Source: Stropharia rugosoannulata
Taxonomy: Eukaryota; Basidiomycota; Agaricomycetes; Agaricales; Strophariaceae
Assembly: GCA_028532985.1 (NCBI GenBank)
Contig: JANCIK010000001.1
Span: 496,001 to 560,000, forward strand
Direction of reading: 5' to 3'
DNA length: 64,000 bases
This document shows, piece by piece, positions 1 through 64,000 of the stretch. The notes beneath the pieces were generated by a model. That model saw only the letters and a program-made list of their open reading frames with translations, ran no database searches and was not told the origin of the DNA. Each line of letters begins with the position of its first letter. The stretch's first letter is position 1. A program made the position numbers and the translations under genes.

Positions 1-215
1 GACTTCGAGCACCTCAATTTTTGACCATATAACTGAGGTATATCCTTGCTATGATTTTCTGTTACATTGTACTTATATTTCTTATGTACGTAGCTCGTAT
101 TTACACAGCTAGCTACGCAAATAAACAGTTGTTGACCATACAACTGAGCTTGCATTCACACAGATTCTTTCATACAGCACTTTCAATATTGACACACTCT
201 TGTCTGCGCGTGCAG

Positions 216-476
216 GGCTTGCGGGTTATTATCAGTGGGAACTTGATGCAGGTGATCATCAATTTTGGTGGGAATACAAAGGCATTCCGGAGAACAAGAA
301 TCACGGGGACGACAACGAGGATGAGGATGAGCTTATGGTATGTTTAAAATTGCTTAACTCAGACCCGAGAGCTTGATTTACACTCATTCAGCACGGTCCA
401 GACTGTAAAAAAACCCACTAAACCCTTGGAAGCTCCGAGAAACATTCCAAGGCCCCGACCTCGTCCAAGAAAGTAG
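216..476 (+). CDS. 3' end of an unrecognised gene (partial)
   Basis: Two exons read as one frame: 216-337 and 363-476, joined across a 25-bp gap (gtatgt...ctcag) that is very short for an intron. An acceptor (gcgtgcag) precedes 216 and the stop is TAG at 474-476. The visible C-terminal ~77 residues contain an aromatic stretch (YYQWELDAGDHQFWWEY), an acidic run (DDNEDEDEL) and a Pro/Arg tail (PRPRPRPRK) that could be a nuclear signal. The upstream exons lie outside the window or are too short for me to place in 1-215. I do not recognise the family. The coding nature rests on the frame running through both exons and on the biased composition. Confidence 0.4.
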
Positions 477-639
477 GCATGAGCCTTGAACGCTTGAACA
501 TCTACATGTACATCATTTGAGTTACAATCATTTACATGTTGTATAGCAATCTACCCTACATGTATTTTGACTCAACCAATATGTCTTAGCATACTCTAAA
601 TTATGCCGTACTATGTTGTCCTCGTACTGGCTGTATTAC

Positions 640-785
640 CTGTACACTGACTTACATACTTACCTTTGCACTGCCACACACTTACCTTTGCACCGCCACA
701 CACTGACCTACACTGACTAACACTGACCTTGCACTGACCGACACTGACCTTACACTGCTCCACTGCTGCACACTTACCTCCACAC
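640..785. repeat. Degenerate short tandem repeat (CACTGACCTTACACTG-like)
   Basis: Irregular tandem copies of a 9-16 base motif built from CACTGACC, CTTACCT and TGCAC. The array lies directly against the broken 3' end of the pol reading frame, so it may mark where the retroelement was truncated. Confidence 0.6.
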
Positions 786-1976
786 TGCCTTTTTACTGTG
801 CCCATCCACAATACGTCCGAGTATTTTGAGTACCGGCTCCAAGAAGTGGAGCTTGCTCTGACTCAGGTAAAGCTGTTCTTTTGTTAGAACATCTATTATT
901 AGCTTCACGTGTTCAATGTGTTCTTGCAACGTATTAGAGTAAATGATTATGTCGTCCAAATATATGTCCATGAATCGGCCAATGTACGGAGAGAATATGT
1001 GGTTCATGAGAGATTGGTATGTTGCTGGAGCATTACAGTCTCCAATTTGTATGACTAAACTTTCTATATTTCCATCTGGTGTAGTGACGGCTGTACGATC
1101 AACATGTTCTGGCTGAATACGTATTTGTTCGTAAGCATCTTTACCATCCATAGATGACCGAAAAGGATGGGCAGCCGCTCGTCGTAATATTCCTTCTGGG
1201 TCGGGTAAAGGTGACGTCATTTTATGGGTGTTATTATTACGCTCACGCAAGTCAACCACAGTGCGTAGTGCGGGCGGTTCTCCCTTGCCTCGTGGCTTGG
1301 GTATCATCATCATTGGCACTGTGTTGCGTGAATTAGTAATGCGCCAGCGGCCTGTCTTGAGGTACGCGTTCCGTTTTTCTGTCCATTCTTTACGGAATGC
1401 GTCAGGACATCGAGACGGTCGCCATTTGTAAATGCGATGTTCGTCAATTAGTGGGATCGTATGGTTGATGTCGCGTAAGGGTGGTAACCCCGTTTGTAGG
1501 GCAGTTTTGCACAATGGTTCTGCATAATTCATGAGTTCTGCGCGCGCACGTGTGATGTCATCTTGAGGTACCATTAGGGCACGTGCGGCTATAGCTGCTG
1601 TTGCTTCTCCAGTCATAGGTGCAGCATGTGTGCTTCCAATAGTTACGGAAATAGGATTCATAGTAAGGCTAATGTTATGTTGATATAGCCACGGCGTTCC
1701 TAAAATAACATCATATTGTGATATGTTAATCACATCGAAAGTGCGTTCTTCTGAGATGGATTCATATTCAAGGTGTGCTGTGGTTCGATAATTAATTTTA
1801 GAGCGAGAGCCTTGAACTGCTAATTGCACGGTTAGCGGCTTTTCGAGCTCTAGCTTTTTGAGGTGTAATTGATCTGCTGTTGTAGAAGACACAAAGTCTC
1901 CCAGAGAACCGGAATCAAGTAGTGCGCGTACAGGTTGTTGATTTAATGTAATGGTGATAATAACAGGTTTAGGCAC
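774..1976 (-). CDS. Retrotransposon pol fragment: aspartic protease and reverse transcriptase
   Basis: The first ~130 residues resemble a retropepsin-like protease, with the active-site motif ALLDSGSLGDF near residues 19-29. A reverse transcriptase follows (PLPDPEGILRRA, SSMDGKDAYEQI, the catalytic motif YLDDIII). The frame ends shortly after the RT thumb region, so RNase H and integrase are missing. The frame begins at a GTG, with an in-frame TGA just upstream (about 1980-1982). It is in the -1 frame relative to gag but separated from the gag stop by about 90 bases, so simple frameshifting in an overlap does not join them. Either an intron or mutation explains the gap. Likely a relic. Confidence 0.85.
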   Translation of the reverse strand: MPKPVIITITLNQQPVRALLDSGSLGDFVSSTTADQLHLKKLELEKPLTVQLAVQGSRSKINYRTTAHLEYESISEERTFDVINISQYDVILGTPWLYQHNISLTMNPISVTIGSTHAAPMTGEATAAIAARALMVPQDDITRARAELMNYAEPLCKTALQTGLPPLRDINHTIPLIDEHRIYKWRPSRCPDAFRKEWTEKRNAYLKTGRWRITNSRNTVPMMMIPKPRGKGEPPALRTVVDLRERNNNTHKMTSPLPDPEGILRRAAAHPFRSSMDGKDAYEQIRIQPEHVDRTAVTTPDGNIESLVIQIGDCNAPATYQSLMNHIFSPYIGRFMDIYLDDIIIYSNTLQEHIEHVKLIIDVLTKEQLYLSQSKLHFLEPVLKILGRIVDGHSKKAVWR

Positions 1977-2065
1977 GATTCAAGCTGCTTTAACTTGTGC
2001 AGCGTTTCTTTGAATTGCTGGATACATACCATTGGGGATTTGTGCGCCTGCCAGTGGCAGAGCGC

Positions 2066-5000
2066 TTAGTAATTGCTGGCCACAATGTTGGTCTGGTTTG
2101 ATCGAAAAACCGGAACTGTTACTCCTTCCCCTTCTTCGTTAGATATTTCCATGCGTGTTTCCACATGTATGTCCATTTCATCGTCTGTGATGGGATTATA
2201 TCTTACAAAGAAATTGTCTTCTGGCCCTGATACAGACATATGGAATAATCTAGACTGATACCACCCTTCTAGATTGAGATTGATATGGGTAAGGTAATTT
2301 CTAGGTAAGTACCAAACACGTCTACATATTTGATCTTCAAATAGTATTTGTTGCACATTCTCCGGGTCCCATCGTACCCTACACCGGCGTCTACGGATAG
2401 CTCCATATGGTTGATCACGAAGGTATGGCCGTCCACGCTCAATAAGCTGTTCTAGTTTGCGCTCGAGCAACGGACCTATTGATTCATGATGTTCGGTCCT
2501 CCATGATGTGGGTAAGGAATGCCCTGAATATACTGCACAACGATAGGCATATTCCAGTGCCGGTTGAAAGCTAGGATATGTAAGATGTTCGTTGTCGAAG
2601 AATGTAGTAACATTACGCTTCTTATCTTTGACCAGGTGTCCTTGCGGCGTGTAGGCTTCGATTACAAAGCGGTCTTCATTTGTCCAGTGTGGACGATCCC
2701 CAGGATAATGTCCGCCGGTTTCCAGTATTTTGATAAGCAATGGAGATAGTATATCTCCAATTATAGAATCCGGGCGCAATGACCGTCCTTCAACGCTTAA
2801 GTGCCATTGATAAGCTTCTTCCGTGGGAAAGTCTCCTCGGTCTGGAAATGGTAACTCCAGAAGGTCGGACAGAGTTAGTTCTTGCTGTGGCGGTGTGTGT
2901 ACATGTTCAACTGCCTGTCGAGGAACACGGATGACAAATGATTCATCTGTATGGGGTGACAGTGATTGTTGTGGCCTGGCTTCATCCGGACTATGTGGTG
3001 TATCTTCTCCATGTATATGTCCGTTGACCATTATTGAATGACATATAATTTGATGGGGTGTATTTCTGAGCTCAGGATGAGATGAGACAATAGTTGCCTC
3101 GTCTGCTTCAATATCTGATTCCAGTATATCATATTCCATGTCACTTGCCTCGCTTTCGGTTACTGACTGTAAATCAGGCATGTCAATATCTGTCTGATTG
3201 TCTGAATCAGTGCTACTTAGCGAGAGAATAGAATTGATGTCCCAGTTGTCTGATGTGTGTTTTCGTTTTTGTACATACCAGAGGCATAAGTCGAGATCAG
3301 GATTGGCTAGTTCTTGAATAGAAATATTGATGGGGTCGTCATAGTCTTCATCCAGTATTGTCCATCGCATGTATGCACTTGGTATAACATTAAATCGTGT
3401 GTCGTCATCAATGTTTGCGTGTTGTGTGGGATATAATTCTGTAATACCACTGCGTAGGACTAATGTGGCATTATATGCGTAGGCATCTCCCAGGGTAAGT
3501 GAATATTTACGGCGGTTATTGTCTGATCCGGTAAATGTTTCACACAGGTTGGCATACCATTCCCCAATGCGAAAGAATGAGTGTCGTAATGCTTCCCCTG
3601 ATAATATGTCATAGCGACGATATTCAATGTCAAAGACGTAGAATGTGTCATGTTGATAGGGACTGCGGATCACGCGAAAGCGTTCATGCTCAAAGTCACC
3701 GTATTTTAATGAAAAGGGTGCATCTCCTGGATAGGGAACTTCGATCTCTAGAGCATTTTGGGCGCCTAATAAGATTGCATCTCCAAGTCTACGTTGGCGT
3801 GGTGAATGTGGGTTATATTGATGCTTCCAGTATGTGTGTGGGTGTTTATTGATTAACTCCCATGCTTCGTCATTTGGTTCCATAGCAATCATTCCTAGTG
3901 GTATGTCGTCTGTTTCTTCTAGAAGAATAAACTCGCCATCTTCTTCTCCTTCAATTTCAATATTAAATGCTGGAATTCCGGGTGGTTTGGAGCTGGATGC
4001 ACGAACATTACTTCGCTTTGGACAATTGCGTGACATGTGTCCTTCTTCTTTGCAATTAAAACATTTGCCTGCTGCCAGCAGCTGAGTGCGTTCTTCGGGA
4101 GATATGCGTGGGAATGATTGTGGTATAGGGCGAGGTCGAGGTGTGGTATTTCGTTCAGAGGGATTGCCTGGTCGAGGTGTGTATCCTCTTCCCCAATTTG
4201 GATTGTGTGGTCTAACCGAATTTTCTCGGCTATTAAATCGTCTAGTTGGAGTGGAGTATCGTCCATTGTTCCTGAAGGGTCCTCGGTCTTGATTGTTTAG
4301 TCTAGTATCCCGCGGGCGTGGCTGTACGTGTGGCTGGCGGGAACTAACTTCACTGGGTTTTGAGGTTCGGTTAGGTCGATTGGAGGTAATGTTTTCCGCG
4401 ATTTCGATTGTCTCTGCTTGGCTGACTACTTCTTCCCAGGTAGATATTTCTGGGTTGTAATGATCACGCCAGAGACTTTGTTGTATAGATGTACGTAGTC
4501 CATCCCATAATTTAATAACTTGTTCACGCTCACTTACCATACCTATTAAGTTGAATAGTTCTTCCAACTCATGTACATAGGCAGATACTGAACGATGATC
4601 TTGGAAACAACGTTTAAGTCGCTTCCGTTGCTCCATTCTGAAATTAATTGGGAAACAGAAATTAAATAGCTCAGTAAAGAAATCACCCAAACTCCACTGA
4701 TGGAAGTCCGAGGATACTTTCTGAGTGTAGAAATCATAAGCTGTCCCCGTCATGTAAAAAGATAATACAAAGGCTTGTCGTGATGTAGGTACTCGTCCGT
4801 CCGTAACATACGCCGTCCCTTCAATTACAAAACGGTTGTATTGTCTTGAGTCCGGGGTTCCATCGTATTCTTTGGGCGGAATTGGTTTCAAAGTGGATCG
4901 TTTATGTCCTCGTCGTTTTAGTGGGTTTGATTTCGACTGTTTGGGGAATCGAGGTCCTCGCGATCGTCTTCCAGGTCCATCACTATCTGATCCTTCTGAT

Positions 5001-5956
5001 TCAGAGCTTGATGGGTCGCTGTCCGGGTTGTGCGACATGCGTAGTCGTTCCATATTCGCGAGAGTCTTCCCAAGATAGCTATTTTTGGCTATCTGATTGA
5101 TAGGTCGATTGTCGGGATATCGTGGTGTCTGCTCACGCATGGGTTCGGCAGTGTCTGGTCGCGGATTGTGGGGTTTCTGCGGTTGTGGGTTAGTATTTAC
5201 CTTAGTGTAGCTGTTTAATAATTGCTCCTGTAATTGAGGGTTATATTCTTCATCAGTAAAATTAATACCTCCCCAGTTACGGGGATCTGGACCTTTGCCT
5301 TTGTTTTTGGACGGTCCCTCTCCTCTGGATTCATCAGAAGAGCTGTCATGTTGTACATTACCTTTGGCGCGTGTCTTCTGGTGTCGATTACGAAGGTGCG
5401 CACGTTGTTCTTCGGTTAAGCGGTTTTCTGCTTGCTGCAAGATTTCTTCAGTATTATAATCGAGATTTAAACGCTCACCTTGCTCCCCTGATTCAACAGG
5501 TGGTCCTCCTACAGTATTCCTTCGTGGACTTTGTGGTCTAATCTCCACTGGAGGTAATAGTGGTCTTCTGTCATTACTTTCTTGACTTTGACTACGGCGT
5601 GGGAACGGCGCTGCAGGCCTTGGCTGCGCCGGTTGTGGCGGTTCGAGGGATTCTTCGTCCCGTTGTTCGTTCTGGGTCCATGGGTCACCGGTGTACTGGA
5701 GTTTGTTTATGAAAACTCCAGAACTTCCCATGGAAGTGTCAGTGGCACGTAATTCTTGAGCAAGACTCACCTGAGTCTCTTCCTTTGTTTCGGCATCGAT
5801 GCTTGATGGCGCAGCAACCGTGGGAACTACCCCGGATCTGCCTCTTCGTACTCCGGCTGCACTTTGTGGGCGCATGTTATCGTCATCGGTATTCGTGGTG
5901 CGTGTTGAACGGGTTTTGCGGGCTGCCGCCAATGCACTAGGTCGTTGTGACATCAT
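2066..5956 (-). CDS. Retrotransposon Gag polyprotein with long C-terminal extension
   Basis: A 1296-residue open frame. The N-terminal third is charged and low in complexity (Arg, Gln, Pro, Ser rich). A Ty3-type capsid domain follows at roughly residues 360-530 (IPPKEYDGTPDSRQYNRF onwards, ending near ISTWEEVVSQAETIEIAE). A CCHC zinc knuckle, CFNCKEEGHMSRNC, sits near residue 630. After the knuckle another ~650 residues remain open with no protease motif; they include acidic stretches and are not recognisable to me. Usual Ty3/gypsy Gag proteins are far shorter. The frame is uninterrupted although the neighbouring pol is truncated. Confidence 0.85.
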   Translation of the reverse strand: MMSQRPSALAAARKTRSTRTTNTDDDNMRPQSAAGVRRGRSGVVPTVAAPSSIDAETKEETQVSLAQELRATDTSMGSSGVFINKLQYTGDPWTQNEQRDEESLEPPQPAQPRPAAPFPRRSQSQESNDRRPLLPPVEIRPQSPRRNTVGGPPVESGEQGERLNLDYNTEEILQQAENRLTEEQRAHLRNRHQKTRAKGNVQHDSSSDESRGEGPSKNKGKGPDPRNWGGINFTDEEYNPQLQEQLLNSYTKVNTNPQPQKPHNPRPDTAEPMREQTPRYPDNRPINQIAKNSYLGKTLANMERLRMSHNPDSDPSSSESEGSDSDGPGRRSRGPRFPKQSKSNPLKRRGHKRSTLKPIPPKEYDGTPDSRQYNRFVIEGTAYVTDGRVPTSRQAFVLSFYMTGTAYDFYTQKVSSDFHQWSLGDFFTELFNFCFPINFRMEQRKRLKRCFQDHRSVSAYVHELEELFNLIGMVSEREQVIKLWDGLRTSIQQSLWRDHYNPEISTWEEVVSQAETIEIAENITSNRPNRTSKPSEVSSRQPHVQPRPRDTRLNNQDRGPFRNNGRYSTPTRRFNSRENSVRPHNPNWGRGYTPRPGNPSERNTTPRPRPIPQSFPRISPEERTQLLAAGKCFNCKEEGHMSRNCPKRSNVRASSSKPPGIPAFNIEIEGEEDGEFILLEETDDIPLGMIAMEPNDEAWELINKHPHTYWKHQYNPHSPRQRRLGDAILLGAQNALEIEVPYPGDAPFSLKYGDFEHERFRVIRSPYQHDTFYVFDIEYRRYDILSGEALRHSFFRIGEWYANLCETFTGSDNNRRKYSLTLGDAYAYNATLVLRSGITELYPTQHANIDDDTRFNVIPSAYMRWTILDEDYDDPINISIQELANPDLDLCLWYVQKRKHTSDNWDINSILSLSSTDSDNQTDIDMPDLQSVTESEASDMEYDILESDIEADEATIVSSHPELRNTPHQIICHSIMVNGHIHGEDTPHSPDEARPQQSLSPHTDESFVIRVPRQAVEHVHTPPQQELTLSDLLELPFPDRGDFPTEEAYQWHLSVEGRSLRPDSIIGDILSPLLIKILETGGHYPGDRPHWTNEDRFVIEAYTPQGHLVKDKKRNVTTFFDNEHLTYPSFQPALEYAYRCAVYSGHSLPTSWRTEHHESIGPLLERKLEQLIERGRPYLRDQPYGAIRRRRCRVRWDPENVQQILFEDQICRRVWYLPRNYLTHINLNLEGWYQSRLFHMSVSGPEDNFFVRYNPITDDEMDIHVETRMEISNEEGEGVTVPVFRSNQTNIVASNY

Positions 5957-7246
5957 TTTCGGTTGTGAAATAATTGTTGGTCGACTGTTGACGGACTGTA
6001 TGGGTGATCAAACCTTTACAAGTCTTGTTCGTAGTCGGTATTGGTGAGTTATTTGTAGTTAGTCGAGTTTGTAGTTTCGGTAGTAGACAATTGGTATTAT
6101 CTACGTTCAAAATATGTGACGACGGGCTTCTGTAAGGAGCTAGCGGACTTCAGAAGTGTGTCGGCACACGGTATTGATGAGTGTGTGGTTGCGTGTGAAG
6201 TTGTAGTGTCGAGGGAGTTGTGTTGTTCACACAGGAGGGAACGGGTGTAAAGTGTATTCTGATTGACTACTACGCTAACTACAAACTATTTATACTAACT
6301 TACTACTTCGGGGACACGTTGTACTACGTAGAGGACACATAACATGGAAGCATATGAGAGGAACAGCACATAAGTACACATAGGTAAGAGGAGTCAGGAG
6401 ACGTGGAGAAATGTAAGTAAATGACTGAGGAATATGGATAATACAATATGCTACGTAGAATAACTCGAGCGAACACGACTTACATTGCCTGGAGGAATGG
6501 TGCCGTCTGACTCGGCGCGGAAATGACTCGGGCCGTGGTTGTGGCTATGCCAGATGCTACAAATCTACATCACACATTCAGTCAGCATAAGTATAAGCTT
6601 GTCAATAGGACTAATATATTTATAGAGCCTCACCTGATGTTCCTAGTTTGCGGTAACCCATTCGCGCTTGAATTTGGCTAAGAACTCTGTATATAATTAA
6701 TGCCTTTCTTCCCCAGAAAAAATTGTAGAGAAGGTCTTGCGAAATCCTATGGCCTGCCAATAACAGGTGTCAGGTCAGAACCAATAGCTTCCGAGAAATA
6801 TGGGTGTCGTAGGACAATCTCAAGTCGTAAAAGCTTCAAAGGCATGAGACTGTAGACCAATCCAGAAGAAATTGTTCCTATTATATAAAAGTGTTTGTGG
6901 ACTCTGGACGTGGTACGTGGGTATGGGTGCGTCTTATTACAGCCAAGAACGTTTAACGTTATCTATTTTTGTAAGTCATCGATGCTGTTAATTTTTTATA
7001 CTGATTGTCGGAGAACAGTACACCATCCGCATTATACAGTCAACGAAGGTCAACAATTCGTTTTTAAAACCAAGGAATTGGATGAATAGGGCTAAGGCGC
7101 CCAAGAAGGCTATAGAATCATCTGGAATGATCGTGACAGATCTGATTTCCGTATAAGGAAGGCCAAAATTTTGATCCTGAAGTTGTAAAATCTGCTAATT
7201 CTTACTTCCACCTCTATTCTCCACCCCACCATCTCCTTCCTTCACA
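5957..7246. other. Intergenic: leader side of the retroelement and Hsp110 upstream region
   Basis: The part next to gag (about 5960-6500) should hold the 5' leader and an LTR, but no matching copy exists left of pol, so LTR borders cannot be set. A TATA-like TTATATAAAA lies near 6881-6890, over 350 bp upstream of the Hsp110 start. No gene was recognised. Confidence 0.4.
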
Positions 7247-9806
7247 ATGGCTGTCGTCGGTATTGATTTCGGTACTCTTCACTCGAAGGTATGCTCTTGT
7301 TGCTGTAAGATAGCCGGGATGACTGACAACTGTACAGATCGGTGTCGCGAGGCATCGCGGTATCGATATTATCACCAATGAAGTCTCAAATCGCGCTACA
7401 CCGTACGTGGTTTCCCTGTATCGGCGACGATCTAGAGCTAACGGACATGGTTAACCAGATCCTTGGTCGCCTTTGGCCCAAAACAGCGCGCGATTGGTGA
7501 GGCTGCCAAGACACAGGAAACCTCCAACTTCAAAAACACCATCGGATCGCTCAAACGTATGATTGGACGCACATTGAACGACCAACAAGTTCAGAACGTC
7601 GAGAAAAAGTTTATTAATGCGAAGTTGATTGACCTCAATGGGACAGTGGGCACAGAGGTGAGAATCTTTCTGTATTTCAGTCGACGGTGGCCTCACGAAG
7701 GACTAGGTCACCTACCGTTTCGAAAAGGCGCAATACACCTTCACCCAGCTCACGGCCATGTACTTGGGCAAGCTGCGCGACATCACATCCGCGGAACTGA
7801 AAACCCCCGTCACCGACGTCGTCATCTCCGTCCCTGGATGGTACACCGATATCCAGCGCCGGGCGATTATCGATGCGGCGGCGATCGCAAACTTGAACGT
7901 ACTCCGCCTCATCAACGACACCACAGCCACCGCCCTCGGCTACGGAATCACCAAATCTGACCTGCCAGAGGCGGAGAACCCGCGTCATGTCGTCTTTGTC
8001 GATGCTGGACACGCCGATTTCTCCGTCGCCGTCGTCGCGTTCTCCAAGGGCCAACTGACCGTCAAGAGCACGGCGTACGAGCCCAATCTCGGTGGACGTG
8101 ACATTGACTACGCTCTCGTTGAACACTTTGCGCATGAATTCAAGACTAAGTACAAGATTGACGTCATGTCCAACCCCAAGGCCATGTTCCGACTCACCGC
8201 TGGTTGCGAGAAGCTCAAGAAGATCCTTTCTGCTAACGCAGAGTCGCCGCTGAATGTTGAGTCGATTATGAACGATGTCGACGCGACTTCGAAGCTCACC
8301 CGCGAGGAACTCGAGACCCTCATCGCTCCAGTACTCAGCCGCATCAAAGCACCCCTCGAACGTGCTCTTGCCGACTCTGGCCTCACCCTCGAGCAAATCG
8401 ACGCCGTCGAACTCGTTGGCGGCAACACCCGTGTCCCAGCCGTGCGCCAATGCATCCAGGAGGCCTTCCCCGGAAAGGCTCTTTCCTTCACCCTCAACCA
8501 GGACGAGGCGATTGCCCGTGGTGCGACCTTTGCCTGCGCCATGCTCTCCCCCGTCTTCCGTGTCCGCGACTTCCACATCAACGACATCAACCACTTCCCT
8601 GTCAAGACCGAGTGGGAGGCCGTTCCCGGCGACACGGACGACGATACCGAGCTGCTCGTCTTCCCCCAGGGCAACTCTCTCCCCTCTACCAAGGTGCTCT
8701 CCTTCTACCGCCGTGAGCCGTTCACGATCGACGCCAAGTACGCAGACCCCGCTCTTCTTCCCGGTACGATCAACCCTTGGGTCGGCACGTTCACTGCCAA
8801 GGAGGTCCCGGTGGCACCGAACGGAGATGCGACGTGCGTGAAGCTCCGCACTCGGTTGAACTTGCACGGTGTTGTATCGTTCGAGAGCGCGTACGTGGAG
8901 GAGATCGAGGAGCGCGAGGAGCAGCCCGCTCCTGCGGCGGATGCCCCTGCCGATGCGCCTCCCCCAGAGCCCAAGAAGAAGCGCATTGTGCACAAGAAGC
9001 CCATCGCGTTCATTGCCACCAATAGCTCCCTTGACAAGACCGTGGTCGAGTCGTACAAGGAGCAGGAGAGCCAGTTGCATGCTGCTGACAAGCTTGTCAT
9101 GGATACTGAGGTATTTTAATTTCCCCTTTCGTCGCTTGACCATTTCATTGATTCTATTTTCTTTGTGTAGGACCGTAAGAACGCCCTTGAGGAGTATGTC
9201 TACGACATGCGCGGCAAGCTCGATGACCGCTACGCGACCTTCGTCCGCCCTGAGGAGAAGAGCGCACTCTTGACCGGCCTGAGCGAGGCTGAGTCATGGT
9301 TGTACACCGAGGAGGGCGAGGAGGCGACCAAGTCCGCCTATGTCGAGCGCCTGGACGCGCTCAAGGCTATCGGTGACCCCATCGCGTTCCGTTACAAGGA
9401 GGTCGACGAGCGGAAACGCGCCGCAGCCGCCCTGCGCGAGACACTGGACAACTACATGTCGCAGGCGACATCCTCCGACGACAAGTACGCACACATCGAC
9501 GCGAAGGACAAGCAGGCCGTGGTCGAGAAGGTCGCAACGGTCCAGAAGTGGCTCGAGGACCAAAGCGTCCGCCAGGCAGAGCGCCCGAAGAACGTCGACC
9601 CCGTCCTGACCAGCGCGGAGATTGAGAAGAAACGCGACGAGGTGATTTACTTCGCGATCCCCATCCTGACCAAGCCCAAGCCCAAGCCGGTCGTCACCCC
9701 GGGCACACAGACACCCAAGCCGGAGACCCCCACTCCCGAGAAGCAGGGTGAGGCTCCCCCTCCCTCTGATGCGGACAAGGGCCCCTCGGAGATGGACGTG
9801 GATTAG
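7247..9806 (+). CDS. SSE1: Hsp110/Sse1-type Hsp70-like chaperone (nucleotide exchange factor)
   Basis: Five exons (7247-7288, 7338-7402, 7459-7657, 7707-9110, 9171-9806) give 781 residues. The start reads MAVVGIDFGTLHSK, the Hsp110 form of the Hsp70 phosphate-binding loop, followed by IGVARHRGIDIITNEVSN and RATPSLVAFGPKQRAIGEAA. Further nucleotide-binding domain motifs are visible (INDTTATALGYG, VELVGGNTRVPAVRQC). The beta-sandwich and an acidic/Pro-rich loop near residues 560-590 follow, then a long helical C-terminus ending in a Lys/Pro-rich tail. Hsp110 proteins act in the cytosol as exchange factors for Hsp70 and hold unfolded clients. The length is somewhat above yeast Sse1. The gene is complete; its last ~240 coding bases are also found as detached copies at 18870 and 27977. 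Confidence 0.96.
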
Positions 9807-10196
9807 AGCGTGCCGCTGGAGGCATGCACATAGAGTTATTTTCTTCCTGCAGCCACGTTTTTCACTTGCTCCTCTTCTTTTCTCATCACCCCTCTGCATC
9901 GCTTGACGACTTTACGATCTCGCGCCTCCGCTCATACGCCTGCCCCCACGCCACGCCATGCATCGAACGCACATACACTCATACATATTCATATACATCG
10001 TACATATACATACATAGCGCCGTACAGGAAACAAACTGTTGTACCTCATGTAATTTCCGGTTGGGAATAGGACGTCTAAACTGGTGTTTTCTGCTCTGTT
10101 TCGTTTGATATAAGTTGATTGGCTTTTCACGAGCTAGAAAGCAACAATTCAGAGAAGATCCTATTGTACCACGGTCGTTCCCGTTTCGTTAGTGTT
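9807..10196. other. 3' regions between convergent Hsp110 and WD40 genes
   Basis: About 390 bases separate the two stop codons. The stretch includes an alternating CATACA/TATACA tract (about 9970-10015). It is repeated almost unchanged at 19113-19502 and 28220-28609. Confidence 0.6.
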
Positions 10197-11411
10197 TCAA
10201 GATGCAAAGTTAATGACCTCGATCATGGTCCTGTCCCCATTATTGTACGCAGCAATGCAAAAATCTCCTTCAAATATAACCTGCCAGATGCCGGTTATAC
10301 CTGTGATGAGATCACGGACCAGTTTACCGTCCTTGATATTCCACAGTTTTAAATTGCCATCGGATCCACTGACGACCTTCTCGTCGTCGTGCTGCAGGCA
10401 AGTTATGGCTCCGGTATGGCGTAGTAGACTATGCTTTGGGGTGCCCGTGTCTGGGTCCCAAACGCACACAGTGGCATCGGCTGAAGCGGAGACGAGGTAC
10501 GATGGCGAGAGACTGAGTAGGCCAACGAGGGAGGTATGTGCAGTGAGAGTGTGGAGACACTCCCCGGTCGCGACGTTCCAGATGCGCACCGTGTTGTCCA
10601 TAGATCCGGAGTATGCCTGGTTACGCTTGAGATCTAGCAATACGGAATAAACTGTAGGGTAGATAGTATAAGTTAATTTCTTGTATTTTGTATTCTGAAA
10701 TGTACCTTTGTCGGTGTGTCCGTGCAGCACATGCTTGCATTCGCCAGAAGTGAGGTCCCAAACCCTCACGGTGGTGTCGTAGCTCCCAGAAATGACTGTC
10801 TTGTCCTCGACGGCTAATCCGCGCACAGCGGCTTCATGACCGGTCAAGGTGAATTTGTAATACGGGTTCCTCGTAGCATCCTGAAAAAGAAGACAAACTA
10901 AGACCGGCCTTGCAAGATTATGGTTTATTGCAGTTGCATCACCACCGCCTGACGCATTCTTGACGAAACTGTCGAAGTCGGCCTCGCCGGGATTGGGTAG
11001 GGTCCATACTCGCATAGTGCTGTCGCGACTTCCAGAAACTATCAGGGGCCTGTCCGGCGCTTCACTGGAAGATGGTTCAGGAACCACAACGGAGAGACAT
11101 CGCACAGTGGACTCATGGCCTTCAAATATGTGTGTGCACCGCCCACTATTCAAGTTCCATATCCTGACCGTTTTGTCCGTCGACCCGCTGACCAGCGTGT
11201 CTCCATGCACGACGAGAGCCCACACACCCCCGGTGTGCCCACTAAGGGTGGTTTGGAGCGCACCGGTGATGGGAGAGTATATGTGGATGGAATGGTCGTC
11301 GGCGGCTGAGATAATTCGTCCGTTGGACAAGACGAGGCAGGTTACGACAGACGATGCGTGCGCAGGAAATGATATCCGGCTGGGGTTGTCATTGGTGAAC
11401 CATGCGGCCAT
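10197..11411 (-). CDS. Cdc4-like WD40 repeat protein without F-box, copy 1
   Basis: A continuous 404-residue frame starting MAAWFTNDNPSRISFPAH. It carries about seven WD40 blades (GHTGGVWALVVHGDTLVSGS, TVRIWNL, GSYDTTVRVWDL, GSMDNTVRIWNV and others). The pattern fits the C-terminal propeller of Cdc4/Fbw7 F-box proteins, which recognise phosphorylated substrates for SCF ubiquitin ligase. No F-box is visible upstream. A likely 54-bp intron (10652-10705) lies inside the frame without breaking it: removing it changes HTDKGTF... to HTDKVYSVLLD. A second intron is likely near 10884-10945 but I could not fix its donor. The gene is convergent with Hsp110 and is repeated at 19503 and 28610. Confidence 0.85.
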   Translation of the reverse strand: MAAWFTNDNPSRISFPAHASSVVTCLVLSNGRIISAADDHSIHIYSPITGALQTTLSGHTGGVWALVVHGDTLVSGSTDKTVRIWNLNSGRCTHIFEGHESTVRCLSVVVPEPSSSEAPDRPLIVSGSRDSTMRVWTLPNPGEADFDSFVKNASGGGDATAINHNLARPVLVCLLFQDATRNPYYKFTLTGHEAAVRGLAVEDKTVISGSYDTTVRVWDLTSGECKHVLHGHTDKGTFQNTKYKKLTYTIYPTVYSVLLDLKRNQAYSGSMDNTVRIWNVATGECLHTLTAHTSLVGLLSLSPSYLVSASADATVCVWDPDTGTPKHSLLRHTGAITCLQHDDEKVVSGSDGNLKLWNIKDGKLVRDLITGITGIWQVIFEGDFCIAAYNNGDRTMIEVINFAS

Positions 11412-11559
11412 TATTTATTTTCGATACTGTGCCACACTGGCAGAGGTGAGGCTTTGGTATGTCGACAGTACTTCGTCTCTTGGAAGCCTACCAGTTATAT
11501 AGTCATATAACGTCTTCTTATGACTCGTGTTAGTAAACTATGCAACTGTTTGCATCATA

Positions 11560-11760
11560 AGGAGGGCACATGTTTGAGTGATCCGCAACCGTTCTGCCAA
11601 GCCAAATTTCAAATCTGTTGAATAGTACTCAGCCTCACTTGGCAGGCAAGTTTTCATTAGCAAAGACCCAACTTCCGAGGCATCTATGCCCTCACGCCCT
11701 TGCCCAAGATGCAAATGACCCGATCCGCATCTCGACCTGCCCAACTCATTTTTGCAGGCT
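11560..11760 (+). pseudogene. Relics of the 2OG oxygenase locus in unit 1
   Basis: Short blocks match the promoter and 5' part of the oxygenase locus at 30140-30900. The block around GTTTGAGTGATCCG to CAAAGACCCAACTTCC matches 30148-30232. GAGGCATCTATGCCCTC matches about 30608. CCCAAGATGCAAATGACCCGATCCGCAT matches coding exon 1 near 30855-30880, with substitutions. The sequence between these blocks is deleted. Confidence 0.7.
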
Positions 11761-12867
11761 CTGCCCCGCCTAGCAAATTTGGCGATCTCCTCTGTATCTA
11801 ATTTTAGCGAGCTTGACTCGGTCCTCTCGTGCATGCGTCCTCCGTCATTCTTGCATCCTGCCACACGCTCCGAGGTCCACTCCCTCTGCCGTCCCCTGCG
11901 ACGTACCCGCCGCACTCCCACGCGCTTATCCCGTTGCCACGGCTGCTAGCCCAAAGTCCATGCCAATGAGCGCCCAGCACGGCTGCTGCAAGATGAATCC
12001 AAAAACTTTGTGCCTACTTACTACTCATGCGCAATGCCCTGCCCTGTCCCTGCAGCGCTGCCCCCCTTCTGCTAGACGCTCATTGTCGTTGTTCCGTCCC
12101 AGACCGCTATCCAAAGCGCGATCCGTGTGGCTGATCTCCCGCACTGTGCCCAAAATTAACATGCAAGCGTACACCGCATCCAGCAGGATCTCCGGCTGAA
12201 CCAGCAGACCCGCGCGTAGCCAACAAGGGCCGCTACATGTAGTTGCTAGTCCACCTGGATTGTCTCACGTCGCTGCAAAAGCATACGGCGTGCCGTGCCT
12301 AGACTCAAGATACAATATCCGGGCGCTGTCAGTCAGTACATATTTGATTGAGGATATACAGTTCGTACTCACCATGTACAAGGCAAACTCGAACCACGGC
12401 AACTGCAACGGAAAGCCCACAAAGAGGATCATGCCCATGCCTTGCATGATATACGGCGGGGCTGTCAGTGCATTTGCAACGGCCAGTGATCCACCTCAAA
12501 TTATCTGCGAACAGCTGACTACAGAAGACAAATCGTGAGCCGCGCCGAAATGTGAGTAAGCCAAGTTGATACAAAGTTCTAATGTGCTTACATTGATTGA
12601 CCCCGTCTCCAGAGAACGAGTACGCACTGCCACGGTACTCTCAGCTCGTTCCACCTTGACTGTCAAACCGGCGCAACATAAGGCTGAACTCGCAAAGCAC
12701 CGCAATAATGACCTGCAAAGTGAGCAGGCCAAGTACATACCGAGCTTTTAAGGTACTTACACTGACCATCTCTGTTTTCAGTGAAACAGGATGCACCCCA
12801 GAGTTGCCATCGAAGCAGGCCCTTACATCAGACTGTGCAAGTCGACTTCGGGCCAGCTCGACATACA

Positions 12868-13440
12868 TGGCCTGCAGCACCTGCGGATGCTGCATCCATG
12901 AACCTAAAGCAGAAGATCCGGACGCTCCGGTTCAGGTCAGTGATGAATCATATCGAAATGTATGCCTAGTGCTCACCATGAAACAGATGTCCAGTCACCT
13001 GGAACGCGCAAACCGCGGGTGAGCGCATGAGCGTTCAACGTGCGAAGCACGCAGCACAAAATGACGCGGGGATGACTTGGTTCTGAAGACCCAACCGTCA
13101 CCCTTGCATTCAGCGCCGCCGAGATCTGGGTGAGTACGTCTGCCTCTTGACTAGAAGGATGGACTCACCCCATTGCTAAGCTAGTGCATAGCTAGCAGAA
13201 CCCAAGGCGATATCAATCTACCTGCCTACATGGCTCTTCGGCTGGTCATGTCAATCCAGTTCATGGCGCACCGCACCTGCGGAAGCTGCATCTGTACATC
13301 TAAAGCAGAAGACCCGGAGGCGCCAACTCAGGTCAGTAACTTGGATTTGTAATTGAGATGTATGTTCAGTACTTACCATGTCTCCAGCCACCTGGAATGC
13401 GTTAACCGCAGGTGAGTACATGAATGTTCAACGCAGCAGA
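12868..13440. repeat. Internal direct repeat, about 398-bp spacing
   Basis: A segment beginning CTGCGGATGCTGCATCC near 12880 recurs as CTGCGGAAGCTGCATCTG near 13278. The similarity continues through the words AAAGCAGAAGA and CAGGTCAGT, then CACCTGGAA and GAGCGTTCAACG. The same pair is present in unit 2 near 21719 and 22118, so this duplication is older than the tandem duplication. Confidence 0.65.
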
Positions 13441-13445
13441 CCACC

Positions 13446-14359
13446 TCAAAATGATTTACTTTTGAAGATTAGTCCATGTTGTGTGCGAACGGACATAGTG
13501 ACATACCGTTCAACAAGCCCAGCCGTAGTGCGAAGTATAATCCTAACAAGTATTTCAGAATCACGTTGCAAGAGCGCCTCGGCTCTGGTGCGCTCGCAGA
13601 TGCTCTGTACCACCGCAACCAACTCACTGAGTGCATTGCTGAGCTGGCACATAGATAGCAGAGCCGAGACAATGGGCATCTTGAGTCCACCCATGTCGGC
13701 GTCGTTCTTACAGGCCTCCCCGTCCTTTGTGAATGCTGCCCGTGCTCAGCTGACACGTCGCTTGCAACAGAGCGGACGTGGCAGGCTAAGTAGATGGGGC
13801 CAGACTGTCGCCGTCCGAGTTGCGAACAGCGAGACAACTGGGTCATCCGTGGTCCTTGAACACAGAGCCAGCTGCGCATGTCAGTGACTTTTAATTCTGA
13901 ATAATCATCGTTCACTCACCTTGTAACAGGTCACACGTTCCGAACCGCAAGTTTCCAGGCAGAATACGGGTCCGTTTGTGGTCGCCGTCCGACGAGGCGC
14001 TTGGTGTGAGATCTCCAGAATGAGCCGTCGTGCAAGGTCCTAGCACATGTCATAAGCAGTGAGTTGTTGTGGGGCATGCTCCTCGACTGTGCTCACCTGG
14101 GTAATCGTCGAGGGAGGCCGTTGCAGTTCAAGATGAACCCGAACCAGTCCAGGTCCGTGTGCAGAGGGAGAAGCAGAGGAGAGAAGAGATGAGGAGGGGA
14201 GGTCTGGTACTGGAGAATGGTAAGGTTAGCTAGAGGGCTTATATACACTTGAGAGACCATGTATACGTACCCGAACAGACCTAATGATGATAGAGCGAAC
14301 CAACGAGCGAATGCAGGGTCCAAGGCGTAGCGCAAGTCATAAGCGAGCGCCGACCTCAT
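13446..14359 (-). pseudogene. Decayed multi-exon gene remnant, unit 1
   Basis: Exon-like pieces in order on the minus strand: MRSALAYDLRYALDPAF... from 14359, a piece containing DLARRLILEISHQAPRR near 14040-13930, and a helical piece starting MGGLKMPIVSALLSMCQLSN at 13694. Plausible donors (gtacgt, gtgagc, gtatgt) separate them. The phases do not join into one frame and stops intervene. I do not recognise the parent protein. Confidence 0.35.
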
Positions 14360-17300
14360 GGTCCCCCTCCTCCGCCCGTCCGACGATTCGCGATCTCCTA
14401 TACATTTCCCACAACTGCATTGGCTATTTCATGATAGTAGTAATTTAAAGGTAAATCAACTAGTATATAGTACAAAATACGACTCAAACATAGTAGGCGT
14501 GCATACTACTCTACACAACGCCGCATACCTTCCAAAATACTTGTAATACAGATGAATATCCTAAACCATCTCACCATGGGGAACCACCTATACTCGGGCC
14601 GCACATGAGAACATCATTGATATTTCAGATACAATTGAGTTTGAGTTTACGTGCGTGCGTTATTTGAGCATGTTCATGGGCGTATTCTCCGTGCAATATT
14701 CTCATTCCCAGAACTAATTTGCAAGGTCCCCGCTACCGGGAATCACAATACTTACCGTAACGTAATGGTCAACGGGCCTAGTGTAAACACGTAGAAAAGG
14801 TGATAAATTGCCCAGAACATTCGGAACGGGGATGCAGGCAGGGTGTGTTGCAAGCGCCACAGGTGCAAGGACTTGTGTTGTTGCCCGCATCCCAGACACA
14901 AGCACCTGGACTATGATACCTCCAACGACTATGTACATTATATATACGACTGTATACTACCCCTGTGTGGATTTATAAGAGCAATAAATGGCTTGATCAA
15001 GTTGGAAGCACGCCTGAAATGCGTCTGCTTGCTCGTATCTTCCAAGACAGAGCTAGCCGCTCGGTTCACAAGCTCCATGATACTCTTGTCTACTATTACA
15101 CCATCATCTGAGACGTGTTTGATTGCCGAAAAATCCCGCCCTTTTTCTGCAAAGTTGTACGAGAACACAGAGAGGAGGAGGGGGTGAACACATGTAGTTC
15201 TTGGTATTCAGAAACATTTCGACATGCGCACACACTGTAACCCAACACAGACTCAGAGATAATGATATGGCAGAGTGTAATTGACTATTATTTGGAAAAG
15301 AAATGGGTGTTTTCTGCCCGCAATTATCTCGCGCTTTGCTGGATTAATGGAGGAATGCAGGTACTGCATGCACGCGCAGTGGTGCGCACATAGTCATTTC
15401 AGTCTCATTAAGCGTAGTATAGTATATTAAACGTATAATAAGCATAATATAATACTGTTCATTGTATAAATCTTGTAGAATCCACGGAGCGACACCCTGC
15501 ACATATGCGCACATAGTAAATTCCATTGCTAGCGTTATCTCCCGCAGCTAGCGCTGATTTCACATGAAGCGTACTATATTTGGAGCCTTGCCAAGCGTTT
15601 TCAATACCCGAAAAAGGAGCCCTTTCTTCAAAGTCGTGCAAGAATGTGTTTTTGAGGAGAAGGGGGGAACAGACAGTATTGTCAGTCCAAAACAATTCCA
15701 GGGCCAGGTATTTATTTGAATACATATTAGGCATACTGTAACTACTCTAGATAGCTCAAATGCATTGTTTAAGTGTGCGAAAAGGGACGTATTTCGTTTC
15801 TGAGATGCGTCCGAAACCGTGCCACAAATCTGGCGAGCAAATAGAGCAAACGTCCCACGTCCTACGCACGCGCACGCGCACCCATCCACTTGTTACTATC
15901 ACTTATATAATATGTATACACGATAGAAAAACAACCTATAATAATTCTATACTAGGTGTGAAATACACTCGGAATGCACAGAATGCTATTCTGACCCACC
16001 GCACATCTTCCAGCGTCCCAGAGCAGTGATGACCGGTAGCGCGGCTTGGCGGCTACGTGCCAGGTACGTTATACCATATTTATAGAGCTATCAGCGAGTT
16101 AATTAAATGTGAACTCGGGCGGAACCGTACATCGGGGAGAATGTAGTCTTGTGCCGTACTTCAAACATGGTGCGTATTCCTGACATTTTGCCGGCTCATT
16201 ACTTGCATTTCAGAGTGATAGCCATCCTACACAGACTGTGGACTGGCCAACTAACATTAATGACAGAAAATACACTGGCGTGGTTAATCTACATGTGCGT
16301 GCGCACGCAACAAACATCGCACGCGCACCTCAGAAACCTAACTTATACACACGGCAGAGCAGATTTAATATTATATCTCTATTTTATACTAGATATTTAC
16401 TAATTACACAAGCTGTTTGTGCACTTGTATCCAGTGCGCCGGATGGTCTTCTGAGACCGCGATGCGCATCTTCCCGAGGGTCACACGCGCTATGTGGTAG
16501 AATGTTATGTAACGAACGTATTTTCTGCAGAATAATGCTAGGGACAGGGCGAGCAGCGTACCCACTGCTCTGCTAGCGCTTTTACATACAGTTTGTAGAT
16601 TTTACAGGGCAAGTAATTGGTACAGTAGACTGTAAGCATGAATAATTGAATCGAGCAGGCAATACCCACGATAATGTGAACATACGGCACGCACACAGCA
16701 AGCTGTGCGTCTTGTTCCGCCTGCACTATTTGCTGTAGGACCGCTGTTCCGTTTCCCCAAATGGGGATACATAAAACATACATTGTGAATCGTCTTGGGA
16801 CCCGCAGGGGATGGAGGAATACTCAGTATACCCGCATCCCGGAGCATGCACGACCCTGCGAATATTCAGATGCTAGATTTTACGTACTAACCGACTTGGC
16901 CTGTTTTCTCTTACCACCGACTGCCAGCTCACCGGTATAAAGCTATGGTACGACGCGTCTGTCTCGGCCCAGTACGGGAGACTGACTCCATGTCCTTTCT
17001 CAGCACTATCAGCATGCTCTTGGACACACACGCACGCTGGCTCAACTCTGAACATGAAAACTCGATTTTTGAACGTCCGGAAAACGCTGTTTCGCGATGA
17101 ATTGCAAGGCGCAACGACCCTTGGGGCTATGTGTTCTCGACTTGGATGCCCCGCAGCGAGCATGTTCCCGTGCAGATGGAGAAAATGCCACTGCGACAAG
17201 GTCTGTACTCACCACGTCACCGTTGCAGATAAAATACCAAATTTGTTATTTGGACGTCCCGCAAACGCCGTCAATTGAGCACTCAAGCCACTAATGAGAG

Positions 17301-18869
17301 CATCCCGGGTTGTTCTAGGTTGATGCCTTGCGGCGAGCAGACATCCAATGGGAGAAGTGGTGTCACAGAGTGCGCGTGCGCGTGCGCAGCAACATTCCAG
17401 GTGCGTTCTATTGATTCTATTTCGTGTTTAAACTCAAGTTTATTATTTAGACATCCAGCTGGAGGAGCAAATGTCAATATCACGGGGGAGGGGCAGTGCA
17501 CATGCGGTGAAACAGCCCAGGTACGTTCTAAAGTATCTATTTCGTCCTGTCGCAAACAAACCACCCCTTCAGCCGTACACATCCCAACACATGTCCTCAA
17601 GAAGAAATTCGATTTTTGGAAGCCCTGCAAACACTTTCCCATGCCCCACTCCGTAACACCTCAGGCCTCAAGGGTAATGCCGGCTACGACGTGTAACACA
17701 ATTCAAGGAAATTCAAATCTCGAGGCCGATGCTCCGCGGAGAGCTATTAGAAGTTAGTGTTGTTGTCATGAGGGAGGGAGCTGCGCGCGAGCACGGCGAT
17801 GACAGGTGAGATCTCTTCCAACTCATTCTTGCCCTGTACGTTGTGACAGAGTGTCTCCTTAGGGTACATTTGATTTCTGGACGTCCCGAGAATGCTGCCT
17901 CGAACACCACATAGGCCACCCTATTCTTGAAGTCGGCGATTTCCCGCGGCGAGCTGGAGTTACACTGAGGAGATTAATTTGCCTTGATTGTGAGGGAAGT
18001 AGGGCTGGCGGGCGAACAATGATGATCGGGTAAGTTGCAATCGCTCTTCTCATTATGGCTTTATTGATGTCCCGAGGCCTGTTGCACCAGCCTGCCCCTA
18101 ACTGCCAACCCACAACGTTGACACATATCTCGCAAAACCAAGTCTGACCGTGTTTTTGAAGGACGTACAAAGCATAGTTACTGGAGAGTACACTGGTTTC
18201 TGGGACTAGACTGTGGGTAATGTAGATAATAACTTACTTAGAGGGATGTATTAGTAGATACTTGGTAGCGTACTTTGTGAATATCATAATTCATTGAATA
18301 GGGGGCATACTTTGAAAATAACATCTTTATTGAATTAAATAGTGGACTAAACACATGAGACTACATAATGGCACAATCTTACGTGGCAGGAGCGTGGGGC
18401 TCCGCAGAGGACTGAGTGCAAATTACGCTGGGTGGGTGGAATTTGCACTTGCATCCTGCCAGCACACTACACACCGAGCTCGTCCTTCCTCCTGCACACA
18501 AGCTATGACACTGCGTACAAGCATGTCCAACGACCTCCTCCGTGCCGCCAGTCAGGAGCCACATTGCACTTGTACCTCCATGTCAAGCTCACCCTTTTTG
18601 CTGCCAGCTCGTCTGCACAGTGAGTTGTCGTACTCATCTCAATGATCTGTGTGAAAGGTCATTATTTCAATTTCTCTTGTTTTTTTCACCTCCTGGCCTT
18701 CGGGCGGGGAGAAACTATGTCAGTAGAGATTGAAAAAAGATGAAAAACTTGTGTCCTTTTTCGTTAATTTACCCTTTTTTGGTATCCTTCTTGCTATAAT
18801 CAGTTAGTGTCCTGATACGCGAAGACGTAAGGGTGCTAGGGTGAAAGTCACACAGTGCCAACCAAGCCC

Positions 18870-19112
18870 AGCGTCCGCCAGGCAGAGCGCCCGAAGAACG
18901 TCGACCCCGTCCTGACCAGCGCGGAGATTGAGAAGAAACGCGACGAGGTGATTTACTTCGCGATCCCCATCCTGACCAAGCCCAAGCCCAAGCCGGTCGT
19001 CACCCCGGGCACACAGACACCCAAGCCGGAGACCCCCACTCCCGAGAAGCAGGGTGAGGCTCCCCCTCCCTCTGATGCGGACAAGGGCCCCTCGGAGATG
19101 GACGTGGATTAG
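18870..19112 (+). pseudogene. Detached Hsp110 C-terminal fragment, unit 2
   Basis: This stretch encodes the last ~80 residues of Hsp110 (SVRQAERPKNVDP through PSEMDVD) followed by the same stop and 3' region. Upstream sequence is unrelated (the end of the 7-kb block), so no complete protein can be made from it. Confidence 0.92.
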
Positions 19113-19502
19113 AGCGTGCCGCTGGAGGCATGCACATAGAGTTATTTTCTTCCTGCAGCCACGTTTTTCATTTGCTCTTCTTCTTTTCTCATCACCCCTC
19201 TGCATCGCTTGACGACTTTACGATCTCGCGCCTCCGCTCATACGCCTGCCCCCACGCCACGCCATGCATCGAACGCACATACACTCATACATATTCATAT
19301 ACATCGTACATATACATACATAGCGCCGTACAGGAAACAAACTGTTGTACCTCATGTAATTTCCGGTTGGGAATAGGACGTCTAAACTGGTGTTTTCTGC
19401 TCTGTTTCGTTTGATATAAGTTGATTGGCTTTTCACGAGCTAGAAAGCAACAATTCAGAGAAGATCCTATTGTACCACGGTCGTTCCCGTTTCGTTAGTG
19501 TT

Positions 19503-20528
19503 TCAAGATGCAAAGTTAATGACCTCGATCATGGTCCTGTCCCCATTATTGTACGCAGCAATGCAAAAATCTCCTTCAAATATAACCTGCCAGATGCCGG
19601 TTATACCTGTGATGAGATCACGGACCAGTTTACCGTCCTTGATATTCCACAGTTTTAAATTGCCATCGGATCCACTGACGACCTTCTCGTCGTCGTGCTG
19701 CAGGCAAGTTATGGCTCCGGTATGGCGTAGTAGACTATGCTTTGGGGTGCCCGTGTCTGGATCCCAAACGCACACAGTGGCATCGGCTGAAGCGGAGACA
19801 AGGTACGATGGCGAGAGGCTGAGTAGGCCAACGAGGGAGGTATGTGCAGTGAGAGTATGGAGACACTCCCCGGTCGCGACGTTCCAGATGCGCACCGTCT
19901 TGTCCATAGATCCGGAGTATGCCTGGTTACGCTTGAGATCTAGCAATACGGAATAAACTGTAGGGTAGATAGTATAAGTTAATTTCTTGTATTTTGTATT
20001 CTGAAATGTACCTTTGTCGGTGTGTCCGTGCAGCACATGCTTGCATTCGCCAGAAGTGAGGTCCCAAACCCTCACGGTGGTGTCGTAGCTCCCAGAAATG
20101 ACTGTCTTGTCCTCGACAGCTAATCCGCGCACAGCAGCGTCATGGCCGGTCAAGGTGAATTTGTAATACGGGTTCCTCGTAGCATCCTGAAAAAGAAAAC
20201 AAACTGAGACTGGCCTTGCAAGATTACGGTTTATTGTAGTTGCATCACCACCGCCTGCCGCATTCTTAATGAAACAGTCGAAGTCAACCTCGCCGGGATT
20301 GGGTAGGGTCCACACTCGCATAGTGCTGTCGTGGCTTCCAGAAACTATCAGGGGCCTGTCCGGCGCTTCACTGGAAGATGGTTCAGGAACCACAACGGAG
20401 AGACATCATCGCACGGTAGACTCGTGGCCTTCAAATATGTGTGTGCACCGCCCATCATTCAAGTTCCATATCCTGACTGTTCGGTCCGTCGAGCCGCTGA
20501 CCAGTGTGTCTCCATGCACGACGAGAGC
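19503..20528 (-). pseudogene. Cdc4-like WD40 gene, copy 2, broken
   Basis: Nearly identical to copies 1 and 3 over the C-terminal ~300 residues. Two lesions are visible. A 3-base insertion near 20405-20412 (CATCATCG in place of CATCG) puts an in-frame TGA after STVR. The 5' end is missing: homology stops at about 20536 inside the VVHGD blade, and the sequence continues directly into an oxygenase relic (AAGATGCGAAGGACCCGATC). The remaining open frame starts at MVPEPSSSEAPD. Confidence 0.9.
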
Positions 20529-22286
20529 CCACACACCAAGATGCGAAGGACCCGATCAGCAATCTTGACCTGCCCAGCTCATTTTTGCAGGCTCTGCCCC
20601 GCCTAGCAAATTTGGCGATCTCCTCTGTATCTAATTTTAGCGAGCTTGACTCGGTCCTCTCGTGCATGCGTCCTCTGTCATTCCTGCGTCCTGCCACGCG
20701 CTCCGAGGTCCACTCCCTCTGCCGTCCCCTGCGACGTACCCGCCGCACTCCCCTGCGCTCATCCCGTTGCCACGGCTGCTAGCCCAAAGTCCACGCCAAT
20801 GAGCGCCCAGCACGGCTGCTGCAAGATGAATCCAAAAACTTTGTGCCTACTTACTACTCATGCACAATGCCCTGACCTGTCCCTGCAGCGCTGCCCCCCT
20901 TCCGCTAGATGCTCATTGTAATTGTTCCGACCCAGACCGCTATCTGAAGCGCGATCCGTGGGGCTGATCTCCCGCAGAGGTCGTACACAAACCACTGTGC
21001 CCAAAATTGACATGCAAGCGTACACCACATCCAGCAGGACCTCCGGCTGAACCAGCAGACGCATGCGTAGCCAACAAGGGCCGCTACATGAACCTTGCAT
21101 GTAGGGATCGTCTCACGTCGCTGCAAAAGCATACAGTGTGCCGTGCCTGGACCCAAGATACAATATCCGAGCACTGTCAGTATGTATTTGTTTGAGGACA
21201 TACAGTTCGTACTCACCATGTACAAGGCAAACTCGAACCACGGCAACCGCAACAGAAGGCCCCCAAATGCATGATATACAGCGGGGCTGTCAGCGCATTC
21301 ACAATGGCCAGTGATCCACCTCAAATGACCTGCGAACGGCTGACTGCAGAAGACAAATCGCGAGCCTGAGCTCACGAGGCGCCGAAACGTGAGTAAGTCA
21401 AGTTGATACAAAGTTCTAATGTGCTTACATTGATTGACTCCGTCTCCAGAGGACGAGTACGCACTGCCACGGTACTCTCAGCTCGGTCCACCTTGACTGT
21501 CAAACTGGCGCAACATAAGCCTGTACTCATAAAGCACCGCGATAACAACCTGCAAAGTGAGTGGGCCACGTACATACCGAGCTTTTAAGGTACTTACACT
21601 AACCATCTCTAATTTCAGTGAAACAGGATGCACCCCAGAGTTGCCATCGAAGCAGGCCCTTACATCAGACTGTGCAAGTCGACTTCGGGCCAGCTCGACG
21701 TACATGGCCTGCAGCACCTGCGGAGGCTGCATCTATGAACATAAAGCAGAAGATCCTGACGCTCCAGTTCAGGTCAGTGATGTCATATCGAAATGTATGC
21801 CCAGTACTCACCGTGAAACGGATGTCCAGTCACTTGGAATGCATGAACTGCAGGTGAGCACATGAGCGTTCAACGCAGTGCGAAGCACGCAGTGCAAAAT
21901 GGTGCGGGAATGTCATGGTTCTGAAGACCTGACTGTCAGCCTTGCATTCAGCGCCGCTGAGATCTGGGTGAGTACGTCTGCCTCTTGACTAGAAGGATGG
22001 ACTCACCCCATTGCTAAGCTAGCGCATAGCTAGCAGAACCCAAGGCAATATCAATCCACCTGCCTACATGGCTCTTCGGCTGGTCACGTCAATCCAGTTC
22101 ATGGCGCACCGCGCCTGCGGAAGCTGCATCTGTATACCTAAAGCAGAAGACCCGGAGGCGCCAGCTCAGGTCAGTAACTTGGATTTGTAATTGAGATGTA
22201 TGTTCAGTACTTACCATGTCACTAATATTCACCTGGAATGCGTGAACCGCAGGCGAGTACATGAATGTTCAACGCAGCAGACCACC

Positions 22287-23195
22287 TCAAAATGGTTTAC
22301 TTTTGAAGATTAGTCCGTGTTGTGTGCGAACGGACATAGTGACATACCGTTCAACAAGCCCAGCCGCAGTGCGAAGTATAATCCTAACAAGTATTTCAGA
22401 ATCACATTGCAAGAGCGCCTTGGCTCTGGTGCACTCGCAGATGCTCTGTACCACCGCAACCAACTCACTGAGTGCATTGCTGAGCTGGCACATAGATAGC
22501 AGAGCCGAGGCGATGGGCATCTTGAGTCCACCCATGACAGTGTCGTTCTTACAGGCCTCCCCGTCCTTTGTGAATGCTGCCCGTGCTCAGCTGACACATC
22601 GCCTGCAACAGAGCGGACGCGGCATTCTAAGTGGATGAGGTCGACTGTCAGCATCCGTTGCGAATGGCGACACCTGCGTCATCCGTGGTCCTTGAACACA
22701 GAGCCAGCTGCGCATGTCAGTGACTTTTAATTCTGAATAATCATCGTTCACTCACCTTGTAACAGGTTGCAAGTTCCGAACCGCAAGTCTCTAGGCAGAA
22801 TACGGGTCTGTTCGTGGTCGCCGTCCGACGAGGCGCTAGGTGTGAGCTCTCCACAATGAGCCGTCGTGCAAGGTCCTACGACATGTCATAAGCAGTAAGT
22901 TGTTGTGGGGCATGCTCCTTGACTGTGCTCACCTGGGTAATCGTCAAGGGAGGCTGTCGCAGTTCAAGATGAACCCGAACCAGTCCATCTCCGTGTGCAG
23001 AGGGAGAAGCAGGGGAGAGAAGAGATGAGGAGGGAAGGTCTGGTACTGGAGAATGGTAAGGTTAGCTAGAGGGTTTATATACACTTTAAAGACCATGTAT
23101 ACGTACCCGAACAGACCTAATGATGATAGAGCGAGCCAACGAGTGAATGCAGGGTCCAAGGCGTAGCGCGAGTCATAAGCGAGCACCGACCCCAT
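22287..23195 (-). pseudogene. Decayed multi-exon gene remnant, unit 2
   Basis: Counterpart of the remnant at 13446-14359. It starts MGSVLAYDSRYALDPAFTRW and includes MGGLKMPIASALLSMCQLSN. It differs by scattered substitutions and small indels and cannot be joined into one frame. Confidence 0.35.
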
Positions 23196-25675
23196 GATCC
23201 CCCTCCGCCCGTCCGACGATTCGCGATCTCCTATACATTTCCCACAATTTCATTGGCTATTTCATGATAGTAGTAATTTAAAGGTAAATCAACTATATAG
23301 TACAAAATACGACTCAAACATAGTAGGCGCGCATACTACTCTACACAACGCCGCATACCTTCCAAAATACTTGTAATACAGATGAATATCCTAAACCATC
23401 TCACCATGAGGAACCACCTATATTCGGGCCGCACATGAGAACATCATTGATATTTCAGATACAATTGAGTTTGAGTTTACGTGCATGCGTTATTTGAGCA
23501 TGTTCATGGGCGTATTCTCCGTGCAATATTCTCATTCCCAGAACTAATTTGAAAGGTCCCCGCTACCGGGAATCACAATACTTACCGTAACGTAATGGTC
23601 AACGGGCCTAGTGTAAACACGTAGAAAAGGTGATAAATTGCCCAGAACATTCGGAACGGGGATGCAGGCAGGGTGTGTTGCAAGCGCCACAGGTGCAAGG
23701 ACTTGTGTTGCTGCCCGCATCCCAGACTCCAGCACCTGGACTATGATACCTCCAAAGACTATGTACATTATATATATGACTGTATACTACCCCTGGGTGG
23801 ATTTATAAGAGCAATAAATGGCTGGATTAAGTTGCAAGCACGCCTGAAATGCGTCTGCTTGCTTGTATCTTCCAAGACAGAGCTAGCTGCTCGGTTCACA
23901 AACTCCGTGATACTCTTGTCTACTATTACACCATCATCTGAGACGTGTTTGATTGCCGAAAAATCCTGCCCTTTTTCTGCAAAGTTGTACGAGAACACAG
24001 AGAGGAGGAGGGGGTGAACACATGTAGTTCTTAGTATTCAGAAACATTTTGACATGCGCACAGACTGTAACCCAACACAGACTCAGAGATAATGATATGG
24101 CAGAGTTTAATTGACTATTATTTGGAAAAAAAAAACGGGTGTTTTCTGCCCGCAATTATCTCGCGCTTTGCTGGATTAATGGAGGAACGCAGGTGCCGTA
24201 TGCACACGCAGTGGTACGCACATACTGATTCCAGTCTCATTAAGCGTAGTATAGCATATTAAACGTATAATAAGCATAATATAATACTGTTAATTGTATA
24301 AATCTTGTAGAATCCACGGAGCGACACCCTGCACACATGCGCACATAGTAAATTCCATTGCTAGCGTTATCTCCCGCAGCTAGCGCTGCGTTCGCATGAA
24401 GCGTACTATATTTGAAGCCTTGCCAAGCGTTTTTAATACCCGAAAAAGGAGCCCTTTCTTCAAAATCGTGCAAGAATGTGTTTTTGAGGAGAAGGGGGGA
24501 ACAGACAATATTGTCAGTCCAAAACAATTCCAGGGCCAGGTATTTATTTGAATACATATTAGGCATACTGTAACTACTCTAGATAGCTCAAATGCATCGT
24601 TTAAGTGTGCGAAAAGGGACGTATTTCGTTTCTGAGATGCGTCCGAAACCGTGCCACAAATCTGTCAAGTAAATAGAGCAAACGTCCCACGTCCTACGCA
24701 TGCGCACGCGCACGCATCCACTTGTTACTATCACTTATATAATATGTATACACGATAGAAAAACAACCTATAATAATTCTATAGGTGTGAAATACACTCG
24801 GAATGCACGGAATGCCATTCTGACCCACTGCACAACTTCCAGTGTCCCAGAGCAGTGGTGACCGGTAGCGCGGCTTGGCGGCTACGTGCCAGGTACGTGA
24901 CACCATATTTATAGAGCTATCAGCGAGTTAATTAAATGTGAACTCGGGCGGAACCGTACATCAGGGAGACTGTAGCCTTGAGGTACCGTACTTCAAACAT
25001 GGTGCATAGTCCTGACATTTTGCCGGCTCATTACTTGCATTTCAGAGTGATAGCCAGCCTACACAGACTGTGGACTGGCCAACTAACATGAATGACAGGA
25101 AATACACTGGCGAAGTTACGCTACATGTGCGTGCGCACAAGTTTTGCTGCGTGCGCACGCAACAAACATCGCACGCGCACCTCAGAAACCTAACTTATAC
25201 ACACGGCAATTATGTCTATATTTTATACTAGATATTTACTAATGATACGAGCTGTTTGTGCACCTGTATCCAGTGCGCCGGATGGTCTTCTGAGACCGCG
25301 ATGCGCATCTTCCCGAGGGTCACACGCGCTATGTAGTAGAATGTTATGTAACGAATGTATTTTCTGCAGAATAATGCTAGGGACAGGGCTGTATTGATGT
25401 GAGTGCGAGAAGCGTACCCACTGCTCTGCTAGCGCTTTTACACACAGTTTGTAGACTTTACAGGGTAAGTCATTGGTACAGTAGACTGTAAGCATGAATA
25501 ATGGAATCGAGCAGGCAATACCCACGATAATGTGAACATACAGCACGCACACAGCAAGCTGTGCATCTTGTTCCGCCTGCACTATTTGTTGTACGACCGC
25601 CGTTCTGTTTCCCCAAATGGGGATACATAAAGCATTGGGACCCGCAGGGGATGGAGGAATACTCAGTACACCCGC

Positions 25676-25952
25676 GTGCATCAGCATCTTTACCATTTAG
25701 TTTTTTGTGGTTTCTCACCCCGGAAACAGCAATTAAACTGCAAAAAACCAGCAAACTGATATATCTGGAAACGTATGTATGTTCTTCTGGAAACCTAGGA
25801 AGGAATCAAGCCTGATAATTACCATTTCAATTCAAGTTGCCGTGCTTCTGAAGCTTAATCTTAACCTGAAATGTAAGTATGGTTTCCCGCAACTGAAAAA
25901 CGGAACAAAACTGGCAAAACCCGGATACTAAATGGTCAAGTTGCTGATGTGC
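25676..25952. mobile_element. MITE-like insertion with terminal inverted repeats, only in unit 2
   Basis: Unit 2 carries about 277 bases that are absent at the equivalent place in unit 1 (about 16831-16842, where CCCGCATCCCGGAGCATG is uninterrupted). The left end reads GCATCAGCATCTTTACCATT and the right end, reverse-complemented, reads GCACATCAGCAACTTGACCA; both continue TTAGT. These form imperfect terminal inverted repeats of about 24 bases. There is no coding capacity. Target-site duplication is at most a few bases and could not be fixed. Confidence 0.7.
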
Positions 25953-27976
25953 CGGAGCATGCACTACCCTGCGAATATTCAGATGCTAGGTTTTACGTAC
26001 TAACCGACTTGGCCTGTTTTCTCTTACCACCGACTGCCAGCTCACCGGTATAAAGTCATGGTACGACGCGTCTGTCTCGGCCCAGTACGTGAAACTGACT
26101 CCATGTCCTTTCTCAGCACTATCAGCATGCTCTTGGACGCACACGCATGCTGGCTCAACTCTGAACATTGAAAACTCGATTTTTGAACGTCCGCAAAACG
26201 CTGTTTCGCGATGAATTGCAAGGCGCAACGACCCTTGGGGCTATGTGTTCTCGACTTGGATACCCCGCAGCAAGCGTGTTCCCATGCAGACGGAGGAAAT
26301 GCCGCTGCGACATGTTCTACACTCACCACGTCACCGTTGCAGATAAAATACCAAATTTGTTATTTGGACGTCCCGCAAACGCCATCAATTGAGCACTCAA
26401 GCCACTAATGAGAGCATCCCGGGTTGTTCTAGGTTGATGCCTTGCGGCGACCAGACATCCAATGGGAGAAGTTGTGTCACAGAGTGCGCGTGCGCGTGCG
26501 CAGCAACATTCCAGGTGCGTTCCATTGATTCTATTTCGCGTTTAAACTCAAGTTTATTATTTAGACATCCAGCTGGAGGAGCAAATGTCAATATCACGGG
26601 GGAGGAGCAGTGCACATGTGGTGCAACAGCCCAGGTATGTTCTAAAGTATCTATTTCGTCCTGTCGCAAACAAACCACCCCTTCAGCCGTACACATCCCA
26701 ACATATGTCCTCAAGAAGAAATTCGATTTTTGGAAGCCCTGTAAACACTTTCCCATGCCCCACTCCGTAACACCTCAAGGGTAATGCCGGCTACGACGTG
26801 TAACACAATTCAAGGAAATTCAAATCTCGAGGCCGATGCTCCGCGGAGAGCTATTAGAAGTTAGTGTTGTTGTCATGAGGGAGGGAGCCGTGCGGGAGCA
26901 CGGCGATGACAGGTGAGATCTCTTCCAACTCATTCTTTCCCTGTACGTTGTGACAGAGTGTCTCCTTAGGTACATTTGATTTCTGGACGTCCCGAGAATG
27001 CTGCCTCGAACACCACATAGGCCACCCTATTCTTGAAGTCGGCGATTTCCCGCGGCGAGCTGGAGTTACACTGAGGAGATTAATTTGCCTTGATTGTGAG
27101 GGAAGTAGAGCTGGCGGGCGAACAATGATGATCGGGTAAGTTGCAATCGCTCTTCTCATTATGGCTTTATTGATGTCCCGAGGCCTCTTGCACCAGCCTG
27201 CCCCTAACTGCCAACCCACAACGTTGACACATATCACGCAAAACCAAGTCTGGCCGTGTTTTTGAAGGACATACAAAGCATAGTTAGTGGAGAATACACT
27301 GGTTTCTGGGACTGGACTGCGGGTAATGTAAATAATAACTTACTTAGAGGGATGTATTAGTAGATACTTGGTAGCGTACTTTGTGAATATTATTATTCAT
27401 TGAATAGGGGGCATACTTTGAGAATAACATCTTTATTGAATTAAATGGTAGACTAAATACATGAGACTACATAATGGCACAATCTTACGTGGCAGGAGCG
27501 TGGGGCTCCGCAGAGGACTGAGTGCAAATTACGCCAGGTGGGTGGAATTTGCACTTGCATCCTGCCAGCACACTACACACCAAGCTCGTCCTTCCTCCTG
27601 CCCACGAGCTACAACACTGCGAACATGTATGACCAACGACCTCCTCCGTGCCGCCAGTCAGGAGCCACATTGCACTTGTACGTCCACGTCGAGCTCGCCC
27701 TTTTTGCTGCCAGCTCGTCTGCACAGTGAGTCGTCGCACTCATCTCAATGATCTGTGTGAAAGGTCATTATTTCAATTTCTCTTGTTTTTTTGCACCCCC
27801 TGGCCTTCGGGCGGGGAGAAACTATGTCAGTAGAGATTGAAAAAAGATGAAAAACTTGTGTCCTTTTTCGTTAATTTACCCTTTTTTGGTATCCTTCTTG
27901 CTATAATCAGTTAGTGTCCTGATACGCGAAGATGTAAGTGCGCTAGGGTCAAAGTCACACAGTGCCAACCAAGCCT

Positions 27977-28219
27977 AGCGTTCGCCAGGCAGAGCGCCCG
28001 AAGAACGTCGACCCCGTCCTGACCAGCGCGGAGATTGAGAAGAAACGCGACGAGGTGATTTACTTCGCGATCCCCATCCTGACCAAGCCCAAGCCCAAGC
28101 CGGTCGTCACCCCGGGCACACAGACACCCAAGCCGGAGACCCCCACTCCCGAGAAGCAGGGTGAGGCTCCCCCTCCCTCTGATGCGGACAAGGGCCCCTC
28201 GGAGATGGACGTGGATTAG
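27977..28219 (+). pseudogene. Detached Hsp110 C-terminal fragment, unit 3
   Basis: Same fragment as at 18870, joined at the same point to the same upstream sequence (CAGTGCCAACCAAGCC). Identical junctions in both copies show that one rearrangement created the join and later duplication copied it. Confidence 0.92.
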
Positions 28220-28609
28220 AGCGTGCCGCTGGAGGCATGCACATAGAGTTATTTTCTTCCTGCAGCCACGTTTTTCACTTGCTCCTCTTCTTTTCTCATC
28301 ACCCCTCTGCATCGCTTGACGACTTTACGATCTCGCGCCTCCGCTCATACGCCTGCCCCCACGCCACGCCATGCATCGAACGCACATACACTCATACATA
28401 TTCATATACATCGTACATATACATACATAGCGCCGTACAGGAAACAAACTGTTGTACCTCATGTAATTTCCGGTTGGGAATAGGACGTCTAAACTGGTGT
28501 TTTCTGCTTTGTTTCGTTTGATATAAGTTGATTGGCTTTTCACGAGCTAGAAAGCAACAATTCAGAGAAGATCCTATTGTACCACGGTCGTTCCCGTTTC
28601 GTTAGTGTT

Positions 28610-29824
28610 TCAAGATGCAAAGTTAATGACCTCGATCATGGTCCTGTCCCCATTATTGTACGCAGCAATGCAAAAATCTCCTTCAAATATAACCTGCCAG
28701 ATGCCGATTATACCTGTGATGAGATCGCGGACCAGTTTACCGTCCTTGATATTCCACAGTTTTAAATTGCCATCGGATCCACTGACGACCTTCTCGTCGT
28801 CGTGCTGCAGGCAAGTTATGGCTCCGGTATGGCGTAGTAAACTATGCTTTGGGGTGCCCGTGTCTGGATCCCAAACGCACACAGTGGCATCGGCTGAAGC
28901 GGAGACAAGGTACGATGGCGAGAGGCTGAGTAGGCCAACGAGGGAGGTATGTGCAGTGAGAGTATGGAGACACTCCCCGGTCGCGACGTTCCAGATGCGC
29001 ACCGTCTTGTCCATAGATCCGGAGTATGCCTGGTTACGCTTGAGATCTAGCAATACGGAATAAACTGTAGGGTAGATAGTATAAGTTAATTTCTTGTATT
29101 TTGTATTCTGAAATGTACCTTTGTCGGTGTGTCCGTGCAGCACATGCTTGCATTCGCCAGAAGTGAGGTCCCAAACCCTCACGGTGGTGTCGTAGCTCCC
29201 AGAAATGACTGTCTTGTCCTCGACAGCTAATCCGCGCACAGCAGCGTCATGGCCGGTCAAGGTGAATTTGTAATACGGGTTCCTCGTAGCATCCTGAAAA
29301 AGAAAACAAACTGAGACTGGCCTTGCAAGATTACGGTTTATTGCAGTTGCATCACCACCGCCTGCCGCATTCTTGACGAAACTGTCGAAGTCGGCCTCGC
29401 CGGGATTGGGTAGGGTCCATACTCGCATAGTGCTGTCACGGCTTCCAGAAACTATCAGTGGCCTGTCCGGCGCTTCACTGGAGGATGGATCAGGAACCAC
29501 AACAGAGAGACATCGCACGGTGGACTCATGGCCTTCAAATATGTGTGTGCACCGCCCATCATTCAAGTTCCATATCCTGACTGTTCGGTCCGTCGACCCG
29601 CTGACCAGCGTGTCTCCATGCACGACGAGAGCCCACACACCCCCGGTGTGCCCACTAAGGGTGGTTTGGAGCGCACCGGTGATGGGAGAGTATATGTGGA
29701 TGGAATGGTCGTCGGCGGCTGAGATAATTCGCCCGTTGGACAAGACGAGGCAGGTTACAACAGACGATGCGTGCGCAGGAAATGATATCCGGCTGGGGTT
29801 GTCGTTAGTGAACCATTTGTCCAT
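28610..29824 (-). CDS. Cdc4-like WD40 repeat protein without F-box, copy 3
   Basis: A 404-residue open frame of the same length as copy 1, starting MDKWFTNDNPSRISFPAH. It differs from copy 1 at a small number of positions, such as MDK for MAA at the N-terminus and LNDGRC for LNSGRC. The same in-frame 54-bp intron is present. It encodes the WD40 propeller of a Cdc4/Fbw7-type substrate receptor; I see no F-box in the 800 bases upstream. If translated it could bind substrates without recruiting Skp1, which is an inference. It lies head to head with the intact oxygenase gene. Confidence 0.87.
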   Translation of the reverse strand: MDKWFTNDNPSRISFPAHASSVVTCLVLSNGRIISAADDHSIHIYSPITGALQTTLSGHTGGVWALVVHGDTLVSGSTDRTVRIWNLNDGRCTHIFEGHESTVRCLSVVVPDPSSSEAPDRPLIVSGSRDSTMRVWTLPNPGEADFDSFVKNAAGGGDATAINRNLARPVSVCFLFQDATRNPYYKFTLTGHDAAVRGLAVEDKTVISGSYDTTVRVWDLTSGECKHVLHGHTDKGTFQNTKYKKLTYTIYPTVYSVLLDLKRNQAYSGSMDKTVRIWNVATGECLHTLTAHTSLVGLLSLSPSYLVSASADATVCVWDPDTGTPKHSLLRHTGAITCLQHDDEKVVSGSDGNLKLWNIKDGKLVRDLITGIIGIWQVIFEGDFCIAAYNNGDRTMIEVINFAS

Positions 29825-30646
29825 GATTTATTTTTTGATACTGTGCCACACTGGCAGAGGTGAGGCTTTGGTATGTCGACAGTACTTCGTCTCTTGGAAG
29901 CCTACCAGTTATATAGTCATATAACGTCTTCTTATGACTCGTGTTAGTAAACTATGCAACTGTTTGCATCATAAGGAGCTACGGCAGCGGTCCCGCCTGC
30001 GCTCATGTGATGCTGCCCCAACGTAATCATAACAATAGTGATAATATAGACTAGAGAAGTGTGCAACTAATGGGCTGCTTAACTGTCTTCCCAAGGGTCG
30101 ATATGACGTCGAACCTATTATCTACACGACCTTGTGGGCGCGTGTTTGAGTGATCCGCCCAATTTCAAATCTGTTGAATACTACTCAGCCTCACTTGGCA
30201 GGCAAGTTTTCATTAGCAAAGACCCAACTTCCGCTGGACTTACACATAGTGTATATGCATCCATATGCGCAAAATAAAATCCCTGTTTTTTGGGGATTAA
30301 TTGTACCTTACCATGAAACCAGATTTTTTGGGACTCCTAGCGAGCCATACGAGGCTCGGCACTTTCGGCTTATTAACCATTTCAAGCTCAGTTATCCAAG
30401 CTTGCCCAAGCCGCTCAGATTAATTAGCCGATTGCCGTCCCGCACCCGGCAAACGGAAACGGATCAAACTGAAGGCAAAGCGGAGTCTGGATTGGATTAC
30501 GCGCAGAGAATCGGCCCACCTCGGCATTCTGCGTTGGTAATTGTTCATTAAGACATCATCGCGCCATCTCGCACAATTCTGACAGCGAGTACGAGAAAGC
30601 CAGAGAAGAGGCATCTACGCCCTCGTCGTTATCTGATACAACCACC
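29825..30646. other. Divergent promoter region between WD40 copy 3 and the oxygenase
   Basis: About 820 bases between two divergently transcribed genes. The half next to WD40 matches the upstream region of copy 1 (to about 29977). Parts near 30148-30235 and 30605-30625 survive as relics in unit 1. No gene is recognised. Confidence 0.5.
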
Positions 30647-32112
30647 ATGTCTGCTCAAACAGCTCCAGCCGATTTCTCGTCCGTTCCTATTCTTGACTAC
30701 TCTCTCCTTGCCTCGCCTGCCACGCGGGAACAGTTCCTCTCACAACTACGACACGCCCTGATAAATGTCGGATTCATTTACCTCTCCAACCACCCAGTAA
30801 AGCAGACAAACATCGATTCGCTGCTCGGCTACATTCCCAAGCTATTCGCCCTTCCTCAAGATGCGAAGGACCAGATCCGCATGGCAAACTCTGAGCATTT
30901 CCTCGGATACTCTCGCTTCGGTGCAGAGTTCACCAAAGGCGCGGTGGACCAAAGGGAACATTTTGACTTTGCAACGCGCCATGTGTCGCGCTGGAAGCAG
31001 CCCGGAGACCCGGACCATTACCGTCTTTGGGGGCCACCGCAGGTGTGTGCACATATCTCGTTTCAATTCTGGCACGGTTGACTAATGTAATTGAAACGTC
31101 GACAGTGGCCGGACGAGAAGTTGATTCCGGGATTCAGAGATGTAATGGAGAGCTACCTTGAGCAAGTCGAGGCCCTGTCGAACACATTCACTTCCCTTGT
31201 AGCAGAAGCGTTTGGTCTTGGCCCCGATGGACTAGCAGAGTTCTTCGACACACCAGATCTCATGCAGCATAGGGGGAAGATTGTGAAGTATCCTGTAGTG
31301 CAAGGCTCTAACGACCAGGGGGTTGGTCCACATTACGACGCGGGATTCTTGACGTTCGTGAGTAATACATTCACCGCAGTTGTGGCCGACTTACTCATGA
31401 CTCATGATTTCTACAGTTATTACAAGCTTCTTCTCATCGAGGGCTACAAGTACAAAATCTGTCTGGGGAGTGGATAGACGCCCCTCCTATTCCCGGCACC
31501 TTTGTGATTAATATCGGCAAAGGTTGGTACTATCAGACTCGAGCTTGAATGGCCTATTTAATGTACTCACCCCGCAATTTATCCAGCACTCGAATTCGTC
31601 ACCGGTGGCCTTGCACGCGCTACATCGCACAGGGTGCTATCGCCAAAGGGCGACACTCCCCGCTATTCCGTCCCCTTCTTCCAAAACATCAGCCTTGATA
31701 CAAGACTAACTGAGCACATTCTTCAATGTGGGCATTTCCATGTTCTGAGCCACTACAATCCATACTAATCGAGCAACTCACGGTTAGTCCCTCCTGAAGT
31801 TCTTGCTCTGCGTGACACACGAGGACAGGTCGCCGCTACTGACTGTAATTTGTCTATTGAATACTATATTTTCCTGTGCTGATCGTCCCTCGCAGCTGTG
31901 AACTTCTCAGAGTTTGACCGGGAACCATCAGGCAAGGTGAACTTGATTGGGAGAGTCAAGTGCGTGTCAAGTGCTTTTCTTTTCTTAGGGGACCTCTATC
32001 TGACCATCTTGCTGCGCGTAGGAGCCATCCTGACGTGGCTGAGCGACATTATCCTGAACTATATAAAGAGATCTTTCCAAACGGCCACTCTGGCAAGGAA
32101 AGTGCATATTAG
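30647..32112 (+). CDS. 2-oxoglutarate/Fe(II)-dependent dioxygenase, isopenicillin N synthase-like
   Basis: Seven exons (30647-31042, 31106-31357, 31417-31522, 31587-31727, 31788-31844, 31896-31959, 32022-32112) give 368 residues with all phases consistent. The N-terminal DIOX_N part begins VPILDYSLLASPATREQF and includes HALINVGFIYLSNHPV. The 2OG-FeII oxygenase core has the iron ligands His208 and Asp210 (HYDAGF) and His266 (TSHRVLSP), with Arg277 in PRYSVPFF for 2-oxoglutarate. All catalytic residues are present. Members oxidise small molecules in primary or secondary metabolism; the substrate cannot be read from sequence. Small relics of this gene occur in tandem units 1 and 2. Confidence 0.93.
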
Positions 32113-32673
32113 GGCGAAGGTTCAGACGGCGGCGTGTAGGCGGGTCTCCTGACCCGGTGTGTAAGATAAATGTTGTATGTATAAAATCCCAAAACATCAT
32201 GGATACTTCGGAAGGATTGAGGTCAGACAGATCGTAACTGTATCATCCACTGTCTACATGATGTCGTCGTCGAAATAAAATTATGCATCTCCGTGGCCGG
32301 TGATACCGTGTTCTCTAGATTGCCCTGGCTCTATATTCTTAGGTCCGGGACCTGAGAGTCTCACAGGAACACAACAGTAGTATCTCGCCACGTTCTCCAG
32401 ATTTAGATACGTCTTCCTTCAATGAAGACAGGGAAGCATTGAAGATAGGGAATCATACAGTGCTTCTATAGGCACGCACCTGGGGCTCATCTCATCGAAA
32501 GCAAAAAAAAACAAAACAAAAAAACAATATTGAAGGAGAAAAGATCATTGAAGGAGATTTTACAGCCTCGTCTCTCCTGCACTAAAAACATACTAGATGC
32601 TCAGCTAGGTATCAACCGTTTTAATATATATACCCTCAGCTACTACAGTCCTTGGACCAGAAGCACAGTCGAA
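32113..32673. other. Intergenic; start of a ~1.0-kb direct duplication
   Basis: From about 32275 (ATGCATCTCCGTGGCCGGTG) the sequence is repeated at about 33306, upstream of P2. An A-rich tract (AAAAAAAACAAAACAAAAAA) lies at about 32505-32525. A TATA box for P1 is annotated separately. Confidence 0.6.
32624..32633 (+). promoter_or_regulatory. TATA box of P1
   Basis: The sequence AATATATATA lies about 50 bases upstream of the P1 ATG. An equivalent CATATATATA lies at 33603-33612, about 50 bases upstream of P2. Confidence 0.55.
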
Positions 32674-33154
32674 ATGCACTTCAACTACTCGATCTTTGCA
32701 GTCACGGCGGCGTCGCTTTTACTAGCTTCCGCCTTGCCCCGCATCCAACTCCTAAAACGAGGTACGTAACTCGATTCCTTGTCAACGAGAAGCCACCGAT
32801 TGAACTTCACTTAAACGTGTATCTGCAGGAGCGTTGGATTTTAAATTAGGGAACTCTACAACGATGGAACCCGACCGAAGTACTATCGTCCAATATAGTA
32901 CGGCATTCAGTTCTTCTGAGTCCCAATCTACGGCGTTCAGTTCTTCCCAACCTCCGTCATTCAGTCCTTCCGAATCCACGGTGTTCAGTTCTTTCCAATC
33001 CACGTCGTTCAGTCCTTCCCAATCTACGACGTTCAGTTCTTCACAACCTCCGTTGTTCAGTCCTTCTCAGTCCACAGCGTTCAGTTCTTCCCAATCCACA
33101 GCGTTTTCTTCCCAACCGTCGGTGTTCAATCCTTCCCAATCCACAGCGTTTTAA
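32674..33154 (+). CDS. EPxR peptide P1: secreted peptide precursor with Ser/Phe-rich tandem repeats
   Basis: Two exons (32674-32761 and 32829-33154, phase-1 intron) give 137 residues. Residues 1-20 form a signal peptide (MHFNYSIFAVTAASLLLASA), followed by a short pro-segment ending in LLKR at residue 29, a Kex2-type site exactly at the splice junction. The second exon begins GALDFKLGNSTTMEPDRS, which carries the family motif, and continues with about ten copies of an ~8-residue repeat of the type TAFSSSQS / PSFSPSQS, encoded by a ~24-base minisatellite. The TAA stop interrupts further similar sequence: past it the same frame continues with repeat-like codons and two Cys residues for about 45 codons, as discussed in the findings. 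I do not recognise the family. Confidence 0.75.
32905..33154 (+). repeat. ~24-base coding minisatellite in P1
   Basis: Tandem copies of a word like ACGGCGTTCAGTTCTTCCCA, with 24-27-base spacing, encode the x-x-F-S-[SP]-S-Q-[SP] repeats. Copies alternate between SSSQ and SPSQ types. Confidence 0.8.
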
Positions 33155-33653
33155 TCTACGTTATTCGGTTCTTGCCAACCGACGACGAGCAGTGTTTCCC
33201 AGTCTACCGCGACCAATTCGTGCCAAGCTATTTCTAAAATAAAAGCTCGGGAAAAATTGTATACTTTTAATTAGATTATCAACTTACAAGTTCTGAAATA
33301 AAACTATGCATCTCCGTGGCCGGTGATACCGTGTTCTCTATATTGCCCTGGCTCTATATTCTTAGGTCCGCGACCTGAGAGGAAATCTCGCCCCGTTTGC
33401 CAGATTTAGGTATGTCGTCCTTCGTTGAAGACAGGGAAGCATATAGTGCTTCTGCAGGCACGCACCTGGGGTATCTCATCGAAAGCAAAATAAAAATAAA
33501 AATCATTGAAAGAGAAAAGATCATTGAAGGAGATTCTATAGCCTCGTCTCTCCTGCACTAAAAACATACTAGATTCTCAGTTAGGTACCAAACTATGTTT
33601 ATCATATATATACCTCCAACTACTACAGTCCTCCCTCAGAAGCACAGTCGAAA

Positions 33654-33875
33654 ATGCACTTCATCTATTCAATCTTTGCAGTTACGACGTTGATTTCACT
33701 AGCTTCCGCCTTGCCCGGCATACAACCTCTAAAGCGATGTAGGGGTATGTAACTTGATTCCTTATCAACGCGAAGTCGTTGAATTTAACTTACACGTGTA
33801 TCTGCAGGAACGATGGATTTTGAATTAGGGAACTCTACGACAATGGAACCCGCCCGAAGTTGTGCCATCGTCTGA
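33654..33875 (+). CDS. EPxR peptide P2: short paralogue of P1, repeat region cut off
   Basis: Exons 33654-33744 and 33808-33875 give 52 residues. Signal peptide MHFIYSIFAVTTLISLASA is followed by a KR site at residues 27-28. The second exon carries MDFELGNSTTMEPARS and stops at TGA (33873-33875). Downstream, degenerate repeats homologous to those of P1 continue to about 34076 and contain a further stop. P2 is therefore either a pseudogene or a shortened precursor like P4-P7, which also end soon after the motif. Confidence 0.65.
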
Positions 33876-34079
33876 CAATTTACTGCGTTCAGTTCTTCCC
33901 AATGAACGGCGTTCAGTCGGTCCCAACTTTTCACAGTGTTCTCTTCCCAACCTTCGGTGTTCAGTCCTTCCCAATTCACAATGTTTAAATCTACGGTATT
34001 CAACGGTTCTTGCTATCCGACGGCAAGCGTCGTCTCACAGTCTACCGCGACCGATACTTGCCAAGCTGTTTCCTAAATA

Positions 34080-34606
34080 AAAGCTCGGGAAAAAATGTAT
34101 ACCTTTAATTAGATTGTCAACTTAGTTCTTTTGAACTTCTTCATTAGTTAAATCAGTGATGTTGTGCGCGTTCGTGCGAACATCGTCGGAGCTTCAACCT
34201 TGAAGTTCGACGGCGGCCAGTTCTTATCGCTGTGACAGCCAGCGGCCCAGCGCAATAGTCAAGGATTCAGATGCATTTCTAGGAGATGGACGTGTGTCAT
34301 ACATACTCAGTTCACCAGAAAGATAAATCTTTGTTGGCTGGATTGCATCTATTAAATTATTGATCGCACGAAACATCTATGTCTACCTAGAGTGCTGCTA
34401 CACTGACAAAGTGTTTGGAAATGTTCCGAACAAGATACCTTGAAGTGATAGGAAGCTCAACCCCCTGACAGAACTAGAGCGCCGTATGATATATTACATA
34501 CCACTGAGCACTCAGACAGATAAAAAGCTCGACCAGACTCAACCGGCCTTCAAGACACTCAGCTTCAAGGGGAGTACTATTAAATACTTCAAGCTTCCAC
34601 ACCGCA
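34080..34606. other. Intergenic between P2 and P3
   Basis: About 530 bases without a recognised gene. A weak TATA-like TATTAAATA lies about 30 bases upstream of P3. Confidence 0.4.
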
Positions 34607-34844
34607 ATGCGCTGCATCTACTCGCCCGTTTTTGTGGTTATGGCATTACTAGGCCTTACGGCTGTAGCAGCTGTGCCGGTTGTCTCAAGTAAGTTAATTT
34701 GTTAAATATCTAAGGATCGTGAAAATAAATATTCTTCCAATAATCTAAGGCCCACTTTTCAGCTTTTTGAGGGTTGACACAAGCAAAGCTGAACCAATCC
34801 GATCAAATAATAGGCTGGAGACTCCGAAATCTTCTGCGAGCTGA
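34607..34844 (+). CDS. EPxR peptide P3
   Basis: Exons 34607-34688 and 34750-34844 give 58 residues. Signal peptide: MRCIYSPVFVVMALLGLTAV, then AAVPVVS. No dibasic site precedes the splice junction. The second exon reads SPLFSFLRVDTSKAEPIRS and ends PKSSAS. This model uses the acceptor ATCTAAG at 34749; the more pyrimidine-rich acceptor at 34762 would give a stop after two codons, so splice choice decides whether the gene is intact. It is closest to P6, which shares FLRV and EPIR. Confidence 0.6.
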
Positions 34845-35312
34845 ACCATTTTATAATGGTCCACATTCTGGGGAGTTGCACTACGCCCTAAGGCATATGT
34901 TATATGTAATAGTCAAGGATGAATAGTGATAATAGTGACATCAGCCGCATAGTATGATGTAACGGTCTACAATCTAAATGACACTGTCAATCATGTCACT
35001 CAACGACTTTTGTTCTAAATTTAGACAGCGCCCATGCGCGAACTTGAAAATTCTTTACGCAAGAGGCTAGCTAAATAGATCTCTAATGTCTCATGACCAG
35101 ATAGTTATTCGGATACAAGAATCAAACTGATAGACAGCCAGTGGGATGCATACTACGCTGTGCTTCATGACCCGTATTTTGATTGTACCATGCCACTCCA
35201 TTGTAATTGGGATTTCAGAGATTCGCAGCCTAGCAGTATATATAGCGAGAAGACTCACCTAGCCTCAGATAGACACAGAAACATCGCACAAAGCCTTTTA
35301 AGACAACTTGCA
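34845..35312. other. Upstream region of P4
   Basis: Contains words repeated upstream of P5: ACTCAACGACTTT with TCTAAATTTAG and ACAGCGCCCATG (34997-35038 against 36647-36693), and GATAGACAGCCAGTGGGATG (35131) against GATAGACAGACAGTGAGATG (36811). P4 and P5 are therefore tandem duplicates including their promoters. Confidence 0.6.
35235..35245 (+). promoter_or_regulatory. TATA box of P4
   Basis: AGTATATATAG about 75 bases upstream of the P4 ATG, at a distance matching that of the P5 TATA box. Confidence 0.55.
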
Positions 35313-35559
35313 ATGCGATTTCAATTTATTTGGCCATTATTCACTGCAATAATGGTGATACCTCTCCTATCCCGGGCCAGTGCAGCACCTGTACCACTTG
35401 TTAAACGCGGTATGTTGACATCTATTCCCTATGTTAGTCTAATAAAACTTATGGGCCTTGACCTTGACAGAAAAATTGGCGCCCTCTTTTCTACTGGACG
35501 GAAACGAACCCACTCGGTCCGAAACCAGTCAGGATGCGGCCAGTGGCCAGTCAGCCTAG
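35313..35559 (+). CDS. EPxR peptide P4
   Basis: Exons 35313-35409 and 35471-35559, phase-1 intron, 61 residues. Signal peptide MRFQFIWPLFTAIMVIPLLS, a small-residue cleavage region (RASAA), then PVPLVKR; the KR pair ends the last whole codon of exon 1. The predicted mature part is 29 residues: EKLAPSFLLDGNEPTRSETS followed by QDAASGQSA. It contains the family motif F-L-L-D-G-N-E-P-T-R. There is no Cys, so no disulfide-stabilised defensin-like fold is expected. Function unknown; a Kex2-processed secreted peptide is the simplest reading. Confidence 0.75.
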
Positions 35560-36430
35560 TGCATGACTCAAGTGTTGTGGAGCACAGAGACAAAAAAATC
35601 CAGAGAACATTGTAGCAGGCGTAGCCTAAGTTTACCATCGATTTGAAGTCATATCGAAATACCAGAAATTAATATGACCGCAATTGCATGACTGAAATAT
35701 TCGGAGAAAACAGAGGTATCTGAAGGGTAGAAATTTTACCACGATGGTTGATGCTTTTGCTTTCGACTCTTCCAGATGCTTCTATCGTCTCCGAGTCGCT
35801 AAAATAAATCAATATCTACGTTAAATTTCAATATATAGTATGCAAACTACTGGCTATAACTTTGATCAGCTTGTTCACATTGGCTTTCAATTACAAGTTT
35901 CCCGATGCGGAAGTGACAAGGCCCTCCTCAGTGGGTAATTTGAATCACTTCGCGGTCTATTAGAACCGTTCAAATTAAAAAATGCCACAACAATGGTACT
36001 CAAGTGTTAGAAACAGCTCGTCACTGTTGCTGAGATAGGGGCCTGGAAAGGGGGTGTACGGCACACTGCTGGTGTTGCAGGTGCAAGGGGTCGTCCAAAC
36101 AGATCGACTAACCGGCCATCCTGGTGTGGGAATGGACACAAAGCGCCTGGGCTCGGGCGTGCGAGGGAAGAATGTGTGTATTCTGGTCAAGGTCTAATTT
36201 AGGATACATCGTGATGGTAAGCTTTGTATGTACGTGTTAGCACCGGAAGTCCATGAACACGTGATATTCAACATCAAGTACTCATCGCAGCAAAAAGATC
36301 CGAAAATTCCAGAAGCATGAAACTAAGTGGTGTCTCTGACTGTTTTAACTTTTACCTGTCCCCGGATCATTGAAGGAATCAGACAAACAGAGAACGAGGT
36401 ATTACCCATTCCGGGCAGAGAGAAAAATCA

Positions 36431-36605
36431 GTGAGACGTGCGTATGGGTGAGAGTGGTGTGTGAGCCACTTTCACGCATTTGCCACGCATCCTCACGCAC
36501 TTGCACTTATCCACTGAGCTTCACGCATGACTCACGCACCTTCACTCACGCGCACGGCTCATGCACCTCTCACGAACTCTCACACATTCACGCACGGCTC
36601 ACTGC
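36431..36605. repeat. TCACGCA-type repeats with an inverted arm
   Basis: Many copies of TCACGCA/CTCACGCAC on the plus strand (36471-36605). They are preceded by reverse-complement words such as GTGAGACGTGCGTATGGGTG (36432-36451), so the tract could fold into a hairpin. Confidence 0.6.
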
Positions 36606-36929
36606 TTTTTCCTGTGCCCACCCATTCCAAATTTGTACTTAAAAACACTCAACGACTTTCGCTCTAAATTTAGCATATAGACAGCGCCCATGATGCATTC
36701 ATAATAAAATGATTTTGGTACAATATGATGATTACTCAAGAGAATAAGTTACCAAAATCAGGAGAGCCTGGGTAGACCTCTGGATAGTATTATTCCACAA
36801 AAGTACCCTGATAGACAGACAGTGAGATGCAGCGCGTCAACACGTCTAACTGAGCACCTTCTTGAAGATATTTTCCATGCTCTATAGCTCGCAGTGGGAG
36901 TTCAGAGCCAATTCATTCACTCTTGGCCC

Positions 36930-36940
36930 AGTATATATAC
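36930..36940 (+). promoter_or_regulatory. TATA box of P5
   Basis: AGTATATATAC about 75 bases upstream of the P5 ATG, within the block shared with P4. Confidence 0.55.
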
Positions 36941-37009
36941 TGGTAAAGGGTTTATAACGTGAAGGCAGGCATAGCCATACAGGTTCATAGAACTTTAATA
37001 CGACTTCTA

Positions 37010-37223
37010 ATGCAACTTCCCAGTTGGTCATTATTCACTATAATGATGGTGATACCTTTCCTCATTGGTGCAACACCCATACTTGATAAGCGTGGTACGT
37101 TTACCCTATGTCTCATGTGAGTATAGAAATGCTGAAAGGCTTGAATTTTTATCAGTGGCATGGGCGCCCGATTTCCTACTAGTAGGCAATGAACCCAATC
37201 GGGCTGAAGTCAGGCCCACTTAG
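37010..37223 (+). CDS. EPxR peptide P5
   Basis: Exons 37010-37094 and 37156-37223, 50 residues. Signal peptide MQLPSWSLFTIMMVIPFLIG, then ATPILDKR with the KR pair at the splice junction. The predicted mature peptide is 22 residues: VAWAPDFLLVGNEPNRAEVR ending PT. It shares APxFLLxGNEPxR with P4. Same intron phase and position as its neighbours. Confidence 0.75.
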
Positions 37224-37591
37224 GACCCAACTGCCCATTGAATTGGTCCAATGTAAGCAGCTTAATGCATGAGCATCGTCGAGTAGGTTAACTCATACTG
37301 CATGCCCATTCAGCAACTTCAGTGCTTTCGAGTTCCTTGTATTTTCCCAAGTTCGCTTTAGTAGACGTACCCATGTTCAAAATTGAACAAACGGCGATGA
37401 GTGCCCATGACACAATCAAGGTATCAATTACAGTAAGAAGATCCGAAAACCCCAGAATCATGAAACCAATGCCTCCGATTTTTTAAGCTATCCGACTCAT
37501 CAGACTGATGTATCGAGCACTCCGAAACCAGAGATTTATGCCATTCGATGCATTTCATGATACCGCAGTCTAATCTTCGAGCCATCTCGTC

Positions 37592-37600
37592 ATATATATA
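37592..37600 (+). promoter_or_regulatory. TATA box of P6
   Basis: ATATATATA about 115 bases upstream of the P6 ATG. Confidence 0.45.
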
Positions 37601-37711
37601 GAGAGAAATAATTTCCAACTTGCTACACATACACAGTCGTTCGTCGCTGATCTTTTATCATATATCAACCCTTGATCAACGTTCCGAAACGTTCAAACAC
37701 TCAACTCCCTG

Positions 37712-37947
37712 ATGCAATTTCTTATAAGTTGGCCATTATTTACGGTCACCACGGTCACATTACTTCACCTCATCAGTGCAATGCCCGCACTTGTTGAGCG
37801 AGGTGTGTTAATCATATCTGACCACATCTGTACAGAGAGACTAAGTACTTCAAATTTTCATTAGGATTAAAAGAACCAACTTTTCTCAGGGTGGTAGGCT
37901 CTGAACCCATTAGGGCCAGAACCACTCAGGATCCTACTGCCCCATAA
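37712..37947 (+). CDS. EPxR peptide P6
   Basis: Exons 37712-37802 and 37865-37947, 57 residues. Signal peptide MQFLISWPLFTVTTVTLLHL followed by ISAMPALVER. The processing site is ER rather than KR, so Kex2 cleavage is less certain. The second exon gives GLKEPTFLRVVGSEPIRART and then TQDPTAP, with the motif F-L-R-V-V-G-S-E-P-I-R. The upstream SWPLFTV resembles the signal peptides of P4 and P5. Confidence 0.72.
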
Positions 37948-38309
37948 ATCTGTAGAGGCAAACTACTAGTACACCCAGTGACAGACATGGTGTTTTCCTA
38001 GATTAAAACTAATTAGTTGCGCTTGACTCGTGCTCGCCATTGGCACAAGTCAACTGAAGTACTATGAATAGCGTACCAGTTGCCAAGTGTAACTGATTAT
38101 TGTGGCACGCCAACTACACCTCAATGACACGGACTTCAGACGCAATATAAGAACTTCATACTCATGCTTTCGGAAGCAGCCACTTATATTAGACAACACA
38201 TATTCTGGAAATTAAAAATAAATAAGACTGCCACTAGCTGCTTGATAATAGCAAAATTAACTACAGGGATAAGAACCGAAATTTTTCATGAGGGGAAACA
38301 GGCCTATCA

Positions 38310-39515
38310 TTATGCAGCGACTCCTCTGTTGTACGTATCCATAAAGTTTGATGTGGATTCATTATTCAAAGTTTTGTTGGTCGTGTCGCTCATACCTCCT
38401 GTAGTCATCGAAGTCGCCGGAAAGCTCTTCACATCGTTGAAGCGTATAGTGCTTGTCATATGCTTAGTCCTTTCCCCGAGCGAGGTTCCCATGGCCACTC
38501 GAACAAGGATAACAGTGGGGGTGATCCCCTTTCAGCAAACAAGCATGTCAATTGTTGTTACCAGCAGGGAAAATGGGCGACTGGCACTTACATAGATCAT
38601 AGTAATGGGCCCATTGATGGAATTAAACCCTGTGTTCTGTAGACCAAAGAGCACAGTCCAGACAATTTGCCCAACAAAGGTGAATATACCCGATTCGACA
38701 AGGATCGTAATCAGTGGAAGCAAGGCTTGCGAGTAGTCGAGCGTGCCCTCGCGTTTGAGTTCGTAATGCGTCAACACCAGTCTGAGGACGAGTAGCCCTG
38801 ATACTACGAAGTTAACGAATGCCGAGATGCTGAACGAAGCGACTCCAAGGGGGAAAAACCAGACAGGCGGTTGTCCGGCAAGGCCGATTCGAATCAGTTC
38901 AATCGTCAGGCCCAGGCATGTTGCTAGAAACACTATTAAAACAGCACAACTTAACGGAAGTGCGGACTTACAGAACGAAGCAAGCGCAAGTACTGTAGGG
39001 AAGATTATGAACAAAGGGTTACGATTCCACATGATCCAGCATCGATAAATCTGGACAGTTGTTCAGACAAATTGACAGTGGCATACGAAGTCGACACTCA
39101 CCAGGATGCTCTGAGTGGTGATATCGGTGAACGTGTAGATCATAGAAGTCGTGATGTTTATGTTCTGTACAACGTTTGCTGCTGTCGGTCCATTGAGACG
39201 GAACTGTTGTACGCACTGTCAATTTAGCTGAAAAAAAAGGCCTACAAAGACTCACAATGGTAATAAACTGCTGAGTGAAGTCTAGACAGATGTATCCTGT
39301 GCATAGCACAAATAGGAATATCAAGGCATGGGTGAGACGGTTACTCCCAGAGGACTTCTTCTGAATGTTCAAGAAGAGAGCAAATATGACGCAGTAGATG
39401 CCTTTATGAGGATTAGATGGTGAACGATTAAGTGCGCACATAGATCCTTACCATAGAATATCCCTTCCAAGACCGTACCAAGGAAGATTGCCTCGTTACT
39501 GCTGAGGGCAGTCAT
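38310..39515 (-). CDS. Basidiomycete multi-pass (about 7 TM) membrane protein
   Basis: Six exons (39452-39515, 39256-39401, 39102-39215, 38972-39050, 38592-38932, 38310-38528) give 320 residues. The start is MTALSSNEAIFLGTVLEGIF. Hydrophobic segments alternate with polar loops: GIYCVIFALFLNI, ALIFLFVLCTGYICLDF, IFPTVLALASFLFLATCLGL, a segment around VASFSISAFVNFVVSGLLV, and LITILVESGIFTFVGQIVW. The motifs RCWIMWNRN and the closing GITPTVILVRVAMG are typical of an agaricomycete-specific family of uncharacterised 7-TM proteins. The function is unknown; GPCR-like topology is suggested but no pheromone receptor (Ste3) signature is present. The tail is Ser/Thr/Asn-rich and cytosolic if topology is GPCR-like. 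Confidence 0.82.
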
Positions 39516-40466
39516 CGTTAGCAGTGTGAGAGGCAAATGATCCCACCACTAAATTTGCTATATAAACCGCCTGTATTTCTTCAAGGATTTAACGGTGATT
39601 GGGGGGTATCTGGTGACAAGCACCCCTGGCAAAGTCCTCCTCCACGGACTTCCACGCCAACATAGTCTTTATCCATGCGATGATGGGCCCTGTACATGTA
39701 GCAAAATGTTTGTTGGACTTCTGTTGAACGGATGTTCCTATCAACGCGGTTGCTTCGTAACACTGTATTTGCAGTCGATTGACAATCCTGTGCAAGCCCT
39801 GTGTCACCTGTGTCATGGGGGACAGAGCACTTGCGAATAGAGCAACGTTTATTGGTTGACGAGAGAGAAGTTTGCTATATCTGGCAATGACAATGAAAGA
39901 ATTTTCTGCAATTCCCAGGCAGGATTAAAATTTCAAGGGGTAGTAATATGGCATTTGTGGTGCACGTACTACTGTTGTACAACTTGAAGCTTGTAGCCAG
40001 TCAACCAACAGTTAACCATGCAGTTTACGGTGGTATCATCTTGAAGCTTGAAGTTACTAAGGCTCCCTCGAGTCGTTAAACAACTCAACTCACCTGAGTC
40101 GAGCAGTAGGGTTGAGCCAAGGTCGAGCGCTTGAGCTTGAGCCTCCAACTTGGGCTGAGCTGGCACGTCCGGCGCTCCGTCGGTCCGTCTCGGGCTTGCA
40201 TGCCGTGACATCGCGGTGAAGAAGTGTGTCAGTTCAAACTTCAAATTGATCCCACTGCTCTCCAAACGGTTGACCTCTCTTATCTTATTGCTGCCATGAG
40301 TCCGGATGTTAGCATACCAAATTCATTTCTGTTCGGCGCTCGATTATGGCGAAGACACATTGGCTAGACAGTAAGTACTAGGCAATCGCCAGCAGCTGTC
40401 CAACTCTGCGTCGTCATTCTTAACTTGGAACATCATAGATATTAATTGGCATTCTTCTGACACAAA
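39516..40466. other. Intergenic, no gene recognised
   Basis: Short frames on both strands overlap each other here without recognisable motifs or splice continuity. Confidence 0.4.
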
Positions 40467-41182
40467 TCATGTGGACTCTCCGTCATCCATGAAGGGTATA
40501 CCTTCCCACCCTAGCGTATTCTCGATAACGAATGTTCGCACGTGCTTCCAATTTCTGCAGATGTGCGTAATTCCAAACCCAGATGCTGGCATGGAGTTGT
40601 TCTGTAGAGTCGAGACCGGAACGAGCGCAGAGTCTGCTCTGCATAGGATGCTTTGCCGGATAAATTGAAAGCAGTGATTATCGTGGCCGACTTTCGAGCG
40701 CAGAATGGTGGGGTCTGTGACAAGACCATCTCTGGCCACGCTGTACTCGAAGCGAATAGCGTTGATGCAATGGAGCTGGTGGTAGGCTGCAATGCCAAAC
40801 GCGCGACCTTTAGGTCCCAAGCGTACAAACCCATGGTCTGCAGGGATGGTGGCTGCCCAAGCAGTGTCGTTCTCGAGTGAGAAGACATCGTTCTTTTGAA
40901 TGACCATTGAGACGGTCTCAAAGTATCCGGGAAGCCGCTCCAAATATGGGTTGTCAACTAATAATTCGTTCAGCAAGCCAGCTCCTTCGTATTACAATGT
41001 TCTTCAGGCTCACTGTTCGTGTCATGGCCAGTATCAATCGAATCCAAACTTCCTAAGAGCGTACGCTGAATTATTAACAAGTAAACATTAGCTAAACAAA
41101 GGGTGAAAGATACGAGAACAAGCGGGGATATGCTGAAGAATTCTGTCTTCATTTTACTTGTGGTGTACCCCGGAGCACCCAT
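40467..41182 (-). CDS. UstYa-like oxidase (DUF3328), both HxxHC motifs intact
   Basis: Two exons (41014-41182, 40467-40957; intron with gtgagc donor) give 219 residues. The start may instead be at the second Met (MKTEFF). One membrane segment (about residues 16-40, SPLVLVSFTLCLANVYLLI) anchors it as a type II protein with a lumenal catalytic part. The DUF3328 signature is present twice: HQLHC at residues 116-120, and HDNHC at 148-152 followed by FIRQSILC. The family includes UstYa/UstYb of ustiloxin and the cyclochlorotine CctO-type oxidases, which catalyse oxidative cyclisation, hydroxylation or chlorination of peptides. It lies within the EPxR peptide region and is the best candidate modifying enzyme there; this link is inferred. 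Confidence 0.88.
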
Positions 41183-41685
41183 ACCTGCATGCCTTTATGA
41201 GGGGTATAAGAATGCTTCCCGATAATATGAGTGCGCGCATCTAGATCTTGTTAAATATTAAGATTCCTGTTTGAAATCGTATCAACAAGACCCCCAAGTT
41301 GGTCCCAAGCCGCAGCACACGACACACTTGTATTTATATTTAGTGACATGTCGTTATCATTTGCCGCAGTGGGCGGCGTTAAATACACATCACAGCTGAT
41401 AGAAGCTCTTATATAGCTCCCATCTGGGACTCGACAACTCTGGGAGCTTTATCATTGGTCATTATAGGTACGGGACTTGTACTGTACTGTACTTCCACTA
41501 TGATAGCCGACGAGGGGGATTTCTTCATGATGAACTCCTCTGCGTCGTTTCAATGAGTTGTATATAAGTGTAAATGAACGGCTGCGAGTTGAAAGTACCT
41601 TTCAGTTGTAGCTGGCTTCGCACGAAGTAGAACTTGTACTCTTTTAAGAAATTTGTTTAACCGTTCAAACGCAAAACATCTACAG
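41183..41685. other. Intergenic between the two UstYa-like genes
   Basis: Two TATA-like boxes on the plus strand (TTATATAG near 41410, GTATATAAGTG near 41551) precede no recognisable plus-strand gene. A degenerate EPxR gene was looked for here and not found. Confidence 0.4.
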
Positions 41686-42307
41686 TCACGTTAATAACGA
41701 AATTTCTGATTCCAATCTATTCCAGTCTCTGCAGCGGTGCAGAACGCCCAATCCTTTAGTTCCAGGGGTTATGGTGCCATCCTCCGTGGTCTCAAGTTTT
41801 GTAGGCTCAAGTGATATGTCTGTATGACACATCAGGTGTTGTCGGAGCTGTTCTATGCATACTTGGGCATCGGCGTAAAACTGGTCTGCGAGTTTGGGAC
41901 GGTCTGCGTGGTAGCTCAGGTATGCAACTCGGACTATGTCGAGGCAGTAGAGCTGCTGGTGCATAGATATGATGTATTTCTCGTCGGAGTGAGGATCGAG
42001 TTTGAATATGGGAGGGTTGGAATAGGGTTCCCATTCCTTATCCGATTCTATGTGAAATCCACCGACGTTGTTAAATTCAAGTGCTACTTTTTCTGTGTCA
42101 TTCCATAAAAGCTCCCCGGGGTGCACTGTGAGCTTTCCTAGAGATTACAACTCTGTGAGTCTCGCCAATATTTTACAGCCACTCAAACGACATACCATCC
42201 TTTTCCTTTTGGTTGTGGTACGTATTTACCGTTCTGAAAGATAGAATCAAGTTGAAAATGGATGCACAGATTGCTGCACCAAGTACTAGCTGTGCAGCGG
42301 TAGGCAT
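41686..42307 (-). CDS. UstYa-like protein (DUF3328) with altered catalytic motifs
   Basis: Two exons (42196-42307, 41686-42137) give 187 residues. Residues ~4-25 form a membrane anchor (AAQLVLGAAICASIFNLILS). The lumenal part contains DUF3328 landmarks (HPGELLWND, EWEPYSNPP, IEQLRQHLMCHTDISLEP, LHRCRDWNRLE). The first HxxHC motif reads HQQLYC (H97, C102) and the second reads ADAQVC, so the paired histidines seen in the neighbour are lost. It may be catalytically different or act as a partner; known UstYa/UstYb systems use two family members. Transcribed in the same direction as the intact copy, about 500 bases upstream of it. Confidence 0.82.
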
Positions 42308-42779
42308 CAGGGAGGTGCTTGGCCGGTTAGTAACTGTAGTCTGAGTACAGGTACTAGTCTTTAATCTTCAACGGGTTAAAAATAGCACATTGAACACGAT
42401 ATTGGCACCGTCATGTTCCCGGGCCTCCATCAGACTTGGAAGTATGAGAAAGATCTGTACGAATCTATTGATGCTCAATTATTCTACCGGACTATCGGAC
42501 ACACGTATTTAATGTGAACTACATACCGTGAATTGATGGACATTCCAGGCCGGTCCCAATTCATGTCCGCCCAAGATTGACAGCCCTGACAGAAGCATAC
42601 ACATGGTATTTTTTGCCGAAACGTCTCTTGGTTATGTATGAAAACGATTGTGGCATTTTGCAAGAATATAAGGGGTACGAGCGCTGCCTGCCCCGGGCCT
42701 ATGAATAACATAATTATAATTGGATTTTGTGCATATTAAGTACCCACACTCCTTACTAGGACGTGCCCGTTCACGCAAG
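42308..42779. other. Divergent intergenic region
   Basis: Lies between the minus-strand UstYa-like gene and a plus-strand UstYa-like fragment. A 75-codon minus-strand frame (42484-42711) has no recognisable features. Confidence 0.35.
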
Positions 42780-43137
42780 ATGTCTAGCAAATATCAAAAG
42801 CTGTCGCAAGCGGACGACTTGGACACTGTTCAGCCTGTAACGACGAAACACAAGGCGGCCAGCTACACTATCAGCAGAGGCGCTTTTATCTCTCTAATCG
42901 TCTGCATTGTCTTGAACGCCGTCCTTACAGCGACAAGTATCCACTACTCCCTGAAGATATCCAAAGCCTTTGAACAACGCGACCCAGATACTCATAGTTT
43001 GCGGCGGATAGACCCTTTCACTGGAGACTATGTACCTGTGCCTTCAGCATCCAGTGAGTGTAGCTGAGCTCAGTAATTTGTTCGGTCATTTAAATTGTAT
43101 ACTATCTCCAGAACTTTCCGGCGGAGAACTCTATTGA
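42780..43137 (+). CDS. Short membrane-anchored protein resembling the N-terminus of a UstYa-like protein
   Basis: Exons 42780-43053 and 43112-43137 give 99 residues. A ~35-residue polar N-terminus (MSSKYQKLSQADDLDTVQPV) is followed by a membrane segment (AFISLIVCIVLNAVLTATSI), then a short lumenal stretch with RRIDPFTGDYVPVPS and an early stop. This is the layout of the cytosolic tail, anchor and pre-catalytic part of DUF3328 proteins, with the catalytic part missing. It may be a truncated relic or a genuine small membrane protein. Confidence 0.5.
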
Positions 43138-43396
43138 ATTTCAGTAGCGTGTAAAGGGAAACTGTATCAATACGACCTGTACCCGCCGTAGTAGAAACCA
43201 ATCCTCATTGAATGTAATATTAACTGATGTAAGAAAACTGCACGTAAAACATATTATTTTCTAAATATTCAAGTCGTTCAGAGCCTTCATACATCTGTGT
43301 CATCTATATTGTAATGGATCAGATGGTAAGCACCGTGTAGTGAATCCGTTTTGGATGATTGCATAAGGCTTCGGGTAGCTATGGTAGTTGCAACAA
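43138..43396. other. Short intergenic stretch
   Basis: AT-rich 3' flank shared by two convergent genes; nothing further seen. Confidence 0.35.
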
Positions 43397-44391
43397 TTAC
43401 CTGCGTAGTTCAAGTTTATCAGTAATAGATAACGAGGAATTCCATTGGGGTTTACCGACATTAACAGCCAACAACGGCAGACAGGTAAAGTTGAACCATA
43501 GGCTCGACGACAGGTAAAATGAAAGTAACGTAACTTGAGTTATGACAATAGGTAGTGCCGAATCAACGACAATCGACATCACAAGCACCCTGGACCTTTG
43601 TAGGGTATCCTTCACAGGAGCGCTTTCGGCATCTGCTTCATATCTGAAGCTTACGAACAGCTTCAGGGTTATCAGGGATGACGTCAATACATCCACTGCC
43701 AATGACAGGAAGAACGAGAGAATAACAACTGTAAAAAACCAATCCGGCAACGGGTACCATCCTTTGAAGTCGGCTATCTTCTGCAGGTCTATAACGTTGA
43801 ACATAACTTTGTTTTTCGTCAGGGTCGTAGTGCCATGCCCATTGGGATGCGGCCTTACCAAATGATGTCAGGGACAATGTTATGGGTCCAGCCATAAGCC
43901 AGTAGTTGCGATCCCATAAGGACCAGCAGCGGCGTATCTTTAATAAAGCGACGTTAGATTGGATAAGTACATGTTTATTCTCATGCTTACCAGGAAGAGA
44001 TGTACAACTAGCCTAATGGATGTGAACGTTTCACTAGCTAAAATGTTCAGACACAAGTCCAGTGTACTCGTATCGCCGGATAAGAACTGATAACAAAATT
44101 CTAACTCGTTCAACTTCTGAATTCTCGCATGAATTGATTACCTGGCTCGAAAACTGGGCAATATTGACCAAGACAGCTACCGTGAGTAGACCACAAAGAA
44201 GGTTCATAGGCCACGTCACGGTTCTGCAGGGCGATGTCGCGTGTACATTTCGATAACGAATGAATGTAATACAGTATAGACCTGTGATGGGTTATTAGAG
44301 AGAACATATGCAAAATAATGGTTGTGGGGAAGCAGATACCATAGAGTGTGGTCCCAGCCAGAGTCCCCAATCCTGCCTCTAATTCAATCAT
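43397..44391 (-). CDS. Second basidiomycete multi-pass membrane protein
   Basis: Five exons (44282-44391, 44142-44223, 43991-44086, 43859-43937, 43397-43788) give 252 residues with consistent phases. Segments: GTLAGTTLYGICFPTTIILH, WPMNLLCGLLTVAVLVNIAQ, LVVHLFLIRRCWSLWDRNYW, LMAGPITLSLTSF, WFFTVVILSFFLSLAVDVLT, VVDSALPIVITQVTLLSFYL. The motif RRCWSLWDRNYW and the early TTLYGI place it in the same broad uncharacterised basidiomycete 7-TM type as the gene at 38310, although the two are diverged. The last ~20 residues after the final TM segment look unusual, so the 3' splice model is less certain. Function unknown. Confidence 0.7.
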
Positions 44392-44903
44392 GTCAACTGC
44401 TGCTAGGTACTCATACCATAGATTGGGAGTTAGATCTGATATAACAGTAACCGTTTCTGCAGTCTCCCTTGACTAAGGACTAAAGCGAGCAAGTCAGGTA
44501 AGAGTTGTAGCACGGAAGAGAAAGATGCCATTTCAAACATGTCACCCAGTGGCATAAATGATCCGTGCTTACATGACATTGCGCTCGCCTGCTCACGGGG
44601 CAACAAATCAATAGTACGTGACATTGACAATGAAGTTTGAACGTCCTATATTTACTGAAACCTTATCTTATCGGAATAGCCACATGCTTCGTTCGAGTGA
44701 CAGGGAAGATAGATCATATGGTGATGGATGTCGAGGCCAACCAAGTATTTCAAAGGGCTCGAGCTGCGAAATATTAATGTAGCACTCGTACATTCGACTG
44801 AAGAACGTAATGTAAGTCTGTGATAGAGTAGGCTTATTTGACATGTTGAACAGTACCCTACAGTACCTAGTAATACTGAAACGCCAACTCGAAGACGGCC
44901 ACA
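44392..44903. other. Intergenic, no gene recognised
   Basis: Minus-strand frames at 44430-44630 and 44668-44928 overlap the flanks of neighbouring genes and show no family features. Confidence 0.35.
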
Positions 44904-45960
44904 TCATGTAACGGTCTTCCCATCCCATATCATCATGTTGTTATTAAATGTACCGAATGGTGAGGGCCTGTCAGCACTCCCGACTACTCTGAATCCGAGG
45001 TTGATGTAGAAAGAAACCTATATTTAGATAGTCTTAATCAGTCATAGATTCCCATCTAAGAGGCCAAGCTCAAGTGATGATAGGCTTACGTTCTCTGTGG
45101 TAATTGCATTCAGAGCTACAATCTGCTTCCCTTTCTTTGCCTATTTGGGTGTTAAAAGGTCTCAGGTACACTCAACGCGGAGCAGGAATATAGAATTAGA
45201 CTTACCTTCATGCAGATATCTTGCATGATTGCACTTGCATAACCCTTTCTCCGCTCGTTTTCTGGAGTACCAAGGGAGAGTATCCACCAGCTGTCCGTAA
45301 CCTGCATAAAAACGACTGAGGTATTTCTTACGGATGTACATATAACAATACGCCTACCGCCTGTTGACCAATAGTATCCTCAACAAACTTCTTGCTAAGA
45401 GGCCTATTCTGTTTGAAGTTTAATTCAGCGTCGGGTTCTGACATCGTACCACTCAAGTACTTACTACTTCATCTAGCCATTTCTTTGTCTCTTGAGACAG
45501 CTTCGCGAAGAATTCTTCCGCTCCGAGTGCACGTTGAGCTTCACTTTCAAATTATTCAGAAAGAGAACAATCCCGAGGCATGCGTTAATACCTTCCCAGA
45601 AAATCAACGCCAGGTCCAAAGCATATAGCAACAGAGAGGATTCTCTCTGTCTGTGTATTCTGGCAAACAGTAATTGTCCCTTCCAAGGCAGCCGCTCGCA
45701 CAACGAGGGAAAAAAGTTCGGTTTTAAGCTCGCTTGTTCCTCCAGTCATAGCATTTGTTAAAACATCTTACAAAACGGGTATTAATAGGAGTGGGTTGTG
45801 AATTGGGGTACGAGCCTCTCACCGTCGTCAAAGGCGACTCGAAGTATGTCGACGATAACTTGTATCTGACTATCTAGAATGGTGAGGCTTCAACATCTAT
45901 GTGCTCGTTCGGCAACATACCAGAAGGGTGGTTGAGAGTGATGATTTTGGTTTGACCCAT
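44904..45960 (-). CDS. GNAT-family N-acetyltransferase
   Basis: Eight small exons (45921-45960, 45823-45873, 45592-45766, 45465-45543, 45358-45408, 45206-45301, 45090-45140, 44904-45017) give 218 residues with all phases closing. The start reads MGQTKIITLNHPSDSQIQ. The acetyl-CoA binding signature is LGTPENERRKGYASAIM (motif A, R-R-x-G-Y-A), followed by IVALNAITTEN and VSFYINLGFRVVGS, the usual C-terminal motif of fungal GNAT proteins. It transfers an acetyl group from acetyl-CoA to an amine; the acceptor is unknown. The first exon is short and its boundary is the least certain. It lies inside the peptide region, which may be coincidental. Confidence 0.8.
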
Positions 45961-46654
45961 ACTTGTATGTCAGGTCCAAGTCAGACAATGGTAGAGCAAG
46001 TTGAGAAAGAGTGCTTCTCGGGATGTTGGGCCCGCCACCCGTTGCCGTTGGATTACCGTCGTTCGTCCGAACTGCGATTCCATACTTCGTGGGAATATAA
46101 AAACCAGAATAGTTCATATCACGTTTCGAGTTGGTTTCGGGACTTATGAGCGCACGACTTCCAGCGGCAACGACCGTAATAACGACAACCGCCCATCCTC
46201 GATCAGTCAGATCCAGGCTTCTGCATTCCACATCACTTCTTTGTCTCTGACCGCACTATCTAATTATTTTGAGCTTGTATTGTGCTGTTATCATTCACGG
46301 GAATTTCATACTTGTTCAAGGAGACCTGAGGGACCCATCACTTGATAATCACAATGCACGACAAGTGTACGGAACTTCTTCGATGCCCCCTGCCCACATG
46401 ATGACCTTCGATCCATATACTTGCCCAGGGCACAAGTAAAAAAGGCGACATCTCACTATCATCAAGGACAAGCCTGAGATATCTAAACCATCCGTCTTAA
46501 TGCCACTCTGCGTGCCACAGAGGGGAACGTCAAGTAGAGTATTTCAATCTCTCATGGCCTGTACATGTAGCATGAGTTAGGTATATATTGTGACTCTAAC
46601 AACGAAACTCTATCCACTTCACAAGTAACCAGAACTTCTTCTGATATCATCAGA
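45961..46654. other. Intergenic between GNAT gene and P7
   Basis: A 113-codon minus-strand frame (45890-46231) overlaps the 5' end of the GNAT gene and has no recognisable domain. A TATA box for P7 (GTATATATTG, 46581-46590) lies about 70 bases upstream of its ATG. Confidence 0.4.
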
Positions 46655-46870
46655 ATGCGTGTCGTTTATCTCTCCCTTCTTGCTGTCACGATTATATTCA
46701 AAGCGGCCATGGCAATTCCCAGCACAGAGATTCAACTTCGAGGTTTATTTGATCAAAATATTCAAAGGCTTCTGCTAACTTAGTCTTTGCGTTCTTGCCT
46801 ATTAGGCGCAGAGGAAGCCGCGAGTTTTAAGCTATCAGACTCAATGAAATCAGAGCCCAGTCGAACATAA
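46655..46870 (+). CDS. EPxR peptide P7
   Basis: Exons 46655-46742 and 46806-46870, 50 residues. Signal peptide MRVVYLSLLAVTIIFKAAMA, then IPSTEIQLR with a single Arg at the splice junction. The second exon reads GAEEAASFKLSDSMKSEPSR and ends in T. The motif spacing (F-K-L-x6-E-P-x-R) matches P1 and P2 rather than P4-P6. It lies about 8.7 kb from P6, on the other side of the UstYa-like genes. Confidence 0.7.
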
Positions 46871-47499
46871 GCTAACGGAGAGTAGTTAAAGGCGAGTCTT
46901 ATCACTTGTAAAAGAAAACTGACTCGTCGTGAAGCTGATAGCATACATGTGTAGCACAGATTAAAGTGTCAGAAGTTCCGGATAGAATCTTGCGCATACC
47001 TCCCACCGCCTCGCAGTGGGGATCATTGATATCTCACTGGAAACAATAAAACATAAATAAATGTAAATTTATTTTGTAAATAATACATCAGCTGCGTGTC
47101 ATTCCAGAAAATATTGGAAGTTCTTACTTCTGGTATCGACCAGATTGATCAATTATTGTTTTAAGTCTTGAAGCTCCCAAACTTAAAACTAGCGAATCCG
47201 TATGCCGATTAACTATGTAAGATCCGATGAATGGCAAATGTTACGTTAACTCAAGGCCGTCCATATCTAGCTCCAGATACGAGATAAACTGCCAGAACCA
47301 AAAAGGGGACGAATGCTTACCTAGCATACTTCTGAGCGCATGGCATCATGCATTATGACTTTCAATGATGTTCAGTCAATTTTGAGATGCCGGCAAATAT
47401 ATATATAATAGGAGAGCAGCATCGTAAGGAGTGAGAACACATCACTTTGGGTACTTCTTCACTTACTCTTCACCTTTTGAACCAGCCGAGCATTGAGAG
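46871..47499. other. Intergenic between P7 and P8
   Basis: AT-rich; a TATA tract (AAATATATATATAATAGG, about 47395-47412) lies about 100 bases upstream of P8. Confidence 0.4.
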
Positions 47500-47715
47500 A
47501 TGAAGTTAAATTTCAAAGTTCCTTCCGCAATCGTCACAATAGCTCTTTGTCTTTCCTTTGCCATACTCGCAAATGCAAATAGTAGTAGAATATCTCACTT
47601 CTATGTTACATCCTTGTGACTAACTTATCTCATCACAGTGCCTGCAAGCTTCCGTTTAGTGAACTCGCAGTTGGATGAACCCAATAGAGCAAAGGATACC
47701 CTGCCAGTAAACTAA
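47500..47715 (+). CDS. EPxR peptide P8
   Basis: Exons 47500-47581 and 47639-47715, 52 residues. Signal peptide MKLNFKVPSAIVTIALCLSF followed by AILANAN. Two alternative donors three bases apart (gtagta, gtagaa) keep the same phase. The second exon gives PASFRLVNSQLDEPNRAKDT and ends LPVN. No dibasic site is present before the motif, so any processing would depend on signal peptidase alone or other proteases. Confidence 0.65.
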
Positions 47716-47916
47716 ATTAGAAGCAACCATCAATATTTTTGAACGAGGCCAGAGGTGAGTGGGTCGCTCCTCCACAATACCCGACTCTGAGGTGAAGCCA
47801 TATTTGAAGAGGTGGATTTATCAACGGTAAACGTAAAGGGTCATCATAAAAAAGCTGTACAAATGGGAGATCATGATGTACATGGGGCGAACGGAAGTTT
47901 GTTATTTTAAAACCAG

Positions 47917-48713
47917 TCAATAAACCTTGTCCTGCTTTTCAAGAATTTTCAGCAGATCATTCCATCTTCCCTCATGCCACGAGGAAACATCCTCCCACTT
48001 CTTTCCATTGATTTCCCGCAAGCAAACAAGCCAGGATGTCACTGTAAAGTCGGCGCAAGAGACTGTGGGACCCATAATGAACGGTCCTCCAGCCTTCTCG
48101 TACCATGAATTAACCGTGCCGAGAGCGATTTTAACAGAGTTCCAGTCCGCCTCGTTGTCTTCGCAAGTAAGGGCGAGACTGGGTGAGTGCTCTGTTCCAA
48201 AGAAATACTGCATTGTCTGTTCTAAGTAAGCAATGCTAATAGGAGAGACAGCAGCAACCATGCTAGGATGGGCTGCTCGAAGGAGTGGCTTGAGGACCTC
48301 GATGGTGAAGAGTTTCTCGAACTGGGTTTGGAATGTAATAGTGTTGAATGGAAATACGCTTGGTGTCGGGCATGTCCGCTCCAAATAGTCTACAATTGCG
48401 AAGGAGCCTGCGAGGGATACGCCTGTAGCTGAGTCGTGGATGACGGGAAGATTGTACCATGGACTACCGTCAGCCTTTTTGGCTTTTGTAACGATACCCA
48501 GCTTCTTGAATGTCGGCTCTATGTCGGGATACTCCAGCCAGACGGTTTGGTGCACAATAGATTTGTAGTTGAGGCAGTACCTAAACAGCACCGACATTAC
48601 TACTGTATTTTTATCACAGAGTAGAGCAATAATACTGACCGTACTTTCCAAGTTGGCGGAGAGAAAGCCTTGCGAGGAAGGGAAGAGGAAATATCATAAA
48701 GTATGATAGGCAT
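47917..48713 (-). CDS. Glutathione S-transferase family protein
   Basis: Two exons (48640-48713, 47917-48580) give 245 residues. The N-terminal thioredoxin-like domain starts MPIILYDISSSLPRKAFSPP, with WLEYPDIEPTFKKLGI and the cis-Pro/substrate region NLPVIHDSATGVSLAGSFAI. The helical C-terminal domain runs from about residue 95, with FIMGPTVSCADFTVTSWLVC. This pattern matches fungal GSTs related to the Ure2p/GstFuA or GstX types, which are expanded in wood- and litter-decaying basidiomycetes and detoxify small molecules or break ether bonds. The residue binding the glutathione thiol cannot be assigned with confidence (a Ser near position 9-11 is possible). Complete gene. Confidence 0.85.
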
Positions 48714-49439
48714 TAGAAGTAGTTTGACTTGAGCTATTGGATCGCAATATGGGTGTCCAGACCCCAGAGTGTCTTATATATACTATAAAGCGATAGCGTA
48801 TTTTGACTTGCTTGTTCTGCGCAGTCGAGCTACTTCATCCTCAGTCAGCGTAGGTTCTAATTCTAGCTCACCTCGCCGTTCTGACTCGACCTTAAAGATA
48901 AATATAACAAAGCCTCTGATGAGTGATCGATGTGTTGCCTGTCAGCGGTACGTTTTCCTTGGGGTACTAGCTCATAATACTTTAGCTGTTTCATAACAGA
49001 TGAGTCCCTACAGATATATGTACAGAAAGATTTAAAGGGACTTACCTCCAGAGTCCAAGGCGCTTATGAATGTTCTAAAAATAAGTCACTGACTTTCAAT
49101 TTGACAATGATCTTACCCCATCGGCCAGACGGAAGATAATCCTTCCCCTTTTAGTCAGTGGTATATTCGGTTCATGCTATGTTGTTAAGTACTGTATTGA
49201 GATCCATGACTCACTTCAATTGCCGTATATCATATATCAGAGTGCGTTTACTGAAATCTCTTAGAAAATGTGAGACATGTATAGGTGCATTCATCCCGTA
49301 TTTAGCACAACTCGGCATTAATCGATAAAAAAAAGTCCCACAAAGGTGCCACGAACATATGGTTTTACATAAAGAATATGTAGTCCATTTATTTACATAA
49401 ACTGCTCTTCTCTTACCTTTTACTAAAAGAGAAACCATC
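48714..49439. other. Divergent intergenic region between GST and SDR
   Basis: About 725 bases, with a TATA-like TTATATATACTATAAAG near 48774 on the plus strand. No gene recognised. Confidence 0.4.
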
Positions 49440-50413
49440 ATGTCGATTCCCACCAATGGCCATTACAATCCTCGTCGTCCCTCGCAGAGCCTCAATGGAA
49501 GGGTTGCACTTGTCACAGGAGCTGGATCTCGGGCACAAGGCATAGGAAATGGTCGCGCTACATCTATCCTTCTGGCAGAATCCGGTGCGCGTGTCGTATG
49601 TGTCGATTCAAATTTCGAATGGGCAGTCGACACAGTCTCGATGATTGAAGATGAAATGGGAAAGGGTAAAGCAGTAGCCGTTCAAGCAGATGTAACGGAT
49701 GCTACAGCGTGCCAACGCGTCGTGGACACTGCACTTGAAGCCTTTGGACGATTGGATATACTAGTCAACAACGTGGGGGTTGGAGGTCCGGAGGGTACTG
49801 CCATAGACGTAGATCCAGCTCAATGGGCAGTAGGTCTCGAGGTGAATGTGACCAGCATGATGCTCATGGCGAAAGCAGCAATACCAGCGATGGCACGCAA
49901 CGAAAAAGATGAGATCTCCGGGAGGGGGTGCATAGTGAACGTGGCAAGCGTTGCAGGCCTCGTGGGGGGCACGCCGATGCTTCTGTACCCAACTAGCAAA
50001 GGTGCCGTGGTTAATATGACACGCGCTATGGCTGTGCACCACGCACCTCTGGGTATTCGCGTAAATTGTGTCTGTCCGGGTGCGTTTTCTTTTCGCAGTG
50101 CCCTTGCTTGTTCTGTGGATTACTTACACCATACTCCCACTACCTAGGTATGCTATATACTCCGATGCTTTACGCAAATGGTATGGCAGAGGACGTGCGT
50201 GAGGCGCGGAAGAACCGTAGCCTGCTGAAAACGGAAGGAAATGGTTGGGATACAGGCTGTGCTATTCGATTTTTAGCGAGCGACCAAGCGCGGTGGATCA
50301 CTGGGATCGCTCTGCCTGTCGATGCCGGAGCAACCGCTGCTCCGGCTGGCGATGGGATGAGTCAAGGCATGTCGTCGACACTGGCAGGTGGTACGGAGAA
50401 AGCAAAACTTTGA
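49440..50413 (+). CDS. Short-chain dehydrogenase/reductase
   Basis: Exons 49440-50079 and 50148-50413 give 301 residues. The Rossmann cofactor motif is VTGAGSRAQGIGNGRA (residues ~25-40). It is followed by an Asp after the second strand (VVCVDSNF), favouring NAD(H), then NNVG and the catalytic triad region NVASVAGLVGG ... YPTSKGAV (Ser, Tyr, Lys) near residues 165-187. The C-terminus ends in FLASDQARWITGIALPVDAG, the usual SDR closing motif, then a Gly/Ser/Ala-rich tail. Classical SDR enzymes oxidise or reduce alcohols, ketones or sugars; the substrate is not evident. Complete gene. Confidence 0.92.
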
Positions 50414-50466
50414 ACAACATGTGCTTGCCAGTTGCCAATAGAATGAGCTTTCCGCAGCTAGAAATG

Positions 50467-51805
50467 GGTGCTTATTCCCAGTGAGAATTGACCTTATTCA
50501 ATTCCATTCAGATATATTCCCATTTAAAAGACTTGTAAACGATCTAAAAAAATCTATTCAAATCTTTAGCATATCTCTTCAGCCAGATTATTAATCTAGG
50601 CATCTATAGATGTCCATTAAAAATCTTTAAAAATATATTGAACTCCTAGTACCTGGGCCAATCTAAATGCTTTGCTGTACCGCACTGGAGTGGCATTCAA
50701 TGGACTTAGGACAAATTTCATTATGCCACTCACCAACCAGTTACCACACTGACTGACATCAAATTGTCAACCACGTGCACATTGACACCTGCCCGCATTC
50801 CCGCGATTGTCCGCATAGCCGCTTCCTTTACCCCATCATGGTCTCGGACCCAGTGCATCTCCTGTCAACTTCTCCTGGGTGCAACGGCGTAGGTGGAATG
50901 TACTAAACTGATTCAGCTCTTCTAATTGCTTGCACCTGCATCGTTTGATTACACTAAACAGGTGAGTGGAAAGCCCATGTACATATACTCTCCGGAAGAT
51001 GAACAACAAGGTATGTCTCATAACTCCTGCCTTCGACCGTGGGTGATGTTGTTTTCATAGCATTTATGGTTGGTCGATGGAACAGTATACTCCGCCACCC
51101 ATGAAGCCGAGCAGCAGCCGACACTGATTTGAACTCGGGGGATGCCTGGATATACTAACTGCATACATTAAGAGGTATGATATGTTTATACCCATTCAAT
51201 CATCCATAATGACTGACAACTATGTTGGGAGACACGGCTCACAGCAAGTTCACTGCACGTCGTACCCTCAAAAAAGCTCAGGTTAGTGCATATATGCGTC
51301 TTAAATCCTTCTTTTTCTCACTCTTCATCCACTTATTACCATTAGCAGTCGTCAAAGATAATATGCGTCGACCTTATGACCACATAAAGTACGCATACTC
51401 ACTCTGCTCATCATAATTCTTTCTGACTGCGTATTACGTGTGGCATATACCAGGGGACTTCCTAGATGTTCTCGTGTCACATAACAGGTATGTTTTGACA
51501 TTATCTCGTCGTCAACTGTGCTAATAAATGTTTACAGTCTAGTGGGTGAGCATGGAGATCTGGGTAGATGCTGGGTACCTTTGTATTTATTATATTAGGT
51601 CAGATTGTACAGTAAATAGGTAGTAATGAAAATGAATAGATTTATCTATCTACATTCCAATAGAACTCAAAAGATATCATTATAATTCAATGGATTTTCC
51701 ACCTATTCAAATCTATGTATGGCTCATTTTTTAAAAGAAATCTATACCTATAGATTATAATGTATTTCTATCGGTTTCAATGAGGTTGATTCTCACTGGG
51801 GCTTA
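50467..51805. mobile_element. Candidate DNA element with terminal inverted repeats
   Basis: The left end reads GTGCTTATTCCCAGTGAGAA followed by TTGACCTTATTCAATTCC. The reverse complement of the right end (to about 51805) reads AATAAGCCCCAGTGAGAATC followed by AACCTCATTGAAACC. These ends form imperfect inverted repeats of about 45 bases, with AT-rich sequence inside both. The ~1.3-kb interior has splice-like signals on the plus strand (for example ATG at 51222 with a donor after KKAQ) but no recognised transposase, so it is probably non-autonomous or decayed. Confidence 0.5.
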
Positions 51806-52013
51806 TTCTTAGAGAATTATGGTCAAAAGATTTGAGTTTGTAACTTGTTCATCTTGTTCAAATCATTTCAAATAATTTAAAGTGCATTTGCAAGGTATAA
51901 CAACGCACTGCCTTTACATACAAGGAGCAGCCTAACTTAGTAGAGGTACATTCGAATAATTACATATTAAACAGAAAGCAGAATTTATCTGGGGGAAGGA
52001 CACTTCATTGTAC

Positions 52014-52531
52014 TTAAGCCCACTCCCAGTCAACCTGAATCCGCCCAGCATCAAGAGGGGCTAGTGCTTGGAAAGCTCCGGGAGACAAGTCAATGTCGAA
52101 CTCGGCGCATCCTTCACAGGTATCTACCACAGTCACGTCAATAGACTGGCCTTGATCTGTATAAATCCAGTCAGTAGCTATTAGAGAAGCATGACCACTT
52201 TTATCTTACAGAAAACGTTGATGTGCTGCCAACAGTGAGCACCACCAGAGGCCTGAGGAACAGAAAGTGCAACAATGAAGTCGGAATCTTGGCTATTTGC
52301 TCCACAGCTCCCAAGCTAGTTATTCATTTAAGAATCAGATCTATGTTCTGGCTGCGTATTTTGCCGATTAAGCACATACACCTGTCTCATACCAAGTTGC
52401 TGGAAGATATAATTTAGTTTCACGGTAGATGTTCCAAGAGACTATAGCATACCGTCTCCGTTAAACCCTTTGACGGATGTCAAAAGGGCGAATCCGGCAA
52501 TAAGTACAGCAAAGTTCTTGATGAAAGCCAT
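52014..52531 (-). CDS. Small secreted double-psi beta-barrel (RlpA/barwin-like) protein
   Basis: Four exons (52453-52531, 52380-52399, 52210-52315, 52014-52156), one only 20 bases long, give 115 residues. The signal peptide is MAFIKNFAVLIAGFALLTSV. The mature part starts FNGDATWYETGLGSCG, continues DSDFIVALSVPQ and HCWQHINVFYQGQSIDVTVV, and ends DTCEGCAEFDIDLSPGAF ... GRIQVDWEW. This is the DPBB_1 pattern of fungal RlpA-like, barwin and papain-inhibitor-like proteins, which are extracellular and often linked to host or substrate interaction. Four Cys residues could form two disulfides. The catalytic Asp (DTCEGC) is present as in expansin-like domains, but enzymatic activity is not shown for this group. 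Confidence 0.88.
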
Positions 52532-53878
52532 TGTATACTGCTGTATGTTTGCGACTGAGGAATTTGAGCTGAGATGAGGCTCGATTTCCTGAGGAATGAA
52601 TACTGAGTACTGAGTCTTAGCACATAGACTGGTATATATACTTTTCTGTTATCAAACATATATCGACAACGCAAATTTCAAAGCTTGAAGTAGACAAAAA
52701 AGGTGTGTATCCGGAATCAGTTTTTACGTATATTTAGCAGTCGGCCATGTTCCATGAACCGCACATACGGTAACAGTAGCGTACACGAGAGTTGAACAAA
52801 GCTATGAGTGTCGTATTGGCTGACAGTGAAAGTTCACGAGGAAAATTATTTTCAGCTCCCAGTCCTAGTGTTTCGGTGGATAGAGTACACTTCATCATTA
52901 TTGCCCTTTGGCGAGAATGAGCGCCCAACTGTGGCGTCGCCTTTCATGGGCGCTCAGCATTCAACGTGCACTACGCCTTCCTTGGTCGGCTTTTTTCCGC
53001 CAGTCCAGTCAGTACGCATGTAACATTGAACTAAAGCCTTTACTTCATTGAGGCGTTGAGTAATCAACGTGTAATGTGCATGCGTACAGAGTCAGAATTG
53101 CGTTATATTTGTAGCATTTTTCTCCTTGACATTCGGCGGTGAGTACTTGAGCCGTTACACAGTCAACTAAGCGTCGTACTAGAGTGCGGTTATCATATTT
53201 TGTGTCTTGGCACGCAAGCTCACACATGTCTGAAAGACGCCCCGTTTATTGTCTAGAGAAGTTTAATTAAATTTCCCGTAAATTTCCTGCCCACGCTATC
53301 TCAGTACGCAAGTACGGCCAGACCGATAACTTCTGGATGAGTCCCATTATGCTGCATATCCATATCCGATGGCTCCGTGGAATGTGTGCTTTAACCAGTT
53401 TAATTGTACGAATATCTACTGGTCGCTGGTTTGTCCTAGTGTATTCAATAAATCTGGGAACTGAAATGGCTGCCGGTCGCGACCGGGGGCGGCGTGGTCT
53501 CGAACAAACATTGAGTATTTTATTCTGTTGTTCTTCGCTTTGTTCACTTAAATTGGGCTCTTTTTTAAGGGTAGGTATACATAAATACCTGATAAGGGAG
53601 AGGTTTAAGCAATCATAAAAGTCGCACAACTTCAAAATGGAGAGTATGTATGTTGTGGTTTTTTGCGGAGGCGCTTGCAATTATGCCAGGGCGCGTCGGA
53701 AAATGCCGCCGACTATTGATGGTGGTCACGAATGGACATTCCACTTCTCAGATGCTCTCGCGTGTGTAGCACTGCCAGCAATTATCCTTACTCCTAACCT
53801 CCAATCCGATTGCTTTTCAACACTTTCAGCTTACTTTGACTGCGATATCTATATCAGATGTCGGCACGGCCAATAAAT
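52532..53878. other. Intergenic, about 1.35 kb
   Basis: Overlapping unremarkable frames on both strands, the longest 137 codons (53267-53680, minus), without motifs. Words around 52920 (GCGCCC) and 52950 (GGGCGC) are inverted, but nothing larger was seen. Confidence 0.4.
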
Positions 53879-56800
53879 ATGTCAAAAAGAGGACCTGCAC
53901 CGACATCCTTACCACTCAAGTCTTCTAACCTATCGTCGTCTTCGAGCGGCGCTTCTGGCTCCTCGTCGAGCCTAACAGTAGGAGCTGCACCCCATACACG
54001 ATCTACTATCAGCATGGAAGAATGGGAGAGCAAGGCACCACTTAGTGATTTGCAAATTAAGAGCGTCAACTTAGTTCAGAAAGCAAGCGAGAAGCCATAC
54101 ATCCCACTGAAGGTGAGTATATGCTGCATGCTATGCCATTCAGCTGACTATACGCTCATGTACCATGAGCTCCTAGTTTGTTGAAGAACCGGAAGGATCA
54201 GGTCAGCCAGGAACGCCTGTACCAGCTGCTTCGCGTCTCGCAAACAAACTTCTAAACAAAGATGGCTCACGGCCTGGCACACCTAGCAGTCCAAGAAATG
54301 GACATGCTCTACACCCAGCACACCCAGTTCAAACGCCTCAACAATTTTACGACTGGTTCTCTCTCATCGACCGCTCTGTTGCACATAGTCAGGAGGCCCA
54401 TTACCGTGCGCATGTCGCGACTTTGTCGGACCATCTTCGCGTATGCGAGCTTCTGGAGAATAGAATAGATGAAATTGAGGCAGAAGTGGATGGCATGACA
54501 GAAGGCTGGAGAGGAGTGGAGGAGGGAGGTAAAAGTTTGAAGGGCGCCTGCGAGAGGCTCTTAGAAGAACGCGTGAGTGAATTCTTGTACGCCTAGAAAT
54601 ATACTGACATGATCCCAGGACAGCCTGTTAGGACTGGTGGAAGATATCGGCGGCCACTTAGAATACTTTCAAGAGTTGGAACACGCCACTCGAATGCTCA
54701 ACCATCCCGGGGAGTCGCTTATCTTCGAAGTCGATTTCTTATATATGGTAAAAAGAGTAGACATTTGTATTGACTTCCTCAAAAATCACGTAAGTCCGTG
54801 TTTGCATCATTATGACCATGATTTTAACGACAAGTAGCGGCATTATAGAGAAGCCGATGTCTATCTTCTACGCTTCCAGCAATGTATGACTCGGGCCATG
54901 ACTCTGATCAAGATGAACTTTGTGGGCTCCCTGCGCGCCCTTACATCAGAAATATCGAAACGTTTCGCAGACGATATCTCCCCGACTACACAGCATCATC
55001 TACTCTATACACGTTTCCGATCAGTGTCTTCTCGCGTCACTCCTTTACTTAGGGAGCTAGAAAGACGCGCCGTCTCCTACCCGGATGAACTTGGTGCTTT
55101 GTTATCTGAGTGCCACGCCGCATATCTCAGCACCCGCAAGGTCCTCCTGGTTCCCCGCGTTATGATCGAAATTCGTGGGCTTGATCCTGGAAAGACTGAG
55201 CTAGTTGAACTAACACGAGAGGGGTGTGGTTACCTTAAGCAAGTCTGCACCGATGAATGGAACCTATACAGAGAATTTTTCGAGACCGGGGAGGAAGGAT
55301 TATAGTGAGTTTCGGTCTACTTATAGTGTTCCTTTTGCTGACAGATATAATCAGTCAATTTTTGGAGACAATATGCGACCTCCTGTATGATGACCTTCGA
55401 CCGAGGATTTTGCACGAACCCCGGCTCACCGTACTATGTGAGGTATGCACTATTCTTCAGGCTCTCATGGTCCTCGATTCCACGACTACGGCAACGCCCA
55501 CCGATTTCTCGTCTTCCTCTGCGTCTTCAGACTCATCCGATGGGGAGGATGAAAACGATGCTGCAACGAGCGTAGGAAGACGTACTGTTCACGCCGAAGA
55601 TTCTATATCTCAAAATCAAGTGCCAAACAAGGTTGGGAAGCGGCTCCACATAAGTCACCTTCTTCAAATGGTGTTACAGGATGCACAAACGAGACTTTTC
55701 TTCAAGGCCCAGGCCGTCATCCAGTCTGACATCAAACACTACGTCCCGAAGGCCGAGGACCTGGCGTGGCCCGATGTTATCGTTTGTAAGCTAGACCGGT
55801 CGTTCTTCTGAGCAACTCCTTAAATTTATCTAGCGACCGAAAACATCGGGAAGGAGAATCAGCTCACAGAGAAAGAGAGCACTAACCAGATATTTACGGG
55901 GATCTCTAGACTGCGCAGCAAAACCACATGGTATCCAACCCTGAGAACAACCGTGTGGGTGCTCTCGCAGTTGCACGATTTTGTAAAGGTATGCGGATGA
56001 GTAGGCAAAGAAAGTACTGAATCGACTCTATTTCATAGCCTGCTATCTTTGAAGATATTGCGCAAGAGGCCCTGGCTTTTTGTCGCCTATCTCTCGTCGC
56101 TGCGAGTGACAATATCAGTGCTCGTAAACCTCCCGCTTCACATCTTGATGGGAGCCTATTCCTCGTGCGACACATCTTGATTCTAAAAGAAGTGGTAGCT
56201 AGCCTTGAAGAATTGAAGCAACGCGAAGAGGGCCCTGTGGCTCTTGACAAAGCTAAAGACAAACGGGGGCTGCCGTCTAGCGCTCGGGCGGCAGATTTTG
56301 GTGGGCTCACAGTTTTGGGTGGGGGTGTTACTGGTGCGTATTCATTACTCTGTTTAATTTGTCATTTAATACATGTTCCCTGCTCAGAAACTATATCGAA
56401 TATGTTTAACAAGACTACCTCAATGCTGCCGGAAGGCCTTTTCGCATCTTTGGGTGTAACTCGGACTACTGAGCTTGACATGAGAGGGGTGAAAATTGTA
56501 TGCATCATTATGTAAACTCTGCTTCATCCAGTGGCAGGCGCTCACCTCTCTACGTATTCCAGGAAATTGATTACACCTTACGAAAGGGATGCGAGGACGT
56601 TATTGTCGCCTCCTCTGACCCCATCTGTTCCCCTTTGGACGAGTGGACAGCAGCCGTCGCGACCGCCACAGCTTTACCCGCCGTGAGCCAGCAGTCCAAC
56701 AGTAACCCCGTCGTCCCGCCGAACGTTAGCGGAGCTCAGAGCCCAGAGGTTCTGCGCTCGAAGGAAGCCGAAGTCCACCTTCGCTTCCTGGAGGCTATAC

Positions 56801-57072
56801 AGCGTGACCTCCGTGCAAATGTTGCCCGAGTGAGGCTGTATCTCCAAGATGAGCGGACAGCGCGTGTGCTGCTAGATCACGTAGGCGAGCGTGTGGAGGG
56901 AGCATATGAAAGATGGGGAGAGGGTGTCGCGAGGCTTGCTGTAGGCGCGGGAGCACAGGGGCAAAGTGTGGAAGTACTCAGCGCGGCGAGGATTAGGGAA
57001 ATGGTAAGGGAGATAATTGGAGGTGGGGGCGAGGCTGAGGGATCCAGCAGACATGCGTCTGCAAGAGCATAA
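53879..57072 (+). CDS. COG3: Conserved oligomeric Golgi complex subunit 3
   Basis: Nine exons (53879-54112, 54177-54572, 54619-54789, 54838-55304, 55355-55785, 55834-55988, 56039-56333, 56388-56497, 56563-57072) give 922 residues. An in-frame ATG 21 bases further upstream is also possible. After a Ser-rich, disordered N-terminus comes the Sec34-like region: QQFYDWFSLIDRSVAHSQE, helices through LLEERDSLLGLVEDIGGHLE, then YFQELEHATRMLNHPGESLI and DFLYMVKRVDICIDFLKNH. These are hallmark Cog3 sequences. A Ser/Asp/Glu-rich insertion occurs near residues 480-520. Cog3 is in lobe A of the COG tether at the cis-Golgi and is needed for retrograde vesicle traffic and glycosylation. Housekeeping gene, complete. 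Confidence 0.95.
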
Positions 57073-57542
57073 TCTCGTGCAATTCATGAGAGTATGTTAG
57101 TCCGGGAAATTGGCGGCCGTGAGTATCGGTGTTAATAGTTATGGCCTTTAGATGGGAACAGAGGAGCCAACGGAGGGCAAGCAATATTTTTGGTCAAGAA
57201 ACAGAGCCTGCGCCGCCGAGAATCGAATCTTGACGAAGAGGGAAACTTGATAATGGATTCCCCACGGCACAGGTGGTGCCATTGAACAGCGTACGATATC
57301 GGCCAGTAATGACAAAATTTTCGTCGTAATAAACTGGCTGAACTCTCAATATTCCACTGTCAGCTGAAATATAGCCGACTGCTCAAACACTCAATTGTAC
57401 GGAACATCTGCATCAGTACTCGAGTACTCAGTTTTATTGATTTGATGAATACAACCCATCCGGTGTATCGTTTTATAAACGAACCCAACCAACAATTACC
57501 CACTAACGTAAACACTGGAGTTTCACAAAGTGAGATTAATCA
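57073..57542. other. Intergenic between convergent COG3 and FAD oxidase genes
   Basis: Contains a weak tRNA-like stretch on the minus strand (about 57205-57270), discussed under rejected items. Nothing else recognised. Confidence 0.4.
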
Positions 57543-59473
57543 TCATTCCTGTATAGATGTAGGGAAGGTGAATGTGCCTCGTGGGTCGTACTGGTCCTTG
57601 AGTTTCCGGAGCGTGGGGTAATTGGTCGAGTAGTAGCGTTCTTGCCCTAGGGATATTAAGTAATATATACATGTCGTTGTCCTAGCTATATTGAAGGACT
57701 CACAGTCAAATAGTCGATCATCTACATAGTTGATGTATGCGCTGATAGGGAACCAATTGGAAGACTATCTTAAGAAAAACGTTTCTAACACACCCATAGT
57801 CCCAGTTTGGAGGGCTGTTCTGTACAATTGAGTTGACGACATCTGTAAGAGGCGCGAGAATTAGAAATCGCACGCAACTTTGAAACTTTTGATAATTAAA
57901 TACCATCTAAAAATGTGAATCCATCTTCTGGATAAGGGGGAACACTTCCCGGTGATGAGGCGTAGAATTGGATCGTGAACAGTGAATTCCGCCGAGCAAA
58001 GGCCGTCGAGCTAGGTGACACAGCATTGACGGCGGAGTTCTTACCACCGAAGAGTTCTGCCTGGAAAAACCAGCCCTGTTCTGACGTGTAAGATCCTTTA
58101 TATTCTTGTTAGAGGCTTGAATGAAGTACCGTCTCGGTGGTAAAGCCCTCGTTGGCTACGACACTCATAAACGCTAGTAATGCTTTATCGCTGATGGGCG
58201 ATGCTTCGGGCGTCATTAAACTTTTTGCGTAGAACGTGTCTGTATTATCTGGCTGTGACTTCGTATCGAGGCTCCCGCCTGCGAGATTGGTCGCGCTATG
58301 GAGGTAGTCGCCCGTATCGAAGCTCTCGGAGTGCGGCTCTGGCATCTGAGCTAAGAACGGGCCGAGCGTAGCATTTAGCTGGTCGAACGGCGCGTACCAC
58401 CCGCCCGCTAGCCCGATAGTGACGTTGCCCTGAACGTTCCCGCGCGTGATCACAATCTCTGCGCCGAATGTAGGCGGAAGCGGCGCCGTGAGGACAAATT
58501 GCTGGTACTTTGACAATGCCTGTGCAGCGCCCTCTGCTGTGAATTGCCAATTGTACGAGAAAATCGTGGCTGTTGGCGGAGCCGAAAATGTGCGCACCGT
58601 GAAGGCGGTCACTATCCCGAACGAAGCACCTGACCCGCGCATCGCCTATGTGTATAAATAAATGATATGGCCACCATATGGAAAGGGAAGAGTAGGCGAC
58701 GTACAAAGAAGAGGTCTGGATTCTGTGTCGCCGAAGCCGTGGTGATCGTACCATTTGCGAGGACGACTTCGACTGCAATCGTGGCGTCGATGGTAAGACC
58801 CCAAAGCCGAGACGTAAACCCAAAGCCTCCAAACACTGTGTTGGCGACACAAGTTAATGAATTGAAGCAAGGCAAAATGGTTTAGGATTTAAATACCTGC
58901 GTGTCCCCCGAAGCCAACGTATGGACAGGTTCCATGTGGCAAACCTCGTCCGTGAGCAGCAAGTGCCGTCACCACATCGCCCAAGCGGTTTCCTGCCTGT
59001 ATGACTGCTGTTCCCGCTTCATCGTCGACCGTGATGCTCTGGAAGTTGCTCATGTCAATGACAATAACTCCATCCTTCCCACCTAAACCATTTGCAATGT
59101 AACTATGCTTTTAAATAGTTAGGATCAAACACAGAAAGGGTTGATGTCAACTCACACCCCCGCTTCGAGCAACAACTTGATGGTTTACAAGTTCCCCGAG
59201 CTTGACAATCTCAGATACTTCATTAACTGTAGTCGGAAACGCTACAGCTGCGGGTTCGAAGTCGAATCGAAGGTTGACTAGAAACAAAGTTATGAGCCAG
59301 CTCCAGGACAGATAAATGATCTTACATGGTTTGCTAGCATTCGCGAACGCCGGATCTCCAGGTATGACGACAGTAATGTTTAGTCCAGGCTGATCAACAT
59401 TGAACAGACTGGCCAAATTTTGGGCCGAGGATAATGCAACTAGCGCCAGACAGAATGCAGAGATGGAAAACAT
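57543..59473 (-). CDS. Secreted FAD-linked oxidoreductase (berberine bridge enzyme-like)
   Basis: Nine exons (59326-59473, 59156-59277, 58897-59107, 58705-58835, 58130-58645, 57904-58075, 57794-57842, 57704-57741, 57543-57646) give 496 residues. The signal peptide is MFSISAFCLALVALSSAQ. The FAD-binding_4 domain has VARSGGHSY, whose His is the usual 8-alpha attachment site, and HGTCPYVGFGGHA, whose Cys is the 6-S-cysteinyl site, so bicovalent FAD is expected. The substrate domain includes TFGAEIVITRGNVQG. The C-terminus is a BBE motif (YYSTNYPTLRKLKDQYDP). Fungal members oxidise sugars or secondary metabolites outside the cell or in the secretory path. Complete; substrate unknown. Confidence 0.93.
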
Positions 59474-60980
59474 CCTGAGCTCGAAGAAGTGGAATCTTCG
59501 CTTCCTATTCTTATACTGCTTCAATAATAGCCTCAAGCGCCCTCCCCACACTTTTCAGTTTTCAAGAAGGTCGGTCACAAGGCATAGCTGATTCGCGCGC
59601 TGAAGGTGCGTCGCTAGGTTCGTACATCTTTCTCAATGCACACTTCTTGAATCTTGAACCCTTAGGTATTCTCGAATACATATTTCCAAAGCAAGTCTGG
59701 AGAAAGCGTGAACATGCTAGTAGATCTAAAAGGTAGTCCCGACTCCCGACAGGTCCCGACTCCTAGCAAAATAGCTTGCCCTAAATCAAGCTTATCACGT
59801 TACGATCACGCTCCAATGCCAGAACTCGGACTTGCCCAATACCAACGCACGAATGCAACATGAATGCATTTCTACTTGAGAGCTGACTGGTAAGCAAATC
59901 GCACATTCTCCAGTCCAACATTCTCAGTTATCACTATGAACAGTCCAGTCAAGGCTCTATGCTGAAGTTTGATGCGAGACTGGCATGAGATGCCAGAACA
60001 TTGGAAAAGCCTACAGGTACCGTTATCTTTTCTCTTCTAACCTTTCCTACTTATATGAAATGTACAGCCTTTATAACAGACTACCTTATTATCCACTATG
60101 TTGGCAAAGTATATACACGCTTATTTTCGCCGTCCTCCTATCAAATCCAGACCTTCTCTGCTCAGCAAACGTTACTCATGATGTCCGAGGAATCCACCTT
60201 ACCGTTAGACTATCCATAGATCAGCGCTCACACGGTGAGGATATTTTCATGAAACTTAACCGGCGCGAATGCATGATGTATCAGAGCGTGGTTGTTACAA
60301 CTCGAATCCTCAACGCTTTCTTCAATGAAAGTAGCGCGTCAGCTGTCACTTGAGCGGTAATTACACGCAAGATATACGTAAAGTGAGTGTTTTTTGAACT
60401 GTAGGTAATACCTGAAGATTATACATAATATGCTTATTTTCTGGAGGACCAGATCCGACACGTTAAACATAGTCACTTCGAGAAATGGATGTTCGGCCTC
60501 ACGACCTCCCAATTCCCGCATGTGTAATCTGCTGTAGGCTGGCTTCATGTCTTCCAACTGCGGCTTTATCGTTTACGTCACAGCCTGACGAAAGTTCGAG
60601 GACTTGTGCCTGCCGCTTAGTCTTCATGCGTGTCAACAATGCGAAAGTACTCCGGACTCTTCATGTCGAGCACAATGCCAGCCTTACAGAAAATCATTTA
60701 GATCATTTCGCCTAGGCTATATGTAATCGGGATTGGCAGTTTGGCTTACCGAGAGTACTGGCTGTCACCATCTTCGACGACTCCCCCTTGGCTCCCATCA
60801 GAACGTTTTTACCTCGCTAAAGATCCGACCATGGAATTATTCTCAGTATGCTATTAACGGACCCTCGTTATCCGCAATGGGGTCAGTCAGAGTGCTCTTA
60901 TAAGCTTGTCGAGATGATTTGACAATATCTTTCTCCCTGGACTGTACTCTGACTGCCTCGTCGATCATCAGAATCCATCG
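59474..60980. other. Intergenic, about 1.5 kb, between divergent genes
   Basis: Promoter regions of the FAD oxidase and the copper ATPase. Overlapping frames at 59985-60353 show no recognisable features. Confidence 0.4.
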
Positions 60981-63900
60981 ATGGAGAAATTTGCGGAATC
61001 CCAAGATGCCGTCGAAGAGGTTACAGATACCCCTAGCTCAGTGCGATTAGCAGTGGGCGGGATGACCTGCGTTGCCTGTGTACGTGCTATTACCGACGCC
61101 GTCTCGGAACTGGAAGGTGTGTCAGACATTTCGGTCAACCAACTTGGAAAGTCTGCTACGGCTGTTATTACACGAACATCCCTGGTCGACTCTGTGGTCA
61201 CTCTTATCGAGGATATTGGGTATGAATGTCGGGTTATATCCGTTACGCCTTTATCGAGCAATTCACCTGCAAACAAATCTCGACACATAGCGCTTGAAAT
61301 GAAAGGGTTGACAGCAATGTTAGTCGGATTTTCACCGTCAAAATATAGTAACTTTACTTATCAACCGCAGCCCGGAATCCACGCTACCAGCTCTACGGCA
61401 GACGTACGGCTCATTATTGAAAATCCTAGAACCTCAGACGAGTGACCCCCCAAATGTCATTCGTCTAGCATACACTCCATCTATTCCTAACATTACAATC
61501 CGCAGCATACTTTCTACTGCATCTGCTTCAGTCCCACCGACCGTCTCGATTGTCGTTTACAAGCCCCCTTCCTCGGATGACATTGCCCGTGAAATGTACC
61601 GCAAAGAGCAGAAAAAACTGCTCACTCGACTTATCACTGCTGTCGTATTTGCCATTCCCATATTCATCATTGGCATAGTGTACATGTCTCTTGTCAAGGA
61701 AGATAACAGTACTCGAAGGTTCTTCGAAGCCAAGTTATGGGCGGGCCAGGTTTCTCGAGGAGAGTGGATTCTATTTTTCCTTGCTACACCTGTCATGTTC
61801 TACTCTGCCTCAGTGCGTGGTTGATTTCTCGTTTATTATTGTGCCGCTTCTTAATGTTACTAGGAGTTCCATCGTAGATCATTGCAAGAGCTCTGGTACA
61901 TGTGGAGACCTGGAAGCCGCGCTTCGTGGTCCACCCGATTGTTTCGCTTTGGCAGTATGAACTTGCTTGTAAGCAGAGTCATTTCATTGTAAAAGGTGAC
62001 AATTACCCATCCACGATACAAGATCTCTCTTGGCGTCTCCGTGGCGTACTTTTCGTCCATTGCTGAACTGGCAATTTCAGCAAGTAGAAACCCAGCGGAT
62101 GGTAACACTTCCTCGGGATCAATGACCTACTTTGATTCAGTAGCTTTTTTGACTATGTTTCTACTGATTGGTAAGTGATTGACGTTGTGAAAGTCTACCC
62201 TGCTCTGAGCACTCTTTCTCAGGGCGTTTCATTGAGGCATTTAGCAAGCATCAGGCTTCCAATTCAATTACACTACTCGGGAGGCTGCGAAGCTCGGATG
62301 CGCTCATTGTTTCCACGGGCGCGCCTTCTTCATCGTCTTTGTCTGACAGTAGTGACAGAAAGGGGGTATCAGGCTCAGCACCTGTTACCCAGACCGGGGT
62401 GGAGAAGGTCTCGACTGACCTCCTCGAAGTGGGCGACATTGTTCGCATCCCTCCTGGGGCAACTCCGCCAGCGGACGGAATAATTGTCGCCTCAGATTTG
62501 GGTGACTCGGTTGTGACGTATTTTGACGAGAGTTCGCTCACAGGCGAAAGCAAGAACGTGGCCAAATCTGAAGGAGACCGCATCTATGTGGGAACCATCA
62601 ATAAGTACCGAGTGGTGGATATGAGAGTCGAGGCTGTTGATGGGGAGACGATGTAAGTATATCACCTTCCTATTTTAGATGACAGGTGCTGCGTATTGAT
62701 TGAATCGCAGGTTGGAGCACGTTATCGACGCCGTCCGTCAAGGTCAAACCAAGCGCGCTCCGATAGAACGCATTGTGGACATAGTAACGTCGTATTTTGT
62801 TCCTACTGTAACGGCCCTTGCCATCATTACTTGGGTTGTCTGGCTGGCGCTTGGTCTCAGTGGTTCACTATCGGCTGATAATCTTGCAAATACTGTTGGC
62901 GGGTGGCGTGAGTGGTCATGTATACTTCGGGATTATTATACTGATTTTCTCTCTAGCGGTTTGGTCCTTGGAGTTCGCAATATCCGTTTTTGTTATCGCA
63001 TGCCCATGTGGCATCGGTCTGGCAGCACCTACGGCGCTCCTGGTTGGCTCTGGCCTTGCCGCAAAGTACGGTATACTAGCCCAGGGCGGCGGTGAAGCAT
63101 TCCAGGAGGCGTCGGAGATCGACATTGTCGTGTTCGATAAAACTGGAACGCTGACCGAGGGAAAGGAGCCCAAGGTTACAGACGAAGTCGTTCATACAGA
63201 ATGCCTTTCCCTGGAAGGCCTTGAAGACCAGCAGGATCCTGGGAAGGCGTCTATCATCGAAGGGATCACCCTCCTACTTTCTTCAGCGAGCTCTCACCCA
63301 CTCTGTGTTTCTCTACGTATGCACTTGCATGGGCGCGATAACATATCTGTGACCTGCAATGATGTCGAAGAGTTGCCGGGGTGTGGTATGAAAGGTGCCA
63401 TTTGCATTACTATTGGAGATCGAACCCTTAAACTGGTGGCACTACTGGGAAATGAGACTTGGGTCGCAAAGCACGGTGCTGTACCTAGCTCTGATGACTG
63501 CAAAGCACTTCACAAGATGAGATCGGCAGGGAAGAGTGTTACCCTTCTCGCTACCAGCTCCGGTCTAGACTCGAATAACTCAGACACCCACGACACCTAC
63601 GAGCTTGTCGCTTTATACGGAATTACTGATCCTGTCCGTGTCGAGGCAGCGTCTGTTATTAGCAGCCTGCATTCCCAGGGTATTGAAACGTGGATGATCT
63701 CAGGCGACAATATAGTCACCGCCCAAGCTGTTGCACGCTCAGTCGGAATACCCCTCGAGAACGTCATTTCCGGAGTATTGCCTCATCAAAAGGTAGTGCC
63801 AGAAACTCTATCATCAAGAGGTATATTGACCCTTTTCTCCAGGCCGAGAAGATAGAGTGGCTACAGACTTTGCCTCGCGCAGATGGACAGCACAAAAAAG

Positions 63901-64000
63901 GGAGACGGCACACACGGAACGCTATTCCTGGAGTAAGAAATGTTATTGCTATGGTTGGAGATGGCATTAATGACGCCCCGGTGTGTTCTATGTGCTTCTT
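60981..64000 (+). CDS. CCC2: Copper-transporting P1B-type ATPase (partial, 3' end beyond window)
   Basis: Eight exons are visible: 60981-61318, 61371-61812, 61864-61968, 62023-62170, 62223-62652, 62711-62907, 62957-63792, 63843-63980. They encode 878 residues before the window ends. One heavy-metal-associated domain near residue 30 carries GMTCVAC. TM helices follow (RLITAVVFAIPIFIIGIVYM). The actuator domain has LTGES (TGES). The metal-site CPC lies in VIACPCGIGLAAPTALLVGS, the phosphorylation site is DKTGTLTEG, the P1B His-Pro is in SSHPLCV, and the last exon has MVGDGINDAP. These mark a Cu(I) pump like Ccc2/ATP7, loading secretory cuproenzymes such as laccases and multicopper ferroxidases at the Golgi. 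A second N-terminal metal-binding CxxC was not found, whereas many homologues have two or more. Confidence 0.95.

Follow-up and report, generated by a model that had tools for sequence, protein, structure and literature searches.

It has been reported that in dikaritin precursors the core is repeated several times, between Kex2 sites, the cases named in these sources coming from Ascomycota, and that the best known dikaritins (ustiloxin, asperipin and phomopsin) are cross-linked through Tyr (PMC12048977, PMC9769878, PMC7329392). KEPs were collected from annotated proteins by requiring three or more repeats, each of at least eight residues, between dibasic sites (PMC7329392), and cleavage after a single Arg also occurs in them (PMC9769878). 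In the repeat sequences near DUF3328 genes, Tyr was present in 65.6%, so that about a third are without it (PMC7329392). UstYa-like genes can be numerous in mushrooms, with 16 in Pleurotus ostreatus (PMC8893723); only 103 of 1,680 basidiomycete repeat precursors lay near such genes, and the survey concerned considered that cyclisation might hardly occur there (PMC7329392). Among DUF3328 copper enzymes, CctR is a homodimer that acts on the cyclic peptide cyclochlorotine, and its copper site is a double HxxHC motif (PMC12435403).

The window analysed here is a 64,000-nucleotide stretch of DNA from Stropharia rugosoannulata, in which an array of small EPxR genes resembles the loci of the dikaritins (ustiloxins, phomopsins, asperipin-2a and victorin) in having signal-peptide precursors near UstYa (DUF3328) genes, two UstYa genes, and a Kex2-type KR site, here in half of the precursors. 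It differs from them in that the EPxR loci hold eight, five and one single-core genes without repeats, the peptides have Phe instead of Tyr and a conserved EPxR following the presumed core, and of the two UstYa proteins one has lost its copper motifs. The EPxR genes are probably the precursors of a family of UstYa-modified, secreted RiPPs encoded by many genes with one core each.

Putative precursor genes and their common motif

An earlier note on this DNA had described eight small genes, each with a signal peptide, an intron and an EPxR-bearing second exon; the start codons, exons and phase-1 introns of all eight, and the EPxR in each second exon, were found where it had placed them, as follows.

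32674..33154, + strand: P1 precursor gene; exons 32674-32761 and 32829-33154; EPDRS followed by an additional tail of Ser/Phe-rich repeats
33654..33875, + strand: P2 precursor gene; exons 33654-33744 and 33808-33875; C-terminal CAIV; tandem duplicate of P1
34607..34844, + strand: P3 precursor gene; exons 34607-34688 and 34750-34844; junction without a basic site
35313..35559, + strand: P4 precursor gene; exons 35313-35409 and 35471-35559; KR
37010..37223, + strand: P5 precursor gene; exons 37010-37094 and 37156-37223; KR
37712..37947, + strand: P6 precursor gene; exons 37712-37802 and 37865-37947; ER
46655..46870, + strand: P7 precursor gene; exons 46655-46742 and 46806-46870; poor donor GTTTAT
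47500..47715, + strand: P8 precursor gene; exons 47500-47581 and 47639-47715; poor donor

In these models the introns are 57–67 nt long and all phase-1. The best model of P3 uses the donor at 34689 (GTAAGT) and an acceptor ending at 34749 (CTAAG), and the donor of P8 is GTAGTA or GTAGAA, 3 bases apart, either being possible. A strict donor rule recovers six of the eight genes, and the models of P7 and P8 are weaker because their donors are poor. Before the junction, P1, P2, P4 and P5 have KR (in P2 directly followed by a further CR), P6 has ER and P7 has LR; P3 and P8 have no such site, so that the earlier wording, mostly a KR, ER or R site, was a fair description.

The family comprises 14 genes: the eight of the window on contig C1, five on contig C3 and one on contig C7, the additional six having been found by scans that did not require F and from which other loose candidates were excluded. 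None of the 14 members deviates at F, E, P or R; the distance from F to E is exactly eight residues in all six members outside the window, and S or T stands at F+5 in each of the 11 members with this x8 spacing, while the segments between the invariant anchors are highly variable. The N-terminus is hydrophobic in 14/14 by a Kyte–Doolittle proxy, a hydrophobic start having been required by the scans. Across the family, the upstream site is KR in 7/14, a single R in 4/14 and absent in 3/14, and a dibasic pair follows EPxR in a single member (Q1). A conserved Tyr was not found among the 14 peptides.

Every precursor contains one EPxR, repeated cores are absent, unlike in dikaritins, and no dibasic-bounded repeats were found in the 14 sequences, the Ser/Phe-rich tail of P1 being unrelated to the EPxR core. 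An ordinary dikaritin identity was rejected on the lack of repeated cores. The EPxR genes share secreted precursors and basic cleavage sites with the KEPs of Agaricomycetes; a KEP identity was likewise set aside for want of the repeats, and precursors of this kind would escape a repeat-based survey such as that of PMC7329392.

A strict scan of 264 kb of contiguous contig recovered only P1–P6, and a loose scan gave nine rows, corresponding to the eight genes with P3 twice; 12 altered motifs gave no strict match each and two loose matches in total. A relaxed scan matched eight times in the window, not once in the 267,829 bases of DNA fetched elsewhere (five other UstYa loci among them; L001, a locus overlapping the window, left out) and once in 30 simulated windows of 64 kb (first-order Markov). 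At the level of the whole genome, the DNA pattern had 18 matches versus 39 for a reversed control, so there was no excess; one of these, near a weak UstYa hit on C8, was rejected, since the DNA there reads as another gene and no scan match lies around it. A TATA-like hexamer occurs within 150 bases upstream of 14/14 members, versus 73 of 437 signal-peptide-like ATGs in flanking DNA.

It is highly improbable that the frames are fortuitous and not genes. Donors outside the strict rule in 5/14 introns would fit such chance frames, as would the introns of paralogue pairs, which are about as conserved as the exons and thus count against a simple coding signal. However, besides the scan results and the upstream element, dN is below dS in all six paralogue pairs (precursor-pair dN/dS of about 0.4–0.8, significance not assessed), and in the Q3–Q5 trio the exons are free of indels, whereas both flanks contain gaps.

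Single precursors, used as queries in protein searches of the whole genome, gave too little sensitivity: P6 failed to retrieve P4 or P5. Alignments of the precursors gave no match among 5.8 billion proteins at E up to 10 or up to 1; this search depends on shared five-residue words and is therefore weak evidence of absence in other species. These empty searches, within their limited sensitivity, agree with the earlier statement that no named family has this pattern.

UstYa genes, neighbours and sister clusters

Between P6 and P7 lie two UstYa genes, both above the Pfam cut-off, together with other genes. UstYa proteins are the enzymes that characterise the fungal dikaritin RiPPs, and copper enzymes of this kind cross-link fungal toxins.

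38313..39548, − strand: 7TM-like membrane protein gene; several exons; no Pfam match in the pieces scanned; a counterpart in each of the three clusters
40467..41152, − strand: UstYa-1; Pfam UstYa E=5.6e-22; HQLHC and HDNHC; intron 41013-40958; membrane-anchored
41686..42307, − strand: UstYa-2; Pfam UstYa E=1.2e-13; exons 42307-42196 and 42137-41686; degenerate motifs HQQLYC and DAQVC
42780..43137, + strand: gene for a small single-TM protein of about 99 aa, its two exons assigned by eye
43400..44291, − strand: second 7TM-like gene; pieces only
44907..45749, − strand: GNAT-like acetyltransferase gene; several exons, approximate ends; Pfam just below the gathering cut-off; counterpart in the C3 cluster

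Like the DUF3328 copper enzymes CctR, ApnU and AprY, UstYa-1 combines the HxxHC(x)nHxxHC motif with a hydrophobic helix at its N-terminus, and the double motif's four His and two Cys are found in its ORF and in 33 of the 55 homologues recovered. UstYa-2 is without most of these histidines, and the EPxR clusters differ from the CctR case in keeping intact and degenerate DUF3328 members side by side with ribosomal precursors. Cyclochlorotine is made without the ribosome. A protein search showed that relatives of UstYa-1 exist in Agaricomycetes, close ones for instance in Galerina marginata, Phlegmacium glaucopus, Cyathus striatus and Infundibulicybe gibba; comparison of UstYa-1 with solved structures gave a single match, to a ribosomal protein at E=0.4, which was taken as chance. 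Neither a tyrosinase nor a methyltransferase was found among the 30 ORFs scanned of the window's 235 (at least 75 codons). The array is flanked by a 2OG-dioxygenase-type ORF (30473-31078), a GST and an SDR; these were rejected as parts of the cluster, having no convincing counterpart in the C3 stretch 4019501-4034500.

The cluster on C3 contains, in addition to its five EPxR precursors, counterparts of the UstYa-1, UstYa-2, small single-TM, 7TM-like and GNAT-like genes; the order of these five is kept, in inverted orientation. Identity between the C1 and C3 copies is 81% for UstYa-1, 68% for the 7TM protein, 66% for UstYa-2 and 42% for the small single-TM protein, whose matches in this genome are confined to these two clusters; an in-frame TAG is present in UstYa-1 of C3. 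With pS at 0.66–0.85, near or past saturation, and pN at 0.13 for UstYa-1 and 0.22 for UstYa-2, the C3 cluster is, on sequence comparison, anciently diverged from that of the window, and F...EPxR has persisted through a very long divergence. UstYa-2 looks conserved by selection despite its lost histidines. The C7 locus, chosen solely from a match to a UstYa-1 fragment, is a decayed copy in which UstYa-1 survives only as that fragment, and the 14th precursor was then found there. The best preserved gene in C7 is the 7TM-like one, its DNA matching that of C3 at 83% of 1,452 aligned positions.

At five other UstYa loci (one a weak hit), half of the ten others in the genome, no convincing EPxR precursor was found in the 8–9.9 kb read at each. 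The other five comprise two on C12, two on C8 (at 104 kb and 1.865 Mb) and one on C3 (197–209 kb). Three stray candidates were judged chance: F-x6-EPKR-I behind a 117-nt intron at L030 and one with EPPK at L032, both from the loosest scan, and one with QPVR at L030 from a looser scan. A search for other small-peptide families at L030, L032, L033 and L034 gave one unconvincing candidate and no repeated blocks.

These distributions bear on the possibility that the peptides are unmodified small secreted effector or defence peptides and that the UstYa block is a chance neighbour or serves another substrate. A small, secreted, fast-evolving and tandemly duplicated family would suit that role, but the UstYa association is shared by three loci, with C1 and C3 diverged to near or past synonymous saturation, and no convincing member occurs at the five other UstYa loci, nor any in the 267,829 control bases that include them; such a role is therefore very unlikely.

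Retention of the 7TM-like gene in all three clusters, together with its state in C7, could instead indicate linear signalling peptides released by Kex2 and sensed by a receptor such as this protein, the UstYa genes modifying or maturing the signal or being incidental. The KR site in half of the precursors would agree with this, and the CAIV end of P2, in this member alone, resembles a CaaX box. However, the 7TM-like family is very common in Agaricomycetes and nothing links it to peptide sensing, the conserved block with two UstYa genes fits modification better, and the great variation of the segments between anchors is unlike a single ligand; signalling is therefore considered unlikely. The CaaX pheromone precursors of basidiomycetes have a C-terminal CaaX box and no signal peptide, and an identity with them was rejected, since all 14 members have a hydrophobic start and 13/14 lack a CaaX-like end.

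Proposed pathway and significance

Of the UstYa genes and the other clusters the earlier note said nothing; the options it offered were RiPP precursors, signalling peptides and effectors. The RiPP option is strengthened by the two UstYa genes within the array and by the same association at two more loci, which give it strong genomic support; nothing seen favours the effector option, and signalling keeps the low probability given above. Co-clustering of EPxR genes and UstYa does not in itself prove a pairing of substrate and enzyme. Also counting against the RiPP option are the lack of a conserved Tyr and of repeats, the KR site in no more than half of the members, the single dibasic pair after EPxR, the TAG in UstYa-1 of C3 and its reduction to a fragment in C7, the precursor-pair dN/dS with introns about as conserved as exons, and the stray candidates at L030 and L032.

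In the RiPP pathway proposed, the signal peptide would take each precursor into the ER, where UstYa-1, as a lumenal, membrane-anchored DUF3328 protein probably paired with the motif-poor UstYa-2, would recognise the conserved F...[S/T]...E-P-x-R segment. UstYa-1 may then oxidise or cross-link a residue in or near this segment, for which the invariant Phe is the obvious aromatic candidate. A Kex2-like protease would subsequently cut at KR or R close to the exon junction and free the peptide for secretion, and EPxR would be the recognition part, not the core. We infer these actions, the residue changed, the order of cleavage and any role of the product. Defence is a usual role for products of the dikaritin class.

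The association of EPxR genes with UstYa suggests an overlooked mushroom route to modified peptides. There is an even chance that it represents a UstYa RiPP branch of the mushrooms' own, which has escaped notice because its tiny, intron-split precursors have a single core each and usually lack annotation, and in which F-x4-[S/T]-x3-E-P-x-R recruits a UstYa pair consisting of a copper enzyme and a catalytically dead partner, and diversity arises by gene duplication instead of repetition within a precursor. If the EPxR genes are substrates, the missing partners of UstYa may be small split genes skipped by annotation and repeat mining, and the EPxR motif would give a direct route to them. The pair of intact and degenerate DUF3328 proteins would, if this holds, be a system for studying substrate choice by copper enzymes, and a mushroom UstYa branch, if real, would account for many UstYa genes of Agaricomycetes without a known substrate.

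The EPxR precursor family

The eight-gene family described in the earlier note was confirmed and then extended to 14 genes at three loci, namely P1-P8 in the window, Q1-Q5 on contig C3 and R1 on contig C7. The window lies at C1:496001-560000 within the 48-Mb genome. Splice-site enumeration and a mechanical scan for two-exon genes recovered P1-P8, all of which begin with a hydrophobic stretch resembling a signal peptide, are interrupted by a single phase-1 intron and continue in a short second exon that carries F-x(5-8)-E-P-x-R-[STA]. The preferred reading of P3 uses a donor at 34689 and an acceptor at 34749; donors are weak in P7 and P8, and P8 has two possible ones. When 264 kb of unbroken contig were scanned, strict settings matched P1-P6 only and loose settings the eight genes only (P3 twice in the list), and 12 altered motifs used as a control gave no strict match each and two loose matches in total. 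A relaxed EPxR scan gave no match in the other fetched DNA (267,829 bases, excluding the stretch L001, which overlaps the window) and one match in 30 simulated 64-kb sequences, against eight genes in the window.

All 14 precursors keep F, E, P and R. The F-to-E spacing is exactly eight residues in 11 of these, all 11 of which carry S or T at F+5; otherwise the segment from F to E is highly variable at most positions. The six members on C3 and C7 come from scans whose motif had no F, and F is found at the same distance in all six. A Pro shortly after the signal peptide is invariant across a 13-sequence alignment. The presumed processing site, previously given as mostly KR, ER or R, is fairly described so: KR precedes the exon junction in 7/14 precursors and a single R in 4/14, and neither is present in 3/14. 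A dibasic pair beyond EPxR occurs in one of the 14, and Tyr beyond the junction in two (P1 and Q3). The tail of P1 at 32921-33150 is long, Ser/Phe-rich and built of 24-base tandem repeats, and the protein that its duplicate P2 encodes has no such tail; the C-terminus of P2 (33864-33875) is CAIV, a CaaX-like tetrapeptide and the sole case in the family.

In favour of coding function, each of the six paralogue pairs compared has a dN lower than its dS (ratios of about 0.4 to 0.8, without a significance test), and Q3-Q5 have indels in their flanks and none in their exons. Against a coding signal, introns of the paralogue pairs are about as conserved as exons, with identities of 86-94% in five of six pairs and 63% in P4/P5, and in Q1/R1 the second exon (67%) is less conserved than the intron (88%). 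A TATA-like element lies within 150 bases upstream of 14/14 precursor genes versus 73/437 control ATGs, the duplicates not being independent.

UstYa genes of the window

Two UstYa ORFs are located between P6 and P7:

40470-40991, minus strand, UstYa-1 ORF, Pfam UstYa (DUF3328), E=2.1e-20
41689-42144, minus strand, UstYa-2 ORF, Pfam UstYa (DUF3328), E=5.9e-14

Once spliced, the models are 209 (UstYa-1) and 187 (UstYa-2) residues long, and both have a hydrophobic stretch near the N-terminus. The two copper motifs, HQLHC and HDNHC, are present in UstYa-1 and do not vary when its ORF is aligned with 33 homologues out of the 55 detected; UstYa-2 has HQQLYC and DAQVC at these positions, and its sequence marks it as a likely DUF3328 pseudo-enzyme. 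P6 and UstYa-1 are separated by one 7TM-like gene; the interval from UstYa-2 to P7 holds a second such gene together with a small single-TM gene and a GNAT-like acetyltransferase. Most copper-ligand histidines of UstYa-2 (41686-42307) are gone, yet the gene is kept between two anciently diverged clusters. Just 5' of P1, an ORF at 30473-31078 carries a DIOX_N (2OG-Fe dioxygenase) domain, for which the C3 stretch compared with the window has no convincing counterpart. The window also contains retroelement pieces at 777-6007 on the minus strand (reverse transcriptase, aspartyl protease, CCHC knuckle) and, at 9564-29978, a large tandem repeat of ~9 kb blocks in two to three copies with 92-98% identity, taking in WD40-repeat ORFs at 10200-11414 and 28613-29827.

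Related clusters and control loci

A UstYa family search of the genome gave at least 24 matches, and five EPxR precursors came to light at C3:4.02-4.03 Mb when part of these loci were read, with Q1 and Q2 in the fetched stretch L031 and Q3-Q5 in L035; L036, 5 kb further out, contained no more. Five genes of the window (7TM, UstYa-1, UstYa-2, small-TM and GNAT-like) have C3 counterparts, in the same order as on C1 and inverted, with amino-acid identities over aligned codons of 81% for UstYa-1, 68% for 7TM, 66% for UstYa-2 and 42% for small-TM. In these enzyme and neighbour genes, pS is 0.66-0.85 and pN 0.13-0.36. Synonymous change is thus close to or beyond saturation, and the values, compared without a significance test, show a pattern of purifying selection, degenerate UstYa-2 included. 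A genome search with the small-TM gene gave no match outside the C1 and C3 clusters. The UstYa-1 copy on C3 (L031, C3:4030269-4030775) has one in-frame TAG near its 3' end, which may represent an intron, an error or a lost gene.

When UstYa-1 was used as query against the genome, C7 gave a match of 53 residues (56% identity) that is absent from the 24-match family list, and the 8 kb around it contain R1, which is paralogous to Q1 and brings the precursors to 14. This locus is collinear with the C3 cluster and a shrunken copy of it; the 7TM gene there is well preserved (83% DNA identity), and UstYa-1 is only partly left. Among the control UstYa loci, L029 (a weak match), L030, L032, L033 and L034, each read over 8-9.9 kb, none of the five has a convincing EPxR precursor; thus, the EPxR association is 3/3 at UstYa-1-type loci versus 0/5 at others, with five further loci outside the count. 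At the loosest settings three candidates appeared, two at L030 (QPVR, and F-x6-EPKR-I with a 117-nt intron) and one at L032 (EPPK); these were rejected, as none matches the family in spacing, tail residue and intron size at once.

Known UstYa systems and proposed mechanism

The double HxxHC motif forms the copper site of CctR, a DUF3328 enzyme (PMC12435403). It has been reported that dikaritin precursors are cyclised oxidatively with the participation of UstY homologues, and that some UstY clusters of lichens lack conserved repeats and may hold a single core peptide, no precursor being named in the passages on this (PMC12048977). Kex2-processed repeat proteins (KEPs) are defined as annotated proteins with three or more repeats, and 103 of 1,680 basidiomycete KEP genes lie near DUF3328 genes (PMC7329392); repeat precursors of Agaricomycetes are the subject of PMC9769878, and Pleurotus ostreatus has 16 UstYa-like genes (PMC8893723). 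No report of single-core UstYa precursors in basidiomycetes was found in titles and abstract openings, most subscription papers and all bioRxiv preprints falling outside this scope. The 55 UstYa-1 homologues (E up to 0.001) include those of Galerina, Phlegmacium, Cyathus, Infundibulicybe, Mycena, Gymnopilus and some other Agaricomycetes, a spread from which the source of the window is probably an agaric. Two protein-database searches gave no relatives of the EPxR precursors; since agaric proteins are present in the searched database, this absence would reflect unannotated short genes, divergence beyond the word filter or a true lack elsewhere.

In the simplest reading, UstYa-1 would oxidise EPxR precursors in the secretory lumen, UstYa-2 would act as its non-catalytic or altered partner, and Kex2-like cleavage would release the peptides. 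The invariant Phe is a candidate for the changed residue, and EPxR, placed after a variable stretch, appears to resemble a recognition follower. The EPxR clusters are most plausibly a new form of UstYa-type RiPP cluster, described here from the genes of one genome.
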